From Amycolatopsis sp. 195334CR (GTDB taxonomy: Bacteria; Actinomycetota; Actinomycetes; Mycobacteriales; Pseudonocardiaceae), in assembly GCF_017309385.1 (NCBI RefSeq), contig NZ_JAFJMJ010000001.1, positions 2,790,001 to 2,854,000 on the forward strand: a stretch of DNA of 64,000 bases, read 5' to 3'. Both the position numbers and the translations under genes were made by a program. Positions 1-64,000 of this stretch are shown here, in pieces. The notes under the pieces are model-generated. The model was not told the origin of the DNA and made no database searches. It worked only from the letters and a program-made list of their open reading frames with translations. How positions within the stretch are numbered: position 1 is the stretch's first letter; every line of letters starts with the position of its first letter.

Positions 1-790
1 CGGTCCACGATCCGTCGTAGTTCTTCACGTTCTGGTAGCCGAGCAGCTCGCGCAGGGCGAACCAGGCGATCGAGGAGCGCTCCCCGATCCGGCAGTACGC
101 GATGGTGGCCTTCGACTCGTCGAGACCCTCCGCGGCGTACAGCTCCTTGATCTCTTCCTCGGTCTTGAAGGTGCCGTCCTCGTTGGCGACCTTCGCCCAC
201 GGCACGTTCAGCGCGCCGGGGATGTGGCCGGGCACCTGGGACTGCTCCTGCGGCAGGTGCGCCGGGGCGAGCAGCTTGCCGGAGAACTCGTCCGGCGACC
301 GCACGTCGACGAAGTTGTTCGAGCCGATGGCCTGGACGACCTCGTCGCGGAAGGCGCGGATCGACAGGTCCTGCTCCTTGGCCTGGTACTCGGTGCGCTC
401 GCGCTTGACGTCACCGGTGTCGAGGGGGCGCCCGTCCAGCTCCCACTTCTTGCGGCCGCCGTCGAGCAGCTGCACGTTGTCGTGGCCGTAGAGCTTGAAG
501 TACCAGTAGGCGTAGGCGGCGAACCAGTTGTTGTTGCCGCCGTAGAGGATGACGCGGTCGTCGTTGGAGATGCCCTTCTCCGAGAGGAGGGCCTCGAAGC
601 CGGCCTTGGAGACGAAGTCGCGGCGGACCGGGTCCTGCAGGTCCTTGCGCCAGTCGAACTTCACCGCGCCACGGATGTGCCCGCCGTCGTAGGCGGTGGT
701 GTCCTCGTCGACCTCGGCGAAGACCACACCGGGGGTGTCGAGGTTCTCTTCTGCCCATGCTGTGGTGACCAGCACGTCTTCACGGCTCAT
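1..790 (-). CDS. Thiosulfate sulfurtransferase (rhodanese), 3' end outside window
   Basis: Two-domain rhodanese that transfers sulfur from thiosulfate to a thiophilic acceptor in the cytoplasm. The N-terminal rhodanese half carries LYGGNNNWFAAYAYWYFKLY, and the second half carries the active-site loop CRIGERS with the catalytic cysteine. The protein starts MSREDVLVTTAW and runs off the window after about 263 residues, so only the last few residues are missing. It is the last visible gene of a minus-strand group with a DUF4395 membrane protein and a thioredoxin-like protein, the arrangement around cysA2 (Rv0815c) in mycobacteria. The family and active site are seen directly; the ortholog assignment rests on recalled synteny. 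Confidence 0.93.
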   Translation of the reverse strand, partial: MSREDVLVTTAWAEENLDTPGVVFAEVDEDTTAYDGGHIRGAVKFDWRKDLQDPVRRDFVSKAGFEALLSEKGISNDDRVILYGGNNNWFAAYAYWYFKLYGHDNVQLLDGGRKKWELDGRPLDTGDVKRERTEYQAKEQDLSIRAFRDEVVQAIGSNNFVDVRSPDEFSGKLLAPAHLPQEQSQVPGHIPGALNVPWAKVANEDGTFKTEEEIKELYAAEGLDESKATIAYCRIGERSSIAWFALRELLGYQNVKNYDGSWT

Positions 791-837
791 GGAGCGGCAC
801 TGCCTTTCTTGGGTTCGGGACGGGTTTTCTCTTCGGC

Positions 838-1272
838 TCAGGTGGGTTTGGCGGTCGGCGCGAACCGCCTGATCAGCAGGTACACCTCGCAGCCGAGGCA
901 GAAGTTGACCGCCGCGTTGAGGAAGGCCGCGAACAACGCGAAGGCGGTGGCGACCACCCCGAGCGCGGTCACCTCGGTGGCGTAGCCGATCGTGCCGACC
1001 AGCGCGAACACGAAGCCGACGGCCTGCGCGAACCGCAGCGGTGCCGCGTCCTCGCGCTCGGTGGGCGGCTTCAGCCGCGGGGCGACCAGGTAGCGGTAGA
1101 GCAGGGAGTACGGCGCCGGTTTGAGCCCGACGAAGGCGCCGATGGCGAAGACCACCGTCTGGGCGGCCAGCAGTGGCCACCAGCCGGTGACCAGCACGAC
1201 GGCCAGCACGATGGTGGTGAGCACGGCCGCGAAGCGGGGGCCTCGGGGATCGACCGCTGGTCCTGCCGACAT
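838..1272 (-). CDS. DUF4395 membrane protein
   Basis: Small integral membrane protein of 144 residues. Two hydrophobic segments lie near residues 14-50 and two more near 80-130, with a Cys-X-X-Cys pair in FCLGCE near the C-terminus. DUF4395 proteins commonly sit beside thioredoxin and sulfurtransferase genes in actinobacteria, which suggests a role in sulfur or redox handling; the function is unknown. The ATG is preceded by an AAGGAGG Shine-Dalgarno sequence. The gene lies 47 nt upstream of the sulfurtransferase, probably in one operon. A cysteine-containing leader peptide and a hairpin lie in its 5' region. Confidence 0.85.
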   Translation of the reverse strand: MSAGPAVDPRGPRFAAVLTTIVLAVVLVTGWWPLLAAQTVVFAIGAFVGLKPAPYSLLYRYLVAPRLKPPTEREDAAPLRFAQAVGFVFALVGTIGYATEVTALGVVATAFALFAAFLNAAVNFCLGCEVYLLIRRFAPTAKPT

Positions 1273-1334
1273 GCCACCTCCTTGGCTCGGGTGGGCGCGT
1301 GGGTACGCACGGGGAATGAGCTGGGGGAGAAAGG

Positions 1335-1356
1335 GGTCACCGACGACGCGGTGACC
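1335..1356 (-). promoter_or_regulatory. Perfect hairpin after the leader peptide (possible attenuator)
   Basis: On the minus strand GGTCACCG and CGGTGACC form a perfect 8-bp stem around the loop CGTCGT. It begins 3 nt after the leader peptide stop codon and is followed by CCTTTCTCC. The position between leader peptide and DUF4395 suggests transcription attenuation or translational coupling that senses cysteine supply. The hairpin is seen; the mechanism is inferred. Confidence 0.55.
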
Positions 1357-1359
1357 GCG

Positions 1360-1434
1360 TCAGCGGCGACAGAGGCTGCTGCGGACCCGGCACAGGTCGA
1401 CCGCGCGCCGCTGGGTCAGGAACCAGCGCCGCAT
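1360..1434 (-). CDS. Cysteine-containing leader peptide of the sulfur operon (24 aa)
   Basis: A 24-codon ORF beginning MRRWFLTQRRAVDLCRV, with a second Cys four codons from the end (SLCRR). It contains the VDLCRVRS signature of actinobacterial putative leader peptides found before sulfur-metabolism genes. It ends 88 nt before the DUF4395 start and is followed immediately by a perfect hairpin. No convincing Shine-Dalgarno precedes the ATG. The peptide is most likely a regulatory uORF whose translation reports Cys-tRNA supply. The family resemblance is strong; the regulatory role is inferred. Confidence 0.75.
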   Translation of the reverse strand: MRRWFLTQRRAVDLCRVRSSLCRR

Positions 1435-1526
1435 GGAGGAGTCCGGCTGTGGCAGGTGCACGAGCGCCAGCGTACCCACGCTTCCCTCAGAGTGGGAACA
1501 CTGCTCACCTGATGGGACGGATCCCG

Positions 1527-2207
1527 CTATGCGGACAGCTGGAGGTGTGGTTCGAGGGCTTTCAGCAGGTCAGGGGCCTTGGGTAGGCCGCCGACCCGGA
1601 GCAGCTCGCGACCGTCGGCGGCATAGGCCACCGTGGTCGGGGTGCGCAACACGCCGAGCCGCTGGGCGACCTCGGGCTGGTTCGTCACGTCGAGGTCGAC
1701 GTGATGGAGCCCGTCGGTCTTGTCCGCGAGGTGGGTCAGCAGCGCCCGGGTCTGACGGCAGGGCGCGCAGAAGGTGGTGGAGATCTGCACCAGGGTGACC
1801 GCGGCGGTCGGGTCGAGCGCCTCGGCGACCGGCGCGGGCAACCGGGTGGCGGGCCTGACGCCCCGCCCCTTCGCCCCGGCTGCCTTGCGCTGTGGCCCGG
1901 CTGCCTCGCGCACCGGCCCGACCGCTTCGTGTCCCGGCTCGGCTGCCTCGTGCCCCGACCCGGTTGCCTTGCGCCCTGGCTTGGCGGGCTCGTGCCCCGG
2001 CTCGGTCGAGTCTCGCCCCGGCTCGACTGCTTCGGTTCCGGGGCCGGTCGCCGTGCGGGCTGCTTCGGTCGCGGGTGCCGCGGCCTCGGAACCGACCGGT
2101 TCCGTCACCGGCTTGGCGAACTTGATCCGGCCGTCCCGCCGCTGCAGCAACAGACCGGCCGCGGTCGCCACGACCAGCGTGCCGAGCAGCACCCAGATGC
2201 CGACCAA
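1527..2207 (-). CDS. Membrane-anchored thioredoxin-like protein
   Basis: 226 residues. An N-terminal membrane anchor (residues 3-22) is followed by a low-complexity linker at about 40-105 with seven or eight degenerate repeats related to EPGHEAA. A thioredoxin domain at about 125-226 has the redox motif FCAPC and the cis-proline segment RTPTTV. It corresponds by position to ThiX (Rv0816c). The start is a TTG with GGGAGG five bases upstream that overlaps the end of the DUF2993 gene, so the two are probably translated together. The long repeat linker is unusual for this family and may span part of the cell envelope. Confidence 0.85.
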   Translation of the reverse strand: MVGIWVLLGTLVVATAAGLLLQRRDGRIKFAKPVTEPVGSEAAAPATEAARTATGPGTEAVEPGRDSTEPGHEPAKPGRKATGSGHEAAEPGHEAVGPVREAAGPQRKAAGAKGRGVRPATRLPAPVAEALDPTAAVTLVQISTTFCAPCRQTRALLTHLADKTDGLHHVDLDVTNQPEVAQRLGVLRTPTTVAYAADGRELLRVGGLPKAPDLLKALEPHLQLSA

Positions 2208-2208
2208 G

Positions 2209-3099
2209 TCACCCTCCCGCGTTCGCCCCGGCTCCGGCGAAGGTCACGTTCTTCGCCTCGCCCTTCAGGATCACCGCGCCCTGCTCCACCCGCACCGCCT
2301 TCGGCGTCACCTCGAACGGCAGGCTGCCGGCGTCGATGGTGGCCTTGAAGTTGGGCAGCAGCGCCTTCTGCACCTGAGGGGGAACGACGGTGGTCTCGCC
2401 GTCATTCCCGAACTGGAGCCGCTCGGGCGTGATGTGGATCGACGCGCCGTCCAGCTCGATCATCGCGAAGCAGTACAGCTCCAGCTTCTCACCGGCCAGC
2501 TGCAGGGTGCCCGACATGCGGACCCCGGCCGAGGCGTCGTCCTCCGACTCGTCGCCCGGCTCGATGGTGGTCGGCGCGTCGGGGTCGGAACCGCCGTTGA
2601 GCACGTAGTCGTCGCTGGCCGGGTCGATCTTCAGGTTCTCGATCTTGGTCAGCGGCTCCACCCTGGCGATGTCGCTGTCCTTGATCTTGACCTGGCCCTC
2701 CAGCGTGCCGATCTTGATCGAGTCGACCTTCCCACCGACCAGGTCGGACAGCGGGGCCTGCACGTCGCGCAGGTCCGCCTTGAGCTCCACGTCCCGCAGG
2801 AGGTCCTGGATCGGCACCCCGGCGGCGGACAGCGAGATGTGACCGTACTCACCACCGAGCGCCTGGGTCAGGAACGGGAAGCCGTGCACGGTGACCGACG
2901 GGTCCTCGGTCAGCTTGAACTGCTCACGGGCCTTCTGGGACACCGTGTGCTCGGCGAACGCGGCGGCCCCGAAGTCCGCCGCGGTGAGGATCGCGGCCAG
3001 CACCACCACCACGATGATGATCCGCCTCGCCCGCCTCCCGCGCGGTCGCCCTTCGGGTCGTGGGGCGCTCGTGTCGTACTGGGTCACCGGGCCACTCAC
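2209..3099 (-). CDS. DUF2993 (LmeA-like) lipid-binding envelope protein
   Basis: 296 residues. A cytoplasmic Arg-rich stretch precedes one membrane segment (IIIVVVVLAAILTAADFGAA), followed by an extracytoplasmic DUF2993 domain containing VHGFPFLTQALGGEYGHIS. LmeA-type proteins bind phospholipids and act in lipomannan maturation in mycobacteria. Synteny points to the Rv0817c counterpart, so the exact role is uncertain. I chose the GTG start with AGAGGAAG upstream rather than an ATG 66 nt earlier, because the earlier residues look non-conserved and the Shine-Dalgarno fits. It heads a minus-strand unit with the thioredoxin-like gene. Confidence 0.82.
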   Translation of the reverse strand: MSGPVTQYDTSAPRPEGRPRGRRARRIIIVVVVLAAILTAADFGAAAFAEHTVSQKAREQFKLTEDPSVTVHGFPFLTQALGGEYGHISLSAAGVPIQDLLRDVELKADLRDVQAPLSDLVGGKVDSIKIGTLEGQVKIKDSDIARVEPLTKIENLKIDPASDDYVLNGGSDPDAPTTIEPGDESEDDASAGVRMSGTLQLAGEKLELYCFAMIELDGASIHITPERLQFGNDGETTVVPPQVQKALLPNFKATIDAGSLPFEVTPKAVRVEQGAVILKGEAKNVTFAGAGANAGG

Positions 3100-3273
3100 T
3101 CGTCCGCGCTTCCTCTCACCAGGTGTTCTGGATCGACGCAAGCTGCCGTGATCGGATGTGACCAAGGTGGCAGCGCTATGTCTTTCCCGTGTTCAGTCGC
3201 TATTCTCACTCAGCACCGACCCGAGCCGTTCTCCGAAGCGGCGTGCTCGCGACAACGATAAGGCGGTGTGGCG

Positions 3274-4020
3274 ATGAGCCTGGACCTGCTGGTGCTGACC
3301 GCGGAACCGGATGCCACTTCGGTGCTTCCCGCGTTGGATCTGCTGCCGCACACCGTACGCGTCCGGCCGCCGGAGGTCACCGCCCTGCTCGACGCGGGCC
3401 ACCGCGACGTGATCCTCCTGGACGCGCGTACCGACCTGGCCTCGGCGAAGAGCCTGTGCCGGCTGCTCAAGGGCGCCGGTGACGAGGACACCGCCACCCC
3501 GGTGATCGCCGTGGTCGGCGAGGGCGGCCTGGTCGCGGTCAGCTCCGAGTGGCGCACCGACGACATCATGCTCCCCACCGCCGGCCCGGCCGAGGTGGAC
3601 GCGCGGCTGCGGCTGGTCAGCACGCGCGACGGTGGCGGCCAGCAGGCCGACGCCGAGGTCCGCATCGGCGACCTGGTGATCGACGAGGCCACCTACACCG
3701 CCCGCCTGCGCAAGCGCACCCTCGAACTGACCTACAAGGAGTTCGAGCTGCTCAAGTACCTCGCGCAGCACGCCGGCCGGGTGTTCACCCGCGCCCAGCT
3801 GCTGCAGGAGGTCTGGGGTTACGACTTCTTCGGCGGCACCCGGACGGTCGACGTGCACGTCCGGCGGCTGCGCGCCAAGCTCGGCCCGGAGCACGAGCAG
3901 ATGATCGGCACCGTGCGCAACGTGGGCTACAAGTTCGAGCGCCCGGTCAAGGGCGCGAGCAAGCCGATGGCCGCCGAGCCGCAGGCCGAGGTGCCGCAGC
4001 AGGAGTTCTCCCGCCGATAG
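3274..4020 (+). CDS. glnR: Nitrogen response regulator GlnR
   Basis: OmpR/PhoB-type orphan regulator controlling nitrogen assimilation genes in actinomycetes. The N-terminal receiver-like domain (about 1-110) includes LLDARTDLA and [12 protein letters not shown], typical of GlnR. A C-terminal winged helix (about 130-230) contains [20 protein letters not shown] and [19 protein letters not shown]. No histidine kinase gene lies nearby, as expected for GlnR. It lies 9 nt before mshD, the order known from Rv0818-Rv0819. A GTG two codons upstream is an alternative start; I preferred the ATG matching remembered homologues. Confidence 0.9.
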
Positions 4021-4029
4021 ATTGGCGGT

Positions 4030-4905
4030 ATGTCGAACGCGCGGTGGTCGGAGCAACTGGACGAGGCCGGGCGGGTGCGCGAGTTGTTGCGCGCCGCCCG
4101 CGAGGCCGACGGGCGGCCGGAAGAGGTCGAGCCGCCGTCCGGCGGGCTGCACCTGCTGGCGCACGAGGACGGGGCACTGGTCGGGTACACCCACCTCGAC
4201 ACCAGTGGGGACTCGTTCGGCCGCCAGGTCGCCGAGCTGGTCGTGCACCCGGACCACCGCCGCCGCGGTCACGGCACCGCGATGACGCGGGCGCTGTTCG
4301 CCCGTGACGGCGAGCTCCGCGTGTGGGCGCACGGTGATCACCCCGGTGCCGCGCGGATCGCTTCGAAGCTCGGTCTTCAGCGCGCGCGGGAACTCCTGGT
4401 GCTCAGCGCGGAGGTCGACGGCCAGGAGTGGCCAGAGCCGACCCTCGCCGAGGGGGTCTCCCTGCGCACCTTCGAACCCGGTCGCGACGAGCAGGCCATG
4501 GTCGCGGTGAACGCGCGTGCCTTCGACTGGCACCCCGAGCAGGGCGCGCTGACCGTCGACGAGGTGCGGGAAACCGAGCGCGAACCCTGGTTCGACGCCG
4601 ACGGCTTCTTCCTCGCCGAGCGCGACGGCGAGATCATCGGCTTCCACTGGACGAAGGTGCACCCGCCGAACCCGACCCGCTTCGGCGGCGAGCCGGTCGG
4701 CGAGGTCTACGTGGTCGGCGTGGATCCCGGCGCGCAGGGCGGCGGCCTCGGTAAGGCGCTGACCCTGGCCGGGCTCCGGTACCTGCGCGAGCGCGGCCTC
4801 AAGCAGGTGATCTTGTACGTGGAAGGGGACAACGCCCCGGCCGTCGCCGTGTACACGAAACTGGGTTTCCAGCGCTACGAGGTCGACGTGCAATATTCCC
4901 GTTAA
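4030..4905 (+). CDS. mshD: Mycothiol synthase MshD
   Basis: Acetyltransferase catalysing the last step of mycothiol synthesis, acetylation of Cys-GlcN-Ins using acetyl-CoA. 291 residues, the family length, built from two tandem GNAT domains: residues 1-130 with the acetyl-CoA loop VVHPDHRRRGHGTAM, and 140-291 with VVGVDPGAQGGGLGKAL. The C-terminal NAPAVAVYTKLGF is characteristic of GNAT proteins. It follows glnR by 9 nt, probably cotranscribed. Mycothiol is specific to Actinobacteria, which supports the taxonomic call. Confidence 0.93.
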   Translation: MSNARWSEQLDEAGRVRELLRAAREADGRPEEVEPPSGGLHLLAHEDGALVGYTHLDTSGDSFGRQVAELVVHPDHRRRGHGTAMTRALFARDGELRVWAHGDHPGAARIASKLGLQRARELLVLSAEVDGQEWPEPTLAEGVSLRTFEPGRDEQAMVAVNARAFDWHPEQGALTVDEVRETEREPWFDADGFFLAERDGEIIGFHWTKVHPPNPTRFGGEPVGEVYVVGVDPGAQGGGLGKALTLAGLRYLRERGLKQVILYVEGDNAPAVAVYTKLGFQRYEVDVQYSR

Positions 4906-5004
4906 CCCGGAGCCAGCGTCTCGTCACGGTGGGCAAACACCCAGGTCACGGGCAGGACACGAGCGGCTGTCGAGTCTAGTAGCACTGCTCACAATGGCCG
5001 CCTT

Positions 5005-5026
5005 GTTCACCTTCCGTTCATTTGTT
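5005..5026 (+). promoter_or_regulatory. PHO box upstream of pstS
   Basis: Two adjacent 11-nt direct-repeat units, GTTCACCTTCC and GTTCATTTGTT, fit the actinomycete PhoP repeat unit (G/T-TTCAYY). A weaker third unit, GACGGTCAGCC, follows. The box lies about 100 nt before the pstS start, where PhoP would activate the pst operon under phosphate limitation. The repeat is seen; PhoP binding follows from the known consensus. Confidence 0.75.
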
Positions 5027-5127
5027 GACGGTCAGCCGTCCACTGTCGCTGCCTACTGTCCGGAATCGGCGCGGCCAGCCGCCGCGGCCGAAACCCCCCG
5101 GACTCTCTTCCACGCGGAGGAAATGCA

Positions 5128-6267
5128 GTGAAGATCAAGCGGCCGCACGCGGTCATCGGCCTGGTGGCGGGTGCCGCCCTCGTGCTGACGGCCTGTGGCT
5201 CCGACCCCGCGGCGACCAACAACAGCGCCCCGCAGACCGGCGCCGCCGCGGCGCCGTCGGGCACCGCCCAGGTCGACTGCGGTGGCAAGAGCCCGCTGTC
5301 GGCTGAAGGTTCGTCGGCCCAGAAGGCCGCGATCGACATCTTCAACCTGAAGTACCAGCAGAAGTGCTCCGGTCAGCAGCTGAACTACAACCCCAGCGGC
5401 TCCGGCGCGGGGGTCAAGCAGTTCATCGCCGGCCAGGTCGACTTCGCCGGTTCGGACTCGCCGCTGAGCGCCGAGAAGGGCGAGGTGGAGAGCGCCAAGC
5501 AGCGCTGCGCCGGCAGCGAGGCCTGGAACCTGCCGCTGGTGGTCGGCCCGGTCGCGGTCGCCTACAACCTGCAGGGCGTGGACAAGCTGGTGCTCACCCC
5601 CGAGGTCACCGCCAAGATCTTCAACGGCGGCATCAAGACCTGGGACGACCCGGCGATCAAGGCGGTCAAGGGCAACGAGAGCCTGAACCTGCCCGCCAAG
5701 CCGATCCAGGTCGTCTCCCGCTCGGACGAGTCGGGCACCACCGACAACTTCCAGCTGTACCTGAAGGCCGCCGCGCCGCAGGCGTGGACCCAGGGCGCCG
5801 GCAAGCAGTTCAAGGGCGGCGTGGGCAACGGCGCGGAGAAGTCCAACGGTGTGGTCGAGGCCGCCAAGGCCGCCGACGGCGCGATCACCTACGTCGAGGC
5901 CGCCTTCGCCAAGGACGGCGTCAAGCCGGCCCTGATCGACAGCGGCGCCGGTGGCGTCGAGCTGACCCCGGAGAACGTCGCCAAGACGCTCGACGGCGCG
6001 AAGTTCAAGACCGAGGGCACCAACGACCTCGCGCTCGACCTGGACGCGATCTACTCGTCCAAGGCCGCGGGCACCTACCCGCTGCTGCTGGTCACCTACG
6101 AGATCGTCTGCTCGAAGTACACCGACCCCGAGGTCGCCAAGGCGGTGCGCGCCTACCTGAACGTGGCCGCCACCGACGGCCAGCAGCCGCTGGCGGAGAA
6201 GGGCTACGTGTCCATCCCGCAGAGCCTGCAGGACAAGGTGCTGACCGCGGTCAAGGCAATCGCCTGA
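5128..6267 (+). CDS. pstS: Phosphate-binding lipoprotein PstS
   Basis: Extracytoplasmic receptor of the high-affinity phosphate ABC importer. 379 residues with a lipoprotein signal ending in the lipobox LTAC (Cys23). Phosphate-site motifs include AEGSSAQ, NPSGSGAGVKQF and SRSDESGTTDNF. The GTG start has GGAGG seven bases upstream. It is first in pstSCAB, 49 nt before pstC, with a PHO box upstream, so expression should rise in phosphate starvation. Confidence 0.96.
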   Translation: MKIKRPHAVIGLVAGAALVLTACGSDPAATNNSAPQTGAAAAPSGTAQVDCGGKSPLSAEGSSAQKAAIDIFNLKYQQKCSGQQLNYNPSGSGAGVKQFIAGQVDFAGSDSPLSAEKGEVESAKQRCAGSEAWNLPLVVGPVAVAYNLQGVDKLVLTPEVTAKIFNGGIKTWDDPAIKAVKGNESLNLPAKPIQVVSRSDESGTTDNFQLYLKAAAPQAWTQGAGKQFKGGVGNGAEKSNGVVEAAKAADGAITYVEAAFAKDGVKPALIDSGAGGVELTPENVAKTLDGAKFKTEGTNDLALDLDAIYSSKAAGTYPLLLVTYEIVCSKYTDPEVAKAVRAYLNVAATDGQQPLAEKGYVSIPQSLQDKVLTAVKAIA

Positions 6268-6316
6268 CCTGCTTGCGGACAGCTTGAGACGAGGGTAGAG
6301 ACAGGCCAAGGCGATC

Positions 6317-7369
6317 ATGCCGATGAACGAGCCAACCTCGACGCGGACGCCCACCGGTGACCCCGGTGGGCGTCCGCCGTCCGCATCCGTGCCGGAGGGT
6401 CCGATTTCCGAGCAACCAGCCCCCGACCGCGCCCGGCAGGGCAGCAAGGTCCGGCCGGGCGACCGCATCTTCAAGAACCTGACCACCGGCAGCGGCATCT
6501 TCGTGGTCATCCTGATCGGGTTGATCGGGTTGTTCCTGCTGCTGCAGGCGATCCCCGCGCTGCAGGCGAACCAGGTCAGCTTCTTCTCCAGCGTCTGGGA
6601 GACCAGCGACTCGAAGAACCTGAAGTTCGGCATCGCCGACCTGCTGTCGGTGACCGTGGCCACCTCGCTGGTCGCGCTGGTCATCGCCATGCCGGTGTCG
6701 CTGGGCATCGCGTTGTTCCTCACCCAGTACGCCCCGCCGCGGCTGGCCAGGCCGTTCGCCTACATCATCGATCTGCTGGCCGCCGTGCCGTCGATCATCT
6801 TCGGGCTGTGGGGCCTGCTGTTCCTGGCGCCGACCATCGAGCCGGTGGCGCAGTGGATCAACGACACCTTCGGCTGGATCCCGATCTTCGGCGACGGCAA
6901 CATCGCGCCGAACATCCGCAGCACCATCTTCACCGCCGGCGTGGTGCTCGCGGTGATGCTGCTGCCGATCATCACCTCGCTCACCCGCGAGGTGTTCGAG
7001 CGCACGCCGACCGCGCAGATCGAGGGCGCGCTGGCGCTGGGCGCCACCCGCTGGGAGGTCATCCGGACCACCGTGCTGCCGTTCGGCAAGGCGGGCTACA
7101 TCGGCGCCTCGATGCTCGGCCTCGGCCGCGCGCTCGGGGAGACGATCGCGCTGTCGATCATCCTGTTCATCCCGGTCGGGCGGACCTTCGACTGGAGCGT
7201 GTTCGACGGCGGTGCCACCTTCGCCTCGAAGATCGCCTCGAACTACGCGGAGTTCAACGACGTCACCTCGGCGGGCGCCTACATCGCCGCCGGTCTGGTG
7301 CTGTTCCTGCTGACCTTCGTGGTCAACTTCGCGGCCCGGTCCATCATCGGCGACAAGAAGGGGGACTGA
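6317..7369 (+). CDS. pstC: Phosphate ABC transporter permease PstC
   Basis: Inner-membrane permease with about six transmembrane helices after a longer than usual hydrophilic Pro-rich N-terminus (residues 1-50). The permease signature EGALALGATRWEVIRTTVLP, where the ATPase PstB docks, lies at about 235-254. It is second in the pst operon and ends 3 nt before pstA. The ATG at 6323 is a possible alternative start. Confidence 0.95.
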   Translation: MPMNEPTSTRTPTGDPGGRPPSASVPEGPISEQPAPDRARQGSKVRPGDRIFKNLTTGSGIFVVILIGLIGLFLLLQAIPALQANQVSFFSSVWETSDSKNLKFGIADLLSVTVATSLVALVIAMPVSLGIALFLTQYAPPRLARPFAYIIDLLAAVPSIIFGLWGLLFLAPTIEPVAQWINDTFGWIPIFGDGNIAPNIRSTIFTAGVVLAVMLLPIITSLTREVFERTPTAQIEGALALGATRWEVIRTTVLPFGKAGYIGASMLGLGRALGETIALSIILFIPVGRTFDWSVFDGGATFASKIASNYAEFNDVTSAGAYIAAGLVLFLLTFVVNFAARSIIGDKKGD

Positions 7370-7372
7370 GCC

Positions 7373-8299
7373 ATGACCGCGACGATTCCCGACGCCGACC
7401 GGCCGGCCGTCACACCGGCGTTCCAGCAGGTCAGCCTGGCGCGCAAGAGCAAGAACGGGCTGGCCACGGTGCTGGTCTGGCTGGCTTTCCTGGTCGCCGT
7501 GATCCCGCTGGTCTGGGTGCTCTGGACGGTGGTCGAGAGCGGGATCACCCGCATCCCGTTCACCAACTGGTGGACCGAGGACTTCTCGCAGGTGCTGTCC
7601 GACGAGGTCGGCGGCGGCGTGCTGCACGCCATCGTCGGCACCCTGCTGCAGGGCCTGGTCTGCGCCATCATCGCGGTGCCGCTGGGCCTGCTGGTGGCCA
7701 TCTACCTGGTCGAGTACGGCAGCCGGACGAAGCTGGCCAAGGTGACCACGTTCATGGTCGACATCCTGTCCGGGGTGCCGTCGATCGTGGCCGCGCTGTT
7801 CATCTACGCGCTCTGGGTCACCACGCTGGGCCTGCCGCGCAACGGCTTCGCCGTGTCGCTGGCGCTGGTGCTGCTGATGATCCCGGTGGTGGTGCGGTCC
7901 TCGGAGGAGATGCTCCGGATCGTGCCGGATGACCTGCGCGAGGCCTCCTACGCGCTGGGCGTGCCGAAGTGGAAGACGATCGTGAAGATCGTGCTGCCGA
8001 CCGCGCTGTCCGGCATCATCACCGGCATCATGATGGCGCTGGCCAGGGTGATGGGCGAGACCGCGCCGCTGCTGGTGCTGGTCGGGTACTCGTCCTTCGT
8101 GCACTGGGACATGTTCCAGGGCGAGATGGCCTCGCTGCCGCTGCTGATCAACAACGAGCGCGCGACCAACTCGATGACCGAGGGCAGTGTCGGCTTCGAC
8201 CGCATCTGGGGCGCCGCGCTGACGCTGGTGCTCATCATCGCCCTGATCAACCTCGCGGCCACGCTCATCGGGCGCCTGGTCGCCCCCAAGAAGAAGTAG
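7373..8299 (+). CDS. pstA: Phosphate ABC transporter permease PstA
   Basis: Second permease of the phosphate importer, 308 residues and about six membrane helices. Diagnostic segments are the family motif VPSIVAALFIYALWV and the coupling loop EASYALGVPKWKTIVKIVLP. Its start lies 3 nt after the pstC stop and its end 6 nt before pstB, so the genes are translationally linked. Confidence 0.95.
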   Translation: MTATIPDADRPAVTPAFQQVSLARKSKNGLATVLVWLAFLVAVIPLVWVLWTVVESGITRIPFTNWWTEDFSQVLSDEVGGGVLHAIVGTLLQGLVCAIIAVPLGLLVAIYLVEYGSRTKLAKVTTFMVDILSGVPSIVAALFIYALWVTTLGLPRNGFAVSLALVLLMIPVVVRSSEEMLRIVPDDLREASYALGVPKWKTIVKIVLPTALSGIITGIMMALARVMGETAPLLVLVGYSSFVHWDMFQGEMASLPLLINNERATNSMTEGSVGFDRIWGAALTLVLIIALINLAATLIGRLVAPKKK

Positions 8300-8305
8300 G
8301 AACTG

Positions 8306-9082
8306 ATGGCCAAGCGCATCGATGTCAAGGACGTCGACATCTACTACGGCAAGTTCCACGCGGTGGACAGCGTGACGCTGTCGGTGCCGCCGCGGAACGT
8401 GACGGCGTTCATCGGGCCGTCCGGCTGTGGCAAGTCGACCGTGCTGCGGACGCTGAACCGCATGCACGAGGTGATCCCGGGTGCCCGGGTCGAGGGCCAG
8501 GTGCTGCTGGACGGCGAGGACATCTACGCCGGTTCGGTGGACCCGGTGCAGGTCCGGCGGACCATCGGCATGGTGTTCCAGCGGCCGAACCCGTTCCCCA
8601 CCATGTCGATCAGGGACAACGTGGTGGCCGGGCTGAAGCTGGCCGGGACGAAGAACAAGAAGCAGCTGGACGAGGTGGCCGAGCGCGCGCTGCGCGGCGC
8701 GAACCTGTGGAACGAGGTCAAGGACCGGCTCGGCAAGCCGGGCGGTGGCCTCTCCGGCGGTCAGCAGCAGCGGTTGTGCATCGCGCGGGCGATCGCCGTG
8801 CAGCCGGACGTGCTGCTGATGGACGAGCCGTGCTCGGCGCTGGACCCCATTTCGACGCTGGCGATCGAAGACCTGATCGCCGAGCTGAAGAAGGAGTTCA
8901 CCATCGTCATCGTCACGCACAACATGCAGCAGGCGGCGCGCGTGTCGGACCAGACGGCCTTCTTCAACCTGGCCGGCGTTGGCCAGCCGGGGCAGCTCGT
9001 GGAGCTGAACGACACCGAGAAGATCTTCTCGAACCCCGACCAGAAGGCGACCGAAGACTACATCTCCGGTCGCTTCGGCTGA
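8306..9082 (+). CDS. pstB: Phosphate ABC transporter ATPase PstB
   Basis: Cytoplasmic ATPase driving phosphate import. 258 residues with Walker [11 protein letters not shown]-loop [15 protein letters not shown] signature LSGGQQQR, Walker [14 protein letters not shown] and switch histidine in VTHNM. It closes pstSCAB. phoU is not adjacent but lies about 7.7 kb downstream under its own PHO box. Confidence 0.97.
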
Positions 9083-9089
9083 GGGCTTC

Positions 9090-9659
9090 CTAGCGAGGAC
9101 GGCGGCCGAGGTAGCGGAGCAACTCCGCGGCCTCGCCGCCGTTTTCGCTGTTCAGGGCGGGTGCGTACGCGCCATACGCGCGCAACGGCTCGACGATCGC
9201 CTCGGCCGTCGGCCGCAACTCGCGGGCCAGCTCGTCGGAAAGCGGCGACGGCTGCCCGGTCGCGATCGCGATGTCCCAGGCGTGGATCGCCGCGTCGAGC
9301 GCGCACGCCCCGGCCCCGATGGCCACCGGCAGCTTGTTGGGCGGGACGGGCACCGGCACCTCGGTGGTGTTGTCGTCCACCGTCGCCCAGGCCTTCGCCG
9401 CCGCGTCGATGGCGGCCTCGACCAACTCTCTGGGGTCTCTGCCGTCAAGTTCACCCGAAGGCGCGAACGGGTCCTCGGTCGGCCCGTCCCCGCCGGTGAG
9501 GAACGCGGCGAAGCCGAGCTGGTCCCCGGCGGCGTGCTGGAGGACCTGGGTCACGTTCCACTGGTCGCAGGGGGTGGGGAGGCCCCACCCGTCGTCGGGC
9601 ACGCCGTTGACGGCGGTGCGGAGGGCCTGGTGGGCTGCTTCGAGCGTCTTCTTCCACAT
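9090..9659 (-). CDS. TIGR03086-type metal-binding (DinB-like) protein
   Basis: 189 residues related to the mycothiol-dependent maleylpyruvate isomerase / DinB helical-bundle group. Family features are the N-terminal TPCDQWNVTQVLQH with a candidate metal histidine and a second histidine in DAAIHAWDIA. Such proteins are thought to bind a divalent metal and use thiol cofactors; the substrate is unknown. It converges on pstB with a 7-nt gap and is divergent from the EamA transporter. Confidence 0.75.
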   Translation of the reverse strand: MWKKTLEAAHQALRTAVNGVPDDGWGLPTPCDQWNVTQVLQHAAGDQLGFAAFLTGGDGPTEDPFAPSGELDGRDPRELVEAAIDAAAKAWATVDDNTTEVPVPVPPNKLPVAIGAGACALDAAIHAWDIAIATGQPSPLSDELARELRPTAEAIVEPLRAYGAYAPALNSENGGEAAELLRYLGRRPR

Positions 9660-9678
9660 GCCATGAGTGTATCAGAAC

Positions 9679-9743
9679 GGAATGCTCTATTCCAATAGGT
9701 TGCGGCATCCGGGATTGTCGGAGTGGATTGGTACGTTCGTACC
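9679..9743. promoter_or_regulatory. Two inverted repeats in a divergent promoter region
   Basis: GGAAT-GCTCT-ATTCC (9679-9693) is a perfect inverted repeat in the likely promoter of the minus-strand TIGR03086 gene. GGTACG-TT-CGTACC (9730-9743) is a perfect inverted repeat ending one base before the EamA ATG. Both look like repressor operators. No cognate regulator gene is adjacent, and the binding proteins are unknown. Confidence 0.4.
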
Positions 9744-9744
9744 C

Positions 9745-10653
9745 ATGGTCAGTGCGTACATCGGCGGTGCGGGGGAACCGCTGCCCCGGCCGGGTCTCCT
9801 CGCCCTCGCCGGGCGGACGCTCGGTGCGGTGCCGCCGACGTTGCAGGTGCTCATCGGCATCGTGAGTGTGCAGGTCGGGGCCGCTTTCGCGAAGCAGCTG
9901 TTCGCCATCACCGGGCCGTCGGGCACGGTGACGCTGCGCCTGTTCTTCGCGGCCGTGGTGTTGTTGCTGATCTGGCGCCCGGCGCTGCGGATGGGCCGCC
10001 GGGCGGTGCCGGTGGTGCTCGGGTACGGCCTGGTGCTGGCCGCCATGAACATCTTCTTCTACCAGGCGATCGCCCGGATCCCGCTGGGGATCGCGGTGAC
10101 CATCGAGTTCCTCGGCCCGCTGGGTGTGGCGCTCGCCGGCTCCCGCCGCTGGCGGGACGCGGTGTGGGCGTTGCTGGCCGCCGGCGGGGTGATCCTCCTG
10201 TCGGAAACCCGCGGGGACATCTCCCTGCTCGGGATGGGTTTTGCCCTGGCGGCGGGCCTGTGCTGGGGCGCCTACATCCTGCTCGGCGCGGCACTGGGGA
10301 GTCGCACGAGCGAGGGCAACGGGCTGGCGCTGGCGATGGCGTTCGGTGCGCTGGTCGCCATGCCGACCGGGGTGATCGAGAGCGGGACGAACCTGCTGGA
10401 CCCGTGGGTCCTGTTCATCGGGTTGATGGTGGCGCTGCTGTCGTCGGTGATCCCGTACTCGCTGGAGCTGGAGGCCCTGCGGAAGATCCCGCCGCGGGTA
10501 TTCGGCATCCTGATGAGCCTGGAACCCGCGGTGGCGGCCGTGGCCGGGTTGATCGTGCTGGGTGAGGCGCTGCACGTGCCCCAGTGGCTGGCGATCTGCT
10601 GCGTGGTAGCCGCCTCGATCGGCGCCACCCGCTCAGCCAAGCCCGACGTGTAG
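9745..10653 (+). CDS. EamA/RhtA-type drug/metabolite exporter
   Basis: 302-residue inner-membrane protein with about ten transmembrane helices in two EamA halves (residues about 30-160 and 170-300). Segments such as AITGPSGTVTLRLFFAAVVL and LRKIPPRVFGILMSLEPAVA resemble RhtA-like threonine/homoserine exporters. The substrate is not evident. The ATG at 9745 is preferred over an upstream in-frame ATG at 9667, because the extra 26 residues are hydrophilic and overlap operator-like repeats. No ribosome site precedes it, so it may be leaderless. Confidence 0.82.
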   Translation: MVSAYIGGAGEPLPRPGLLALAGRTLGAVPPTLQVLIGIVSVQVGAAFAKQLFAITGPSGTVTLRLFFAAVVLLLIWRPALRMGRRAVPVVLGYGLVLAAMNIFFYQAIARIPLGIAVTIEFLGPLGVALAGSRRWRDAVWALLAAGGVILLSETRGDISLLGMGFALAAGLCWGAYILLGAALGSRTSEGNGLALAMAFGALVAMPTGVIESGTNLLDPWVLFIGLMVALLSSVIPYSLELEALRKIPPRVFGILMSLEPAVAAVAGLIVLGEALHVPQWLAICCVVAASIGATRSAKPDV

Positions 10654-10708
10654 TCCCCTGGCGCGACAACGGATCGCGCTCACGAGGCCCGTGTGCTGCA
10701 TGGAATTC

Positions 10709-10860
10709 GTTGCCCGGGTGACTCCGTGAGTTGTTGCGTGGCAACGGCGTTGCCCGCGTGGGCCGTGAATCGTTGTGTGACAACAGCCTTTGCCCGCCCA
10801 GATCCCGCGCTCTTAGGTGAATAGCTATCCGCGCCCCCGGATAAATCGTTGTGTGGCAAC
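10709..10860. repeat. Intergenic hairpin repeats, about 39-40 nt period
   Basis: This is the main content of the non-coding stretch between the EamA gene and 10960. Three hairpins of form GTTGY-GTG-RCAAC occur: GTTGCGTGGCAAC (10733), GTTGTGTGACAAC (10772) and GTTGTGTGGCAAC (10848). Copies 1 and 2 differ by a compensating base-pair change and copy 3 by a G-U pair. Units 1 and 2 also share GTTGCCCG and CCGTGA around the hairpin, giving a 39-40 nt repeat; copy 3 lies about two periods further. The role is unknown. Confidence 0.6.
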
Positions 10861-10921
10861 GGAATCGGGGCGCCCCGACTCGCCGACACCCAATCCATGA
10901 AACGTCCGCCTCCCATGATCG

Positions 10922-10941
10922 ATAGTGGCATATGCCACTAT
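10922..10941. promoter_or_regulatory. Perfect 20-bp palindrome before the small-protein/HTH pair
   Basis: ATAGTGGCATATGCCACTAT is a perfect 20-bp palindrome ending 18 nt before the ATG of the 66-aa gene. It is a strong operator candidate, possibly for the HTH protein encoded just downstream. Symmetry and position are seen; the binding protein is inferred. Confidence 0.55.
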
Positions 10942-10959
10942 TTGTACGAGGGGGTGGAC

Positions 10960-11160
10960 ATGGGTCAACGAGACGAGCGTGCCCTTGCCCGGTTGATCAG
11001 GGTCAACCGCGGCGTCGGCACCGTGGTGATGCGCCTGACCAGGGAAATCGACGACGCTGAGTTCAGCGCCGCCGAGTTGCGGCAGCTCGCGGAGCTGCTG
11101 GCCGGTCTGGCCGAGGAGGCGCGCGAGCGCGCCGAACGGATCGAAGGGGTGGGCCGATGA
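10960..11160 (+). CDS. Small acidic helical protein (66 aa) paired with an HTH regulator
   Basis: No family recognised. A 66-residue charged protein starting MGQRDERALARLIRVN, predicted mostly helical, with a C-terminal heptad-like stretch rich in Leu, Glu and Ala. The ATG follows GAGGGGG. Its stop overlaps the start of the XRE-type regulator (ATGA), so the two are translationally coupled. It may be a partner or modulator of that regulator. The upstream extension of the frame crosses the palindrome and is unlikely to be translated. Confidence 0.6.
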   Translation: MGQRDERALARLIRVNRGVGTVVMRLTREIDDAEFSAAELRQLAELLAGLAEEARERAERIEGVGR

Positions 11161-11639
11161 GCGGCGTGTCCGTGGATCCGGACTTCGACCAGCCGTTCCG
11201 TGAGGTGCTCGGCGAGCACCTCCGCCGGCTCCGGCGGGCGCGCAAGCTCAGCCGCGAGCAGGTGTGCGCGCGGCTGCACAACGACATGTCGATCGGCACG
11301 CTGGGCAGCTACGAGTCCGGCGCCCGCCGCCTGACCGTGTCGCGGCTGGTGGAGCTGTGCGAGGTGCTCGGCACCACCGCGCACGAGGTGCTCGCCGACG
11401 TGCACCGGGACCTGCGGAAGGTGGGCCCGCGCATCCGCGTGCGGCTCAAGGTGATCACCCGCGCGCGGAACCCGGAGTTGCGTCCGCTCCGCGCGTGGGC
11501 GGAGGCGAAGGTGGCCCTGTTGCCACCGGGGCCGGACCCGGAGATCGAACTCGACGAGCCCGCACTCCGGGAAGCCGCCACCCTGTGCGGCCTCAGTCCG
11601 GTCGAGCTGCTGTGCCTGCTCCAGGAGAAACGCGGGTAG
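11157..11639 (+). CDS. XRE-family (BldD-like) DNA-binding protein
   Basis: 160 residues. An N-terminal helix-turn-helix (about 15-75) with LRRLRRARKLSREQV and SIGTLGSYESGARRLTVSRL is followed by a C-terminal region of about 80 residues with no recognised domain. The layout resembles the BldD-like regulators common in actinomycetes, though I cannot see cyclic-di-GMP motifs. It is coupled to the upstream 66-aa gene and convergent with a TetR gene. The 20-bp palindrome upstream may be its autoregulatory site. Confidence 0.75.
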   Translation: MSGVSVDPDFDQPFREVLGEHLRRLRRARKLSREQVCARLHNDMSIGTLGSYESGARRLTVSRLVELCEVLGTTAHEVLADVHRDLRKVGPRIRVRLKVITRARNPELRPLRAWAEAKVALLPPGPDPEIELDEPALREAATLCGLSPVELLCLLQEKRG

Positions 11640-12221
11640 TCAGCCGAGGGTTCGTGCCAGTGCGAGGCGCGCTCGGGACAGGGCTTGCGGATCTCCGCTC
11701 AGGTGGAGTGCGTGGTTCGCCGCGAGGATGGTGCCGATCAGGTCGAACAGGATCTGGTCGGCGTCACCATCGAGGTCACCGTCGGTGAGGGCCAGCCGCA
11801 CGTGCATCCGCAGGTCACGCTCCCACAGGGCGCTCATCCCGGCGATCGCGTCGCGTACCGGGCCTGGGCGCCGGTCGAATTCGGCGGCGGCGGAGACGAA
11901 AAAACCACCGCACGGGTGGGTCAGGTGGGCCAGCCACGCCTCGCACAGCGCGCGCAGGCGGGGCAGGCCCGGGGTGGTGCCGGTGCTCGGCTCCACCACC
12001 TCCCGCCCGAACTGCTCCGTCGCCGTCTCGACCACGGCCAGCTGCAGCGCCTCCTTGGCCCCGAAGTGCCCGAGCACACCCGACTTGGACAGGCCGAGGT
12101 CCGCCGCGAGCCGCCCGATGGTGAGGCCGTCGAGACCTTCGACGGTCGCCAGTTCGACCCCGCGGTCGAGGATTGCGGACCGGGTGGATCGGGCATCGGT
12201 GACAGAACGGCGTGGGCTCAC
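11640..12221 (-). CDS. TetR-family repressor, divergent from plsC
   Basis: 193 residues with an N-terminal HTH (about 12-58) containing LTIGRLAADLGLSKSGVLGH. The C-terminal ligand domain contains PCGGFFVSAAAEFDRRPGPV, seen in one TetR subgroup. It is divergent from the acyltransferase gene, and a 30-bp near-palindrome lies between them, so it most likely represses itself and plsC. The ligand is unknown; an acyl or lipid compound would fit the target. Confidence 0.85.
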   Translation of the reverse strand: MSPRRSVTDARSTRSAILDRGVELATVEGLDGLTIGRLAADLGLSKSGVLGHFGAKEALQLAVVETATEQFGREVVEPSTGTTPGLPRLRALCEAWLAHLTHPCGGFFVSAAAEFDRRPGPVRDAIAGMSALWERDLRMHVRLALTDGDLDGDADQILFDLIGTILAANHALHLSGDPQALSRARLALARTLG

Positions 12222-12228
12222 CGGCCGA

Positions 12229-12258
12229 TTTTAGCGTCCGACCGATCGGACGCTAAAA
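12229..12258. promoter_or_regulatory. Operator between tetR and plsC
   Basis: TTTTAGCGTCCGA and TCGGACGCTAAAA form perfect 13-bp arms around CCGA. A -10 like TATAGT follows at 12264-12269, placing the plsC transcript start close to its GTG at 12275, so the message may be leaderless. The palindrome sits just upstream of this -10, so bound TetR would block the promoter. Confidence 0.75.
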
Positions 12259-12274
12259 GAGCTATAGTGCGCAC

Positions 12275-12913
12275 GTGATCCTTCTCCGACTGCTCTTCCG
12301 CCTGGTTTTCCGGCCGGTCGTGCGCGGCCACGAGCACCTCCCGCGCACCGGCCCGGTCATCCTCGCCAGCAACCACCTGTCCTTCATCGACAGCGTGGTC
12401 CTCCAGCTGGTCACCCGCCGCCAGGTCCACTTCCTGGCGAAGGCCGAGTACTTCCAGGGCACCGGGCTCCGCGGCCGCGTGATCCGCTGGTTCTTCACCG
12501 CGACGGGCGCGGTGCCGGTGGAGCGCGGCACGCACCGCGCGGCGCGGGGCGCACTGGAAACCGCGCTCGGCGTGCTCGCCGACGGGAAGGTGTTCGGCAT
12601 CTACCCCGAGGGCACGCGCTCGCTCGACGGCAGGCTCTACCGCGGCCGCACCGGCGTCGCGTGGCTGGCGCTGACGGCGGGCGTGCCGGTGGTGCCGGTC
12701 GCGCTCACCGGCACCGACCGCCTCCAGCCGGTCGGGCGGAAGCTGCCGCGCCCGCACCGGGTCGGCGTCACCTTCGGGCCGCCGATCCACCGCAGCGGAC
12801 CACCGAAGTCGGGCCCGGCGCGCCGCGAGGTGACCGACGAGGTGATGCACGCGATCCAGCGGATGTCGGGCCAGGAAACCGCGCCGGAGTTCAACAGCTC
12901 CCCGGTAATCTGA
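12275..12913 (+). CDS. 1-acyl-glycerol-3-phosphate acyltransferase (PlsC family)
   Basis: 212-residue phospholipid acyltransferase acting at the membrane. The catalytic block NHLSFIDS, a variant of the usual HX4D motif with His and Asp kept, lies at about residue 33. The glycerophosphate-binding motif YPEGTRS lies near 111 and a Pro-containing GVPVVPVALTGTD near 140. The GTG start has no ribosome site and lies at the expected transcript start. It is under the divergent TetR operator, and a lipoprotein gene begins 4 nt after its stop. Confidence 0.88.
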   Translation: MILLRLLFRLVFRPVVRGHEHLPRTGPVILASNHLSFIDSVVLQLVTRRQVHFLAKAEYFQGTGLRGRVIRWFFTATGAVPVERGTHRAARGALETALGVLADGKVFGIYPEGTRSLDGRLYRGRTGVAWLALTAGVPVVPVALTGTDRLQPVGRKLPRPHRVGVTFGPPIHRSGPPKSGPARREVTDEVMHAIQRMSGQETAPEFNSSPVI

Positions 12914-12917
12914 CCGC

Positions 12918-13346
12918 ATGCGGAAAGCGGTGGCCCTGGCGCTCGCCCTGCTGGTCAGCGGCTGCGGAGTGACTCCGCTCAAGCCGCGGCAGGAGACCGA
13001 CACCGACCTGATCGGCCGCTACTTCGACAACTTCAACCGGGCCGGCGACCAGGGCCCCGAGGAGCAGGAGCGCTTCCTCGAAACCGTGCAGCACCCGGAC
13101 TTCACCGGCCAGGACTGCGACCTCGGCGACCTCACGCTCGACGTCTACCCGGCGATGTCCACCGCCCGCCCCGATCCCGAGTGGTCACCCGATGGTGGCG
13201 ACCCGCCGCGGGGCGAGGTGTACGTGGTGGCGGTGTCGCTGACGATCCGCCGGGCGGGCGCCGCGATCGGTGAGCAGATCGCCTCGCAACGCGTAGTTCT
13301 GCTCGATCGACGGGTTTACGGCTTCGCTCCGTGTCCGAAATCGTGA
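12918..13346 (+). CDS. Small predicted lipoprotein
   Basis: 142 residues with a lipoprotein signal ending VSGC (lipobox Cys at about 15). The mature part contains three further cysteines and no domain I recognise. The segment GEVYVVAVSLTIRRAG suggests a beta-strand-rich fold. It starts 4 nt after plsC, so it is probably cotranscribed and TetR-controlled. The function is unknown; an envelope role is inferred from the lipobox. Confidence 0.7.
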   Translation: MRKAVALALALLVSGCGVTPLKPRQETDTDLIGRYFDNFNRAGDQGPEEQERFLETVQHPDFTGQDCDLGDLTLDVYPAMSTARPDPEWSPDGGDPPRGEVYVVAVSLTIRRAGAAIGEQIASQRVVLLDRRVYGFAPCPKS

Positions 13347-13457
13347 ACCGGTTACGCTTCGTCGTCCGGTTGAGCGATTTTCGCCTTCGCCGCGTCCCGA
13401 TATCTCAAGCGCCGCCTCTTGCTCGACGACGAACATCAGGTGGCGGAGGTGAAAGCG

Positions 13458-14081
13458 GTGTCAAAGGACGGGATCGCAGTCCACGCCGAGGCCGCGGATC
13501 TGCCCGCGCTGCACGAGACGATGGCCTCCGTTTTCGCCGCCCAGGGCAACTGGGAACGCGCCTACCTGCACCTTCGCTCCGCGCTCGAGCGTGACGCGCT
13601 CACCGCGGGTTACAACCGCCGCTTCCTCGACCAGCAGCTGGCGCGGCTCGCCGACGGCCACCTGTCGCTCGCGATGGTCGACATCGACCTGTTCAAGCAC
13701 GTCAACGACACCTTCGGGCACCTCGTCGGCGACCGCGTGCTGCGGAGCGTGGCCGCGCTGCTGAAGCACGAACTGCCGCACGGCGCCTTCTGCGCGCGTT
13801 ACGGCGGTGAGGAGTTCGTGCTGGTCATGCCCGATTTGGGCGCCCGTGAGGCATTGGCGACCGTCGAGCGGGCACGGCTCCGCGTGGCGCGGTACGCGTG
13901 GCACCGCGTGCGGCCGGGCCTCGCCGTGACGGTCAGCGCGGGCCTGACGGCCAGGCCGGGACCCGCGGAGGAACGCCTCCGCGAAGCCGACGCCCTCCTT
14001 TACGCGGCCAAGCGCGCCGGCCGTAATGTGGTCGCCTATCCCGATTCGGAAATTCCCGGACAGATTCGCCACTCTGGGTAA
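13458..14081 (+). CDS. GGDEF-domain protein (probable diguanylate cyclase)
   Basis: 207 residues. A short helical N-terminus (about 1-55, TPR-like, with WERAYLHLRSALE) precedes a GGDEF domain with active-site motif YGGEEF and substrate segment VDIDLFKHVNDTFGHLVGD. The catalytic residues appear intact, so it probably makes cyclic-di-GMP. No RXXD inhibitory site is visible before the motif. I chose the GTG at 13458, which follows GGAGG, over the longer frame. No TTA codons or nearby phosphodiesterase were seen. Confidence 0.82.
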   Translation: MSKDGIAVHAEAADLPALHETMASVFAAQGNWERAYLHLRSALERDALTAGYNRRFLDQQLARLADGHLSLAMVDIDLFKHVNDTFGHLVGDRVLRSVAALLKHELPHGAFCARYGGEEFVLVMPDLGAREALATVERARLRVARYAWHRVRPGLAVTVSAGLTARPGPAEERLREADALLYAAKRAGRNVVAYPDSEIPGQIRHSG

Positions 14082-14316
14082 CTCGTGTTCGCGCGAATTC
14101 CCACTGCGGGTGATAACCGGTGGACTGGAACCTGTCGGTAACCCGCTGAACTCACACCGTGTGTAAAAACATCACGGGATGGTGTCGTCACGAACGGCGG
14201 GTATCCGTAGGATAACGAAAGCCATCCGGCTGGCGATGATCCTCCGGAGCCCGCCTGCCCCGAGTCCAGTCGAGGAACGTGGTCGACTCACCACCGTTGT
14301 GCTGAAGGGAGACTGA

Positions 14317-16678
14317 GTGCCTGACGATCACCTCCCCTCTGGCACCGGTCGTTCCCGCAGGTCGCGGCGCCGCTCGATGGACACCTACGGCGGCATCAGC
14401 GTCAACGAGGTGATGGCCAAGGCGACCGGCAAGTACCCGGTCCCGCCGGTGGCCGAGCCCGAACCCGAGCCGGAGCCGGAACCCGAGCCTCCGCCGCCAC
14501 CGGCGCCCGAGCCGCCGCCCCCATCGGCGCGGTCGGCGCGGTCGCGGTCGGCCTCGCCGGGGCACGCCAGCTCTTCGGGCCTTCCGGCGCCGGGGCACCC
14601 CAGTTCCTCGGGGCTTCCCGCCCCGGGGCACCCGAGTTCTTCCGGGCTTCCCGCGCCGGGGCACCCCAGTTCGTCGGGGCTTCCTGCGCCGGGTCGCTCC
14701 GGTTCTCCGGGGCACCCGAGTTCACCGGGGCTGCCCGCACCAGGACATCCGAGCTCGCCCGGCCTGCCCGCGCCTCGGCCGGTGCCGCCGCCGCGGAACA
14801 AGCATGAGGAGATGCCGCCTCGACGCCAGCCGGTGACCGGCTCGAACCCGGCGCCCGGTGGGGTGCCGCCGCGTCGGTCGCCCGGACGGCGTCGGCAGGC
14901 GGGGCCGCCGGCGAACGGCATGCCGCCGTCGGCACAGCGCCCCTCCCCCGCCGCGCGCCCCGCGTACGCCGCCCGCGCCGCCGAGGCCGTCGCGTCGTCA
15001 GCCGCCGCCACCGCCGCCCGTGGCGCCATCCATGCCGCCCGCGGCGAACGCGGCGCCACCCGCGATGAACGCGGCGAACGTGGCGCCGCCCGCGCACGCG
15101 GCGCCACCCGCGAAAGCCGCGCCGCCCGTGCCCCCGGCCGAGGCCAAGACCACGGTCACCCCACCGGTGGCCAACCCGCGCCCGCCGCAACCGCAAGCAC
15201 AGCCACAACCACAACAGCCGCCGCGGCCCAAGCCCGTGCGTCCCGAACGGCCGTCCCCCGAGGACCGGCTGATCATGACCGACCAGATGGAGCCGGTCGA
15301 CGACGCGACGATGTACCGCCGCAAGATCGACAACACCCTCGCCCGCTTCTCCGCCGCGCACGACGAGATGGCGGCCGAGGAGGCCAAGCGCAAGGAGCGC
15401 CTCACCCGCTTCACCGCCGCGCCGGTCAAGCTGATCGAGCAGACCCGCACGCGGCTGCAGCGCGTCGTGCACCCGAGCGAGAACGCGGCCAAACCGCGAC
15501 CGCACCCGCTCGGGCACCTGAACGCCGAAGAACCCGAGGAAGAGCCCGCGCCCCAGACCCGGCTGCAGGAGAAGAAGCAGCGCAACCAGGAGCGCACCGC
15601 CAAGGCGGGCCGGATCACCGCGATCGTGATGGCCTGCCTGATGTTCGTGCTCAGCGCCGCCGGGTGGGGCATGAAGACCTGGTTCAACAGCAAGTTCAAC
15701 CAGATCGCCGCGCTCGACGAGAACTCGGCGGACATCCAGGACGCGGCCGGGCAGCTCGGCGACGAGAACTTCCTCATCGCCGGTTCGGACACCCGCGCGG
15801 GCGCCGAGGCCGAGGAAGGCGTCGGCACCGCGGACTCGGTCGGCGGCGCCCGGTCGGACTCCCTGATGATCGCCCACATCCCGGCCGACCGGAAGCGCGC
15901 GATCGTCGTCGGCTTCCCGCGCGACCTGGAGGTGGACCGGCCGGACTGCAAGCGCTGGGACTCCGGCACCGGGCAGTACCTCGACGAGGTCGTGCCCGGC
16001 AAGAAGCGGGCCAAGTTGAACGAGGCCTACGCGATCGGCGGCCCGCAGTGCACCACCAAGCAGATCCAGCAGCTGACCGGGATGAAGATCAACCACTTCG
16101 TCGGCATCGACTTCCACGGCTTCAAGGACATGATCAACGTGGTCGGCGGGGTCCCGGTGCACATCGAGGAACCGGTGATCGACGAGGTGCTCGGGGTGGT
16201 CGTGCCCCAGGCGGGCGACCAGATCATCACCGGTGACCAGGCGCTGAACTTCGTCCGGGCGCGGAAGGTCAAGGGCGACGTCACCTCCGACTACGGCCGG
16301 ATCAAGCGCCAGCAGCTGGTGATCGGCTCGCTGCTGAAGAAGACCATGTCCAAGGAAGTCCTGTTCGACGGCGGCAAGCTGACCGGCTTCATCAACGCGT
16401 TCACCGCGGCCACCTTCGGCGACAACATCGGTGTGGACCAGATGCTCACGCTGGCGCAGTCGATGAAGGGGCTCAACCCGGACACGGTGAAGTTCATCAC
16501 CGTGCCGACCGTCGGTGACGCGAACGAGCGCGGCAACGAGGTGCTGTTGCAGAAGCAGTCGAAGGAACTGTTCGGCGCGCTGATCACCAACAGCCCGCTG
16601 CCCGACGAAAAACCGGCCGCGCCACCGCCGGCGAGCCAGGGCGGCACGCAGAAAGGCCAGGCCGAGCCGGGGAAGTAG
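14317..16678 (+). CDS. LytR-CpsA-Psr (LCP) cell-wall ligase with an internal frameshift
   Basis: LCP proteins attach polymers such as arabinogalactan or teichoic acid to peptidoglycan at the outer membrane face. The N-terminus in frame 1 (GTG 14317, after AAGGGAG) has the typical [15 protein letters not shown] and then [11 protein letters not shown] repeats. The catalytic part is in frame 2: a membrane helix ([18 protein letters not shown]) and an LCP domain with [30 protein letters not shown] and [13 protein letters not shown]. The frames must join near 14940-14950, in CCCCTCCCCC, where one extra base explains the shift. The joined product is about 786 residues. It may be a sequencing error, a real null mutation or slippage. 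Confidence 0.8.
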
Positions 16679-16702
16679 GCCCCGCCGGATTCGTTAGGCC
16701 GG

Positions 16703-16724
16703 GTTCACGCCCGGTTCACCCAGC
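16703..16724 (+). promoter_or_regulatory. PHO box upstream of phoU
   Basis: Two direct-repeat units, GTTCACGCCCG and GTTCACCCAGC, spaced exactly 11 nt, match the actinomycete PhoP box. A TATGGT -10 at 16752-16757 lies about 30 nt downstream and would start the transcript at or next to the phoU ATG (16765). phoU therefore appears to be a separate PhoP target. Confidence 0.75.
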
Positions 16725-16764
16725 GATGCGGCGTTCGCGTGGTCCTGGCCGTATGGTGAGGCCC

Positions 16765-17433
16765 ATGCGCGAGGCTTACCACGTCGAACTCGAACAACTG
16801 GCCGACAAGCTGGCGGCCATGTCCGTGCAGGTGGCGGACGCCATGGAGCGGGCCACCCAGGCCCTGCTCGACGTCGACCTCGCGGTCGCCGAGCAGGTGA
16901 TCAGCGACGACGCGAAGGTCGACGACGCCAGGGCGGCCTGCGAGGAGCAGGCGTACGCGCTGCTGGCGTTGCAGGCGCCGGTGGCCACCGACCTGCGGAC
17001 CGTGCTCGCCGCCATCCACGCGGCGGAAAGCCTGGAGCGCATGGGTGACCTGGCGCTGCACGTGGCCAAGGCGGCGCGGCGGCGGCACCCGGAACCGGTG
17101 CTGCCGGAGCAGGTGCGCGGCTACTTCGCCGAAATGGGCACGATCGCGGTGCGGCTGGCGCGGCAGGCGGAGCAGGTGATCAAGACCAAGGACGTGAGCG
17201 CGGCCAAGGAGCTGGAGGCCGACGACGACCAGGTCGACGACATCCACCGCCACCTGTTCACCGTGCTGATGGACCGCGAGTGGCCGCACGGCGTGGCCGC
17301 CGCGGTGGACGTCACCCTGCTGGGCCGGTTCTACGAGCGCTTCGCCGACCACGCGGTTTCGGTGGCGCGCCGGATGATCTTCGTGGTCACCGGCCGCATG
17401 CCCGGCTACGGCCCCGGCGACGACGAACTCTGA
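16765..17433 (+). CDS. phoU: Phosphate signalling regulator PhoU
   Basis: 222-residue all-helical protein that links the Pst transporter to the PhoR/PhoP system and lowers phosphate uptake in excess. It starts [19 protein letters not shown] and has two PhoU repeats, with metal-binding-type motifs in [15 protein letters not shown] and [13 protein letters not shown]. An ATG 39 nt earlier is in frame, but the chosen start matches the family. It has its own PHO box and lies about 7.7 kb from pstSCAB. Confidence 0.94.
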
Positions 17434-17602
17434 GCCACCGCACCCCTGCTTCCCGATTGCTGTTCCCGGCCGGTGACCCCTTGGCCGTACGGGGACCGGG
17501 ATCGGGGTAGGGGCCTCCGGCGCTGATAGGGGTGGGCGGTATCCCCGCCCGCCCCGATGCTGGTTCCGCGAGCGAGAGCCGTTCTCACCGGAGGGCCGCG
17601 GA

Positions 17603-19342
17603 ATGAGCGACAGGATCGACAACGCGCTGGACTGCTGGCGCCACCGCCTCGACTGGCGGCCGGTGTCGGGCACCCCGGCGCTGTCCGGCCGCTGGGCGAT
17701 CGTGGTGCCCGACCTCGACGACGGCGACCGGTTCGCCGCGGTGCTCCGGGAGTTCGGCGCCGAGCCGATCCTGGTGCCCGCCGGCGACCGCGGGGCGATG
17801 GCCGACTGCTTCCGCATCTTCCGCGAGCTGTCCGGGGTGGTCTCCCTCCTCGCGCTCGCCGAAACCGACGGCGACCTCCCGCCCGGCGTCGCGTCCACTG
17901 TGTACCTGATGCAGGCGCTCGGCGACGCGGGCCAGTCCGTACCGCTCTGGTGCGTCACCCGCGGCGCGATGGCCACCGGTGGCGACCCGGTGCAGGCGCT
18001 GCTCTGGGGCCTCGGCCGCGCCGCCGTGCTGGAGAACCCGCACCGCTGGGGCGGCATAGTCGACCTGCCCGCCGAGTTCGACGCGGACACCGCACGCCTG
18101 TTCGCCACCGCGTTGTCCCACCGCGGCGGGGACAACCGCTTCGCCATCGACCGCGGCAGGCTCTACGCGGCCCGCACCGTTCGCGAGCCCGGGCACGACT
18201 GGGTCCCGCGCGGCACCGTGCTCATCACCGGCGGCACCGGCGCGCTCGGCACCCGCGTCGCGCGGTGGGCGGCCGAACAGGGCGCGGAGCACCTCGTGCT
18301 GGTCAGCCGCCGCGGTCCGGCCGCGGCCGAGGCGGCGGAGCTGCGCAAGCTGCTGGCGGGCACCCGGGTCACCATGGCCGCCGCCGACGTCACCGACGAG
18401 GCTTCGCTCGCCAGGCTCAAGCAGGAGTGCGGCCCGATCGACGCGGTGGTGCACACCGCCGGGCACGACGCCGTCGGCCCGTTGCCCGAACTGCGCCCGG
18501 CCGACCTGCTCACCCGGGTCGTCGGCGCGCGCAACCTCGACCGCGTCTTCGCCGCCACCGAACTCGACGCCTTCGTCCTGATGTCCACATTGGACGGCGT
18601 GCAGGGACGGGCCGGCCAGGGCGCGGCGGCGGCGACGAGCGCCTACCTGGCCGCGCTCGCCGAACGCCGCCGCGCTCGCGGCGGCCGGGCGCACGCACTG
18701 GCCTACGACTGTCGCGGCACCGACGACCTGCGGATCTTCGTGTTCCCGGACCGGCTCGGCCAGCCTGGGCTGGCCGCGGACCTGTGCGATCGCTCGCCCG
18801 ACTTCGCCGCCACCTACGCCGAATGCGAGCAGCGGCTGGCCAGGTACACCGATCCCCGGCACGGCCAGGACTGGGCGACGATGGTCGCGCTCGCCGCGAT
18901 GTGGCGGGCCCACGGCGTGCGCCCGGCGCGGGTGCTCGGCCACGGCGTCGGCGAGATCGCGGCGGCGGTGGTCGGCGGCTCGCTCACCGTGGAGGAGGGC
19001 GCGAAGGCGGTCGCCGTGCGCTCGCAGGAGATGGTCGCGGTGTCCCTGCCGGAGAGCGAGGTGGCCGACCGGATCGCCCGCTGGCACGGCCGGATCGGCG
19101 TGCTCGCGGTCGACGGGCCCCAGTCGGTGGTGGTGTCCGGGGACCCGGCCGCGATCGACGAGCTGACCTTCCGCTTCCGCGCCGGTCGCATCACCGTGCG
19201 CCGCCTGGTCCGGGCGTCGTCGGGCGGTGCGGAGGCGTTCCAGCGCAACCTGTCCGCCTACCGCGAGCACGGGTACCGGCTGATCGAGATGACCGGCCCG
19301 CCGGTGCCCGCGCGCCCGGCGCGATCGCTCGAGGTGGGCTGA
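17603..19342 (+). CDS. Catalytically degenerate PKS protein A (KR + partial AT)
   Basis: 579 residues with modular polyketide synthase homology but no complete module. Residues about 1-195 resemble the KR structural subdomain; 203-375 are a KR with the NADP motif TGGTGALG. The catalytic Tyr of GQGNYAAANA is Ala (GQGAAAATSAY, 338-348), and the conserved Lys region reads VVGARNLD. Residues about 378-560 are a shortened AT: GQGAQW is replaced by DRLGQP, and the nucleophile motif GHSXGE reads GHGVGE (Ser to Gly448). There is no ACP. The frame is fully open, with GGAGG before the ATG. It overlaps gene B by one base. The homology is clear; a non-catalytic function is inferred. Confidence 0.72.
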   Translation: MSDRIDNALDCWRHRLDWRPVSGTPALSGRWAIVVPDLDDGDRFAAVLREFGAEPILVPAGDRGAMADCFRIFRELSGVVSLLALAETDGDLPPGVASTVYLMQALGDAGQSVPLWCVTRGAMATGGDPVQALLWGLGRAAVLENPHRWGGIVDLPAEFDADTARLFATALSHRGGDNRFAIDRGRLYAARTVREPGHDWVPRGTVLITGGTGALGTRVARWAAEQGAEHLVLVSRRGPAAAEAAELRKLLAGTRVTMAAADVTDEASLARLKQECGPIDAVVHTAGHDAVGPLPELRPADLLTRVVGARNLDRVFAATELDAFVLMSTLDGVQGRAGQGAAAATSAYLAALAERRRARGGRAHALAYDCRGTDDLRIFVFPDRLGQPGLAADLCDRSPDFAATYAECEQRLARYTDPRHGQDWATMVALAAMWRAHGVRPARVLGHGVGEIAAAVVGGSLTVEEGAKAVAVRSQEMVAVSLPESEVADRIARWHGRIGVLAVDGPQSVVVSGDPAAIDELTFRFRAGRITVRRLVRASSGGAEAFQRNLSAYREHGYRLIEMTGPPVPARPARSLEVG

Positions 19343-21828
19343 TGGTCTTCGACCTGGTCGAGCCGATCGCCGGGACCGGCGCGCTCCTGTGCTGCGGAGA
19401 CCTCCGCGAGGAAACCCACCCGTGGCTCGCGGGCAAGCCGTTGCCCGCCGAGCTGGTGACCGAACTGCTCGCGCTCGCCGGTGCGGAGGCGGGGTGCGGG
19501 CACGTGCGTGAACTACGCGTGGAAGCGGATCTCCTGCTGCCCGCGCGGTTCCAGGTGCGCGTCGGCGCGCTGGAGAACGGCATGCGCGCGGTCCACCTCT
19601 ACACGCGCTCCGGCGAGGACTGGACCCGGCACGCGACCGGCATCGTCGAACCCGCGGTGGCCACCGAACCCGCCGACGACGGTTGGCACCCGCGGCCACC
19701 GCTGCCCCGGGCGGCCGGACCGGAGCCGCGGGTGGTCCCGTTCACCACCACCGAGCAGGCCCGGGAACTGGCGCGCGGCGGGGAACGCCTGGTGTTCGCC
19801 GACGAGCACGAGGCCACCGCCGTGGTGCTGCCGGAGGTGCTCGGTTCGGCCACACCACCGCTGATCGTGCGCGCGGGCGTTGCGTATGCGTTGGACAGCA
19901 ACGAAAGCACGGACGACGAACCGATCGCGGTCATCGGGGTGAGCGGGCGCTTCCCCGGCGAGATCGGGCCGGTGCCCGAGGATCGCGGCTGGGATGTGGC
20001 GCCACACGGCGCTTTCCTGCGTGCGCCGGGCGATTTCGACGCGGCGTTCTTCGGGATGACCGGGGAACAGGCGCTGGTGGTCGATCCGCAACACCGGTTG
20101 CTGCTGGAAACCGCTTGGGAGGCCTTCGAAAACGCCGGGATCGACCCGGAACGGATGCGCGGCGAGAAGGTCGGGGTGTTCACCGGCGTGCACGGCAGGC
20201 ACTACGAATCGCTGGTGTGGGCGGCCTCCATGGACGCGCCGCCGATGCCCGCCGCGGTGCGCGTGGCGCAGGCGTTCGGCCTCGCCGGTCCGGCGGTGGA
20301 GACCGGTGAAGCGTGCCGGCGGGCCGTCGAATCGCTGCGCCGGGGCGAGTCGTCGATGGCGCTGGCGGGCTGGGCGAGCGTGCTGGCCACCCCGGACGCG
20401 GTCGCCGACGATCCGGCGGAAGGCGCCGGAATCCTGCTCCTGCAACGACTTTCCGAGGCCGAACGGCTCGGCCATCCGGTGCTGGCCACGGTGCCAGAGC
20501 GACCGGGCTCGGTACCGGAACTGCTCGAATCGGTGCGGCGGACGGTCCGGCCGGAACCCGCCGAGCCGATCGCCGACCTGCCGATGGCGTGGCCGCTGTC
20601 GGCGAAGTCCGAAGCCGCCTTGCGCGCGCGGGCCACCCAGCTACTGTCCTGTTTGGACACCGACGCGCCGGCGGACATCGGGCTCTCACTGACCGAGCGG
20701 ACCGAGTTCACCCAGCGGGCGGTGATCATCGGCGAGCACCCCGACGAGTTCCGGGAAGCGCTGACCGCACTCGCCGAAGGGCGCACCGCGCCGAACCTCG
20801 TACTCGGATCCGCCGCCGAAACCACCGCGCCGGTGCTCGTCTTCCCCGGCGGTGAACTGGACTGGACGAGCAACGAACTGCTGGAGCACCCGGTGTTCGC
20901 CGACCGGATCGCCGACTGCGAGCGGGCGCTGTCCCCGCACGTCGACTGGTCGCTGACCGAGTTGCTGCACAACGAACTGGTGCCGGACCGCGTGGACGTG
21001 GTGCTGCCGGTGCGGTGGGCGGTGCAGGTCGCGGTCGCGGCGCTGTGGGAGTCGTTCGGCGTGCGGCCGTCCGCGGTGCTCGGGCACGGCGACGGGGAGA
21101 TCGCCGCCGCCGTGGTCTGCGGTGCGTTGTCCCTCGAGGACGGTGCGAAGGTGGCCGCGCTGCGGGCGCGGGCGTTGCGGGGCATCGTCGGCCGCGGTGG
21201 CGTGGTCGCGGTTTCCCTGCCGGAGCACGAGGTGGTGGACCGGATCGGCTTCTGGCCGGGCCGGGTGGCCGTGGCCGCCATCGACTCGCCGGAGTCGGTG
21301 CTGGTCAGCGGCGACGCCGCGGCGCTGGACGAGCTGATGTACCGGTTCAAGGCGGACCGGATCCGGGTGCGGCGGCTGCCGGTCGGCCACGCCGCGCACT
21401 CGGCCCACGTGGAGGAGATCGAGCAGCTGGTCAAGGACCTGCTCGCCGGGATCACCCCGGCCGCGGCCGCGGTGCCGTTCTTCTCCACGGTCACCGGCGA
21501 CTGGTTCGACACCACCGAGCTGACCGCCGACTACTGGTACTGGAACCTCCGCCAGCCGGTGCTGTTCGCGCACGCACACAAGGCGCTCGCCGACCAGGGC
21601 TGCGTGTTCGCCGAGGCGGGCGATCCCGGTGGCCTGCGGCCGTTCCTCACCGCGGTGGCCGGCGCGCACCTGCGGGGTGCCGCGGTGGACTGGCGCGCCT
21701 GCTTCCCCGGTGCCCGCCGCGTCGCGCTGCCCACCTACCCCTTCCAGCGCGAGCGGTACTGGATCGACCTCACGCACTCCGGATCGCCAGCGTCTGCAGC
21801 TCGACCGGCAGGTCACACCGCCGCTTGA
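19342..21828 (+). CDS. Catalytically degenerate PKS protein B (DH-like + KS + AT)
   Basis: 828 residues. Residues 13-105 resemble a PKS dehydratase but THPWLAGKPLP lacks the catalytic His. Residues 192-382 are the front half of a ketosynthase (DPQHRLLLETAWEAFENAGI); the DTACSSS region is shortened to ETGEACRRA, and the later HGTGT and GHXXXAAG parts are absent. Residues 416-800 are a nearly full AT, but GQGAQW reads GGELDW and the nucleophile motif reads GHGDGE (Ser to Gly583); the AHS histidine and the C-terminal LPTYPFQRERYW remain. No ACP is present. It is translationally coupled to gene A. Its end overlaps the convergent LuxR gene by 59 nt. Confidence 0.72.
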   Translation: MVFDLVEPIAGTGALLCCGDLREETHPWLAGKPLPAELVTELLALAGAEAGCGHVRELRVEADLLLPARFQVRVGALENGMRAVHLYTRSGEDWTRHATGIVEPAVATEPADDGWHPRPPLPRAAGPEPRVVPFTTTEQARELARGGERLVFADEHEATAVVLPEVLGSATPPLIVRAGVAYALDSNESTDDEPIAVIGVSGRFPGEIGPVPEDRGWDVAPHGAFLRAPGDFDAAFFGMTGEQALVVDPQHRLLLETAWEAFENAGIDPERMRGEKVGVFTGVHGRHYESLVWAASMDAPPMPAAVRVAQAFGLAGPAVETGEACRRAVESLRRGESSMALAGWASVLATPDAVADDPAEGAGILLLQRLSEAERLGHPVLATVPERPGSVPELLESVRRTVRPEPAEPIADLPMAWPLSAKSEAALRARATQLLSCLDTDAPADIGLSLTERTEFTQRAVIIGEHPDEFREALTALAEGRTAPNLVLGSAAETTAPVLVFPGGELDWTSNELLEHPVFADRIADCERALSPHVDWSLTELLHNELVPDRVDVVLPVRWAVQVAVAALWESFGVRPSAVLGHGDGEIAAAVVCGALSLEDGAKVAALRARALRGIVGRGGVVAVSLPEHEVVDRIGFWPGRVAVAAIDSPESVLVSGDAAALDELMYRFKADRIRVRRLPVGHAAHSAHVEEIEQLVKDLLAGITPAAAAVPFFSTVTGDWFDTTELTADYWYWNLRQPVLFAHAHKALADQGCVFAEAGDPGGLRPFLTAVAGAHLRGAAVDWRACFPGARRVALPTYPFQRERYWIDLTHSGSPASAARPAGHTAA

Positions 21829-24226
21829 TGCCCAGTTTCCGGTACGTCCTGGTCAGGTGCTGCTCCACAGTGGACACCGTGATGTAGAGCTTGCCCGCGA
21901 TCTCCCGGTTCGAGCAGCCGCACACCGCGAGCGCGGCCACGCGGCTCTCCGACTCGCTGAGTTTTTCCAGTCCGCGCACGGTTTCCGCGGCCGGGCGCAC
22001 CATCGGCTTCGGCTTGACCTTCGGCACCTGCGGGCGCCGTTCTCCGGCCAGCAACTGCAATGCCTTGGCCCGTTCGAGCCGGTCACCGCCGGCTTCCAGC
22101 AGCTTGACCGCCTCGGCCACCAACTGCGGTCGCTGGCCGGGTTCGCTGGCCGCGGCCAGCACCCGCAGGGAGATCCCGCGCACCCGCGGCTGGTCGGGAC
22201 CGGCCAGCGCGAGCTGCGCGTCGACCAGTTTGCGGGCCTGCCCTCGGTTGCCCAGTTCGAGCCAGGCCTGGGCGGCGCCGGTCCGCCACGGCACCACCGA
22301 CGGCTGGTCCATCCCCCACTTGTGCATCAGCTCACCGCAGAACAGGAAGTCGGCGAGCGCGGCCTGGTGCCTGCCGATGGTCATGCTGTACTGCCCGCGC
22401 GCGTAGGCGTAGTGCAGGCCGAACCGGGTGTCGAACATGGCCTGCGGCACCGGCCGCTCGGCGATCTCGGCGGCCTCGTCCAGCCGCCCCATGCCGATCA
22501 GCGCCAGCAGCAGGTTGGCCAGCGGGAAACCGATGCCGACGCCCCAGCCGCGTTCGGACAGCACCCGCAGCGCTTCACTCGCCTCGCGGTGCGCGACGGT
22601 GAGTTCCCCTTGGCGCATCGCGATTTCCGCGCGGACGGCGGCCAGCAGCGCCTGCCCGGTGCGGCTGGTGGTGCGCAACCGGAGGTGGTGCAGCCGACCC
22701 CAGTGCGCGGCGGCGTCCAGCCTGCCCGCGTAGATCAGCGTGAGCAGCGCGCCGAACTCCTCCTGCGGGGAGATCTGGTCGCGCTCCCCGAACTGCGAGC
22801 GCTGCAGCAGGTGCTCGGCGCCCAGCACGGTCGGCTTCGGCGCGCCACCCGCCTGCCCGCCGGGCAGCAACTGGTCGAACCGGATCCGCCGCTTCAGCCC
22901 GGGATAGGTGGTGCTGAGCCAGAGTTCGGCCTGCGCCAGCTGGTGCGCGTCCCCGGCCAGACCGCGGATGGTGGCCAGTGCTTCCTCGTGCTTTCCCTGC
23001 CACAGCAGGTAACCGACGAGTTCGGTGGTGTCGCGGCCGGCGAGCCTGCCGTCGCGGGCGGCGGTCACCAGCGGTTCGAGGTGCCGGGCGGACTGCCCGG
23101 GGTCGAGCCGCCAGGTGATCCTCGCCAGCAGCGCGGCCAGGTCGAGCCGGTGCGCGGGATCGGTGGTGCAGGTGCGCGCGAGTTCCAGGTACCGGACGGC
23201 GTCGGCGGGGCGCTGGTCGCGCAACGCGGCGTCGGCCGCGTCGCCCAGCACGGCGGCCGCCCAGTCCGGGCGCAGGCGCGGGGCCCGCAGCAGGTGCCCG
23301 GCCACCACCTCCGGTGCCGCACCCGCGGTGTGGGTCAGCACGGCCGCGCGTTCGTGCAGGTCGGCGGCGGCCTCCGCGGAGAACGTGCCCAGTGCCGCGG
23401 CGGCGACGTCCGGGTGGGCCTGGTCGCCGGGGTTGAGCAGGCCGCTCGCCCGCAGCGCCAGCAGGTCGGCGTCGACCTCGCGGCCGAGCAGTTCGGCCAC
23501 GTCCTCGGCCGAACCGACCACGGCGATGCCGCCGAGCACCTCGACGGTGGACGGCGCCGCCCGGTGCAGGCAGCCGAGCAGCGCCTCGGTGAACCGGCCC
23601 TCGGTCAGCCCGCGCATCAGCTGGGGGTTGCCGCCGGTGAGCGGGAGGTCGTTCCCGGCGGGCAGCGGGTCCACCGGCAACGCGGTGAAGTGCGGCTGGC
23701 GCGAGAGTTCCGCGCGCACCGGCGGGTCGAGGGCCAGCGGACCGGCGCCTTCGGTGAGCACCACGGTCACCCGCTGCCCGCCGAGCCGCCGCACCAGGTA
23801 GAGCAGGCAGCTCATCGAGGGCGCGTCGCAGTACTGGGCGTCGTCGAGCAGGATCGCCAGCGGCCGCTCGGCTGCCAGCGCGAACAATGCGGCGCCGACC
23901 GCGCGTGACACCCGCAGCAGTTCGTTGTCGGCCACCACGCGGTCGGGATCGTGGTCGAGCGCCTTGGCGATCCGCTCGTCGGCGAGCGCGGACGCGGGGA
24001 GCAGCTGGGCGAGCGCGCCGAAGGGCAGGCCCTGCTCGGCACGGGCGCAGCCGGCCCGCAGCACGAGCGCGCCGGAGTCCTCGGCGAGGTCGGCGAACCG
24101 GGTCAGCAGCGCGGTCTTGCCGCAGGTGACGCCCCCGGTCAGCACCGTCGCGGAGCCGGTGCCGGACTCGGCGGCGGCCAGCCGCGCCTTGAGCACCGCG
24201 ACCTGCTCGTCCCGTGCGATCAGCAT
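21770..24226 (-). CDS. Large ATP-binding LuxR (LAL) transcriptional regulator
   Basis: 818 residues. An N-terminal AAA ATPase has Walker A GGVTCGKT (about 31-38) and Walker B LAILLDDAQ. A long TPR-like helical middle leads to a C-terminal LuxR HTH with LSESESRVAALAVCGCSNRE and ITVSTVEQHLTRTYRKLGI. LAL proteins are typical pathway-specific activators in antibiotic clusters. It faces the degenerate PKS pair and is divergent from the SARP gene, sharing the region that carries two ARE sites. The frame is intact and full length is slightly short for the family (usually 850-950). Confidence 0.87.
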   Translation of the reverse strand: MLIARDEQVAVLKARLAAAESGTGSATVLTGGVTCGKTALLTRFADLAEDSGALVLRAGCARAEQGLPFGALAQLLPASALADERIAKALDHDPDRVVADNELLRVSRAVGAALFALAAERPLAILLDDAQYCDAPSMSCLLYLVRRLGGQRVTVVLTEGAGPLALDPPVRAELSRQPHFTALPVDPLPAGNDLPLTGGNPQLMRGLTEGRFTEALLGCLHRAAPSTVEVLGGIAVVGSAEDVAELLGREVDADLLALRASGLLNPGDQAHPDVAAAALGTFSAEAAADLHERAAVLTHTAGAAPEVVAGHLLRAPRLRPDWAAAVLGDAADAALRDQRPADAVRYLELARTCTTDPAHRLDLAALLARITWRLDPGQSARHLEPLVTAARDGRLAGRDTTELVGYLLWQGKHEEALATIRGLAGDAHQLAQAELWLSTTYPGLKRRIRFDQLLPGGQAGGAPKPTVLGAEHLLQRSQFGERDQISPQEEFGALLTLIYAGRLDAAAHWGRLHHLRLRTTSRTGQALLAAVRAEIAMRQGELTVAHREASEALRVLSERGWGVGIGFPLANLLLALIGMGRLDEAAEIAERPVPQAMFDTRFGLHYAYARGQYSMTIGRHQAALADFLFCGELMHKWGMDQPSVVPWRTGAAQAWLELGNRGQARKLVDAQLALAGPDQPRVRGISLRVLAAASEPGQRPQLVAEAVKLLEAGGDRLERAKALQLLAGERRPQVPKVKPKPMVRPAAETVRGLEKLSESESRVAALAVCGCSNREIAGKLYITVSTVEQHLTRTYRKLGIKRRCDLPVELQTLAIRSA

Positions 24227-24547
24227 GATGTCCCCTTTGCGTCGTGTGCGGGGTTCGAGCGAAAGTTAGCCGAGAAAAAGGGGTCGATCCCGGGAATCGA
24301 GGTCGGCTCGAGTGGGATCCGACAAGCTGTCGAGGTGGGCGCGATGGCCAAGATCGGCAGCTTCCGGTCGTTTTGCCCGACTCCGCGCGGCTGTCTGCGT
24401 AAGGTGGGAGGGGTCGACCACTCGACGAAAAAACCGACCGACCGGTACCGAAACCGTTGACAAAACCGACCGCCCGGTTTTGAATTTTGGGTATCGGGCC
24501 GCTGGCAGGGGTGACCACCGGCTCGCCGACGAGCTGAGGGAGCTGTG
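24227..24547. promoter_or_regulatory. Divergent LAL/SARP intergenic region with two ARE sites
   Basis: 321-nt gene-free region. Two sites like the GBL-receptor ARE consensus (ANAWACNNACYNNNCGGTTTKTTT) lie at 24429-24452, where the left half matches fully, and at 24461-24484, whose core AAAACCG-N6-CGGTTTT is a perfect inverted repeat. They are 32 nt apart. A -35 TTGACA (24457-24462) and -10-like TTGAAT (24480-24485) overlap the second site, so a bound receptor would block the SARP promoter. I see nothing clear in 24227-24428. Confidence 0.7.
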
Positions 24548-25366
24548 ATGGACATCCGGGTGCTGGGTCCGCTTGAAGTCCAGTTTTGCGGCAGAACGGT
24601 CGCGCCGACGGCGGCCAAGGAACGCAAGCTGCTGGCCATGCTCACCGTGCACGCCGGAGAGCTCGTTCCCGACTCGGCGCTGTTCGAGGAGTTGTGGGGT
24701 GGCAAGATCCCCCGCAGCGCCCGGACCACCCTGCAGACCTACGTGCTCCACCTGCGGTCCATGATCGGTGCGGCGGGCGCGGGCGCCGAAGACGGCCGCA
24801 CCCGGGACCCGAAGGCGATCCTGGCGCGGGAGATAGGGGGCTATGTTCTCCGTGATGAGGGGTTCACGATCGACGTCAAGGAGTTCGACCGGCTCGCCGA
24901 GGCCGGGCACCGCGCTCGCGAGGCCGGTGACTTCGCCGGGGCGTCGGAGAAGTTCGGGCGCGCGCTGGCGCTCTGGCGCGGTCGCGCGCTGGCCGACGTG
25001 ATGCCAGGGGGGTTGCTCGAGGTCGAGGTGCACCGCCTGGAGGAGGCCAGGCTGTGCGTGCTCGACCGCCGGATCGACGCCGATCTCCGGCTCGGCAGGC
25101 ACCACGAACTGCTCGGTGAGCTCACCGCGCTGGTGGCCCGCAACCCCACGCACGAAGGACTGCACGGGCACCTCATGCTCGCGCTGCAGCGGGCCGGCCG
25201 ACGGGGCGACGCCATCGACGTCTACCTGCGGTTGCGCACCCGCCTGGTCGAGGGACTGGGCCTCGAGCCGTCCTTGACCCTGCGCCGACTGCACCGGTGC
25301 ATCCTCACCTCCGATCAGGAACCGACCCGGCCCGGGGACGCGCTCTTCCCCGCGCTCACCGCATGA
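24548..25366 (+). CDS. SARP-family transcriptional activator
   Basis: 272-residue Streptomyces antibiotic regulatory protein. An OmpR-type winged helix (about 1-95) with VLGPLEVQFCGRTVAPTAAK and SARTTLQTYVLHLR precedes a bacterial transcriptional activation domain (about 110-255) with FGRALALWRGRALADV. The ATG has GAGGGAG upstream. SARPs activate secondary-metabolite genes and are often the last step of GBL cascades; the two AREs in its promoter fit that. It lies 54 nt before a GBL-receptor-like gene. Confidence 0.9.
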   Translation: MDIRVLGPLEVQFCGRTVAPTAAKERKLLAMLTVHAGELVPDSALFEELWGGKIPRSARTTLQTYVLHLRSMIGAAGAGAEDGRTRDPKAILAREIGGYVLRDEGFTIDVKEFDRLAEAGHRAREAGDFAGASEKFGRALALWRGRALADVMPGGLLEVEVHRLEEARLCVLDRRIDADLRLGRHHELLGELTALVARNPTHEGLHGHLMLALQRAGRRGDAIDVYLRLRTRLVEGLGLEPSLTLRRLHRCILTSDQEPTRPGDALFPALTA

Positions 25367-25420
25367 GGCGGGCCGGGATGAGCTGTCACATCGTTCGTCC
25401 CAGCAGTCGAGGAGCCCCCT

Positions 25421-26077
25421 GTGGCCAAGCAGCACCGGTCGGAGCAGACCAGGAACGAGATAGTGAGGTGTGCCGCCAGGCTCTTCGACCGTGACGGCTT
25501 CCCGACCGCCAGCATGTCCGAGATCAGCCAGGCGGCCGGGGTGACCAAGGGGGCGGTCTACTTCCACTTCGCGTCGAAGGACGAGCTCGTCGGCGCGGTG
25601 CAGGAACTCGGCTGCGTGATGCTGGAGTCCCACGCGGCCAAGCTCGCGTCCAACGAGAACTCCCCGCTGCAGACCGTGATCGACCTGACCCACACGCTCG
25701 CCGCCTGGCTGGACGCCAGCCCGGTGGTCCGCGCCTGCATGCGCACCGCCCGCGAGTGCGCCGACCGCGGCGCCCCGTTCAGCGACTTCTACCAGGCCTT
25801 CCTCAAGGCGATCAGCGACGCGCTCGCGCGCGCGGACGCGGCGGGCGAGCTCAAGCCGGGCGTGGCCCAGGACGCGGTGCTGACCCAGGTGGTCGCCGCC
25901 AGCGCCGGCCTCGAGGTGCTGTGGTGGGCGGGCACCCTGCCCCGGCCGCGCACGCTGGCGGTGACCAAGGTCTGGGAGGTGCTGCTGCCCGGCATCGCGG
26001 TGCCCGCGCGCACCAGCCGGCTGGAGCGCACCGGCAGCTCGGCCGCCGCGGCCCGGCCCCCGGTCAGCTTCGGCTGA
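25421..26077 (+). CDS. GBL-receptor-like TetR regulator (first copy)
   Basis: 218 residues. The N-terminal HTH has MSEISQAAGVTKGAVYFHFA, the form typical of ArpA/ScbR receptors. The C-terminal ligand domain has VLWWAGTLPRPRTLAVTKVW. The GTG follows GAGGAG. Because a second, more canonical copy lies next to afsA, this may be a pseudo-receptor of the ScbR2 type; that is inference. It ends with a 14-nt overlap against the convergent second copy and probably shares the SARP transcript. Confidence 0.83.
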   Translation: MAKQHRSEQTRNEIVRCAARLFDRDGFPTASMSEISQAAGVTKGAVYFHFASKDELVGAVQELGCVMLESHAAKLASNENSPLQTVIDLTHTLAAWLDASPVVRACMRTARECADRGAPFSDFYQAFLKAISDALARADAAGELKPGVAQDAVLTQVVAASAGLEVLWWAGTLPRPRTLAVTKVWEVLLPGIAVPARTSRLERTGSSAAAARPPVSFG

Positions 26078-26717
26078 CCCCGTTCGCCGGTTCGGCGACC
26101 TCCCCCAGCTCACTGCCCTCGGGGCGGAACTTGTGCAGCCGCCGCGCCGGCACGATGCCGGGCAGCGTGATCCGCCACATCATGGTCACCCGCTCGGTGA
26201 TGTCCTCGCGCTGGGTGAGCACCTCGGAGCTGATCTGCACCCCGGTGAACGAGGCGATGACGAAGGTGGCGATGTCCACCGGATCCAGTTCCGGGCGCAG
26301 ATCCCCTTGGCGCGCGGCGCTTTCCAGGCAGGTCTGCACCAGCCCGATCCAGTTCCGGTAGGCGTCCGGGGTGGGCGTGGAGAAGGTGCCCTGCTCGATC
26401 ACCAGCCGGATGCCCGCCCGCACGCGCGGGTTGTTCCGCAGGCTGATCGCCATGCCGTGGGACAGGTCGATCGCGGTCTGCAGGGTGACCAGGTCCGGGT
26501 CCTCCGGCGGGGTCCAGATGGTGAACTGCTCCGAGATGATCGCCTTGGCGATCTCCTCCTTCGAGGAGAAGTGGAAGTACAGCGCTCCCTTGGTGACGCC
26601 CGCGCCCGCGATGATGTCGGTCAGCGTGCCGCCCTGGAAACCTCGCTCGTCGAACACCGTCGCCGCCGCATCCAGGATGGCCGTTCGCGTGAGCTCGGCC
26701 CGTTCCTGCTTGGGCAC
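26064..26717 (-). CDS. GBL receptor (ScbR/ArpA-like TetR regulator)
   Basis: 217 residues beginning MPKQERAELTRTAILDAAA, with HTH GGTLTDIIAGAGVTKGALYF, close to the classical autoregulator receptors. The C-terminal domain includes RVRAGIRLVIEQGTF and SFTGVQISSEVLT, a family signature. Such proteins repress ARE-containing promoters until a gamma-butyrolactone binds. It is divergent from the afsA-type gene, with a perfect-consensus ARE between them, the usual receptor/synthase pair. An ARE-mediated loop controlling itself, afsA and the SARP is likely. Confidence 0.9.
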   Translation of the reverse strand: MPKQERAELTRTAILDAAATVFDERGFQGGTLTDIIAGAGVTKGALYFHFSSKEEIAKAIISEQFTIWTPPEDPDLVTLQTAIDLSHGMAISLRNNPRVRAGIRLVIEQGTFSTPTPDAYRNWIGLVQTCLESAARQGDLRPELDPVDIATFVIASFTGVQISSEVLTQREDITERVTMMWRITLPGIVPARRLHKFRPEGSELGEVAEPANGVSRS

Positions 26718-26763
26718 GTACTACTCCCTGGGTTCTCGGGGGATCCAGTCGCCATTCCTTCGG

Positions 26764-26813
26764 CTGTTCGGAGGACTCAGGTACCGGTTCCCTGGTCTGT
26801 TCGGACGACTCAG
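26764..26813. repeat. 17-bp direct repeat in the receptor promoter
   Basis: CTGTTCGGAGGACTCAG (26764-26780) and CTGTTCGGACGACTCAG (26797-26813) differ at one base and are 33 nt apart, about three helix turns, so a bound dimer would meet both on one face. They lie upstream of the receptor gene and are distinct from the ARE. The binding protein is unknown. Confidence 0.5.
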
Positions 26814-26874
26814 CGGCCGAGATCCTACGGCCTGTAAGCGGTTAACCGAGAATTTATCATCCGAAGGGGTTGTA

Positions 26875-26898
26875 AAAAAAACCGGGCAGTCAGTATGT
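26875..26898 (-). promoter_or_regulatory. Full-consensus autoregulatory element (ARE)
   Basis: Read on the minus strand, the 24 nt match every specified position of the ARE consensus ANAWACNNACYNNNCGGTTTKTTT (left half ACATACTGACTGCC, right half CGGTTTTTTT). It lies 41 nt before the afsA-type start and between the divergent receptor and synthase genes. A GBL receptor is therefore expected to bind here. Confidence 0.85.
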
Positions 26899-26939
26899 TC
26901 AAAACGGTCATACCGTGAGCTTCCACACAAGGAGTGCTG

Positions 26940-27917
26940 ATGACAGCGATGATGACCCGGCCGGCTGGGGCTGTGGTCACGGCCGCGCCGGAGTTCGGTA
27001 ACGCCGTGGTCTCGCAGCGGTCCGACGTCCTCTTCGACCAGACGATCCCGCGGGCGCTGGTGCACCGCGCGGCCGTCTCCGAGGTGTTCCTGACCGACCT
27101 GTGCACGCTGGGTGACACCGAGTTCCAGGTGGGTGCGCAGTGGCCCCGCGGCCACAGCTTCTTCAGCCTGCTGAGACCGGACTACCACGATCCGATGCTG
27201 ATGGCGGAGACGATCCGGCAGGCGGGGCTGCTCATCGCCCACGCCGAGTTCGGCGTCGCGCTGGACTGGAAGTTCATCGTCCACCGGCAGACCTTCTCGC
27301 TCGGTTCGGACGGACTGCGGCTGGGCGCGCGCCCCGCCGACATCGTGCTGGCGGTCACCTGCCACGACCTCAAGCGGCGCGGCAAGCGCGTGGCGGGCGG
27401 GCGCCTGGAGATCGGCTGCTACCGCGACGGCGAGCTCATCGGCTCCGGCGGCGCGGTGTGGAGTGCGGTGTCCACTTCGGCCTACCGGCGGTTGCGCGGG
27501 GAGCGCGCCGACGCGGTGGTCGAGGTCGAGCCGCCGGTGGGCGTCGCGCCGCTGACCGTCGGCCGCGACCGCGCCCGCGACGTCGCGCTGGCCCCCGGCG
27601 AGCGCGACCGCGAGTGGGTGCTGCGGGTGGACCAGGCCCACCCGGTGATGTTCGACCACCCGGTGGACCACGTGCCGGGCATGGTCACCATGGAAGCCGC
27701 CCGCCAGGCGGCGAAGCTGGTCGCCGGGCAGCCGGACGCGCTGCCGGTCGGCTGCGACTTCCACTTCGAGCACTACATCGAGCTGGACGCGCCGGTGCAG
27801 GTCAACGCCACCGAGGTGACCGCGGTCCGGTCGGGCGTGCGCTCGGTGGAGGTGGTGTTCGGCCAGGCCGGCCGCACCGCCGCGTTCGGCACCGTCGACC
27901 TGCTGGTGCACGGCTGA
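26940..27917 (+). CDS. AfsA-type gamma-butyrolactone synthase
   Basis: 325 residues with two AfsA hot-dog domains (about 35-165 and 185-315). Family residues are in FFSLLRPDYHDPMLMAETIR and HPVDHVPGMVTMEAARQA. AfsA joins a beta-ketoacyl chain to dihydroxyacetone phosphate in the first step of A-factor-like signal synthesis. The ATG follows AAGGAG. The ARE upstream makes it a probable receptor target, and the SDR gene 3 nt downstream is probably in the same operon. Confidence 0.92.
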   Translation: MTAMMTRPAGAVVTAAPEFGNAVVSQRSDVLFDQTIPRALVHRAAVSEVFLTDLCTLGDTEFQVGAQWPRGHSFFSLLRPDYHDPMLMAETIRQAGLLIAHAEFGVALDWKFIVHRQTFSLGSDGLRLGARPADIVLAVTCHDLKRRGKRVAGGRLEIGCYRDGELIGSGGAVWSAVSTSAYRRLRGERADAVVEVEPPVGVAPLTVGRDRARDVALAPGERDREWVLRVDQAHPVMFDHPVDHVPGMVTMEAARQAAKLVAGQPDALPVGCDFHFEHYIELDAPVQVNATEVTAVRSGVRSVEVVFGQAGRTAAFGTVDLLVHG

Positions 27918-27920
27918 GGC

Positions 27921-28934
27921 ATGGGAAGAGCCGCTGGGGGAACTGGGGGAAGACCGGTCCTGCTGACCGGGGCGACCGGATTCATCGGCACCGCCGTGTT
28001 CCGGGAACTGCACCGGGTGGGCTGGTTCGACTGGGGTCCACCGCTGGTGGTGCTCACCCGTTCTCCGCCGGACTGGCTGGTCGAGTCCGGGGTCGAGGTG
28101 ATCAAGGGTGACCTGTCCGAACCCGGGGAGCTGCGCGGGATCGCGAACGGGGTCTCGACGATCATCCACATCGCCGCGCAGATCGGTGGTGACGCGGAGC
28201 TGTGCCGCCGGGTCAACCGGGACGGCACGAAATTCCTGCTGGGGGAAGCCGAGCAGGCCGGAACCCAGCGGTTCCTGTACATGAGCACGACGGCGGTCTA
28301 CGGGCACGGGCCGCACCGCGGGATCAGCGAGTCGCTGCTGGCGCCGGAACCGGTGTCGGCGACCAGTCTGAGCCGCGCGCAGGCGGAGCGGGAGGTGCGG
28401 CGGTTCGGCGGCACCGTGCTCCGGCCGCACCTGGTGTACGGGCCGGGTGACACGTGGTTCGTGCCCGCGTTGTGCCGGTTGGTCAGGGCGGTGCCTGCGT
28501 GGATCGAGCGCGGTGCCGCCCGCACCAGCGTGATCGAGGTGAACGACCTGGCCGCGCTGGTGGTGCGGTTGATGGGGTTGTCGTGGGGGAAGAGCCGGGG
28601 GGCGGTGTTCCACGCGAACGATCCCCGGCCGGTGCGGATGCGGGAGGTGATCGGAACGGTGTGCCGCGAGCTGGGCGTGCGCCCGCCGTCGCGGAACCTG
28701 GGGTTCGAGGCGCACCGGGAGCGCACGAGGAGGGTGCTGCCCGGGTTGACCGACCACCAGTTCGCGTTGCTGGCGGAGGACCACTGGTACGAAAGCGACC
28801 GGCTCTGGCGACGTGCCGACCTGACCCCGGGCGGCGACTTCGGCGAGAAGTTCGCGCGCTCCGCCGAGTGGTACCGGGAGCACATTTCGGCGGACGCCAC
28901 GGATCCGGTGGACATCGGCTACTCGGAGACGTGA
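27921..28934 (+). CDS. NAD(P)-dependent epimerase/dehydratase-type SDR of the GBL operon
   Basis: 337-residue extended SDR. The nucleotide motif is GATGFIG near residue 17; the Ser/Thr active region is LYMSTTAVYG. The usual YXXXK is not seen at the expected place: the aligned stretch is TSLSRAQAE, with no Tyr and Arg for Lys. Such SDRs accompany afsA genes and probably reduce or modify a GBL intermediate. It starts 3 nt after afsA. Either it uses unusual catalysis or it is non-catalytic. Confidence 0.78.
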   Translation: MGRAAGGTGGRPVLLTGATGFIGTAVFRELHRVGWFDWGPPLVVLTRSPPDWLVESGVEVIKGDLSEPGELRGIANGVSTIIHIAAQIGGDAELCRRVNRDGTKFLLGEAEQAGTQRFLYMSTTAVYGHGPHRGISESLLAPEPVSATSLSRAQAEREVRRFGGTVLRPHLVYGPGDTWFVPALCRLVRAVPAWIERGAARTSVIEVNDLAALVVRLMGLSWGKSRGAVFHANDPRPVRMREVIGTVCRELGVRPPSRNLGFEAHRERTRRVLPGLTDHQFALLAEDHWYESDRLWRRADLTPGGDFGEKFARSAEWYREHISADATDPVDIGYSET

Positions 28935-28937
28935 GCG

Positions 28938-29354
28938 TCAGCTCGCCATCGCGTCCAGGTCGGCCAGGTCCTTGGGACGCGCCAGCAATCGTTTGTAGGC
29001 AAGCACTTCGCTCAGCGCGGCGAAGCGCACGCCCGCGACGGTCTCCCCTTCGTCGATCAACCGGTCGACGTCCCAGTCGGGGGTGAGCCACGACCGGAAG
29101 AACTGGATGCGCCCGTTCCAGAACTGCACGCAGGGGTCACCGGTGATGGCGCCGAGTGCGGGCGTGCCCGACTCGACGGCCCGCGTCCACGCGGCCCCAC
29201 GGGCGACCACATCGAGATCCTGGATGTTCCGGCGAATCCCGTACGCGAGCAGCGGTCCGCTGCCGAAGACGACGAAGTCGGCGGGGTCGAACCCCAGTGC
29301 TTTCAGCCGCCGGATCAGCGGGTGCCGGGCGACCGCCCGTGCCGCCGCGGTCAT
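28938..29354 (-). CDS. Nucleotidyltransferase-like hypothetical protein
   Basis: 138 residues. The segment VFGSGPLLAYGIRRNIQDLD resembles the GS...D-X-D nucleotidyltransferase core, and the C-terminus (KRLLARPKDLADLDAM) resembles MNT-fold proteins that act on nucleotides or as antitoxins. The start overlaps the stop of the upstream 74-aa gene (ATGA). A longer in-frame reading exists but its N-terminal part is an out-of-frame shadow. The function is unknown. Confidence 0.65.
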   Translation of the reverse strand: MTAAARAVARHPLIRRLKALGFDPADFVVFGSGPLLAYGIRRNIQDLDVVARGAAWTRAVESGTPALGAITGDPCVQFWNGRIQFFRSWLTPDWDVDRLIDEGETVAGVRFAALSEVLAYKRLLARPKDLADLDAMAS

Positions 29355-29575
29355 TCGCCCGGCCGCTCGAGCCGGCCGAACGCCTGGATGATCTTCGGCC
29401 GTTCCTCCGGGCTGGCGCCGTCGATGGCCCGGAACAGCCGGTCGTTGCGCAGCCGCTCGCTCAGCACCTTCGTCCGGTGGGTCAGCCAGTGGCGGGCGAT
29501 CGACATCGCCGCCAGCGCGACGATCGCGAGCGCGGCGATGATCCAGTTCTGGCTGGTGAACAACTGGACCGGCAT
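29351..29575 (-). CDS. Small membrane protein (74 aa)
   Basis: One N-terminal membrane helix (WIIAALAIVALAAMSIAR), then a basic-acidic tail with RLRNDRLFRAIDGASPEERP. No family recognised. It sits between the Crp-type regulator (9 nt upstream) and the nucleotidyltransferase-like gene (4-nt overlap), suggesting one transcript. Confidence 0.65.
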   Translation of the reverse strand: MPVQLFTSQNWIIAALAIVALAAMSIARHWLTHRTKVLSERLRNDRLFRAIDGASPEERPKIIQAFGRLERPGE

Positions 29576-29584
29576 GGCGCGTCC

Positions 29585-30262
29585 TCAGCTCGCGGCCGTG
29601 CGGTGGCCGTCGGCGATTTCGCGCAGCTTCACCGGATCCCGCAGCAGCAGGGTCTGCCTGCCGGTCCCGAGCAGCCCGGCGGTCTTGAAGTTCCGGACGA
29701 TCTTCTTCACCGAGTCCAGGGAGGCGCCGGTGAGGTTGGCCAGGTCCTGCTGGCTGAACCGGAGCCCGACCCCGGTCGGGGACGGCGTGCCGATCCCGCT
29801 GTCGGCCAGTTCGATGAGCGACTTCGCCAGGCGCTGTTCGATGGCCAGCTCCGATTCGGCGATCTTGCGCGTGGCCTGTTCGACCCGCTCGAGCTGGCTG
29901 GCCAGCTGGGCGTGCATGGCGCGCGGGTGCTCGTAGAGGAAGTTCAGCCACGCACCGGCGGGCAGGTGGAGCACCTCGACCTCGTCGAGGGCGACCACGC
30001 TCGCCGACCGCGGCATCCGGCGGATCGCGGCCATCTCGCCGACCATCTCGCCCGCGTGGCGGATGGCGACGATCCTCGGCGGCTGGCCGACCACGATCTT
30101 GACGTGGCCCTTGCGGATCAGCAGCGCGAAGTCGGTCTCCTCGCCCTCGCTGATGAAGACGTGGCCCGCCTCGCGGTGCAGGGTCTGCCCCAGGGTTTCC
30201 AAGGTGGCGAGCTCGTCCTCGGTGAGGAGGACACTGCTGTTCTCGTACAGGGCCTCAGCCAT
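29585..30262 (-). CDS. Crp/Fnr-family transcriptional regulator
   Basis: 225 residues. A cyclic-nucleotide-binding-like beta-roll (about 15-130) has GHVFISEGEETDFALLIRKG and HAGEMVGEMAAI. A C-terminal HTH (about 165-210) has FSQQDLANLTGASLDSVKKI. No Cys cluster for an Fe-S centre is visible, so it is not a classical Fnr. The ATG at 30262 is preferred over a TTG 36 nt earlier, which would place the palindrome inside the gene. The perfect palindrome before it suggests autoregulation. Confidence 0.85.
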   Translation of the reverse strand: MAEALYENSSVLLTEDELATLETLGQTLHREAGHVFISEGEETDFALLIRKGHVKIVVGQPPRIVAIRHAGEMVGEMAAIRRMPRSASVVALDEVEVLHLPAGAWLNFLYEHPRAMHAQLASQLERVEQATRKIAESELAIEQRLAKSLIELADSGIGTPSPTGVGLRFSQQDLANLTGASLDSVKKIVRNFKTAGLLGTGRQTLLLRDPVKLREIADGHRTAAS

Positions 30263-30270
30263 ACCTCTGA

Positions 30271-30284
30271 GTGTAAAATTACAC
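30271..30284. promoter_or_regulatory. Palindrome before the Crp-type gene
   Basis: GTGTAA-AA-TTACAC is a perfect 14-bp palindrome 8 nt before the regulator ATG and 14 nt after the dusB stop. Half-sites of this kind suit Crp/Fnr dimers. Autoregulation is inferred. Confidence 0.5.
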
Positions 30285-30298
30285 CCAGCTGCGGTCAA

Positions 30299-31444
30299 CT
30301 AGCCGCCGGAGTGCATGTCCTCGGCTTCGGGGACACAGTTGTCGTCGGGGTCGTCGAGCCAGCCGTGCGGCAGGGTGACCTTGCCGGGTGAGCCCTGGCG
30401 CCCGCGCGGGCCCTCGGCGTCGGCGGGGAAGGGCGCGTCGTGGTCGAGGCGGGCGATGAGGTCGTCGAGCTGGTCCATGCTCGACACCATGGCGAAGCCG
30501 CGGCGGAGTTCGGAGCCGACCGGGAAGCCCATCAGGTACCAGGCCATGTGCTTGCGCAGGTCGCGCAGGGCCTTGTCGGCGCCGTCGTGCTCGACGAGCA
30601 GTTCGGCGTGGCGGCGCAGGACCTTCGCGACCTCGCCGAGCTTGGGCGGGGTGGGGAGCGGCCGCTGTTGGAACGCGGCCTCCAGTTCGCCGAACAGCCA
30701 CGGCCTGCCGAGGCACCCGCGGCCGACGACGACGCCGTCGCAGCCGGTCTCGTCGACCATGCGCAGGGCGTCGGCGGCGGAGAAGATGTCACCGTTGCCG
30801 AGCACCGGGATGGAGGTGACGGCCTCCTTGAGCGCGGCGATCTTGGTCCAGTCGGCCTGGCCGGAGTAGCGCTGCGCGGCGGTGCGCGCGTGGAGGCTGA
30901 CCGCGGCGGCGCCCTCGGCCTCGGCGATGCGCCCGGCGTCGAGGAAGGTGTGGTGGTCGTCGTCGATGCCGACGCGGAACTTCACCGTGAACGGCACGCC
31001 CGCCTCGGCTGCGGCCTTCGCCGACTCGCGCACGATGCTGGCGAAGAGCTTCCGCTTGAACGGGAGGGCGGCGCCGCCGCCCTTGCGCGTCACCTTGGCG
31101 ACCGGGCAGCCGAAGTTGCTGTCGACGTGGTCGGCGAGCCCCTCGCCGACGATGATCTTGACGGCCTCGCGCATGGTCTTCGGGTCGACCCCGTAGAGCT
31201 GCATGGACCGGGGCTTCTCGTGCTCGCCGAAGGTCATCATGTGCATCGTGCCGGGGTGCCGCTCGACGATGGCGCGGGCGGTGATCATCTCGCAGACGTA
31301 GATGCCGGCGCCGTACTCCTGGCAGAGCCTGCGGAAGGCGACGTTGGTGATGCCGGCCATCGGCGCGAGCACCACCGGGGGATCGACCTCGTAGGGGCCG
31401 ATCTTCAGCGCGGGCTTGCTCAGGGTGGCGGTCACACCCTTCAT
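30299..31444 (-). CDS. dusB: tRNA-dihydrouridine synthase (DusB-type)
   Basis: FMN enzyme reducing uridines in tRNA to dihydrouridine. 381 residues. FMN barrel motifs are LAPMAGITNVAFR and IPVLGNGDIF; the catalytic Cys lies in NFGCPVAKVTRKGGG, and DGVVVGRGCLGRPW is diagnostic. The C-terminal helical tRNA-binding part has RKHMAWYLMGFP. It lies 36 nt upstream of the Crp-type gene on the same strand. The ATG follows no strong Shine-Dalgarno. Confidence 0.94.
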   Translation of the reverse strand: MKGVTATLSKPALKIGPYEVDPPVVLAPMAGITNVAFRRLCQEYGAGIYVCEMITARAIVERHPGTMHMMTFGEHEKPRSMQLYGVDPKTMREAVKIIVGEGLADHVDSNFGCPVAKVTRKGGGAALPFKRKLFASIVRESAKAAAEAGVPFTVKFRVGIDDDHHTFLDAGRIAEAEGAAAVSLHARTAAQRYSGQADWTKIAALKEAVTSIPVLGNGDIFSAADALRMVDETGCDGVVVGRGCLGRPWLFGELEAAFQQRPLPTPPKLGEVAKVLRRHAELLVEHDGADKALRDLRKHMAWYLMGFPVGSELRRGFAMVSSMDQLDDLIARLDHDAPFPADAEGPRGRQGSPGKVTLPHGWLDDPDDNCVPEAEDMHSGG

Positions 31445-31485
31445 TGTCGCCTGTGGTGTCGATCACATCGACAAGGGCAGGCGAT

Positions 31486-31857
31486 TCAGGGTTTGACCAG
31501 TTGGCTGACCCGCTGGGGCGAGACGTGCAGCACCTTGGCGATGTCCTGCTTGGACAGCCCGCTGTTCAGCAGGCGGTGCACCACCTCGCGGGTCCGCTCG
31601 GCCGCTTTGCGCTGGGCGAGGTCGGCTTCGCGAGTGGCTTCCCTCGCGCGCCGGATGTCCTCTCCCAGCGGGCCGGGGATGTCGAATTCGACCGAGATCG
31701 TGAACTCGTCCGGCGCGAGTTCCTCCATCATTTCCACGAGATCCGCGGCCATGCGCTGAGCCTCGGCGGTCGAGCGACCCTGGGTCGCCCCGACGCCTTC
31801 CACCTCGACCACCCACCACTTCTCCTCGCGGTGAGCTGTCGCCCGGTACGTCTTCAT
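31486..31857 (-). CDS. HicB-like antitoxin
   Basis: 123 residues. The N-terminal half is HicB-like (YRATAHREEKWWVVEVEGVG); the C-terminal HTH reads LLNSGLSKQDIAKVLHVSPQ. HicB proteins neutralise HicA ribonucleases and repress their operon. The start overlaps the HicA-like stop by ATGA. Toxin first, antitoxin second is the common HicAB order. Confidence 0.78.
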   Translation of the reverse strand: MKTYRATAHREEKWWVVEVEGVGATQGRSTAEAQRMAADLVEMMEELAPDEFTISVEFDIPGPLGEDIRRAREATREADLAQRKAAERTREVVHRLLNSGLSKQDIAKVLHVSPQRVSQLVKP

Positions 31858-32105
31858 TGCAACCACCCCTCCGGAAGACAAGCCATCTGCTTGCCGATGC
31901 TCTGTGCGACACCCGCGGTGATCGTGCGGTGGTTCGGCACCGCGGTCCGGTGATAGCCGCACGGACACCCGTAGATCTCATGTCCACCTCTGTTGCGCAG
32001 AGGCACGCACTTCTGGGTTGTCCGCGCGGCGGCGACAGCTGCCCGCTTCCGCTCGAACGAGCGGTGGCGCCACTTTCGGGGCGATTCGTGCGGCTTCGCG
32101 GCCAT
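31854..32105 (-). CDS. HicA-like toxin with atypical N-terminus
   Basis: 83 residues. The C-terminal 50 residues fit actinobacterial HicA proteins (GGHEIYGCPCGYHRTAVPNH and ITAGVAQSIGKQMACLPEGW), including the His expected for RNase activity. The first ~32 residues (FERKRAAVAAARTTQ) do not resemble the normal HicA N-terminal helix and strand, and the only ATG falls inside a terminator-like inverted repeat. It may be a truncated or rearranged, perhaps inactive, toxin. Confidence 0.5.
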   Translation of the reverse strand: MAAKPHESPRKWRHRSFERKRAAVAAARTTQKCVPLRNRGGHEIYGCPCGYHRTAVPNHRTITAGVAQSIGKQMACLPEGWLQ

Positions 32106-32145
32106 GAACGGTCTGCCGCCGGCTGAGGACGGCAGACCGTTCATG
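32103..32145. terminator. Strong hairpin between sodC and hicA
   Basis: CATGAACGGTCTGCCG and CGGCAGACCGTTCATG form perfect 16-bp arms around an 11-nt loop. It lies 22 nt after the sodC stop on the minus strand and is a good factor-independent or bidirectional terminator, although no T-run follows. Confidence 0.65.
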
Positions 32146-32167
32146 ACACCCGCGCCTCGCCAGGGGG

Positions 32168-32728
32168 TCAGAAGGGGACGGTCAGGCAGGCGAGCCTCGC
32201 GCCCGCCGTGCCGGCGTGTCCCGGGTGCGTGTGCGTGTGGGTTTCGTGCAGGACCACCGAGGCGGCGCGCCGGTCGCCCGAGAACTGCCATGGGACCCGC
32301 GTGGTGCTGAAGCCGGTGCCGAAGCGGTCGGTGGTCAGGTCCAGCCAGATCTCGTTCGACGGGTTCGCGTAAGCCGGGTCCACCGAGGGCGAGACCGGGT
32401 CCACGCGCTTCTGGTAGTGCGGGCCCGCCGCCGCGCCGTCCGGGCCGCACGGCTTCGTGTGCGCGTGGGCCCCGTAGTCCCGGCCGGGCACGAGACCGTG
32501 CACCACCAGCGTCACGCCTGTGCCGTACGAGGGCGCGGAGAGCGAGTACACGCTCGCCCGCGCGCCGACCGGGACCAGCGAAGGCTGGTACGTGAACGCC
32601 GTCGATCCGAACTCGCCGCGGGCGGTGACCAAGCCGAAGTCCGAGGACGAGGCAGCCTCGGCCGGGCCGGCCAACGCGGCCGAACAACACAGCGCAAGCA
32701 AGGTGGGGACCAGACGTCGCATGGACAT
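32168..32728 (-). CDS. sodC: Cu/Zn superoxide dismutase family protein
   Basis: 186 residues with a Sec signal peptide (cleavage near AAEA/AGPAEA, about 20-26). SOD family features are the metal histidines in HAHTKPCG and GPHYQKRV, a W-containing strand, VVLHETHTHTH and the C-terminal AGTAGARLACL with a Cys for the disulfide. It would remove superoxide outside the membrane. The loop between ligands differs from classical SodC, so activity is probable but not certain. It is divergent from the EamA gene. Confidence 0.82.
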   Translation of the reverse strand: MSMRRLVPTLLALCCSAALAGPAEAASSSDFGLVTARGEFGSTAFTYQPSLVPVGARASVYSLSAPSYGTGVTLVVHGLVPGRDYGAHAHTKPCGPDGAAAGPHYQKRVDPVSPSVDPAYANPSNEIWLDLTTDRFGTGFSTTRVPWQFSGDRRAASVVLHETHTHTHPGHAGTAGARLACLTVPF

Positions 32729-32838
32729 TGCCTATCGCTCCACCAGGCGATCGCGCCACCGCACGCCCCTGATGAGGTGAATCCCACGGGAGGCCTTGAC
32801 AGCCCCATCTATTCGATAACCGTCGTACTATCGGCGAC

Positions 32839-33753
32839 GTGACTGCGGAACGAACTCCGGCTGACCGGACCTGGCTGGTGGCCATCGCCGCCGCGCTCTG
32901 GGGCACCGACGGCCTGCTGCGCCTCCCACTGGCCAACGCCCTGCCCCCGGCCACCGTGGTGTTCTGGGAACACCTGATCGTCGTGCTCGTGCTCTCCCCG
33001 CTCGTCCCCCGCGCGCTGCGGGCGCTGCGCGGCTGCGGCCCGCGCGAGTGGATCGCGGTGCTGATCATCGGCGGCGGCTCGTCGGCACTGGCAACGGCCC
33101 TGTTCACCGCGGCTTTCCGCACCGGCGACCCGGTCACGCCACTCGTCCTGCAGAAGCTCCAGCCGGTGTTCGTCGTGCTCGCCGCCTTCTTCGTGCTGCG
33201 CGAGCGCATCCGCCCCGGTTACGCGCTCTTCGCGGCGCCCGCGTTGCTCGGTGCCTGGCTGCTGGCGTTCAAGAACCCGCTCGACATCGAACTCAACGCC
33301 CTGCGCGCGGCCCTGCTCGCGATCGGCGCGGCGGTGCTGTGGGCGGCGGGCACCGTGCTCGGCAGGCTGGTCTCGAACAGCCTGCCCGCCAGGGACGTCA
33401 CCGTGCTGCGGTTCACCGTCGGCCTCCCGGTTTCCGCGGCGATCGTGGCCGTGCAGGGCGTTTCCTTCGTACCTGGTTGGGCGAATGCGCCCGGCCTGCT
33501 GCTGCTCGCGTTCATCCCGGGCCTGCTCGCGCTCAGCCTCTACTACGCGGGCCTGCGGACCACCCCGGCTTCGCGCGCGACGCTGGCGGAACTCGCGTTC
33601 CCGGCGACGGCCGCGATCATCGGCGTCGCCTTCCTGAACACGACGCTGACCGCCACGCAGTGGATCGGCCTGCTCGTCGTGGTCGCGTCGGTGACCACGC
33701 TCGGCTGGCACGAGAAGGTGCGCGCGAAGCCGATGGTGCTCGAATCGGTCTAA
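32839..33753 (+). CDS. EamA-family (DMT) transporter
   Basis: 304-residue membrane protein with about ten helices in two EamA repeats; WLVAIAAALWGTDGLLRLPL and LYYAGLRTTPASRATLAELA are typical. The substrate is unknown. The GTG start follows a region with TTGACA (32796-32801) and TACTAT (32826-32831); the spacing is poor. Its stop overlaps the convergent lysA by 4 nt. Confidence 0.82.
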   Translation: MTAERTPADRTWLVAIAAALWGTDGLLRLPLANALPPATVVFWEHLIVVLVLSPLVPRALRALRGCGPREWIAVLIIGGGSSALATALFTAAFRTGDPVTPLVLQKLQPVFVVLAAFFVLRERIRPGYALFAAPALLGAWLLAFKNPLDIELNALRAALLAIGAAVLWAAGTVLGRLVSNSLPARDVTVLRFTVGLPVSAAIVAVQGVSFVPGWANAPGLLLLAFIPGLLALSLYYAGLRTTPASRATLAELAFPATAAIIGVAFLNTTLTATQWIGLLVVVASVTTLGWHEKVRAKPMVLESV

Positions 33754-35072
33754 CCGAGGTCGCGCGCCAGCAGGTCCTCTTCGGTTTCGCGGCGGATCAA
33801 CAGGGATGCGACGCCGTCACGCACGCTGACCAGCGGGGGCCGTCCGACCTGGTTGTAGTTCGACGCCAGCGAGTGGTGGTACGCCCCCGTGCCCGGCACC
33901 GCGATCAAGTCGCCCGGGTGCACGTCCGCGGGCAACGGCACGTCGTGCGCGAGGACGTCGCCGGACTCGCAGTGCCGCCCGACCACCATCATCGGCTGCC
34001 GTTCCGCGCGCGAGTACCGGTTCGCCAGCCGCGCGGTGTAGCGCGCGCCATACAGCGCGGGGCGCGGGTTGTCGCTCATGCCACCGTCGACCGCGACGAA
34101 CGTGCGGCTCCCGCGCTTCACCGCGCACACCCGGTACACCGTGATCCCCGCGCGCGCGACGATCGCCCGGCCCGGTTCGACGGTCAGCCGCGGCATCGGG
34201 AACTCGTGCACCGAGCACTCGTACGCCAGCGCCACGCGCAACCGCCGGGCGTACCCGGCGAGGTCGAAGTCGACCGCGTGCCCGCCGCCGAGGTCCAGGT
34301 GGGTCAGCTCCAGCCCGTAGGTCGCGCGGACGTGCACCAGCGCCTCGACCATCCGCCGCGCCGCCTGCTCGTAGGCGTCCACTCTGGACACTTGCGAACC
34401 GAGGTGGCAGTGCAGCCCGGTCAACCGCAGCGACGGCTGCGCGAGCACGGCGGCGACCGCGCGGTCGAGGTTGTCGGTGACCCTCGGCAGCAGCGAAAAG
34501 CCGAACTTCTGCCCCTCGGTGCCGGTGGTGATCGCGGCGTGCGTGCCACCGTCGACACCGGGCACCACGCGGATCAGCACCTTCTGCCTGCCGTGCGCCA
34601 GCGCGCCGATTTGCTCGATCTCGTCGAGCGAGTCGAGCACGATCCGGCCGACGCCGTACTCGAGCGCGGTCTTCAGGTCCTCCGGCGTCTTCACGTTGCC
34701 GTGCAAGAGAATCCGCGACGCGGGGAAGCCGGCCGCACGCGCCACGGCGATCTCACCACCCGAGCAGGTGTCCAGCGAAAGGCCCTCTTCGGCGACCCAG
34801 CGGAGCACGGACTTGGTGCACAGCGCCTTGCCCGCGAAGGCGATTTCCGCCTCCGGCAAGGCTTCCCGGTACGCCCGCGCCTGGCGGCGCACGTGTGCCT
34901 CGTCGAGCAGGTACGCGGGCGTGCCGAAGCGCGCGGCGAGCTGGGTGACCGGCGCGCCGGCGAACACGAGTTCACCGTCGCGCCCGATCCGGGTGCCGGG
35001 CGGCCATTCGGCGGCGTCCAGCCGGTCCGCGACGGCACAGCCCAGGCTGGGCAGCAGCTCGGCGAGTGTCAC
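33750..35072 (-). CDS. lysA: Diaminopimelate decarboxylase LysA
   Basis: PLP enzyme that makes lysine from meso-diaminopimelate. 440 residues. The PLP lysine is in FAGKALCTKSVL; other family motifs are LDTCSGGEI, GLHCHLGSQV, LDLGGGHAVDF, VEPGRAIVA and CESGDVLA with the active Cys. The frame is full length. It is not clustered with other lysine genes and could be a second, specialised copy; similar decarboxylases act on other amino acids. Confidence 0.88.
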   Translation of the reverse strand: MTLAELLPSLGCAVADRLDAAEWPPGTRIGRDGELVFAGAPVTQLAARFGTPAYLLDEAHVRRQARAYREALPEAEIAFAGKALCTKSVLRWVAEEGLSLDTCSGGEIAVARAAGFPASRILLHGNVKTPEDLKTALEYGVGRIVLDSLDEIEQIGALAHGRQKVLIRVVPGVDGGTHAAITTGTEGQKFGFSLLPRVTDNLDRAVAAVLAQPSLRLTGLHCHLGSQVSRVDAYEQAARRMVEALVHVRATYGLELTHLDLGGGHAVDFDLAGYARRLRVALAYECSVHEFPMPRLTVEPGRAIVARAGITVYRVCAVKRGSRTFVAVDGGMSDNPRPALYGARYTARLANRYSRAERQPMMVVGRHCESGDVLAHDVPLPADVHPGDLIAVPGTGAYHHSLASNYNQVGRPPLVSVRDGVASLLIRRETEEDLLARDLG

Positions 35073-35193
35073 GACTACCTCCGGGGGTCGGGAGTGCTAC
35101 CCGCCAAGCACAACCCCGTTCAGTCCGGAGTGGACCGCTCGCCTACGGCCCGCTGACACTCCGGCGAGCGTTGTTGACGCCGCGTTGACGCCG

Positions 35194-35940
35194 TCAGAGC
35201 GCGTGCCCGCCCGCCACCTGCACCACCTGGCCGGTGATCCACCTGGCCTGGTGCGAGGCGAGGAAGACCACCGCGTCGGCGATGTCCTCCGGCAGCCCCT
35301 CGCGGCCGAGCGGCACGATCCGGCGCACCTCGTCGAGCAGGTCGGCGTCCATCCAGCCGGTCTGCACCGGGCCGGGCGCGACCGCGTTGACCCGGATCCC
35401 GGCGCCCGCGAGGTCGAGCGCGGCGGCCCGGGTGAACGCCTCCAGCGCGGCCTTCGACGTGCCGTACCCGAGCTGACCGGGGAAGGCGCGGGCGGCGTCG
35501 GTGGAGATGTTGACCACGCACGGCGGGGTGCCGCCGCGGTGGCGGCGGGCGACTTCCGCGGTGAGCAGCGCGGGCGCGATCGCGTTGACCCAGTAGTGCC
35601 TGCTCAGGCTGCCGCCGTTGATGGTCTCGATGGTGTCCGGCGTTTCGCAGTGCGCGGCGTTGTTGACCAGCACCTCGACCGGGCCGAGCTGGGCCTCGAT
35701 CCGGTCGAGCAGGCGCACCGGCGCTTCGTCGTCGGCAAGGTCGGCTTCGAACGCTTCACCCTCGACCGGACTCACCGTGTGCGACCACTGCACACCTTCG
35801 GGTGGTTCTTCCTGATGACCCAGGTAGTGGACGGCGACGCGGGCGCCTTCGGCGGTGAAGGCGCGGGCGATCGCCGCGCCGATGCCGCTGGCGGCCCCGG
35901 TCACCAGCACCACGCGGTCGGCGAGGCCGGTATCGATCAT
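35194..35940 (-). CDS. Classical short-chain dehydrogenase/reductase
   Basis: 248 residues with NAD(P) motif GAASGIG, the NNAA strand motif, catalytic Ser in VVNISTDAA, the YGTSK active motif (YXXXK) and NAVAPGPVQT. The catalytic set is intact. It is divergent from a MarR-type gene with a 7-bp-arm inverted repeat between them, so it is probably that regulator's target. The substrate is unknown. Confidence 0.87.
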   Translation of the reverse strand: MIDTGLADRVVLVTGAASGIGAAIARAFTAEGARVAVHYLGHQEEPPEGVQWSHTVSPVEGEAFEADLADDEAPVRLLDRIEAQLGPVEVLVNNAAHCETPDTIETINGGSLSRHYWVNAIAPALLTAEVARRHRGGTPPCVVNISTDAARAFPGQLGYGTSKAALEAFTRAAALDLAGAGIRVNAVAPGPVQTGWMDADLLDEVRRIVPLGREGLPEDIADAVVFLASHQARWITGQVVQVAGGHAL

Positions 35941-35993
35941 GGGGCCGGACGATAGGGCGGATCGGGCCGGTCCCGCATCCCGGATTCGGCCAG

Positions 35994-36012
35994 TAGTTTG
36001 TTTTGCAAACTA
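35994..36012. promoter_or_regulatory. Operator between SDR and marR genes
   Basis: TAGTTTG-TTTTG-CAAACTA is a perfect 19-bp inverted repeat 26 nt before the MarR start and 53 nt before the SDR start. Size and symmetry suit a MarR dimer; binding is inferred. Confidence 0.6.
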
Positions 36013-36038
36013 AGGGCGTCTTCAACTAGTGTGCGCCC

Positions 36039-36458
36039 GTGAGCACCTTCGACGAGCTGACCGCGGTCCTGCTCGCGGTCGCCGACCACACCAGCTCGCG
36101 GATGGAGCGCACGCTCGCCGAGTTGTCCCTGACCGCCCCGCTCTCGCAGGCGCTCTACGCGATCGACCCGGACCAGTCGCCGCCCGCGATGAAGGTCCTC
36201 GCCGAACGGCTGCGCTGCGACCGCTCCAGCGTCACCTTCCTGGCCGACCGGCTGACCGAACGCGGCCTCGCCGAGCGCGTGCCCGGCCACCGCGACCGCC
36301 GGTCGAAGGCGCTGCAGCTCACCCCGGAGGGCGTGCGCGTGCGCACCGCCATGCTCTACGCGCTGACCGAGGCCTCCCCGCTGGCCAAGCTGAGCGACGC
36401 CGACCAGGGGATGCTCCTGCTCCTGCTGCGCCGCGCGCTAGCTGCGGCAGAGGGTTAG
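36039..36458 (+). CDS. MarR-family transcriptional regulator
   Basis: 139 residues. Winged helix with MKVLAERLRCDRSSVTFLAD and the basic wing RVPGHRDRRSKALQLTPEG. It is probably a repressor of the divergent SDR gene through the inverted repeat. The GTG start lacks a strong Shine-Dalgarno. Its 3' end overlaps the convergent hydrolase-like gene by 21 nt. Confidence 0.85.
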   Translation: MSTFDELTAVLLAVADHTSSRMERTLAELSLTAPLSQALYAIDPDQSPPAMKVLAERLRCDRSSVTFLADRLTERGLAERVPGHRDRRSKALQLTPEGVRVRTAMLYALTEASPLAKLSDADQGMLLLLLRRALAAAEG

Positions 36459-37019
36459 CGCGACCGGCCGGAAGCCGAGGTTCAGCCTAGGGCGGACCAG
36501 ATCACCGATGACCTGGGCGAGGCAGGCCGACCAGTTCTGCCCGGCCGAGATCAGCAGGTGGCCCGGCTGGCCGAGCGCCAGGTTAAGCGCGTTCATCGCC
36601 GACCACGACCAGGTCCGGTCCGCGCTCCACAGCAGCGAGACCGGCAGCTCGCGCCGCGACAGGGCCTCGAGCGCCGGGCGCAGTGCCGACGCGCCGGTCG
36701 AATCGAGCAGCACCAGCCGCTGCACGGTGTGCAGGGTGGCGTGCGCGGTCCGGACGGCGACCGCCCCGCAGAGCCCGTGCCCGACCAAGGTGACCGGTTC
36801 ACGGAGACCTGCCGAATGTAAAAATTCGGTCACCCATTCGGGATCGCTGCCCGGTTGCTCCGGGGCGAACACCCGGATACGGCGCGTAGTCATCATCTCG
36901 AGCGCCTGCCGGAACGCGGTGCCCTCGTCGTGCAGAAACACCACCGGCGTGCCGAAGCCACCCGTGGTGTAGCGGACCCGGCGACCACGGACCGTGGTGG
37001 TCAGTTCTTCCAGTCCCAT
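36438..37019 (-). CDS. Alpha/beta-hydrolase-like protein with changed catalytic residues
   Basis: 193 residues, shorter than the usual 260-280. The strand-turn region TPVVFLHDEGTAF and the core fit the fold, but the nucleophile elbow GHSXGG reads GHGLCG (Ser to Gly). The C-terminal His region reads ISAGQNWSA (His to Gln). Both catalytic positions are therefore lost. It may be a non-catalytic binding protein or a decaying gene, although the frame is open. Confidence 0.6.
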   Translation of the reverse strand: MGLEELTTTVRGRRVRYTTGGFGTPVVFLHDEGTAFRQALEMMTTRRIRVFAPEQPGSDPEWVTEFLHSAGLREPVTLVGHGLCGAVAVRTAHATLHTVQRLVLLDSTGASALRPALEALSRRELPVSLLWSADRTWSWSAMNALNLALGQPGHLLISAGQNWSACLAQVIGDLVRPRLNLGFRPVALTLCRS

Positions 37020-37156
37020 CGAACGTCCCCCTCGTATCGCTTAGAGGAGGCGCGAAAGCGGCCGCAGATACCACCAGGATCTAACCCCGACGGGTGACAC
37101 CGAGTGGGTGAGCTGGCATTATGCCGGTCACCGTGGTCGGGGACGAAGGGAGCACG

Positions 37157-37657
37157 GTGAGCACACAAGCCGCCCAAATCGACGACATCCGACTGGTCGC
37201 GCTGCCGAGTGCGGTCAGCTGTTCGGCGATGTTCGTCAGGTTCACGCTCGGGGAATGGTCCCTGGACCCGTTGATCGACCGGGCCGAGGAACTCGTCGCC
37301 CAGTTGGTCACCGCGTCGGTCGAGAGCGCCGCCCCGAGCACCCCCGGCTTCGTGCTGGTGCGGCTCCAGGTGCGCGGCGACTGCCTGGTCATCGAGGTCG
37401 AGGACGGGCAACCGCCGGAGACCGCGCCCGAGCTGGACGGTGACCACGCCGGCGTCGAGCCGCTGCGCAACGGCGGCAAGCGCATCTGGTGCGAGCTGCC
37501 GCTGCCGATCGGCATCACCGCGGGCGCGGTGTCGCTGCCCCGCCGCAACGTGCACCGCTCCTCCGTGCCGGAACCGCTGATGACCGGGGAACCGATCGGC
37601 GCGGACGCCGACTTCCTCGGCCGCATCCTCACCGGGCTGACCCGGACCGAGGCCTGA
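37157..37657 (+). CDS. Predicted ATP-binding regulatory protein (HATPase-like, divergent)
   Basis: 166 residues. The fold pattern (LIDRAEELVAQLVTASVES, GDCLVIEVEDGQPP, CELPLPIG) resembles anti-sigma-type histidine-kinase ATPases, where the N-box region and a D-X-G/DG turn are expected; the match is weak. The GTG at 37157 follows GAAGGGAG. It overlaps the convergent kinase gene by 29 nt. It could regulate a sigma factor by inference only. Confidence 0.55.
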   Translation: MSTQAAQIDDIRLVALPSAVSCSAMFVRFTLGEWSLDPLIDRAEELVAQLVTASVESAAPSTPGFVLVRLQVRGDCLVIEVEDGQPPETAPELDGDHAGVEPLRNGGKRIWCELPLPIGITAGAVSLPRRNVHRSSVPEPLMTGEPIGADADFLGRILTGLTRTEA

Positions 37658-39284
37658 CCCCGAGCACCACGCACGCGGCCGCGACCGCACCGGCCGCCGC
37701 CGCGCCCAGCGCGAACAACGGCGACGGTTCGTGCTCCAGCAGCACCGAGGCGAACAGCCACGCCGTCACGCCGAACACCGCGCCCAGCACCGGACCGGCC
37801 ACCTTCGCCGCCCGCCAGCGCCGTCCCTGGCGCAGGGTGCGCAGGCCGGATTCGAGGTAGGCGGCGGCGAACAACGCGAGCAGCAGGCTGCCCGCCCCCA
37901 TCGCGCTGGCCAGCGGGTGCTGCTCGGTGCGCAGGGTGAAGCGCTGCACCTCGACCGGTTCCCCCGGCCGGGACAACCGCAGCTCACCGGTCACCGCCCC
38001 GCCGACGATCCACCGCGACAGGCCCGGCTGCTCCACCTCGGTGACCAGGCGTCCCTCATCCGTGGTCTGCGCGGGTGCGGAAGCCGAGCCGAGCGGTACG
38101 TTGGCCGCGGCCAGGTCGAGCCGGACGTCGACCGGACCGTCCCCGGCGTTGCCGACCTCGATGGTGATCGGCCGGCTCAGGTTCACCGTGGCCGGGCCGG
38201 GCAGTGGTGCACCGGCGACGACGGTCGCCTCGTGTGCCACGTGCGGCAACCGGCTCGGGGAGAAGAACGCGAGTGCGAGGAGGGCCAGCAACGCCGCTAC
38301 CGCACCGAAAACCGGCCACTTCGGGCTGGGTGAGATCGGCCGGGGCGTGGTCAGCGTCGGTGTCTTCGGCACCAGGTGCGGGGTCGCCAGCGCCGCGAGG
38401 ACCCGGGGCGTCAGGTGCAGCACGGGCACCCCGGACCGCTCCAGCCAGCCCGGCCCGTAGACCGCCGTCGCCGCCGACGCGAGGTCGGCCGCAAACGTTT
38501 CCGCCTCGCGATACCGCCCGGGGAGCTCCCGCGCGATGCTGCGCATGACCACCGACGCCAGCGGCTCCGGCACTCCCCGGATCGGCTTCGGATCGGTGAA
38601 CATGTGCTGCCGCATCATGCTCAGCGCACCCCGCGTGTTGTCGAACGGGATCTCGCCGCTGAGCAGTTCGTAGAGCACGGTCCCGGCCGAGTAGACGTCC
38701 GCCGCCGGGCTCAGCGCGTTGCCCATCGCCTGCTCCGGCGCGATGTAGGCCGGGGTGCCCTGCACCTCGCCGCCGTGCGTGACCAGGGTGGCGCCCTCGC
38801 TGATCACCTGCGCGATGCCGAAGTCCGCCACCTTCAGCACCCCGCCCGCGCTGAACAGCAGGTTCTTCGGCTTGACGTCGAGGTGCAGCACGCCGGCGGT
38901 GTGCGCGGCGTGCAGCCCGGCGAGCGTGGCCAGCAGGATCGCGCACGCCTGTTCGCCGGTGACCCGGCCCGCCGCGAAGCGGTGGTAGACCGTGCCGCCG
39001 TCCAGTTTCTCCATCACCAGCAGGCTGCCGCGCCCGGCGCGCACGTAGTCGTAGACCGGCACGATGTGCGGGTGGTCCAGGCTCGCCAGCACGCGGGCCT
39101 CGTGGTCGAACCGGTCGTTCAGGCCCGGTTTTCCGGCGATCTCGGCGGGCAGCTGCTTGATCGCCACCTGCCGTCCCAGCGAGCGGTGGACCCCGGCGTA
39201 GACCACGCCCATGCCACCGGACCCGATCTCCTCGCCGATCCGGTACTGCGGCAGCGCCGCGCTCAGTGCGGCCGGGGCGGTCAT
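37629..39284 (-). CDS. Membrane Ser/Thr protein kinase (non-RD)
   Basis: 551 residues. Kinase domain about 10-275: glycine loop GSGGMG, VAIKQL lysine, HLDVKPKN catalytic loop (HRD reads HLD, a non-RD kinase) and ADFGIAQ. One membrane helix follows (VFGAVAALLALLALAFF), then an extracytoplasmic beta-rich domain and three more C-terminal helices. It is coupled by ATGA overlap to the upstream membrane protein gene, suggesting a sensor pair. A very long in-frame extension to 40850 is a shadow, not part of the gene. Confidence 0.88.
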   Translation of the reverse strand: MTAPAALSAALPQYRIGEEIGSGGMGVVYAGVHRSLGRQVAIKQLPAEIAGKPGLNDRFDHEARVLASLDHPHIVPVYDYVRAGRGSLLVMEKLDGGTVYHRFAAGRVTGEQACAILLATLAGLHAAHTAGVLHLDVKPKNLLFSAGGVLKVADFGIAQVISEGATLVTHGGEVQGTPAYIAPEQAMGNALSPAADVYSAGTVLYELLSGEIPFDNTRGALSMMRQHMFTDPKPIRGVPEPLASVVMRSIARELPGRYREAETFAADLASAATAVYGPGWLERSGVPVLHLTPRVLAALATPHLVPKTPTLTTPRPISPSPKWPVFGAVAALLALLALAFFSPSRLPHVAHEATVVAGAPLPGPATVNLSRPITIEVGNAGDGPVDVRLDLAAANVPLGSASAPAQTTDEGRLVTEVEQPGLSRWIVGGAVTGELRLSRPGEPVEVQRFTLRTEQHPLASAMGAGSLLLALFAAAYLESGLRTLRQGRRWRAAKVAGPVLGAVFGVTAWLFASVLLEHEPSPLFALGAAAAGAVAAACVVLGVRPRSGSAR

Positions 39285-40069
39285 CCGGGGTAGCCCTCCG
39301 TCGTCGGGTCGATCGGCCTGGTGGTGATCGGGATGGTGGCGTCGTCGGCGGGCTGGGTGTGCGGGGTGAGGTATCCGAGCAGCAGCGCGATCGCCGCCGC
39401 GCCCAGCACCACCGGCACTTCGAGCGCGGGTTCCGGCGGCATCACCCGCAACACCGACAGCGTCACCACCGCGGTCAGGCCGGTGCCGAATCCGGCGGGC
39501 AGGAAGCGCAGGGCCCGGCGGGCGCGGCTGCGCGGGAGCCGGTGCCTGGCCAGTGCGAGCAACGCGGTCGCCCACGCGAGCACGGTCAGCGACAGCACGG
39601 CGAGGCCGAAGAGGCCGTACACCGACCAGAACGAGCCGCGGATGTCGGTGACCAGCGCGGCGCTCGCGGCCAGTTCGCGGTCGGCGTCGAGCAGTTCGAC
39701 CGAACCGGGCAGCAGGCCCATCGCCTGCCCGTCCAGTTCGGCGAGGTCGAGCACGAGCGTCCTGGTGACGCGGGCGCCCGCCGGTACCTCGAACGGAACC
39801 GTGGTGTCGTAGGAGAAGAAGGTCAGCGCCAGCGCCACGCCGGAGACCCGCACGCTGCGCACCCGCACCGGCTGGGTGCCGCGGTTGATCGCGGTGAGCC
39901 CGAGTTCCACCGGTTTCGCCGGGTCGATGGTGACCGTGCGGTCCGCGATGTCCTGGCCGTCGACGGTCACCGCCACGGCCAGCGGCTCGTCCTGCGCGCT
40001 CGCGGGAATTGTTCCGATGAGTGAAAAAACCGCGGCGGAGACAACCGCGGCGGTCATGATGCGTCTCAT
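39281..40069 (-). CDS. Secreted-membrane protein of the kinase operon
   Basis: 262 residues with a Sec signal ending near ASAQ (26), an extracytoplasmic beta-sandwich-like region (about 30-140) and three membrane helices (GLFGLAVLSLTVLAWATALL and two more). The outer region recalls the kinase's outer domain (VTIDPAKPVELGLTAINRGT versus ITIEVGNAGDGPVDVRLDL), so the two may be related or interact. No family recognised. It overlaps the kinase by 4 nt. Confidence 0.72.
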   Translation of the reverse strand: MRRIMTAAVVSAAVFSLIGTIPASAQDEPLAVAVTVDGQDIADRTVTIDPAKPVELGLTAINRGTQPVRVRSVRVSGVALALTFFSYDTTVPFEVPAGARVTRTLVLDLAELDGQAMGLLPGSVELLDADRELAASAALVTDIRGSFWSVYGLFGLAVLSLTVLAWATALLALARHRLPRSRARRALRFLPAGFGTGLTAVVTLSVLRVMPPEPALEVPVVLGAAAIALLLGYLTPHTQPADDATIPITTRPIDPTTEGYPG

Positions 40070-40133
40070 CCGGTGGTCCCAGCCTCAGATTTGCCGACAG
40101 TGCGAAAATGCTACAACACACAAGGAACGCGGC

Positions 40134-40991
40134 ATGCGGAAGATCTTTGCCACAGCAGCACTTTTTGGCCTCGTTGCGGGGTTTTCGCTGACCGGCACGG
40201 CGGCCGCGCAGGCGCCGTCGGTGAGTTTGAAACCGTCCAGCGGAATGGCAGGTAGTCAATTCACCATAGGCTGGTCTGGATTTGGAAAATGTCGAACAAT
40301 CGCTTTCAGTTGGGACGGTGCGGGACTGGCTTCGGTGGTCGCCCCGCCGTCGAGCGGCTCGGTCGGCGCGACCGTGCCCGCCGGGGCCGCGCCGGGCGCG
40401 CACACCGTGCAGGGCGTGTGCGCGTCGCAGGAGCTGAGCGCCTCCGCGGTGTTCACCGTGGTCGGGCCGACCACCACCAAACCGCCGGTGACCACGACGA
40501 AGCCGCCGGTGGTGACCACCAAACCGCCCGTGGTGACCACCAAGCCGCCGGTGACCACAACGACTCCGCCGACCACGACCACCACGACGACAACCACCAC
40601 GCCGCCGGTGGAGATCGAGACGCCCGAGTCGGTGCCCGAGGAACCACCGCCACCCGCCGACGGGGTGCTCCAGCTCGACCGCGCCACGGTCAACCCCGGT
40701 GACCCGCTGGTGGCCTCGGGCATCGGCTGCGATCCGGGCGCGAGGGTGGAGCTGACCTCGGAGGGCGAGCAGGTGGGCCGCGCGGTCGCCGACGCCGGGG
40801 GCGCCTTCGGCACCACCGTCGAGTTCACCCGGATCGAGCCGGGGAAGCACTGGGTGCTGGCCGACTGCGGCATCCGGCTGGCCGGCGCGGTCGAGCAGGT
40901 GCTGACCAGTTCGACCGGCGGCGGCAGTGCCGCGCTGGTGGTGCTGGTGTTCTTCGTGCTGGCCGGGATCACCCTGGTGCGGGTGCGCTGA
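40134..40991 (+). CDS. Cell-surface protein with Thr-Lys-Pro repeats
   Basis: 285 residues: Sec signal (to about AAAQ, 24), an Ig-like domain, a Thr/Pro linker with repeated TTKPPV, a second Ig-like domain (NPGDPLVASGIGCDPG) and a C-terminal membrane helix (ALVVLVFFVLAGITL) with a short basic tail. It is divergent from the kinase operon and may be its partner. The start is the ATG at 40134 (upstream AAGGAA); the earlier frame is a shadow. Confidence 0.72.
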   Translation: MRKIFATAALFGLVAGFSLTGTAAAQAPSVSLKPSSGMAGSQFTIGWSGFGKCRTIAFSWDGAGLASVVAPPSSGSVGATVPAGAAPGAHTVQGVCASQELSASAVFTVVGPTTTKPPVTTTKPPVVTTKPPVVTTKPPVTTTTPPTTTTTTTTTTPPVEIETPESVPEEPPPPADGVLQLDRATVNPGDPLVASGIGCDPGARVELTSEGEQVGRAVADAGGAFGTTVEFTRIEPGKHWVLADCGIRLAGAVEQVLTSSTGGGSAALVVLVFFVLAGITLVRVR

Positions 40992-41087
40992 TCAACCGAT
41001 CGGGGGACACCCGGCTGACTGCTCAGGTGATTCGCCGGGCCGCCGCGGCGGCGAGGCTGGGTTCCTCAGCAACGAGGGAGGGACCCG

Positions 41088-42635
41088 ATGAGAAGGTTGA
41101 CGGCCGTGTTCGCCGGCCTGCTGGCACTGTCCACAGTGTCCAGTCTGATCACACCAGCGGTCGCGGCGGGGGATCCGGCGGTGGTCCGCACGGACGCGGG
41201 CGCGGTGCGCGGCACGGTGACCGAGCAGGTGCGCACGTTCCAGGGGGTGCCGTACGCGGCCCCGCCGGTCGGCGGGCTGCGGTGGCGCGCTCCGCAGCCG
41301 GTCCGGCCGTGGACCGGCGTCCGCGACGCCACCGCGCCGGGCAGCGTCTGCCCGCAGGACAAGAATCCCGAGGCACCCGGCGGCAGCACGAACGAGGACT
41401 GCCTGTACCTCAACGTGACCACGCCGACCGGCGGCGCGAAGCACAAGCCGGTGGTGGTCTGGACGCCCGGCGGCGGCTTCTTCATGGGCGCGGGCAGCAA
41501 CTACGGCGCCCAGCGCATGGCCGAGCGCGGGGACGCGGTGGTGGTGACGATCAACTACCGCCTCGGCATCTTCGGCTTCTACGGCCAGCACGGCCTGCCC
41601 GGCTCCGGCACCTTCGGCCTGCAGGACCAGCAGGCCGCGCTGCGCTGGGTGCAGCGCAACATCCGCGCGTTCGGCGGTGATCCCGGCAACGTGACGATGG
41701 CCGGGGAGTCGGCGGGCGGGATGAGCACCTGCGCGCAGCTGACCTCGCCGTTGTCGGCGGGGCTGTTCCACCGTGCGATCATGCAGAGCGGCTCGTGCGA
41801 CTTCAACTGGGCGGACGCGAGCCAGTACCCGAGCCAGAAGGCGGGCTCGTACTGGGTGCCGGAGGAGACGATCCAGGCCGACGGCGACGCGATGGCCGCC
41901 GAACTCGGCTGCGCCTCGGTCGACTGCCTGCGGGCGCGGCCGGCGGCCGAGCTGATGGGCCAGTTCACGCGGTTCACCAGTTCCGCGACGGGCACGCCGG
42001 TGCTGCCGACGGACCCGGGCCAGGCGTTGCGTGACGGGCGGTTCCACCGCGTGCCGGTCATCTCCGGCAACAACCACGACGAGGCGCGGAGCTACCTGAT
42101 CGCCTTCGACGGCGGGAAGATCGACGCGGCGAAGTACCGGGAACTGCTGGTCGCCATGGCCGGGCCGGAGCAGGCGGCGCGGATCGCGGCGGAGTACCCG
42201 CTGTCGGCATACGAAAGCCCGGCGCACGCGTGGGCGGCGGTGACCACCGACCGGATCTGGTCGTGCACGCAGCTTTCGACCAGCCGGAAGCTGGCGCGCG
42301 AGGTGCCGGTGTACGCCTACGAGTTCGCCGACCGGCACTCGCCGCTGGCCGAGCTGACGCCGGGGCCGATCCCGCTGGGGGCCGCGCACACGATGGAGCT
42401 GCCGTACCTGTTCGCGCTCGGCGGGTACGAGTTCCCGCTGCGGCCCGATCAGCAGCGGCTGGCCGACCAGATGGTCGACTATTGGACCGCGTTCGCCCGC
42501 AGCGGTGACCCGAACGGTGCTGGTCGTCCACAGTGGACGCCAGGGCGGGCGCTCTCGCTGGCGCCGAGCGGGCAGGGTGGCATCCGCCCGGTCGACCTGG
42601 CCGCCGAGCACCACTGCGGGTTCTGGCAGACTTGA
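41088..42635 (+). CDS. Secreted type-B carboxylesterase
   Basis: 515 residues with a signal peptide to about AVAAG. Carboxylesterase motifs: NEDCLYLNV, the nucleophile GESAGG (Ser), and the oxyanion region TPGGGFFMG. The C-terminal His is in the GPIPLGAAHTMELPY segment. It acts on ester substrates outside the cell; the specificity is unknown. Confidence 0.88.
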   Translation: MRRLTAVFAGLLALSTVSSLITPAVAAGDPAVVRTDAGAVRGTVTEQVRTFQGVPYAAPPVGGLRWRAPQPVRPWTGVRDATAPGSVCPQDKNPEAPGGSTNEDCLYLNVTTPTGGAKHKPVVVWTPGGGFFMGAGSNYGAQRMAERGDAVVVTINYRLGIFGFYGQHGLPGSGTFGLQDQQAALRWVQRNIRAFGGDPGNVTMAGESAGGMSTCAQLTSPLSAGLFHRAIMQSGSCDFNWADASQYPSQKAGSYWVPEETIQADGDAMAAELGCASVDCLRARPAAELMGQFTRFTSSATGTPVLPTDPGQALRDGRFHRVPVISGNNHDEARSYLIAFDGGKIDAAKYRELLVAMAGPEQAARIAAEYPLSAYESPAHAWAAVTTDRIWSCTQLSTSRKLAREVPVYAYEFADRHSPLAELTPGPIPLGAAHTMELPYLFALGGYEFPLRPDQQRLADQMVDYWTAFARSGDPNGAGRPQWTPGRALSLAPSGQGGIRPVDLAAEHHCGFWQT

Positions 42636-42660
42636 CTTATATAAGCCGTTGCTGAGATAG
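42632..42660 (+). promoter_or_regulatory. Promoter and palindrome before arsR
   Basis: TTGACT (42632-42637) and AGATAG (42655-42660) are 17 nt apart. The 10-bp palindrome CTTATATAAG overlaps the -35. The transcript would start near the GTG at 42668, so the message is probably leaderless. The palindrome may be the ArsR operator. Confidence 0.5.
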
Positions 42661-42667
42661 TCGGCGG

Positions 42668-43012
42668 GTGCACGCGTTCGACGTTCTCGGTGACCCGGTG
42701 CGGCGCCGCATCCTGGAGCTGCTCGCCACCGGTGAGCAGACCTCGGGTGCGGTGACCGCGGTCATCAGCGCGGAGTTCGGGATCTCCCAGCCGGCGGTCT
42801 CGCAGCACCTGAAGGTGTTGCGGGAGAACGGGTTCGCGACCGTCCGTGCCGAGGGTACGCGCCGCCTCTACGCCGTCGACGCGACACCGATGCGCGAGGT
42901 CGACGAGTGGCTGGCGCACTTCCGCCAGTTCTGGAACCAGCGCCTCGACGCGCTGGGTACCGAACTGGCCAGGGGCAAGCGAGAACGGCGAAAGGGCAAG
43001 TCCGGTGATTGA
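42668..43012 (+). CDS. ArsR-family regulator
   Basis: 114 residues. Winged HTH with DPVRRRILELLATGEQTSG and ISQPAVSQHLKVLRENGFAT. No metal-binding Cys motif is visible, as in the ArsR members paired with SRPBCC proteins. It overlaps the following SRPBCC gene by 8 nt, so the two are coupled. Confidence 0.87.
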   Translation: MHAFDVLGDPVRRRILELLATGEQTSGAVTAVISAEFGISQPAVSQHLKVLRENGFATVRAEGTRRLYAVDATPMREVDEWLAHFRQFWNQRLDALGTELARGKRERRKGKSGD

Positions 43013-43622
43013 CATCGTCCACGAGATCAACGCGGTGCGCCGCGAAGTCGCCAACCGGCCGGGTGCCGACGGGGGTGAGGTGCGGGCGCTGAGCCTGACC
43101 CGCACCTACGACGCCGAGGTCGAGGACGTCTGGGACGCGCTGACCAGCGCGGAACGGATCGCGCGGTGGTTCCTGCCGATCACCGGTGAGCTGAAGGTGG
43201 GCGGCACGTTCCAACTGGAGGGCAACGCGGGCGGGGAGATCCGGCGCTGCGAGCCGCCGACGTTGTTCGAGGTGACCTTCGGGGACGAGAACAGCCTCGT
43301 GAAGGTGGAGCTGTCCGCCGGCGAGGGCGCGACCACGGTGCTCGTGCTGGAGCACACCGTGCCGGCCGGGATCTTCCCCGATTCGGGCACGCTTTCGGTG
43401 GGGCCCGGCTGGGACCAGGCCGTGCTCGGCCTCGCCCGCCACCTCGGCGGCGAATCGTTCGATGACCCCGCCGCCGAGCACGACACGCCGGAGTCGCGTG
43501 CCTACGCGGGCGCTGCGGTGGACGCCTGGGCCGCCGTCCTGGACGCCGAAGGCCGCGTCGGCGCGGACGAACTCAAGACCGCCGCGGCCGAGGCCATGGA
43601 GCACTACAACCCTTCGTCCTGA
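43005..43622 (+). CDS. SRPBCC (AHSA1-like) domain protein
   Basis: 205 residues. The AHSA1/START-like fold is shown by LTRTYDAEVEDVWDALTSAE and RIARWFLPITGELKVGG. The small-molecule-binding cavity suggests a ligand-binding or ligand-transfer role; the ligand is unknown. ArsR-SRPBCC pairs are common. The GTG start is inside the arsR end. Confidence 0.85.
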   Translation: MIDIVHEINAVRREVANRPGADGGEVRALSLTRTYDAEVEDVWDALTSAERIARWFLPITGELKVGGTFQLEGNAGGEIRRCEPPTLFEVTFGDENSLVKVELSAGEGATTVLVLEHTVPAGIFPDSGTLSVGPGWDQAVLGLARHLGGESFDDPAAEHDTPESRAYAGAAVDAWAAVLDAEGRVGADELKTAAAEAMEHYNPSS

Positions 43623-43624
43623 GC

Positions 43625-43711
43625 CTCCGCGACGTTGGGGCGTTACGGTCTGTCGTCCGGCTTCCGCGAGGTTGGGGCTTTACGGCTTGTCGTCTCCGGC
43701 TTCCGCGAGGT
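43625..43711. repeat. Imperfect tandem repeat, about 38 nt
   Basis: Two units containing CCGCGA(C/G)GTTGGGGC(G/T)TTACGG and a truncated third (CTTCCGCGAGGTGC) lie between the SRPBCC gene and the remnant gene at 43680-43802. The repeats copy the 3' end of that remnant, including its stop codon, as if its tail had been duplicated. Confidence 0.5.
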
Positions 43712-43802
43712 GCTTCAGCCGGGCGAGGCGGCTGTCCCAGTTCTCCGCCAGTAGCCGCCCGGTGACCAGGCTCGCGCTTCCACCACGCAGGACGGCAGGT
43801 GC
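43680..43802 (-). pseudogene. C-terminal remnant of an unidentified gene
   Basis: An open stretch of 40 codons ends LAEAGDDKP-stop and contains GRLLAENWDSRLARLKHLAE, which looks like the tail of a protein family, perhaps SRPBCC or a regulator. It is closed by a stop just upstream and has no start. A decayed gene seems most likely; chance coding is possible. Confidence 0.3.
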
Positions 43803-43810
43803 TCAGTGTT

Positions 43811-44428
43811 TCAATCCACTGTGGACCGGTTGCGCGAGTCGAGCCCGGCGAGGGCGAGATCGCCTGCCCGCCGCATGGCTTCCTGGGTGGCCTGGGGGTC
43901 GTCGCCGCGGCCACGCGAGGCGGCGATGGCCATCTTGATCGCGCCCACCAGCGCCCCGACCATGGCGGCCGCCTCGACCAGGTCCAGTTCGGCCGGGCAC
44001 GCGCGGTGCAGCGCGTGGGCGAGCCGTCGCTGCGTGTCGAACAGCAGGTGCAGTTCCCGCGCCCGCAACGCGGGGACCGAATCGATCAGCCGCGCCCGGT
44101 CGAAGTCGGTTTCGTCGGCCAGCTGGAACACGCTCTGCTCCAGCACCCGCCTCAGCAACTGCCCGGCACCCTCGCCGGGGCGACGCTGGTTCAGCAGCTC
44201 CAGCGACCGCGCGAGCCGCGCGCGGTAGTCATAGAAGACGATGTCGTCCTTGCTCTCGAAGTAGCTGAAGAAGGTGCGCGTGGAGATATCGGCCGTCGCG
44301 GCGATCTCCGCGACGGTGGTCTCGTCGAACCCCTTGTCGTGGAAGAGCCGGAGGGCGCCCCCGATGAGCGCCTTCCTGGTGCGCAGCTTCTTGCGCTCGC
44401 GCATGCCCAGTTCCAGCTCGTTCTCCAC
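43811..44428 (-). CDS. TetR-family regulator
   Basis: 205 residues. HTH TTVAEIAATADISTRTFFSY. The ligand domain is in the last 130 residues (SVFQLADETDFDRARLIDSV). It is divergent from the PAF-acetylhydrolase-like gene and might control it. No clear palindrome was found in the gap. Confidence 0.87.
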   Translation of the reverse strand: MENELELGMRERKKLRTRKALIGGALRLFHDKGFDETTVAEIAATADISTRTFFSYFESKDDIVFYDYRARLARSLELLNQRRPGEGAGQLLRRVLEQSVFQLADETDFDRARLIDSVPALRARELHLLFDTQRRLAHALHRACPAELDLVEAAAMVGALVGAIKMAIAASRGRGDDPQATQEAMRRAGDLALAGLDSRNRSTVD

Positions 44429-44557
44429 CCGGGGGAGCCTAGTGGGCGATCGCGATTAATCGTACCGACCGTGATTCCGGTGTGACTTCGGATCTCCGGG
44501 CCGGGCTCGGTGATCATCCGGATGTGCCGCCGCCCGGCGGTTCCTAACTTCGTGGCC

Positions 44558-45724
44558 ATGAGAAAACGAGCAATCGTGGCGGGCGCGCTCGCCCTCACCG
44601 CACTCGCCGCACCGGCCGCCACCGCCGAACCCGGGTCCGTGTTGCCGGAACCGGGCGGGCGGTACGCGGTCGGCGTCACCGAACTGCACTTGGTCGACCA
44701 CGCGCGCCAGGACCCGTGGGTGCCGGGTGCGGTGCGGGAGCTGATGGTCACCGTCCGCTATCCCGCGCTGCCCAGTGGAAAGCCGCGCGCGCCGTACCTG
44801 CCGCCCGGTGTCGCCGCGGCCGCGGCTGAAGAGGACGGTCGCCTGATCGGCGTCGACCCGGCCGAGTTCGACTACGGGTTCGCCACGCACTCCCGCACCG
44901 GCGCCCCGGCCTTCGGGCACCAGCCCGTGCTGCTCCACTCGCCCGGGGCCAAGCAGTCCCGCGCACTCGGCACCGCGCAGGCGGAACACCTGGCGAGCAA
45001 GGGATACGTGGTGGTGGCGATCGACCACACGCACGAGGCGGTGGCGGTCGAGTTCCCCGGTGGCCGGGTGGCCGGGCACGCCATGCCACCACGCACCATC
45101 GAGGTGGCGAAGCAGATGATGGCGACCAGGGTGCAGGACACCAGCTTCGTGCTGGACCAGCTGGAAGTGCTGGCACGCGGCGGAAATCCCGACGCCGCCC
45201 ACCGGCGGTTGCCGCCGGGGCTCGGCCGGGCGCTGGATCTCGACCGGGTGGGCATGTTCGGCCATTCGGGGGGCGGGTTCACCGCCGGGGAGACCATGGT
45301 GACCGATCGCCGCGTCGACGCGGGTGCCAATCTCGACGGCAGCATGGCCTACCACCAGGAGAACCGCGATTTCGGTCGCGTGGCCGACGAAGGTCTGGAC
45401 CGCCCGTTCCTGCTCATGAGCGCGGGCGACCACAGCGCGGCGTCGGACCTGTCGTGGCAGGAGTTCCTGCGCCACCACCGCGCCTGGGTGCGGCAGCTGC
45501 ACCTGCCGGCCGGTGAGCACTTCGGCTACACCGACCAGCAGGTGCTGGCGCCGCGGCTGGGCGTGGACACCACGCCGTTCCTGGGCACGGTGGACCCGGC
45601 TCGCAGCATGGCCTCGCAACGCGCCTACCTGACGGCTTTCTTCGACGAGCACCTGAAGCACCGCCCGCAACCGCTGTTCGACGGGCCGTCGCCGCGGCAC
45701 CCCGACTTCGAGTTCAGGGGCTGA
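44558..45724 (+). CDS. Secreted PAF-acetylhydrolase-like esterase
   Basis: 388 residues, signal peptide to about ATAE. Alpha/beta-hydrolase fold of the plasma PAF-acetylhydrolase type: nucleophile motif MFGHSGGGF (Ser), Asp in SAGDHSAAS-type region and a His near AGEHFGYTD. It probably cleaves short acyl esters outside the cell. It ends 11 nt into the convergent lipoprotein gene. Confidence 0.82.
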   Translation: MRKRAIVAGALALTALAAPAATAEPGSVLPEPGGRYAVGVTELHLVDHARQDPWVPGAVRELMVTVRYPALPSGKPRAPYLPPGVAAAAAEEDGRLIGVDPAEFDYGFATHSRTGAPAFGHQPVLLHSPGAKQSRALGTAQAEHLASKGYVVVAIDHTHEAVAVEFPGGRVAGHAMPPRTIEVAKQMMATRVQDTSFVLDQLEVLARGGNPDAAHRRLPPGLGRALDLDRVGMFGHSGGGFTAGETMVTDRRVDAGANLDGSMAYHQENRDFGRVADEGLDRPFLLMSAGDHSAASDLSWQEFLRHHRAWVRQLHLPAGEHFGYTDQQVLAPRLGVDTTPFLGTVDPARSMASQRAYLTAFFDEHLKHRPQPLFDGPSPRHPDFEFRG

Positions 45725-46493
45725 GCACGGGGTCCGGCGGGATCCGGTCCCGGTCGATGGTGAAGGTGGCGAGGAAGTAGTTCGCGGTGACGCAGGTCGT
45801 GCCCTCGCCACCGGTCGCCTTCGCGGTCAGCGTCCGGTGGTCGACGACCAGCACCGCGGCCAGTTCGGCGCAACCGGACAGCACGAAGGCGAACCCCCGG
45901 CGGCGCTGCGGTGGCCTGCTCTCCAGCGTGGCGCCCGCGCGGACGAGGTTCGCGCTGCCCGCGCGCTCCAGCGCCTGGTACAGGTCCTGCGCGTGGTCGG
46001 TGCCGAGTTCCGCGTGCCGGAGGTCGACCGGACGGCTGCCGAGCGCGATGAACTCCTCCAGCGTGCCGGGCCCGTCCGGGGCCAGCGGTGGCTTGCCGCC
46101 GATGGTCCGGACGCCGCGCACGGCGTCGGCGTTGACGGTGAACTGCGCGATCCAGCCGTCCGCCTGGGCGCAGTCGACCTCGTCCTCCTCGATGAAGCGG
46201 GCGTGCAGGTCGTCGCCGGTCCGGACCAGTTCGGACTGCTCCGGCAGCGTGCAGCCGCTGCCGGAGACCACCACGTAGTGGCTGCCGGGCCGGGCGGTCA
46301 CCTGGTGCCCGAGCGTCGAGCCCCGGCCGTACCAGCCCTGGAACACCCCGGTGTCGATCGGCCGGTCGCTCAACGCGCCACCGGACTCGGGCACCCCGGG
46401 CACCACCGCGACGTCGGCGGGCAGCGCGTCGCCGCCATCCGCTCCACACCCCGCGAGGAGGAGCAGGACCAGCACCACCCGAGCAGTTTTCAT
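45714..46493 (-). CDS. Predicted lipoprotein
   Basis: 259 residues with lipobox LLAGC (Cys at 16). The mature region has cysteines likely to form disulfides (SGSGCTLPEQ, VDCAQADGW, LSGCAELA, TTCVTANY). No known family. The ATG at 46493 is preferred; the long frame reaching 47075 is a shadow of the dehydrogenase gene. It lies 20 nt downstream of the dehydrogenase, and a shared transcript is possible. Confidence 0.7.
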   Translation of the reverse strand: MKTARVVLVLLLLAGCGADGGDALPADVAVVPGVPESGGALSDRPIDTGVFQGWYGRGSTLGHQVTARPGSHYVVVSGSGCTLPEQSELVRTGDDLHARFIEEDEVDCAQADGWIAQFTVNADAVRGVRTIGGKPPLAPDGPGTLEEFIALGSRPVDLRHAELGTDHAQDLYQALERAGSANLVRAGATLESRPPQRRRGFAFVLSGCAELAAVLVVDHRTLTAKATGGEGTTCVTANYFLATFTIDRDRIPPDPVLSP

Positions 46494-46513
46494 GCCACCA
46501 GGACGGTAGCGGG

Positions 46514-47554
46514 TCACCGCCCGGTTGCCTGCTCGGGGAGGTCGGCCAGATCGAGCACGAACCGATACCGGACGTCGTTGCGCGCCAGGCGGTCGAGTGC
46601 CTCGTTCACCTGCGCCGACGGCAGCAGTTCGATGTCGGCGGTGATGCCGTGCTCGGCGCAGAAGGCCAGCATGGCGGCCGTCGCGGGCAGGCCGCCGCTG
46701 CCCGCGGAGCTGAGCTTCTTGCGGCCCACGAGCAGATCCATCACCTCCACGGTGACCTGCCCGAGATAACCGACCTGGCTGAGCGTGCCGTCCATGGCGA
46801 CGGCCTTCAGGTAGGGCGCGAGGTCGTGCGGTGCCGAGATCGTGTCGATCACCACGTCGAACCGGTCGCGCACCCCACCCATTTCCGTGGTGAGCAGGAG
46901 ATCGCGGGCCCCGAGCGCGGCGGCGTCCCCGGCCTTGTCCGCCGAGCGGCTGATGACCGTGGTTTCGGCGCCGAGCGCCACGGCGAACTTGACCGCGAGG
47001 TGCCCGAGACCGCCCAGTCCGGCCACCGCGACCCGGGTGCCCGGCCCGACTCCGAGGTGGTGCAACGGTTCCCACACGGTGATCCCGGCGCAGAGCAGCG
47101 GTGCGGTCGCCGCGGGATCGAGGCCGTCGGGCAACCGGTGGGCGAATCGCTCGCGGACGACGTACTCACGCGAGAAGCCGCCCAAGGTGGTCGAACCGTC
47201 GTGGCGATCGGTACCGCCGTAGGTCAGCGTGGGGAACTCGTGGCAGAAGTTCTCCTGTCCCGCACGGCACATCGCGCATTCGCCGCACGAGTCGACGATG
47301 TTGCCGACCGCGACCGGATCACCGGCGGCAAAGCGGGTCACCTCGGGACCGGCGGCGGTCACCACGCCGGTGAACTCGTGCCCGGGCACGAGGGGCGCGG
47401 TTCCGCTGTGCGCGCGGAGGCTGTGCAGATCGGTGTGGCAGACACCGCAGTAGTCCACGCGGACCGCGATGTCGTCGGCACGCAGGTCGCGTCGGTCGAG
47501 GCGGACCTGGCGCAGGAGCTGGCCGTCGGCCAGCCAGCCGAGGGTGGGGCGCAT
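46514..47554 (-). CDS. Zinc-dependent alcohol dehydrogenase (YahK/CAD-like)
   Basis: 346 residues. Catalytic zinc ligands are in CGVCHTDLH and GHEFTGVV. The structural zinc cluster is CGECAMCRAGQENFC. NAD(P) binding is GLGGLGHLAVKFA. The cinnamyl-alcohol/aldehyde reductase type converts aldehydes and alcohols. It is divergent from a TetR gene, with two inverted operator copies between them. Confidence 0.92.
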   Translation of the reverse strand: MRPTLGWLADGQLLRQVRLDRRDLRADDIAVRVDYCGVCHTDLHSLRAHSGTAPLVPGHEFTGVVTAAGPEVTRFAAGDPVAVGNIVDSCGECAMCRAGQENFCHEFPTLTYGGTDRHDGSTTLGGFSREYVVRERFAHRLPDGLDPAATAPLLCAGITVWEPLHHLGVGPGTRVAVAGLGGLGHLAVKFAVALGAETTVISRSADKAGDAAALGARDLLLTTEMGGVRDRFDVVIDTISAPHDLAPYLKAVAMDGTLSQVGYLGQVTVEVMDLLVGRKKLSSAGSGGLPATAAMLAFCAEHGITADIELLPSAQVNEALDRLARNDVRYRFVLDLADLPEQATGR

Positions 47555-47566
47555 GGGGACTCCAAA

Positions 47567-47627
47567 TCAAACAGACTGTTCGGTCTATTTCACCGTAGCA
47601 GCTATCCAGACCGACTGTTCTGTTTGA
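47567..47627. promoter_or_regulatory. Twin inverted operators between adh and tetR
   Basis: TCAAACAG-ACTGT-TCGGTCT (47567-47586) and AGACCGA-CTGTT-CTGTTTGA (47608-47627) carry the same arms on opposite strands, differing only in the central bases. They flank the divergent promoters and are likely TetR sites that control both genes. Confidence 0.65.
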
Positions 47628-47640
47628 TAGCCTGACCAGC

Positions 47641-48228
47641 ATGGATGAGCCTTCCCTGACGGCGCGCGGGGCAGCCACCCGGCAGCGCATCCTCGACGCG
47701 GCCACCCGGGAGTTCGCCGAGCACGGCATCGCCGGTGCCCGCGTCGAGCGCATCGTGGCCGCGGCGCGGACCAACAAGGCGCAGCTCTACGGCTACTTCG
47801 GCAGCAAGGACGGCTTGTTCGACGCGATCTTCTTCGGCTCGCTGGAGCGGATCACGAACGTGGTCCGGATCGACGCCACCGATCTGGCGGACTGGGCGGT
47901 CCGGCTCTACGACGAGTACCTGCGGCGCCCCGACCTGATCCGGTTGGCCACCTGGGCCCGGCTGGAGCGGCGCCCGGCCGGTCACCTGGTGGCGGACGCG
48001 GACCGGCTCGACGGGGTCAAGCTCGGTGCCATCGCCGACGCGCAGGCGGCAGGCCTGGTCCGCGACGGCGACCCGTTCGACCTGATGGCGATGGTCATCG
48101 CGATGTCGATGGCGTGGTCGCCGGTGAGCAACGTCTACGCGGCCACCGCGGACGAACCGGAGGAGGTGCACGAACGCCGCCGCGCGCTGCTCCGGGAAAG
48201 CGTCCGGCTGGCGGTGCAACCACGCTGA
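47641..48228 (+). CDS. TetR-family regulator of the alcohol dehydrogenase
   Basis: 195 residues. HTH AGARVERIVAAARTNKAQLY. The C-terminal domain (ATWARLERRPAGHLVADADR) resembles the TetR_C_35-like group. Divergent placement and twin operators suggest it represses adh and itself, with an aldehyde or alcohol as possible inducer. Confidence 0.87.
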   Translation: MDEPSLTARGAATRQRILDAATREFAEHGIAGARVERIVAAARTNKAQLYGYFGSKDGLFDAIFFGSLERITNVVRIDATDLADWAVRLYDEYLRRPDLIRLATWARLERRPAGHLVADADRLDGVKLGAIADAQAAGLVRDGDPFDLMAMVIAMSMAWSPVSNVYAATADEPEEVHERRRALLRESVRLAVQPR

Positions 48229-48315
48229 ATGCCAGTACCGGGACCACGCGAAGCTGTAGCATCAGCGGGGCCAGCGCGGTCGCCGTCGCTGTCCTGCTAT
48301 TGGGAGGTAGCTCGA

Positions 48316-48720
48316 ATGCACACCCCGTCCGCACAGTCCGCTCCGCAGTCGCTGGAGCCCGGTGACCCGGTCCGGGAAGCGGTGCTCCGCGCCGCCACCG
48401 CGCCGCTCGGCGAGGTGTTCGGCGATCTCGCCCAGGTGGTGGTGAACAGCCTCACCCGCGTCGGACCGTGGGTGTTCCTGCAGGGCAACATGCACGGCCC
48501 GGACGGGGGCAGGCCGAACTTCGCCGGTACCTCGTACGGGGCGCGCCAGGCCGACGGCGCGATGTCCGACGTCTACGTCGCGCTGCTCCACAAGGAAGCG
48601 AACGCGGTCGCCGACGCGCGGTCGTGGAGGCTGGTCGCGCACGCCATCGGCCCGACCGACGTGGCCTGGCTGACCTGGCCGGACGAGTACGAGGCCCCGC
48701 GCGCGGTCTTCGGCTTCTGA
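48316..48720 (+). CDS. Hypothetical protein (134 aa)
   Basis: No family recognised. Soluble, with ALLHKEANAVADARSWRLVA and TDVAWLTWPDEYEAPRAVFG. The ATG at 48316 follows GGGAGGTAG. It is followed by a strong terminator and is convergent with the secreted hydrolase gene. It could be a small binding protein; nothing more can be said. Confidence 0.55.
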   Translation: MHTPSAQSAPQSLEPGDPVREAVLRAATAPLGEVFGDLAQVVVNSLTRVGPWVFLQGNMHGPDGGRPNFAGTSYGARQADGAMSDVYVALLHKEANAVADARSWRLVAHAIGPTDVAWLTWPDEYEAPRAVFGF

Positions 48721-48726
48721 GTTCCC

Positions 48727-48763
48727 CGCACCGTCCGGCGAGGCAGCCTCGCCGGACGGTGCG
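48727..48763. terminator. Strong bidirectional terminator hairpin
   Basis: CGCACCGTCCGGCGAGGC and GCCTCGCCGGACGGTGCG form perfect 18-bp arms around a single A. It lies between the convergent 134-aa gene and the WXG100-hydrolase gene and would end both transcripts. Confidence 0.75.
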
Positions 48764-48772
48764 TCAGGCCGC

Positions 48773-49987
48773 TCAGCCCGGCGGGGTGAGGACCTTCACC
48801 AGGCCGCCGCCGCCACCCATGCTGATCTGCTGCGAGCCGTCCGGGTTGATGTTGTTCGAGCCGATGAACTGGCCGTCGCCGGCGTAGAGCACCACGTGCC
48901 CGCCGCCGTTCGAGATGACCACGTCGCCCGGCTTCGCCTCGGACAGCGGCACCGACTTCCAGCCGTCCGCCTCGAGGTTGGCGGTCAGGCCCGCCACCGA
49001 CGCGCTCGCCTGGCCCTTGTCGATCAGGCCCGCCGCCTCCAGGCAGCCGGAGACGAAGTTCGCGCAGTTGACGTTGTTGGGCACCCACGACTGCATCGCC
49101 GGGAGTTCACCGCTGCCCTTGAGGTCGCCCGCGTTGCGGCCGAGGAACTGCTCGGCGATCTTGGCCGGGTTGTCCCCGCGCGCGTCGATCGGCTTGGCCG
49201 GCCGCCCGTCGCCGGGCACCCCGGCCGGCGATCCACCGCCGCCGCCGTAGTCCCCGCCACCGCTGCTGCTCCCGCCACCGCTGTAGGACGGCGCGTTGCC
49301 GCCGTTGCCGACGGGCGTGGAGCCCGCGCTGGAGGCGGTGGTGGTGCTGCCGGTGTCGGCGGGCACGAGCGAGACGAAGCCGTCGTCGATCTGCAGGCCG
49401 AGCGGCTTGAGAAGGTCGTCGATCTCCTTCTCGGCGGCGTCCAGCGCCTGCTCGATCTCGTCCTTCTTGCCGTTGGAGTCTTTTTCGTTCAGCTGGCGCA
49501 GCCGCTCGATGTCGGCCGCGGCCGCCTCGATCTCGCTGTCCTCGGTCGCGCTGTTCTTCCGCTTGCGGGCGGCGTCGATCAGGTTGCGGTTGTCCGCGTC
49601 CTTGTCGTTCGCTTCCTGGGCGAGCTGGGCGACCTTCTGCTTGACGTTCTCCAGGATCTCGGAGACGCGCTGGAGGATGTTCTTGGCCGCCTCGGCCTTG
49701 TCGCTGACCTTGTAGCTGGCCTTGCCGAGCTGCTCGAGGTGGTCGGCGACGGCGTCGGCGTCCTTGCCCTCCCAGTTGCGCAGCACGTCGTCGCGGAAGA
49801 TCTTGAGGTCGTCGCCGAGGTCACTGGCGCTGGTGGCGGCCCCGCCGACCTTCTCGGCCTGGTCGTTGACGGCTCTCGAATTGAGCTTTTCGGCCTGCTG
49901 GGCGTGCTGGTCGATGGCGTCCATGGATTTCGGACGGTCCTGCGCCGGGTCGTCGAGCGGGCTCAACTGCTGTCCTGCGGTGGTCAT
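48773..49987 (-). CDS. WXG100-like protein fused to an NlpC/CHAP-like hydrolase
   Basis: 404 residues without a Sec signal. Residues about 20-190 are helical and coiled-coil with NWEGKDADAVADHLEQLGKA, including the W-X-G type turn of ESX substrates. A Gly/Ser-rich linker follows (about 225-270). Residues about 275-404 are a papain-like wall hydrolase domain: Cys in VNCANFVSGCLEAAG, His in GGGHVVLYAG. It is probably a type VII-secreted peptidoglycan hydrolase. The small ESX-type gene directly upstream may be its partner. No secretion machinery lies in the window. Confidence 0.75.
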   Translation of the reverse strand: MTTAGQQLSPLDDPAQDRPKSMDAIDQHAQQAEKLNSRAVNDQAEKVGGAATSASDLGDDLKIFRDDVLRNWEGKDADAVADHLEQLGKASYKVSDKAEAAKNILQRVSEILENVKQKVAQLAQEANDKDADNRNLIDAARKRKNSATEDSEIEAAAADIERLRQLNEKDSNGKKDEIEQALDAAEKEIDDLLKPLGLQIDDGFVSLVPADTGSTTTASSAGSTPVGNGGNAPSYSGGGSSSGGGDYGGGGGSPAGVPGDGRPAKPIDARGDNPAKIAEQFLGRNAGDLKGSGELPAMQSWVPNNVNCANFVSGCLEAAGLIDKGQASASVAGLTANLEADGWKSVPLSEAKPGDVVISNGGGHVVLYAGDGQFIGSNNINPDGSQQISMGGGGGLVKVLTPPG

Positions 49988-50019
49988 CGGTTATCCCCTG
50001 GTTTCCCGTCCTGATCCGA

Positions 50020-50331
50020 TCAAGCCTGCTCGCGGCCGCTGCCGAGGGTGTGGATGACCGCGTCCTCGTCGTTGCGCATGCGCTCGGCGGCGATGGACAG
50101 GGCCTGCGACGCCGCCTCGACCAACCCGGCGGCGGCGGTGAACTCGCTGTTCACGCCGCTGTAGAACCCCTTCGTCGCCTGACCGGCGTTGGCCGCGTTC
50201 TTCAGCGAGCCGTAGGCGCCGCCGGGGTCGCCGTCGCCGAGGTCGGTGCCCGCCGTGGTGAAGCGGTCCTGCAGCGCGCCGACCTTCTTGGCCAGCTCGG
50301 CGATCTGATCCGGGTCGAAACGGCGGGTCAT
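50020..50331 (-). CDS. Small ESX/WXG100-like protein
   Basis: 103 residues, helical, starting MTRRFDPDQIAELAKKVGA, with a helix-turn around GDPGGAYGSLKNAANAGQA and FYSGVNSEFTAAAGLVEAAS. It resembles type VII secretion partner proteins although a clear WXG is absent. It lies 32 nt upstream of the hydrolase gene on the same strand, so the pair could be secreted together. The ATG at 50331 was chosen; ten codons upstream are probably not translated. Confidence 0.65.
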   Translation of the reverse strand: MTRRFDPDQIAELAKKVGALQDRFTTAGTDLGDGDPGGAYGSLKNAANAGQATKGFYSGVNSEFTAAAGLVEAASQALSIAAERMRNDEDAVIHTLGSGREQA

Positions 50332-50463
50332 GAGTGTTCCCTCCAGAGGCTGCTTTGCCACTCAGTCTAGGAACTCGCCCCACCCCGCGCGCGGGTTTCC
50401 GGAAACGCGCTGGTGCCCGAGGTATCCGCGCAGGTCAGAACGCTGCGCCAAGACGCCGATCGA

Positions 50464-50536
50464 GTGGGCCGCCTGGGGCTCGAACCCAGAACCTACGGAT
50501 TAAAAGTCCGCAGCTCTACCAATTGAGCTAACGGCC
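50464..50536 (-). tRNA. tRNA-Lys (UUU)
   Basis: The minus strand folds into a full cloverleaf: 5' GGGCCGT pairs with GCGGCCC, the anticodon stem GCGGA/TCCGT holds loop CTTTTAA (anticodon UUU), the T-arm has GGTTCGAGCCC and the discriminator is A. CCA is not encoded. Confidence 0.93.
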
Positions 50537-50665
50537 CGTACTCGTGAGTCTAGCGGGCCGGGGGCCGGTGCCGAGCAGGGTGGGTCCGGCCGGTGCCCAT
50601 GCGGTGTCCACAAAGGACCAGAGGGCCGGGTTGACGCGGCCGGGCGGCGGGGTCAGGGTGGGGCC

Positions 50666-51292
50666 ATGAGCGCCTCGGGGGACACCATGGGCCTGGCCGT
50701 GCGCGAGCGCGCCGACTTCGCCGACTTCCTCGCCACCCTCACCCCGGCGCAGTGGGCCGCGCCCAGCCTGTGTGCACAGTGGACCGTGCGTGAGCTGGTC
50801 GCGCACACCACCAGCTACGACGAGCTGAGTTGGCCGGACACCCTCCGCCGGTTCGCCAGGGGCCGCTTCCGGCCCGGCCGGGTCAACGACCTCGGCGTCG
50901 CGGAGTACCTGCGTGAGCCGGACGAGCTGATCGCCCTGCTCCGCGCGCACCCCCGGCCGCGCGGGCTCGCGGCCGGCTTCGGCGGCATGATCGCGCTGGT
51001 CGACACCACCATCCACCACCAGGACATCCGCCGCCCGCTCGGGCTGCCGCGCGAGATCCCGGCCGAGCGGCTCCGCGCCGCCCTGCGGCTCACGCTCAGG
51101 GCCCCGCCCGTCGGCGCCTTCGCCCGGGCGCGCGGCCTCACCCTGGTCGCCACCGACGTCGACTGGCGGCACGGCCGCGGCCCCGAGGTCCACGGCCCCG
51201 GCGAGGCGTTGCTGATGGCGATGGCCGGGCGCGGGCACGCCCTGCCCGAACTGGGCGGGCCCGGGCTGCCCGTGCTCACCGCCCGGGTCTGA
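50666..51292 (+). CDS. TIGR03083-type maleylpyruvate isomerase-like protein
   Basis: 208 residues of the mycothiol-dependent isomerase/DinB group. The N-terminal segment AAPSLCAQWTVRELVAHTTS and TTIHHQDIRRPLG hold the expected metal histidines. The function is unknown, probably thiol-related. It overlaps the convergent 111-aa gene by 17 nt. Confidence 0.75.
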   Translation: MSASGDTMGLAVRERADFADFLATLTPAQWAAPSLCAQWTVRELVAHTTSYDELSWPDTLRRFARGRFRPGRVNDLGVAEYLREPDELIALLRAHPRPRGLAAGFGGMIALVDTTIHHQDIRRPLGLPREIPAERLRAALRLTLRAPPVGAFARARGLTLVATDVDWRHGRGPEVHGPGEALLMAMAGRGHALPELGGPGLPVLTARV

Positions 51293-51611
51293 CCCCGGCG
51301 AGCCATTCGACGCGGTCCCAGTGCCGGAGGGTGTAACCGGACTCGGCCAGTGCGTCGACGAAGACCTCGCCCGCCTGTTCGAGCGCCGGGTAGACCGAAA
51401 GCAGGCTCCGGCCCGCCACGCCGAACCGCGCGCCGTCGACGAGCAGGTCGACCAGGTGCTCGCCGTGCACGCGCTCGGCCACGGCGCGGGCGGTCTCGGC
51501 GTCGATCGGCCGGTCCAGGGTGCCGACGACGACGGTCAGGTTCCACGCGGCCGACCCGGTCGAGGTTTCGACGTGCGGCCAGTCTTCCGCTCGCGTGCGG
51601 GTTCGCGTCAT
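51276..51611 (-). CDS. Hypothetical protein (111 aa)
   Basis: No family recognised. 111 residues, alpha/beta, with GTLDRPIDAETARAVAERVH and LRHWDRVEWLAGVRPGR. The ATG at 51611 was chosen. It overlaps the end of the convergent isomerase-like gene, which is common for real gene pairs here. Confidence 0.5.
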   Translation of the reverse strand: MTRTRTRAEDWPHVETSTGSAAWNLTVVVGTLDRPIDAETARAVAERVHGEHLVDLLVDGARFGVAGRSLLSVYPALEQAGEVFVDALAESGYTLRHWDRVEWLAGVRPGR

Positions 51612-51757
51612 GGTTCCACTTCCCCAGGGTGCTCGCCCGTCATCGTGCCACACGGGCGGCCCTACGAAAGTCCACAATGGACGTATACCGCGTGTCTACA
51701 TCGGAATCTTCCGAGCCCGCCGGGAAAAATAACGCCGTTCCGGCGGGCTGCCGCCGG

Positions 51758-52312
51758 TCAGGCCGCGTTCTTCGCGAGGTAGCTCAGGATGATCAGCCCG
51801 GTGTCGTGCACCTCGACGCCGTTGTAGGTGAACTTTGCCTGCGGCGTGTCGCGGTAGAGCAGCTCCGAGGGCTGCGCCTTGCCCGAGAGCACCGGGTGCA
51901 GCCACAGCCGCAGCTCGTCGAACAGGCCGTTCTCCAGCAGCAGCCTGGTGACGTCGCCGAAGCCGTACTGCAGCAGGCTCGTGCCGGATTCCTTGATCTC
52001 GCGGACCCGCTCGACCACGTTCTCGCTGATCACCTCGGTGTTCGCCCACTCGGGCTCGGTCAGCGTGGTGGAGACGACGTACTTCTTGATGCTGTTCATC
52101 CGGTCGGCGAACTCGTCGGCGCCGGCCCGCGAGGACCACGCCGCGGCGAACCCTTCGTAGGTCTCGCGGCCCATGATCAACGCGTCGGCCTCGGCGAGCT
52201 GCACGGTGGCGGCCTTCTGGGCCTCCTCGCCGAAGTAGTCGAAGTGCCAGTCCATCATGTTGCTGATGTCGCCGTCGAGGGTCATGTAGGTGGCGCTGAC
52301 GATCTTGCTCAT
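51758..52312 (-). CDS. Dihydrofolate reductase-like (RibD C-terminal) protein
   Basis: 184 residues. Features of the RibD_C group: SATYMTLDGDISNMMDWHF, ALIMGRETYEGFAA and LRLWLHPVLSGKAQPSELLY. Such proteins bind NADPH and reduce unknown substrates; they are not the folate enzyme. It stands alone. Confidence 0.85.
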   Translation of the reverse strand: MSKIVSATYMTLDGDISNMMDWHFDYFGEEAQKAATVQLAEADALIMGRETYEGFAAAWSSRAGADEFADRMNSIKKYVVSTTLTEPEWANTEVISENVVERVREIKESGTSLLQYGFGDVTRLLLENGLFDELRLWLHPVLSGKAQPSELLYRDTPQAKFTYNGVEVHDTGLIILSYLAKNAA

Positions 52313-52962
52313 CGGATGCTCCCGTGGCTCGGTGTCTCGGTGCGTTCGGTGATGCGTCGAGCGGGTCCGGGCGACATCGACAGCCTCGACGAACTTTTTT
52401 CCGCGACTTTCCGGTCACCGTGAGCTACGGCTGCTAGCAGAACGTACGTGTGCTTGCCGTTAGGCCATTTGGCCCTTAACTTTTGCCACGAGTCAACATA
52501 AGTTGTTCTCATTTCGTCGGAAGAACGATGTCCGTGCGCCGCTAGAGGGACGCCCGGGTCGAAAGGCGAGGCACGTGGCAATGGTGTCAACGATGTCAAC
52601 GATGTCGCCACCGGGTCGATACGGCCGCGGGGCGCCCCGGGCTCCGGCATTTCCACTGACCGCCGCCGGGCCAGCCCCGGGCTGGTGGCAGCCGTGAGGA
52701 ACCCCCGGAACCGCCCGGGCCGACGAGCCGCCGGGCCACCACCCGGCCTGGCCGGCCACCTGGCCACCACCGACGCGACGGGCCGCCAGGCCACCGCCCG
52801 CCCCGACCAGTCCTCGGACGAACACCCGACCTGACCAGCCACCCGGACCGGCACCCGGCCGACGAGGCCGACGAGCTGACCAGCCCGCGAGCCGGTGCCG
52901 GACCTGACGAAGCCCGCTACCCCGAGCCTCCCTCCCCGAAGTCCCCGAAACGGAGATCCGCC
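52313..52962. other. 650-nt region without a recognised gene
   Basis: Between the DHFR-like gene and the laccase I see no convincing gene. Open frames read as proline/arginine-rich shadows. A tandem copy of GTCAACGAT lies near 52590. The end holds the laccase ribosome site (CGGAGATC) and presumably its promoter. A copper-responsive operator may lie here, but none was identified. Confidence 0.5.
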
Positions 52963-53985
52963 ATGGACAAAGCCGCCCAGTCCGCTCGTTCCGGGCTGTC
53001 GCGACGCTCGATGCTGGCCACCGCCGCGGCCGGGGTGCTGATCCCGGGCATGGTGGCCGGCGCCGCCGCCCCGCACGCCGCGGCGGCGGCCGGGGTGACC
53101 CGCCGGGTCACCGTCTACGCCGAGCCGCTGCCCGGCGGCCAGTTCGGCTACGGCCTCGAACCGGGCAAGGCCACCATCCCCGGCCCGCTGCTGGAGATCT
53201 ACGAGGGCGACACGCTGGAGATCGAGCTGGTCAACAACACCGACCAGCGGCTGTCCATCCACCCGCACGGGGTCAACTACGACACCAACTCCGACGGCGC
53301 CCCGCTGAACAACTCGTTCAACAAGCCGGGCGAGACCCGCACCTACATCTGGCGCACGCGCACGCAGTACAAGGCGGCCAACGGCTTCTGGATGCCGGGC
53401 AGCGCGGGCTACTGGCAGTACCACGACCACGCCATGGGCACCGACCACGGCACCGTCGGCCTGCAGAAGGGCCTCTACGGCGGGCTGATCGTGCGCAAGC
53501 GGGGCGACCTGCTCCCGAGCAGGCAGTACACCGTGGTCTTCAACGACATGCTGATCAACAACAAGGTCGCCCCGGACACCCCGATGTTCGAGGCCAACCA
53601 GGGCGAGCGCGTCGAGTGGATCTGCATCGGCCACGGCATCTTCCCGCACACCTTCCACCTGCACGCGCACCGCTGGGCGGACACCCGCACCGGGATGCTC
53701 AACGGCGAGAACGACCACGCCAACGTGATCGACAACAAGAACCTCGACCCCGGCGCCTCCTTCGGCTTCCAGGTGATCGCCGGCGAGGGCGTCGGCCCGG
53801 GCGCCTGGATGTACCACTGCCACGTCCAGAACCACTCGGACATGGGCATGGCGGGCATCTTCCTGGTCCGCAACCCCGACGGCAGCATGCCCGCCGGTGC
53901 GCAGGAGGCGATCGACCGGTTCAAGAACCACGACCACTCGGGCCACACGGCCGAGTCCAGTGCGACCGCGCACAGCAACCACTAG
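52963..53985 (+). CDS. Two-domain laccase (SLAC-type multicopper oxidase)
   Basis: 340 residues with a Tat signal (SRRSMLATAAAG, cleavage near AAAAAG). Copper motifs: IHPHGVNYD, YWQYHDH, HTFHLHAHRW and MYHCHVQNHSDMGM (type 1 and type 3 ligands). Length and motifs match the small Streptomyces laccase, active as a trimer. It oxidises phenols or other donors and reduces O2 to water, outside the cell. It starts an apparent operon with the sugar-dehydrogenase protein 27 nt downstream. Confidence 0.93.
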   Translation: MDKAAQSARSGLSRRSMLATAAAGVLIPGMVAGAAAPHAAAAAGVTRRVTVYAEPLPGGQFGYGLEPGKATIPGPLLEIYEGDTLEIELVNNTDQRLSIHPHGVNYDTNSDGAPLNNSFNKPGETRTYIWRTRTQYKAANGFWMPGSAGYWQYHDHAMGTDHGTVGLQKGLYGGLIVRKRGDLLPSRQYTVVFNDMLINNKVAPDTPMFEANQGERVEWICIGHGIFPHTFHLHAHRWADTRTGMLNGENDHANVIDNKNLDPGASFGFQVIAGEGVGPGAWMYHCHVQNHSDMGMAGIFLVRNPDGSMPAGAQEAIDRFKNHDHSGHTAESSATAHSNH

Positions 53986-54012
53986 TTCCCAACCACAATG
54001 AAGGAGTCAGGG

Positions 54013-57000
54013 ATGGGGCGAAGAGTTTCGACAGGCTGGTCGAAACGGCGACGATCGGCGGCGATGCTGGCCGTCGGGGCGGTGGTTTCGCTCGCGGCGC
54101 CACTGGCCACCTCGGTCGTGGCGCAGGCGCAGCCTGCCGCGACCGCGGCGGCACCGGTCTCCGTGCTGGTGTTCCACGGTCCGGTGGCGGACCAGAAGGA
54201 CCCGGTGCAGCGGGCCAGTGACGCGATCGCGCGGCTCGGGCAGGACAACGGGATCACCGTGGTGTCCAGCTCGGACCCGGGCGTGTTCACCGCGGCGAAC
54301 CTGGCCAACCACCGGGCCGTGGTGTTCCTCTCCGCGCAGGGCGTGACCCTGTCCACCGAGCAGGAAACCGCGCTGAAGAACTACATGAAGGCGGGCGGCG
54401 GCTTCGTCGGCCTGTCCGACGCGGCCAAGGCCCAGCCCAACTCGGACTGGTTCACCGGCCTGATCGGGGCTCGCCCGGCAGGCGCGCGCACGGCGATCAC
54501 CGCCAGCGGCGAGAACCCGCCGAACGAGACCAAGGAAAAGCTGAACGACCGCGACCAGAACACCAAGTGGCTCGCGTTCGCCAAGTCCGGCTGGGTCAGC
54601 TACCAGCTGCCCGCCCCCGCCACGCTCACCAAGTACTCGATGACCTCGGCCAACGACTTCGCCGGCCGGGACCCCAAGGACTGGACCCTGCAGGGGTCGA
54701 ACGACGGCCAGGCCTGGACCGACCTGGACAAGCGCACCAACGAGGACTTCCCCGAGCGCTTCCAGACCAAGACCTTCGAGTACGCCAACACCACCAGCTA
54801 CGCGCACTACCGGCTGAACATCACCGCGAACTCCGGTGACACGGCCACCCAGCTGGCCGAGTTCGACGTGCACTACGACAACTCGCAGAACCCGCCGCCG
54901 CCGGAGCCCGCGCCGGCCGAGGCCACGGTCAACGTGCTCGACCGCCAGCACCCGGCGAACGAGGGCCTGCCGCTGAACTGGAAGCGGACCGACCGCTGGC
55001 TGAACTGGGAAGCGAACCCGGTCGGCCAGGTGCACACCATCGCCCAGGTCGAGGAGAAGGGGTACAACCCCGGCCCGACCGCCAACGGCCCGTTCCACCC
55101 GATCTCCTGGTGCCGCGACTACGACGGCGGCCGCTCCTTCTACACCGGGATGGGGCGCACCGAGGGCAGCTACGGCGAGGACCAGTTCCGCGGCCACCTG
55201 CTCGGCGCGCTGAAGTGGTCCACCGGCATGGTGCGCGGCGACTGCAAGGCCACCATCGCCTCGAACTACAAGATCGAGAAGCTGTCCGGGCAGAACGCCG
55301 CCGGGCAGATGGACCAGATCGGTGAGCCCCACGGGCTGACCATCGCGCCGAACGGCCGCGTGTTCTACATCGGCAAGGCCGCCTGCGCCACCGGCCCGGT
55401 GCCCAGCTGGGACAACCCGAACGTGGGCCTCGGCTGCGGCACGATCCACCAGTGGGACCCGGCCACCAAGCAGGTCAAGCTGCTCACCACGCTCAAGGTG
55501 ATGGGCAACCGGGGTTCCGGGGACGAGCTGGTGAAGAACGAAGAGGGTCTGGTCGGCATGACGCTGGACCCGAAGTTCGCCGAGAACGGCTGGTTCTACG
55601 TCTACTGGATGCCGTACGAGTCCATCGACAAGGACAAGCGGATCGGCAAGCGCACGGTCTCGCGGTTCACCTACGACGCCGCGAAGGCCACCATCGACCA
55701 GGCCACCCGCAAGGACCTGCTGTCCTGGGACACGCAGATCCACAGCTGCTGCCACGCCGGTGGCGGCATGGCCTTCGACAAGGACGGCAACCTCTACATC
55801 GGTTCCGGTGACAGCAACTCGTCGCAGGGCTCGAACGGCTACTCCGGCAACAACTGGACCGCCGACTACAAGGGCGTCTCGTTCCAGGACGCGCGCCGCA
55901 CCTCGGGCAACACGAACGACCTGAACGGCAAGATCATCCGGATCCACCCGGAGGCCGACGGCACCTACACCGTGCCGGCGGGCAACCTGTTCAAGCCGGG
56001 CACCGACAAGGCGCGCTCGGAGATCTACGTGATGGGCGTGCGGAACATCTCGCGCCTGCAGGTCGACCCGGTGACCAACTGGGTCACCGCCGGCTGGGTC
56101 GGTCCCGACGCGGGCTCGCCGAGCCCGGAGCTGGGCCCGGCGAAGTACGAGACGGCGACCGTGATCACCGAAGCGGGCAACCACGGCTGGCCGTACTGCA
56201 TGGGCAACCGGCAGCCGTACCGCGACCGCAGCAGCTCCGACGCCGCGGTGCTGACCGGCTGGTACGACTGCAACAACCCGGTGAACACCTCGCCGCGCAA
56301 CACCGGCCTGGTGAACCTGCCGCCGATCAAGGACAACATGATCTGGTACTCGCCCGACGGCGGTGGCCCGATCTTCCCGAACCGCCCGAACAGCTCCGTG
56401 CCGACCTACAACGCCGCGGACGCCACCTACACCCAGCCGTACCTGCGCGGTGGCGGTCAGGCGGTCATGTCCGGCCCGACCTACCACCACGAACTGGTGA
56501 ACGCCAACAGCGGCGTGGCCTGGCCGGAGTACTGGGACAACAAGTGGTTCATCGGTGACCAGTCCAACTCGCAGAACCGCGTCGCGGTGACGGTGGACCC
56601 CAACGGGGTGCCCACGCAGCAGCCGCCCGCCTTCGCCGAGACGCTCCGCCAGATCATCCCCGGCGGCAGCGGCGACTCGAAGCTGCTCAGCTGGATGGAC
56701 GCCAAGTTCGGCCCGGACGGCGCGCTCTACCTGCTGGACTACGGCAACGGGTTCTTCAGCCTCGACGCCAACCAGAAGCTGATCCGGATCACCTACACCG
56801 GCGGCGCGGCCACCCCGACGCCGGCGGCGACGAACACCAACGTGCAGAGCAAGCCGCTGACGGTGGCGTTCAACGGGCTCAAGTCCGGCGGCGTGGCCTG
56901 GGAGTGGGACTTCGGCGACGGCACCATGTCGACCGAGGCCAACCCCCGCCACACCTACACCCGCACCGGCCCGTTCACCGCGAAGCTGACCACCACCTAC

Positions 57001-57948
57001 GCCGACGGCGAGAAGGTGGTCTCGCGGACCACGGCGAACGTCGGCTGCCTGGTCGCCGATCCCGGGGCCACGGTCACCATCGGGGACACCGACACCGCGG
57101 TGCCCAACCAGAACGCCGGTGGTGGCTGCAAGGTCGACGACATGATCGACGACGAGAGCACCTGGCCGACCAAGGCCGGCTTCATGGACCACGTCAAGAA
57201 CGCGACGCGGAACCTGAAGCAGCTCGGGATCATCAACGACAAGCAGCGCGACAAGATCAACCAGATCGCGCAGGACTCGCCGATCGGGACGCCCGGCCAC
57301 GTCGGGTACACCTCGATCTACGACGGGACCTCGCTCAAGGGCTGGGAGATGGCGCCGTCGGGCGAGTTCAAGATCCAGCCGGACGGTTCGCTGCGGCCCA
57401 GCGGCGGGCTGGGCATGCTCTGGTACGCCGGGCAGTCGTTCGCCAACTACTCGGTGAAGCTGAAGTTCAAGGACATCGCCCCGCAGGGCAGCGCCAACAG
57501 CGGTGTCTTCGTGCGGTTCCCCGACCCCCGGATCCCGCTGGACCAGCGGCCGCCGGGCAGCTGCGGCACCACCGGTTCCGCGGCCACGTCGCAGGCGTGG
57601 GTGGCCATCTACTGCGGTCACGAGATCCAGCTCTACGACGGGACCACCGGCGAACCGCAGAAGACGGGTTCGGTCTACAACTTCGACCCGAACCCGCTGG
57701 ACGCCGCCGGCGTCACGCCCAAGGGCCAGTGGAACGAGTACGAGATCAAGGTTGTCGGCCAGCACTACACGATCATCCGCAACGGCAAGGTGATCAACGA
57801 GTTCGACAACAAGCCGGGACTGCAGTCGTCGCGGGCGGGCGACCCGCCCACGGACCTGCGGCAGTTCGCCGAGGGGTTCATCGGCCTGCAGAACCACGGT
57901 GACAACGACCTGATGGAGTTCCGCGACATCAGGGTGCGGCCGCTGTAA
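54013..57948 (+). CDS. Giant secreted protein: ThuA/discoidin, sugar dehydrogenase, PKD, DUF1080
   Basis: 1311 residues. Signal peptide to about 40. A ThuA-like domain (about 45-150 and 305-406) is split by a discoidin/F5-8C-type carbohydrate-binding insert (157-291). A glucose/sorbosone dehydrogenase propeller lies at about 415-932 (GEPHGLTIAPNGRVF, HSCCHAGGGMAFDKDG, DLNGKIIRIHPEADG). A PKD domain follows (962-1010, WEWDFGDGTMSTEANPRHTY), then a Cys-containing module shared with the next protein (1011-1095) and a DUF1080 (1095-1311). The ATG at 54013 follows AAGGAG. It would oxidise or cleave carbohydrates outside the cell. Confidence 0.85.
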   Translation: MGRRVSTGWSKRRRSAAMLAVGAVVSLAAPLATSVVAQAQPAATAAAPVSVLVFHGPVADQKDPVQRASDAIARLGQDNGITVVSSSDPGVFTAANLANHRAVVFLSAQGVTLSTEQETALKNYMKAGGGFVGLSDAAKAQPNSDWFTGLIGARPAGARTAITASGENPPNETKEKLNDRDQNTKWLAFAKSGWVSYQLPAPATLTKYSMTSANDFAGRDPKDWTLQGSNDGQAWTDLDKRTNEDFPERFQTKTFEYANTTSYAHYRLNITANSGDTATQLAEFDVHYDNSQNPPPPEPAPAEATVNVLDRQHPANEGLPLNWKRTDRWLNWEANPVGQVHTIAQVEEKGYNPGPTANGPFHPISWCRDYDGGRSFYTGMGRTEGSYGEDQFRGHLLGALKWSTGMVRGDCKATIASNYKIEKLSGQNAAGQMDQIGEPHGLTIAPNGRVFYIGKAACATGPVPSWDNPNVGLGCGTIHQWDPATKQVKLLTTLKVMGNRGSGDELVKNEEGLVGMTLDPKFAENGWFYVYWMPYESIDKDKRIGKRTVSRFTYDAAKATIDQATRKDLLSWDTQIHSCCHAGGGMAFDKDGNLYIGSGDSNSSQGSNGYSGNNWTADYKGVSFQDARRTSGNTNDLNGKIIRIHPEADGTYTVPAGNLFKPGTDKARSEIYVMGVRNISRLQVDPVTNWVTAGWVGPDAGSPSPELGPAKYETATVITEAGNHGWPYCMGNRQPYRDRSSSDAAVLTGWYDCNNPVNTSPRNTGLVNLPPIKDNMIWYSPDGGGPIFPNRPNSSVPTYNAADATYTQPYLRGGGQAVMSGPTYHHELVNANSGVAWPEYWDNKWFIGDQSNSQNRVAVTVDPNGVPTQQPPAFAETLRQIIPGGSGDSKLLSWMDAKFGPDGALYLLDYGNGFFSLDANQKLIRITYTGGAATPTPAATNTNVQSKPLTVAFNGLKSGGVAWEWDFGDGTMSTEANPRHTYTRTGPFTAKLTTTYADGEKVVSRTTANVGCLVADPGATVTIGDTDTAVPNQNAGGGCKVDDMIDDESTWPTKAGFMDHVKNATRNLKQLGIINDKQRDKINQIAQDSPIGTPGHVGYTSIYDGTSLKGWEMAPSGEFKIQPDGSLRPSGGLGMLWYAGQSFANYSVKLKFKDIAPQGSANSGVFVRFPDPRIPLDQRPPGSCGTTGSAATSQAWVAIYCGHEIQLYDGTTGEPQKTGSVYNFDPNPLDAAGVTPKGQWNEYEIKVVGQHYTIIRNGKVINEFDNKPGLQSSRAGDPPTDLRQFAEGFIGLQNHGDNDLMEFRDIRVRPL

Positions 57949-58030
57949 CCGGTTGACCAGCTGGGCGGTGGCGCGGTGCGCCACCGTCCAGCCCTCAGCG
58001 GTCACAACCACCTAGGAAGGTTTTCCCGCT

Positions 58031-59875
58031 ATGTCCCGACGAATGCTCGCCGCGCTGGCCGCGGCGCTGACCATGCTGGGGCTGGTGGTGATGCCGGCGT
58101 CGGCGTCGTCACCAGTGGCTGCCGCGGCCCAGACGCTGACCTGGACTTCGGACGAGAACGTCACCAAGTACACCTCCGCGCCCACCACCGCGGTGGCCGG
58201 CGAGACCACCATCGTCTTCGAGAACAGCGTGGCGACCGGGAACGACACCGGCATGCTCCACACGCTGACCTTCGACACCTCCACGCCGGGCTACAACCAC
58301 GACGCGCAGGTGAACATCACGGCCAGCCCGTCGGACGCGAACCAGGGCCGCCACGAGCTGACGGTCACCCTGACGCCGGGCAAGTACCGCTACTTCTGCG
58401 CGCTGCCGGGGCACAGCTCGATGCAGGGCGAGTTCGTGGTCACCGAAGGCGGTGGCGGGGAGGACACCACGCCGCCGGTGGTCACCGCGAAGGTGACCGG
58501 GGAGCAGAACGCGGACGGCGACTATGTCGGTTCCGCCGCGGTCGAACTGTCCGCCACCGACGACAACTCGGGCGTGGACAAGGTCGAGTACCAGCTCGAC
58601 GGCGGTGCGTGGACCGCTTACACCGCCCCGGTCCAGGTGACCGCGGTCGGCGCGCACATGGTCCACTACCGCGCCACGGACAAGGCGGGCAACGCCTCCC
58701 AGGAGGGCATGTCGTCGTTCACCATCGTCGAAGGCGGTGGCGGCGAGGACACCACCCCGCCGGTGGTCGCCGCGAAGGTGACCGGCAACCAGGACCCCGA
58801 CGGCAACTACGTCGGCTCGGCCTCGGTCGAGCTGACCGCCACCGACGAGGGTTCGGGGGTGGACAAGGTCGAGTACCAGCTCGACGGGGGCGCCTGGACC
58901 GCTTACACCGCACCGGTCGTGGTCTCGACGCCGGGCGCGCACATGCTGCACCACCGCGCGACCGACAAGGCGGGCAACACCTCCGCGGAGGGCATGGCGC
59001 ACTTCACCGTGGTCGAAGAAGGCGGTGGTGAGGACACCACCCCGCCGGTGGTCGCCGCGGTGATCGAAGGCACGCAGAACTCGGACGGCGCCTACGTCGG
59101 TTCGGCTTCGATCAAGCTGAACGCGACCGACGAGGGTTCGGGTGTGGACAAGGTCGAGTACCAGCTCGACGGCGGTGCGTGGACCGCTTACACCGCACCG
59201 GTCCCGGTGACCGCGCTCGGCGCGCACACGGTCAAGTTCCGGGCCACGGACAAGGCGGGCAACGCCTCCGCGGAGGGTTCGTCCGCGTTCACCATCGTCG
59301 AGGGCAGCGGTGACGTCGAGCCGCCCAAGACCTCGATGGCGGTGACCGGGACGCAGAACTCGAACTGGGCCTACGTGGACAAGGCGACGGTGACGCTGAC
59401 CGCCACCGACACCGGTTCCGGCGTGGACAAGATCGAGTACCAGCTGGACGGGGCCGCCTGGGCGGCCTACGCGGCCCCGGTCGAGGTGACCGCGGTCGGC
59501 ACGCACACGGTCAAGTACCGGGCGTCGGACAAGGAAGGCAACGTGGCCGACGAGCGCACCGGCACGTTCACCGTGGTCAAGGGCGGTTCCGGGCCGGGGC
59601 AGGACGTCTGCCCGGATTCGGACCTGCGCTCGACGGTGATCATCGGTGGCATCGACAGCCAGGTGCGCAACGTCGACATCGGCAACGGCTGCACGATCAA
59701 CGACGTCATCGCCGAGAACGCCGAGTACGCGACGCACACGAAGTTCGTGCGCCACGTCAAGGCGGTGACGAAGGAACTCGTCGGGTACGGCGTGCTGACC
59801 AGTGCCAACCGGGACCGGATCATCACCGCCGCGATCAACTCCGACATCGGGATGCAGACCAGCAACGCGGTCTGA
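58031..59875 (+). CDS. Secreted cupredoxin with four Ig-like repeats
   Basis: 614 residues. Signal peptide to about 30. The cupredoxin domain (about 36-140) has copper ligands in MLHTLTF and YFCALPGHSSM (His, Cys, His, Met). Four Ig/OmpL47-like repeats of about 95 residues lie at about 143-527 (DTTPPVV, GSGVDKVEYQLDGG, RATDKAGN). The C-terminal module (530-614) is homologous to the one in the upstream giant protein. SD AGGAAGG precedes the ATG. It may carry electrons between the sugar dehydrogenase and the laccase. Confidence 0.85.
   Translation: MSRRMLAALAAALTMLGLVVMPASASSPVAAAAQTLTWTSDENVTKYTSAPTTAVAGETTIVFENSVATGNDTGMLHTLTFDTSTPGYNHDAQVNITASPSDANQGRHELTVTLTPGKYRYFCALPGHSSMQGEFVVTEGGGGEDTTPPVVTAKVTGEQNADGDYVGSAAVELSATDDNSGVDKVEYQLDGGAWTAYTAPVQVTAVGAHMVHYRATDKAGNASQEGMSSFTIVEGGGGEDTTPPVVAAKVTGNQDPDGNYVGSASVELTATDEGSGVDKVEYQLDGGAWTAYTAPVVVSTPGAHMLHHRATDKAGNTSAEGMAHFTVVEEGGGEDTTPPVVAAVIEGTQNSDGAYVGSASIKLNATDEGSGVDKVEYQLDGGAWTAYTAPVPVTALGAHTVKFRATDKAGNASAEGSSAFTIVEGSGDVEPPKTSMAVTGTQNSNWAYVDKATVTLTATDTGSGVDKIEYQLDGAAWAAYAAPVEVTAVGTHTVKYRASDKEGNVADERTGTFTVVKGGSGPGQDVCPDSDLRSTVIIGGIDSQVRNVDIGNGCTINDVIAENAEYATHTKFVRHVKAVTKELVGYGVLTSANRDRIITAAINSDIGMQTSNAV
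58460..59580 (+). repeat. Tandem 280-290-nt coding repeats in the cupredoxin gene
   Basis: Four copies of a unit encoding the Ig-like domain. Copies 1-3 share long runs of identical DNA, such as GTCGAGTACCAGCTCGACGG and GGACCGCTTACACCGC. Copy 4 is more diverged. High DNA identity suggests recent duplication or gene conversion, and domain number may vary between strains. Confidence 0.8.
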
Positions 59876-59889
59876 TCCTCCGGGCGGTT

Positions 59890-59924
59890 TCGTGGGTGCG
59901 TAGGGCTTTCCTACGCACCCACGA
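59890..59924. terminator. Bidirectional terminator
   Basis: TCGTGGGTGCGTAGG and CCTACGCACCCACGA form perfect 15-bp arms around GCTTT. It sits after the cupredoxin stop and overlaps the 3' end of the convergent Hsp70-like gene (59911), serving both. Confidence 0.85.
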
Positions 59925-61545
59925 CCATTTCCCAGGCCTGCCGGACTTCCGGCATCGGCGGGTTCTGCTCGGTGCTCGCGCCGAAGAAGGCGCACAGCGA
60001 CTGCGTGTCGGTGTACCAGAGCACGTTGTTCCCGCTGGTCGCGGCGATGTCGTGCGACTTGCCCCGCAGGTCGCCGCCGGTCCAGTCCTCTTCGGAGAGC
60101 CACTGGGCGCCGGGCAGTTCGGTGAACTCCTCGTTGAGCCTGCCGCAGGTTTGCGGGCTGTCCGAGGACAGGTAGTTCGCGAAGTAGGCGATGCCGTCGA
60201 CGTCGAAGCGGCAGCGCACGTGGTTGCGCGCCGAGTACAGGTCGCCCTGGCTGGCGGTGCCCATGACGTTGACGCACTCGTCGGCCTTCCCCGCGGCGGA
60301 TCCGGCGAACGCGATCAGCTGCTGGTCGCCGCGGAAAGCCGGGTTGTCCGGGGGTGCTGACGGCGTCGGGCCCGCCACCGCGGTGCCGATGGTGTCCGGG
60401 CGCAGCAGCGCGGCCGCGGTCACCCCCGCGGCGGCCAGCAGGACCACCACGATCGCCGTGGTGATGGCGGCGACCGGCGGTTTCCTGCTTTCGGGCGGCG
60501 GTGGCGGGGGCACCGGGGTGGACCGGGGCAGTGGTGGCGGCGGCGGCGTCCACTGTGGACTCCTCACCGGGCCGAGCGCACCCAGCGCGACGCTGGTCTC
60601 CGGCGACTCGACGATCGTCGGCAACAGGCCGAGGCGCTCGTTGATCAGCCGGGCCACCAGCGGCATGCGGGTGGCCCCGCCGACCAGGTGGACGGCGGTG
60701 AGCGAGGTCGTGCCGACGGTCTCCGCGAGCAGTTCGACGGCCCGTTGCAGGGCCGGTTCGACCAGGGTTTCCAGTTCCTGCCGGGTCAGGTGCGCGTCGG
60801 GCTGGGGCGCGGGGAGCGGGATGTCGGTCTGCGCGTACTGCGACAGCGCTTCCTTGCCCGCCCGGACGTCCTCGGCGAGCACGCGGGCCGCGCGCCGGCC
60901 CGCCGCGTCGGTCGTCTGGTTCGGCTGGACGCCGAGGTGGTCCAGCAGCAACTGGTCGAGGTCGCGGCCGCCGAAGTCCGGCAGGCCCGCCTCGGCCAGC
61001 ACGTCCCAGCCGGTGTGCGTCCGCCGCAGGACGGCGACGTCGGTGGTGCCGCCGCCCATGTCGAACACCGCGACCGCCTGGCCCGGCGGCACGTCCGTGG
61101 CCTGCGAGGCGGCGGCGACCGGTTCGGCGACGAGCTGGACGTCGCCGTGCCAGCCGGCTTCCCTGGCTGCCGCCAGCAACACCGCGCGGCGCGAGCTGTA
61201 CCAGTCGGCGGGGTGGGTGAGCACCACCCGATCGGGCGCGGGTACCTCGGCGGCGACCCGGTGCAGCACCGCCGCGATCAGCGAGACCACCGGCACCGCG
61301 GCGTCGCCGAGCAGGACCTCGCCCTCGTCGATGCGTTCCTTGGGGTGCGGTTCGAAGCGGGCTGGGTCCAGCCGCGCGCCACGCAGCGCCTCCCGGCCGA
61401 CGACCAGACCGCCGTCGCGCCCGCGCAGCACCGCGGACGGCAGCACCGGCCAGCCGTCGAACAGCAGCAGGCGCGGCGGCCCACCGTCGGCCCGGACCGC
61501 GGCGACGGTGTTGGAGGTCCCGAAGTCGACAGCGAGTTCACGCAC
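59911..61545 (-). CDS. Membrane-anchored Hsp70-like protein with external domain
   Basis: 544 residues. The actin-like ATPase domain (about 1-350) has FGTSNTVAAV, VFDMGGGTTDVAVL and VHLVGGATRMP. A proline-rich linker and one membrane helix (AITTAIVVVLLAAAGVTAAAL) replace the peptide-binding domain. The external C-terminal 130 residues have four cysteines, probably two disulfides. The GTG start is supported by the Hsp70 N-terminus RELAVDFGTSN. It probably couples ATP hydrolysis to an extracellular binding event; the ligand is unknown. Confidence 0.85.
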   Translation of the reverse strand: MRELAVDFGTSNTVAAVRADGGPPRLLLFDGWPVLPSAVLRGRDGGLVVGREALRGARLDPARFEPHPKERIDEGEVLLGDAAVPVVSLIAAVLHRVAAEVPAPDRVVLTHPADWYSSRRAVLLAAAREAGWHGDVQLVAEPVAAASQATDVPPGQAVAVFDMGGGTTDVAVLRRTHTGWDVLAEAGLPDFGGRDLDQLLLDHLGVQPNQTTDAAGRRAARVLAEDVRAGKEALSQYAQTDIPLPAPQPDAHLTRQELETLVEPALQRAVELLAETVGTTSLTAVHLVGGATRMPLVARLINERLGLLPTIVESPETSVALGALGPVRSPQWTPPPPPLPRSTPVPPPPPPESRKPPVAAITTAIVVVLLAAAGVTAAALLRPDTIGTAVAGPTPSAPPDNPAFRGDQQLIAFAGSAAGKADECVNVMGTASQGDLYSARNHVRCRFDVDGIAYFANYLSSDSPQTCGRLNEEFTELPGAQWLSEEDWTGGDLRGKSHDIAATSGNNVLWYTDTQSLCAFFGASTEQNPPMPEVRQAWEMVVGA

Positions 61546-61635
61546 GGCCAGACGGTACTGAGGTGATCGTGTCCAGACGGCCGTTGTAGCCGAAAAGCGA
61601 TGTGCCGCTTTTCCGCGCTCGGGCATGATCGTGTG

Positions 61636-62253
61636 GTGGCTGACTCCGCGGCGTTCACCCTGGCTGACAACTGGTACGGCGGCTTCTACGAGCTCGCGCT
61701 GGAGCTCGGGCCGACCAGTGACGCGCGGTTGGCGCGGGCGCTGACCGCGCTGGATGAGGCCGTCGCTGTTCCGGGTTGGTACGGGAGCGTCGACCGCGAG
61801 CCGCAGGACCAGGCGGCCGTTGGCTGCACCTTCGAGTCCTTGCAGCGGTACCAGCACCTGCGTGGGGTCGTCGCGCTGCCGGACGGGACACCGATCGTGT
61901 GCGGGGTGGTTGCCATCCGCGAGGACGACGGGAGCGACTGGCTGGACTTCTACCTGCCGTTGGGTGCGTTGGAAAACGCTGATCCCCGGGTTGGTGCCTA
62001 CCCGCACCCGTTCGAAGGCGAGGCCGCGCTGGCGCACCTCGCCTGGCGGCGGCCGATCGACGACTGGCTGGCCGAAATCGGCAGGCGGATCTATGCCCGT
62101 GCCGGCTTCTCGCTCGGACTGATCGGCGATGAGGTGTCCGGCCGGGTCTACGCCGCCGATCTCGCCGAGGGGCCGCCCGAGCCACGCGGCATCGGTTACC
62201 TCGTCCCGGCCCACGGCGATCTCCGTTACTGGCCGGGTACCGGATCGGCGTGA
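61636..62253 (+). CDS. Hypothetical protein (205 aa)
   Basis: No family recognised. Soluble alpha/beta protein with ADNWYGGFYELALELGPTSD and WLDFYLPLGALENADPRVGA. The GTG at 61636 (or 61633) fits; there is no clear Shine-Dalgarno. It is divergent from the Hsp70-like gene and could be a partner, but nothing shows that. Confidence 0.6.
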   Translation: MADSAAFTLADNWYGGFYELALELGPTSDARLARALTALDEAVAVPGWYGSVDREPQDQAAVGCTFESLQRYQHLRGVVALPDGTPIVCGVVAIREDDGSDWLDFYLPLGALENADPRVGAYPHPFEGEAALAHLAWRRPIDDWLAEIGRRIYARAGFSLGLIGDEVSGRVYAADLAEGPPEPRGIGYLVPAHGDLRYWPGTGSA

Positions 62254-62257
62254 TTAA

Positions 62258-62273
62258 CAGAGTGTCCGCTCTG
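62258..62273. promoter_or_regulatory. Possible TetR operator
   Basis: CAGAG-TGTCCG-CTCTG is a short inverted repeat 24 nt before the TetR start. Autoregulation is a guess. Confidence 0.35.
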
Positions 62274-62296
62274 GTAATGGGTTATCCTGGACCTCG

Positions 62297-62878
62297 ATGC
62301 GCACCGTCAACCCCGAGCAGCACGCCCGCAAGCGCGCCCAGATCCTGGAGGCCGCCGCGCAGGAGTTCGCCGCGGCCGGGGTCGACGGCACCTCCACCGC
62401 GGACATCTGCCGCCGGGCCGGCATCGGCTCGGGCACGCTGTTCCATTACTTCCCGACCAAGCGGGACGTGTTCCACGCATTGTTCAGCGACGACCTGTCG
62501 CGCAACGGCGAGGTGTGCGCGCAGGCGCTCGCCGCCGCCGACCCCGCCGACGGCGTGCGGCAGGTGGCCGAGCACCTGATGGCGGATCTGGCGGACCCGC
62601 TGGTGCCCGGCCTGATGGCGGCGGCGTTGCTGCAGATCAACCAGGACCAGGAGTTCGCCGAGATGATCGCGGCGGACGAGCTGCGGATCCGGGCCACCCT
62701 CACCGAACTGCTCGGGCGGCTGGACCCGGCGCGCCTGGCCTTCCCACCGGCGCGGGCGGCGGTGTGGATCCAGCGCGTCTCGGACGCCGCCTTCCTGGCC
62801 GCCGACGAAGCGGGCTTCGACCCGGCCGAGCACCTGGCGGAGTACCGCACCTTCCTCACCTGGCTCCTCGGCGAGTGA
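62297..62878 (+). CDS. TetR-family regulator
   Basis: 193 residues. HTH TSTADICRRAGIGSGTLFHY. The C-terminal domain (LMAAALLQINQDQEFAEMIA) is typical of one TetR subgroup. No obvious target; the genes before and after are on the same strand. The ATG has no clear ribosome site. Confidence 0.87.
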   Translation: MRTVNPEQHARKRAQILEAAAQEFAAAGVDGTSTADICRRAGIGSGTLFHYFPTKRDVFHALFSDDLSRNGEVCAQALAAADPADGVRQVAEHLMADLADPLVPGLMAAALLQINQDQEFAEMIAADELRIRATLTELLGRLDPARLAFPPARAAVWIQRVSDAAFLAADEAGFDPAEHLAEYRTFLTWLLGE

Positions 62879-62999
62879 CGTCACCCGTTCGAGGGCAAGT
62901 GGATGACGTTCCGGTCACGCGGGTGGGGTGGCCGTAACGGAGCGCAGTCGGGGCGCGAATTGTTGGGCAATTGCCCGCAGAACTTTCGGAGTCGCCGCC

Positions 63000-63755
63000 A
63001 TGACCGCTCAGCCCTACGCGCCCCCGCCGGCGATGCCTCCCGTCAAACCGGCGAAATTCGCCGCGCTCGCCTGGGCCGCGCTCATTCTCGGAATCATCGG
63101 CGTGGTCGGTTCGCCGATCATCTTCCTGAACAACCTCACCGCGGTGATCGCCGGAGTGGGGTTCATCCTCGGCGCGATCGCGCTTTTCGGCAGCAAGAAG
63201 ATCCTCGCCGGGATCGGCGTCGCGCTGTGCGTGGCGGCGATCGTGTTCACCGTGATCGCGCAGCAGGCGGCGGTGGAGAAACTGGACGAGATCCTCAACG
63301 GCACCACCAACCAGGGCCAGGTCGGCAACGCCGGCCGGGGCGAGGGCGGGGTGCCCGCGGACAGTCCGACCTGGGGAAAGCGGTACACCTGGGAGAGCGG
63401 CCTCGCCGTGGACGTCACCGCTCCGGCCGCGTGCAAGCCGAGCGACTCCGCCGCGCCGCCGAACATCGAGCGCGCGGTCAAGATCACCGTCACGGTGACC
63501 AACGGCACCAGCGAACCCTTCGACGCCACCCTCCTCTCCCTCGGTGGTGACGCCCAATTCAACGGCGCCAGGGCCGACCAGGTCTACGATTTCGGCGGTG
63601 AATGCGCGGGCGGGCTGGAATCGGCGACCGTGCTGCCCGGGAAAACCTTCACCTATTCGGTCGCCTACGCCGTCGGCCCGCAACCCGGTGAAATGCAAAT
63701 CAGCTTCCAGCCCGCCTTCGGTGCCGACAAAGCCATCTACGTCGGCGAGGCCTGA
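63000..63755 (+). CDS. Membrane protein with DUF4190/DUF4352-like domains
   Basis: 251 residues. Pro-rich N-terminus (MTAQPYAPPPAMPPVKPAK), then three hydrophobic helices (LAWAALILGIIGVVGSPIIF and two more), then an outer beta domain (about 130-251) like DUF4352 (AVKITVTVTNGTSEPFDATL). The ATG at 63000 matches the family. It overlaps the convergent DedA gene by 19 nt. Confidence 0.75.
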   Translation: MTAQPYAPPPAMPPVKPAKFAALAWAALILGIIGVVGSPIIFLNNLTAVIAGVGFILGAIALFGSKKILAGIGVALCVAAIVFTVIAQQAAVEKLDEILNGTTNQGQVGNAGRGEGGVPADSPTWGKRYTWESGLAVDVTAPAACKPSDSAAPPNIERAVKITVTVTNGTSEPFDATLLSLGGDAQFNGARADQVYDFGGECAGGLESATVLPGKTFTYSVAYAVGPQPGEMQISFQPAFGADKAIYVGEA

Positions 63756-64000
63756 TCGAGCGAGGCCCGTCGCCGTGCGTAACGGCGGCGGGCCAGTTCG
63801 ACCACGCCCACCGTGGCCAGCCCGATGCCGAAGGCGACCAGCAGGCCCATCGCCGGGTTGCCGGCGAAGGCCGCCCCGCCCAGGTACCCGACCAGCACGC
63901 TGTACACCGCCCAGATCGACGCGCCGAGCGCGTCCAGCGCGACGAACCGCCGCAGCGGGTAGCGCAGGCTGCCGGTGGCCAGGCCGACCGCGACCCGGCC
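63737..64000 (-). CDS. DedA-family membrane protein, 5' end outside window
   Basis: Only the last 87 residues are present. The segments RYPLRRFVALDALGASIWAV and VLVGYLGGAAFAGNP are typical of the DedA/VTT C-terminal part, with two membrane helices and a basic tail. DedA proteins act in membrane lipid flipping or homeostasis. The start lies beyond 64000. Confidence 0.78.
   Translation of the reverse strand, partial: GRVAVGLATGSLRYPLRRFVALDALGASIWAVYSVLVGYLGGAAFAGNPAMGLLVAFGIGLATVGVVELARRRYARRRASLDQASPT

Follow-up and report, generated by a model that had tools for sequence, protein, structure and literature searches.

Orthologous, catalytically stripped polyketide synthase proteins kept under purifying selection in a gamma-butyrolactone island of Amycolatopsis

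We found that two adjacent genes, ORF1 and ORF2, in a 64,000-nucleotide stretch of an Amycolatopsis genome (hereafter the window, i.e., the whole of the DNA that was analysed) encode rearranged, truncated type I polyketide synthase (PKS) proteins without an ACP. As judged from codon and protein comparisons, the pair is orthologous in four genomes, has lost most of its catalytic residues and was later held by purifying selection, with the coupling of the two genes and their neighbours conserved. The explanation that we favour, and to which we give about an even chance, is that the two proteins are coupled pseudoenzymes kept for a non-catalytic function, which would serve the surrounding gamma-butyrolactone (GBL)/LAL/SARP regulatory island, most likely by binding.

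The coordinates, frames and one-base overlap of ORF1 and ORF2 in the original prediction were correct (Table 1), and the overlap reads TGATG. The domain homologies proposed there, KR and AT in ORF1 and DH, KS and AT in ORF2, also held. A Pfam scan recognised KR and AT in ORF1, the AT being partial (profile positions 68-182 of 319), and the N-terminal half of KS and an AT in ORF2, whereas the DH-like N-terminus of ORF2 is visible only through alignment to PKS. The same scan gave no PF00550 match in either protein, in agreement with the claimed absence of an ACP, and found no docking-domain families in the pair.

Table 1. Window coordinates of the gene pair, its domains and the surrounding island
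Feature	Position	Strand	Remarks
TAGGGG-N13-TAGGGG direct repeat	17508..17532	+	5' of ORF1; putative operator or promoter element
ORF1 pseudo-PKS protein	17603..19342	+	579 aa; structural KR subdomain, KR and truncated AT
KR domain of ORF1, aa 204-368	18212..18706	+	Rossmann motif retained, catalytic tetrad replaced
AT fragment of ORF1, aa 376-540	18728..19222	+	nucleophile position Gly448; C-terminal part absent
ORF2 pseudo-PKS protein	19342..21828	+	828 aa; DH-like region, KS N-half, KS-AT linker, AT and post-AT linker
DH-like fragment of ORF2, aa 11-110	19372..19671	+	active His position is Lys32; 13 alignments
KS fragment of ORF2, aa 191-390	19912..20511	+	Cys325 present, C-terminal half gone
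AT domain of ORF2, aa 496-757	20827..21612	+	nucleophile position Gly583; Arg608 and His686 retained
LAL-type (AAA and LuxR/GerE) regulator	21770..24226	-	convergent with ORF2, 59 bp overlap
ARE-like site 1, candidate GBL-receptor operator	24432..24447	+	1 mismatch to pattern; identical in 4/4 genomes
ARE-like site 2	24464..24479	+	exact pattern match; identical in 4/4 genomes
SARP (BTAD) regulator	24545..25366	+	member of the island
ScbR-family TetR regulator	25421..26077	+	NCBIfam NF041196, 174.1 bits, cut-off 150
Second ScbR-family TetR regulator	26064..26717	-	NCBIfam NF041196, 216.3 bits, cut-off 150
ScbA/AfsA-type GBL synthase	26934..27917	+	NCBIfam NF041195, 332.8 bits, cut-off 200; Pfam AfsA
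NAD-dependent epimerase/reductase	27921..28934	+	ends block common to all four genomes

The catalytic residues of KR, AT, DH and KS domains are well established, and we compared these positions with relatives in local alignments (150 for KR, 75 for the AT of ORF1, 92 for the AT of ORF2, 47 for KS and 13 for DH). A functional PKS ketoreductase carries the tetrad Lys-Ser-Tyr-Asn. In ORF1, whose KR positions align gaplessly to EryKR1, the 150 alignments place Arg305, Thr329, Ala342 and Ser346 at these positions; besides the change of Tyr to Ala that had been noticed originally, the other three residues are replaced too. The nucleophile of the AT motif GHSxG is replaced by Gly448 in ORF1 and by Gly583 in ORF2, as had been proposed, against Ser in all relatives aligned at that position (75/75 and 87/87, respectively), and the AT oxyanion Gln is replaced by Arg384 and Gly504. 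The lost DH His was confirmed as well: this residue, present in 92% of the 13 alignments, corresponds to Lys32 of ORF2. For KS, Pfam and the alignments agree with the shortening and the deleted second half that were originally described, with the refinement that Cys325 is still there; however, the motif around it is altered, the residues that follow it are deleted, and the half bearing both His of the Cys-His-His set of a functional PKS is missing. Most catalytic residues are gone, though not every one, as KS Cys325 and AT His686 are kept.

In the KR, the loss of residues is selective for the catalytic tetrad. There are 47 positions conserved in at least 90% of relatives, of which seven are changed in ORF1, three of them in the tetrad. 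The tetrad Lys falls slightly below this cut-off (134 of 150 alignments) and was added by hand to the enrichment test, in which 4/4 tetrad positions versus 4/44 other conserved positions are changed (Fisher p=3.6e-4). All six ORF1 rows of the orthologue alignment retain the Rossmann motif (T209-G216, position 211 being G or A), R236, D262, H284-G287 and AT Arg473, and all four ORF2 rows share Cys325, Arg608 and His686. The counterparts of the Rossmann motif, R236, D262, H284-G287 and the AT Arg bind NADP or carboxylate in normal enzymes.

AlphaFold2 models of ORF1 and ORF2 both have a mean pLDDT of 77; it should be noted that the input alignments held functional PKS rows, which favours PKS folds. 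In ORF1, blocks of 10 residues score 72-98 over residues 11-370 and 33-75 beyond; the AT fragment is modelled with low confidence and may not fold alone. In ORF2, the AT scores 82-98, the KS fragment 52-91 and the DH-like part 56-74, and residues 107-189 lie mostly below 50. Foldseek matched ORF1 to PKS KR structures (3mjv and others; TM 0.56 by query) and ORF2 to KS-AT didomains (2hg4; TM 0.64). The predicted structures agree with PKS folds being kept, despite the residue loss, in the KR and in the shortened KS with its AT.

The original prediction proposed looking for orthologues with the same substitutions. Three of the other 79 genomes in the genus carry full-length ORF2 orthologues without internal stops (G054, 92% identity; G003, 85%; G027, 81%); the next listed matches in the genus are ordinary PKS at about 50%. 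In a family survey with three candidates scored per genome, ORF1 was detected at E<=1e-100 in 4/390 genomes (46 genera), and all four belong to one genus. When a protein database of 5.8 billion sequences was searched, the closest proteins among the ~8000 candidates scored per search belonged to clusters named A. lurida, A. albispora, A. magusensis and Saccharothrix sp. AJ9571, and the next ORF1 relative among these candidates had 46% identity over 63%. A contig-database search, in which records of very near genomes may be absent, returned 10 loci at 40-44% and no orthologue. Another cut-down PKS was seen in Streptomyces sp. NBC_01485 (P0233, 896 aa), consisting of a KS fragment (profile positions 90-204 of 252), an AT and an ACP; its AT motif is GASLGE, with His replaced and Ser kept, and it is possibly an independent pseudo-PKS.

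The orthologue rows, six for ORF1 and four for ORF2, agree throughout in the KR tetrad changes, the two AT Gly, Lys32 and Gly504, and position 384 varies among Arg, Val and Glu but is never Gln. The frames are open throughout, all length differences are in-frame, and both the TGATG overlap and the neighbouring genes recur in 4/4 genomes. Because the catalytic changes are common to all orthologues, the loss of catalysis is most simply placed before the four lineages diverged, and constraint therefore acts on the dead form.

We estimated this constraint by maximum likelihood under the GY94 M0 F3x4 codon model, using DNA from four genomes only, which are close relatives; the topology (window, G054 | G003, G027) was assumed, and gap columns were dropped. 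The estimate of omega was 0.081 for ORF1 (579 codons; bootstrap 0.063-0.094) and 0.136 for ORF2 (827 codons; bootstrap 0.116-0.160), with 40 resamplings each, and 2dlnL against omega=1 was 589 and 616, respectively. The dN/dS check suggested with the original prediction thus gave 0.08 and 0.14, far below 1. Per domain, omega was 0.06-0.17 apart from the ORF2 tail (aa 758-828), which had an omega of 0.53 and a 2dlnL of only 4.5. The NG86 dN/dS of the pair (0.17-0.32) is above the codon-model values, but still below 1. The positive control was a modular PKS that is present in all four genomes and appears to work, with open frames and four GHSxGE motifs counted in each genome; its omega was 0.074 over 5550 codons and 0.056-0.089 in six 800-codon blocks. 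Therefore, ORF1 is held approximately like the control PKS, whereas ORF2, with an omega ~1.8 times as high, is held nearly twice as loosely. The neighbouring genes gave 0.040 (PhoU-like), 0.074 (LAL), 0.043 (SARP), 0.041 and 0.045 (TetR), 0.058 (AfsA) and 0.102 (epimerase). Within this set of genomes, the codon data show purifying selection on the pair after catalytic loss.

The island that holds the pair spans ~11.4 kb and includes the LAL, SARP, two ScbR-like receptors, ScbA and the reductase; the synthase of the ScbA/BarX family and the receptors of the ScbR family score above their family cut-offs. In all three relatives, the stretch of similar DNA starts with the PhoU-like gene, includes the pair and reaches 28.94 kb; it is briefly interrupted 5' of ORF1 in two of them and extends to about 30.0 kb in G054. 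Orthologues of ScbA (88-96%) and LAL (88-95%) are restricted to four of the 80 genomes of the genus, the next-best matches being 52% and 44%, respectively, and these are the same four that carry ORF2. The suggestion of a retained use linked to the GBL locus is thereby upheld with regard to retention and linkage, and the non-catalytic role would most likely be exercised within the island. The LAL carries AAA and GerE domains, and its convergent arrangement with ORF2 is found in 4/4 genomes, with an overlap of 59-86 bp. In Streptomyces bingchenggensis, LAL-family regulators are among the putative targets of a GBL-type receptor (PMC5974925).

Two ARE-like sites, one exact and one with a single mismatch, lie between the LAL and SARP genes and are candidate operators. 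At three mismatches, 19 ARE-like sites were found window-wide versus a mean of 11.9, and 7 of 100 shuffles reach 19, so that the count exceeds chance only slightly, but the exact and the one-mismatch site of the window both fall in this intergenic region. No ARE was found directly 5' of ORF1, and one 3-mismatch match inside the preceding gene is at chance level. The TAGGGG repeat 5' of ORF1 is present in 4/4 genomes (spacing 19/19/18/19). TAGGGG-N13-TAGGGG has a single exact site genome-wide, versus four for the reversed control pattern, and with one genomic copy only, its interpretation as a genome-wide regulon site was ruled out.

The two genes preceding the island are presumably PhoU and LytR genes, names that were assigned by eye, as was that of Crp. 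Sixteen other sampled genomes had neither island genes nor Dus within about 12 kb downstream of PhoU. In three of four island-free stretches (G024, G060 and G009; G039 ends short), the LytR-PhoU segment, window 13360-17430, is inverted on the same side of Dus; therefore, the island sits at a rearrangement joint beside Dus. The interval between the island and Dus, window 28938-30298, holds the Crp-like gene and one further ORF; it is largely present in G054, but G003 and G027 lack it and have the island almost adjoining Dus. After the PhoU-like gene, a long hairpin followed by T residues was seen by eye in G054 and G027 (L025 11952-12209; L027 7176-7457); the window and G003 showed none at the corresponding position.

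A ScbA homologue at 46-52% is present in 18 other genomes of the genus, and we examined 10 of these sister loci. In 10/10, a reductase, ScbA, TetR and SARP block is followed by a PKS end, which begins about 3 kb past SARP in the two loci measured; this AT-DH-KR-ACP end is intact, as GHSxGE, KR Tyr-Asn, DH His and ACP Ser motifs are kept in all ten. The ScbA-SARP block and the PKS probably form a common GBL-controlled polyketide cluster. Both TetR queries fall on one single gene in 5/10 sister loci, and no LAL match was found in the 10 loci at 1e-8. Direct descent of the pair from this PKS was considered and rejected. Identity to ORF1 and ORF2 is only 31-42% in the best segments (tblastn). By domain, the sister PKS ranks 26th of 76 (DH), 130th of 201 (KR, best identity 48.6%), 140th of 222 (AT of ORF1) and 190th of 247 (AT of ORF2), in a set that included a few orthologue loci (L078-L081), which shifted the AT ranks slightly; no KS match of the sister PKS was found in this comparison set. 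With other PKSs, identity rises to 52-58% for AT and KR, but only to about 40-45% for KS and DH. Since closer PKS matches exist elsewhere, the common neighbourhood is no proof of a common parent.

The intact PKS genes beside the sister GBL loci, the rearranged and truncated domains and the faster evolution of ORF2 than of the control PKS (0.136 vs 0.074) could all be expected if the pair were the recent, decaying leftover of a PKS cluster in which stops have yet to accumulate. This explanation, one of the two originally offered, is very improbable: identical changes are present in all orthologues, neutrality is strongly rejected for both genes, the frames are open throughout with in-frame length differences, and the coupling is conserved. 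For the present sample, we consider it ruled out by the intact orthologues with the same substitutions and by dN/dS far below 1. The original argument from openness stood as an observation, as the frames of about 1,400 codons are indeed open, but it carries little weight because the DNA is GC-rich and a 704-aa antisense ORF is also open across the same region; the codon-level test carries the weight instead. This antisense ORF raises the alternative that an antisense gene, an RNA or regulatory DNA, rather than the two proteins, is the target of selection, and the antisense frame in codon phase with the sense frame does give an omega of 0.13 and 0.21. These values are explained by the third positions that it has in common with the sense frame. 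The sense frame has the lower omega and bears the PKS homology, whereas the +1, +2 and two remaining antisense frames have omega >1.5, and such a target has the smallest probability of all the alternatives that we weighed.

The main rival is a scaffold or decoy function, in which the pair docks onto, or titrates, ACPs or PKS subunits of an active PKS or FAS with no link to transcription control; we hold it to be possible, yet on the unlikely side. The predicted PKS folds, with the KS-AT and post-AT linkers kept, speak for it, and a dead KS retained beside an AT is described for PfaB of a related megasynthase (PMC12895367). The genome also has many KS domains elsewhere, with 55 PF00109 matches, not all of them PKS. 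Conversely, the pair contains neither an ACP nor, by Pfam scan, a docking-domain family, and GBL and regulator genes lie in the block that the four genomes have in common. That all four ORF2 rows have Cys325, Arg608 and His686 could instead reflect an unusual catalysis that persists, e.g., hydrolysis or transfer via AT His686 and Arg608 or via KS Cys325. We consider this improbable, because neither AT nucleophile survives and the pair also lacks the oxyanion Gln, all four KR tetrad residues, the DH His and the part of KS that bears both His.

Under the favoured explanation, that of pseudoenzymes retained for a non-catalytic role in the island, the ancestor would have been a type I PKS that underwent shortening and rearrangement of its modules and lost catalysis, after which the proteins were retained. 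ORF1 and ORF2 would act together in serving the GBL/LAL/SARP island. The KR fold, with its NADP-binding motif kept, may bind a cofactor, acyl-CoA or a protein partner without turnover, and the AT fold, in which the substrate Arg (in ORF2 also His) is kept and the nucleophile removed, may bind likewise. The ligand-bound or partner-bound pair would then tune a regulator. The first candidate is the LAL, because of its AAA and GerE domains, its convergence with ORF2 and its common distribution; from these domains, we take it to be a MalT-type ATPase. As the NADP-binding motif and the AT arginine are conserved, ligand sensing by the pair is plausible. A more specific version, a PKS turned sensor in which the dead KR and AT domains would have NADPH and acyl-CoA as ligands (alternatively a polyketide-like compound) and the pair would gate the LAL, is itself unlikely; if true, the supply of polyketide precursors would license GBL signalling. 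It is well known that working PKSs can contain dead domains, but a PKS relic of two genes that is stripped of most catalytic residues, under strong selection (for ORF1 about that of a working PKS) and linked to a quorum-type signalling island would represent a new way in which biosynthetic machinery takes on a regulatory role. The pair also warns against labelling such genes as PKS or as pseudogenes.

No comparable dead-PKS pair, nor such GBL loci, were recognised in searches of open-licence literature; several known systems resemble the pair in part. The PfaB protein of PUFA synthases retains a dead, shortened KS without the full catalytic triad beside an AT (PMC12895367), and ORF2 likewise has a shortened KS adjoining an AT; however, the AT of PfaB is active, whereas that of ORF2, with Gly583, is predicted to be dead, and here ORF2 is coupled to another dead protein in a regulatory locus. 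The enzyme-like proteins MalY and Aes inhibit the STAND activator MalT through direct binding (PMC10427625); the likeness to our pair is an analogy only, namely that a protein with an enzyme fold binds an ATPase activator and thereby controls it. In contrast to the pair, MalY and Aes are real enzymes. Their folds also differ from those of ORF1 and ORF2. With modular type I PKS, the likeness is in sequence and in predicted fold, ORF2 resembling the KS-AT of DEBS module 5 (2hg4) and ORF1 resembling PKS ketoreductases such as DEBS KR1, but the pair consists of two short, rearranged proteins without an ACP or an intact KS, and with the AT nucleophiles and the KR tetrad replaced. Finally, the island resembles the Streptomyces ScbA/ScbR systems in its ScbA, two ScbR-family proteins, SARP and candidate ARE-like sites, and differs from them in that it also houses the conserved pair of dead PKS proteins together with the LAL gene convergent with ORF2.
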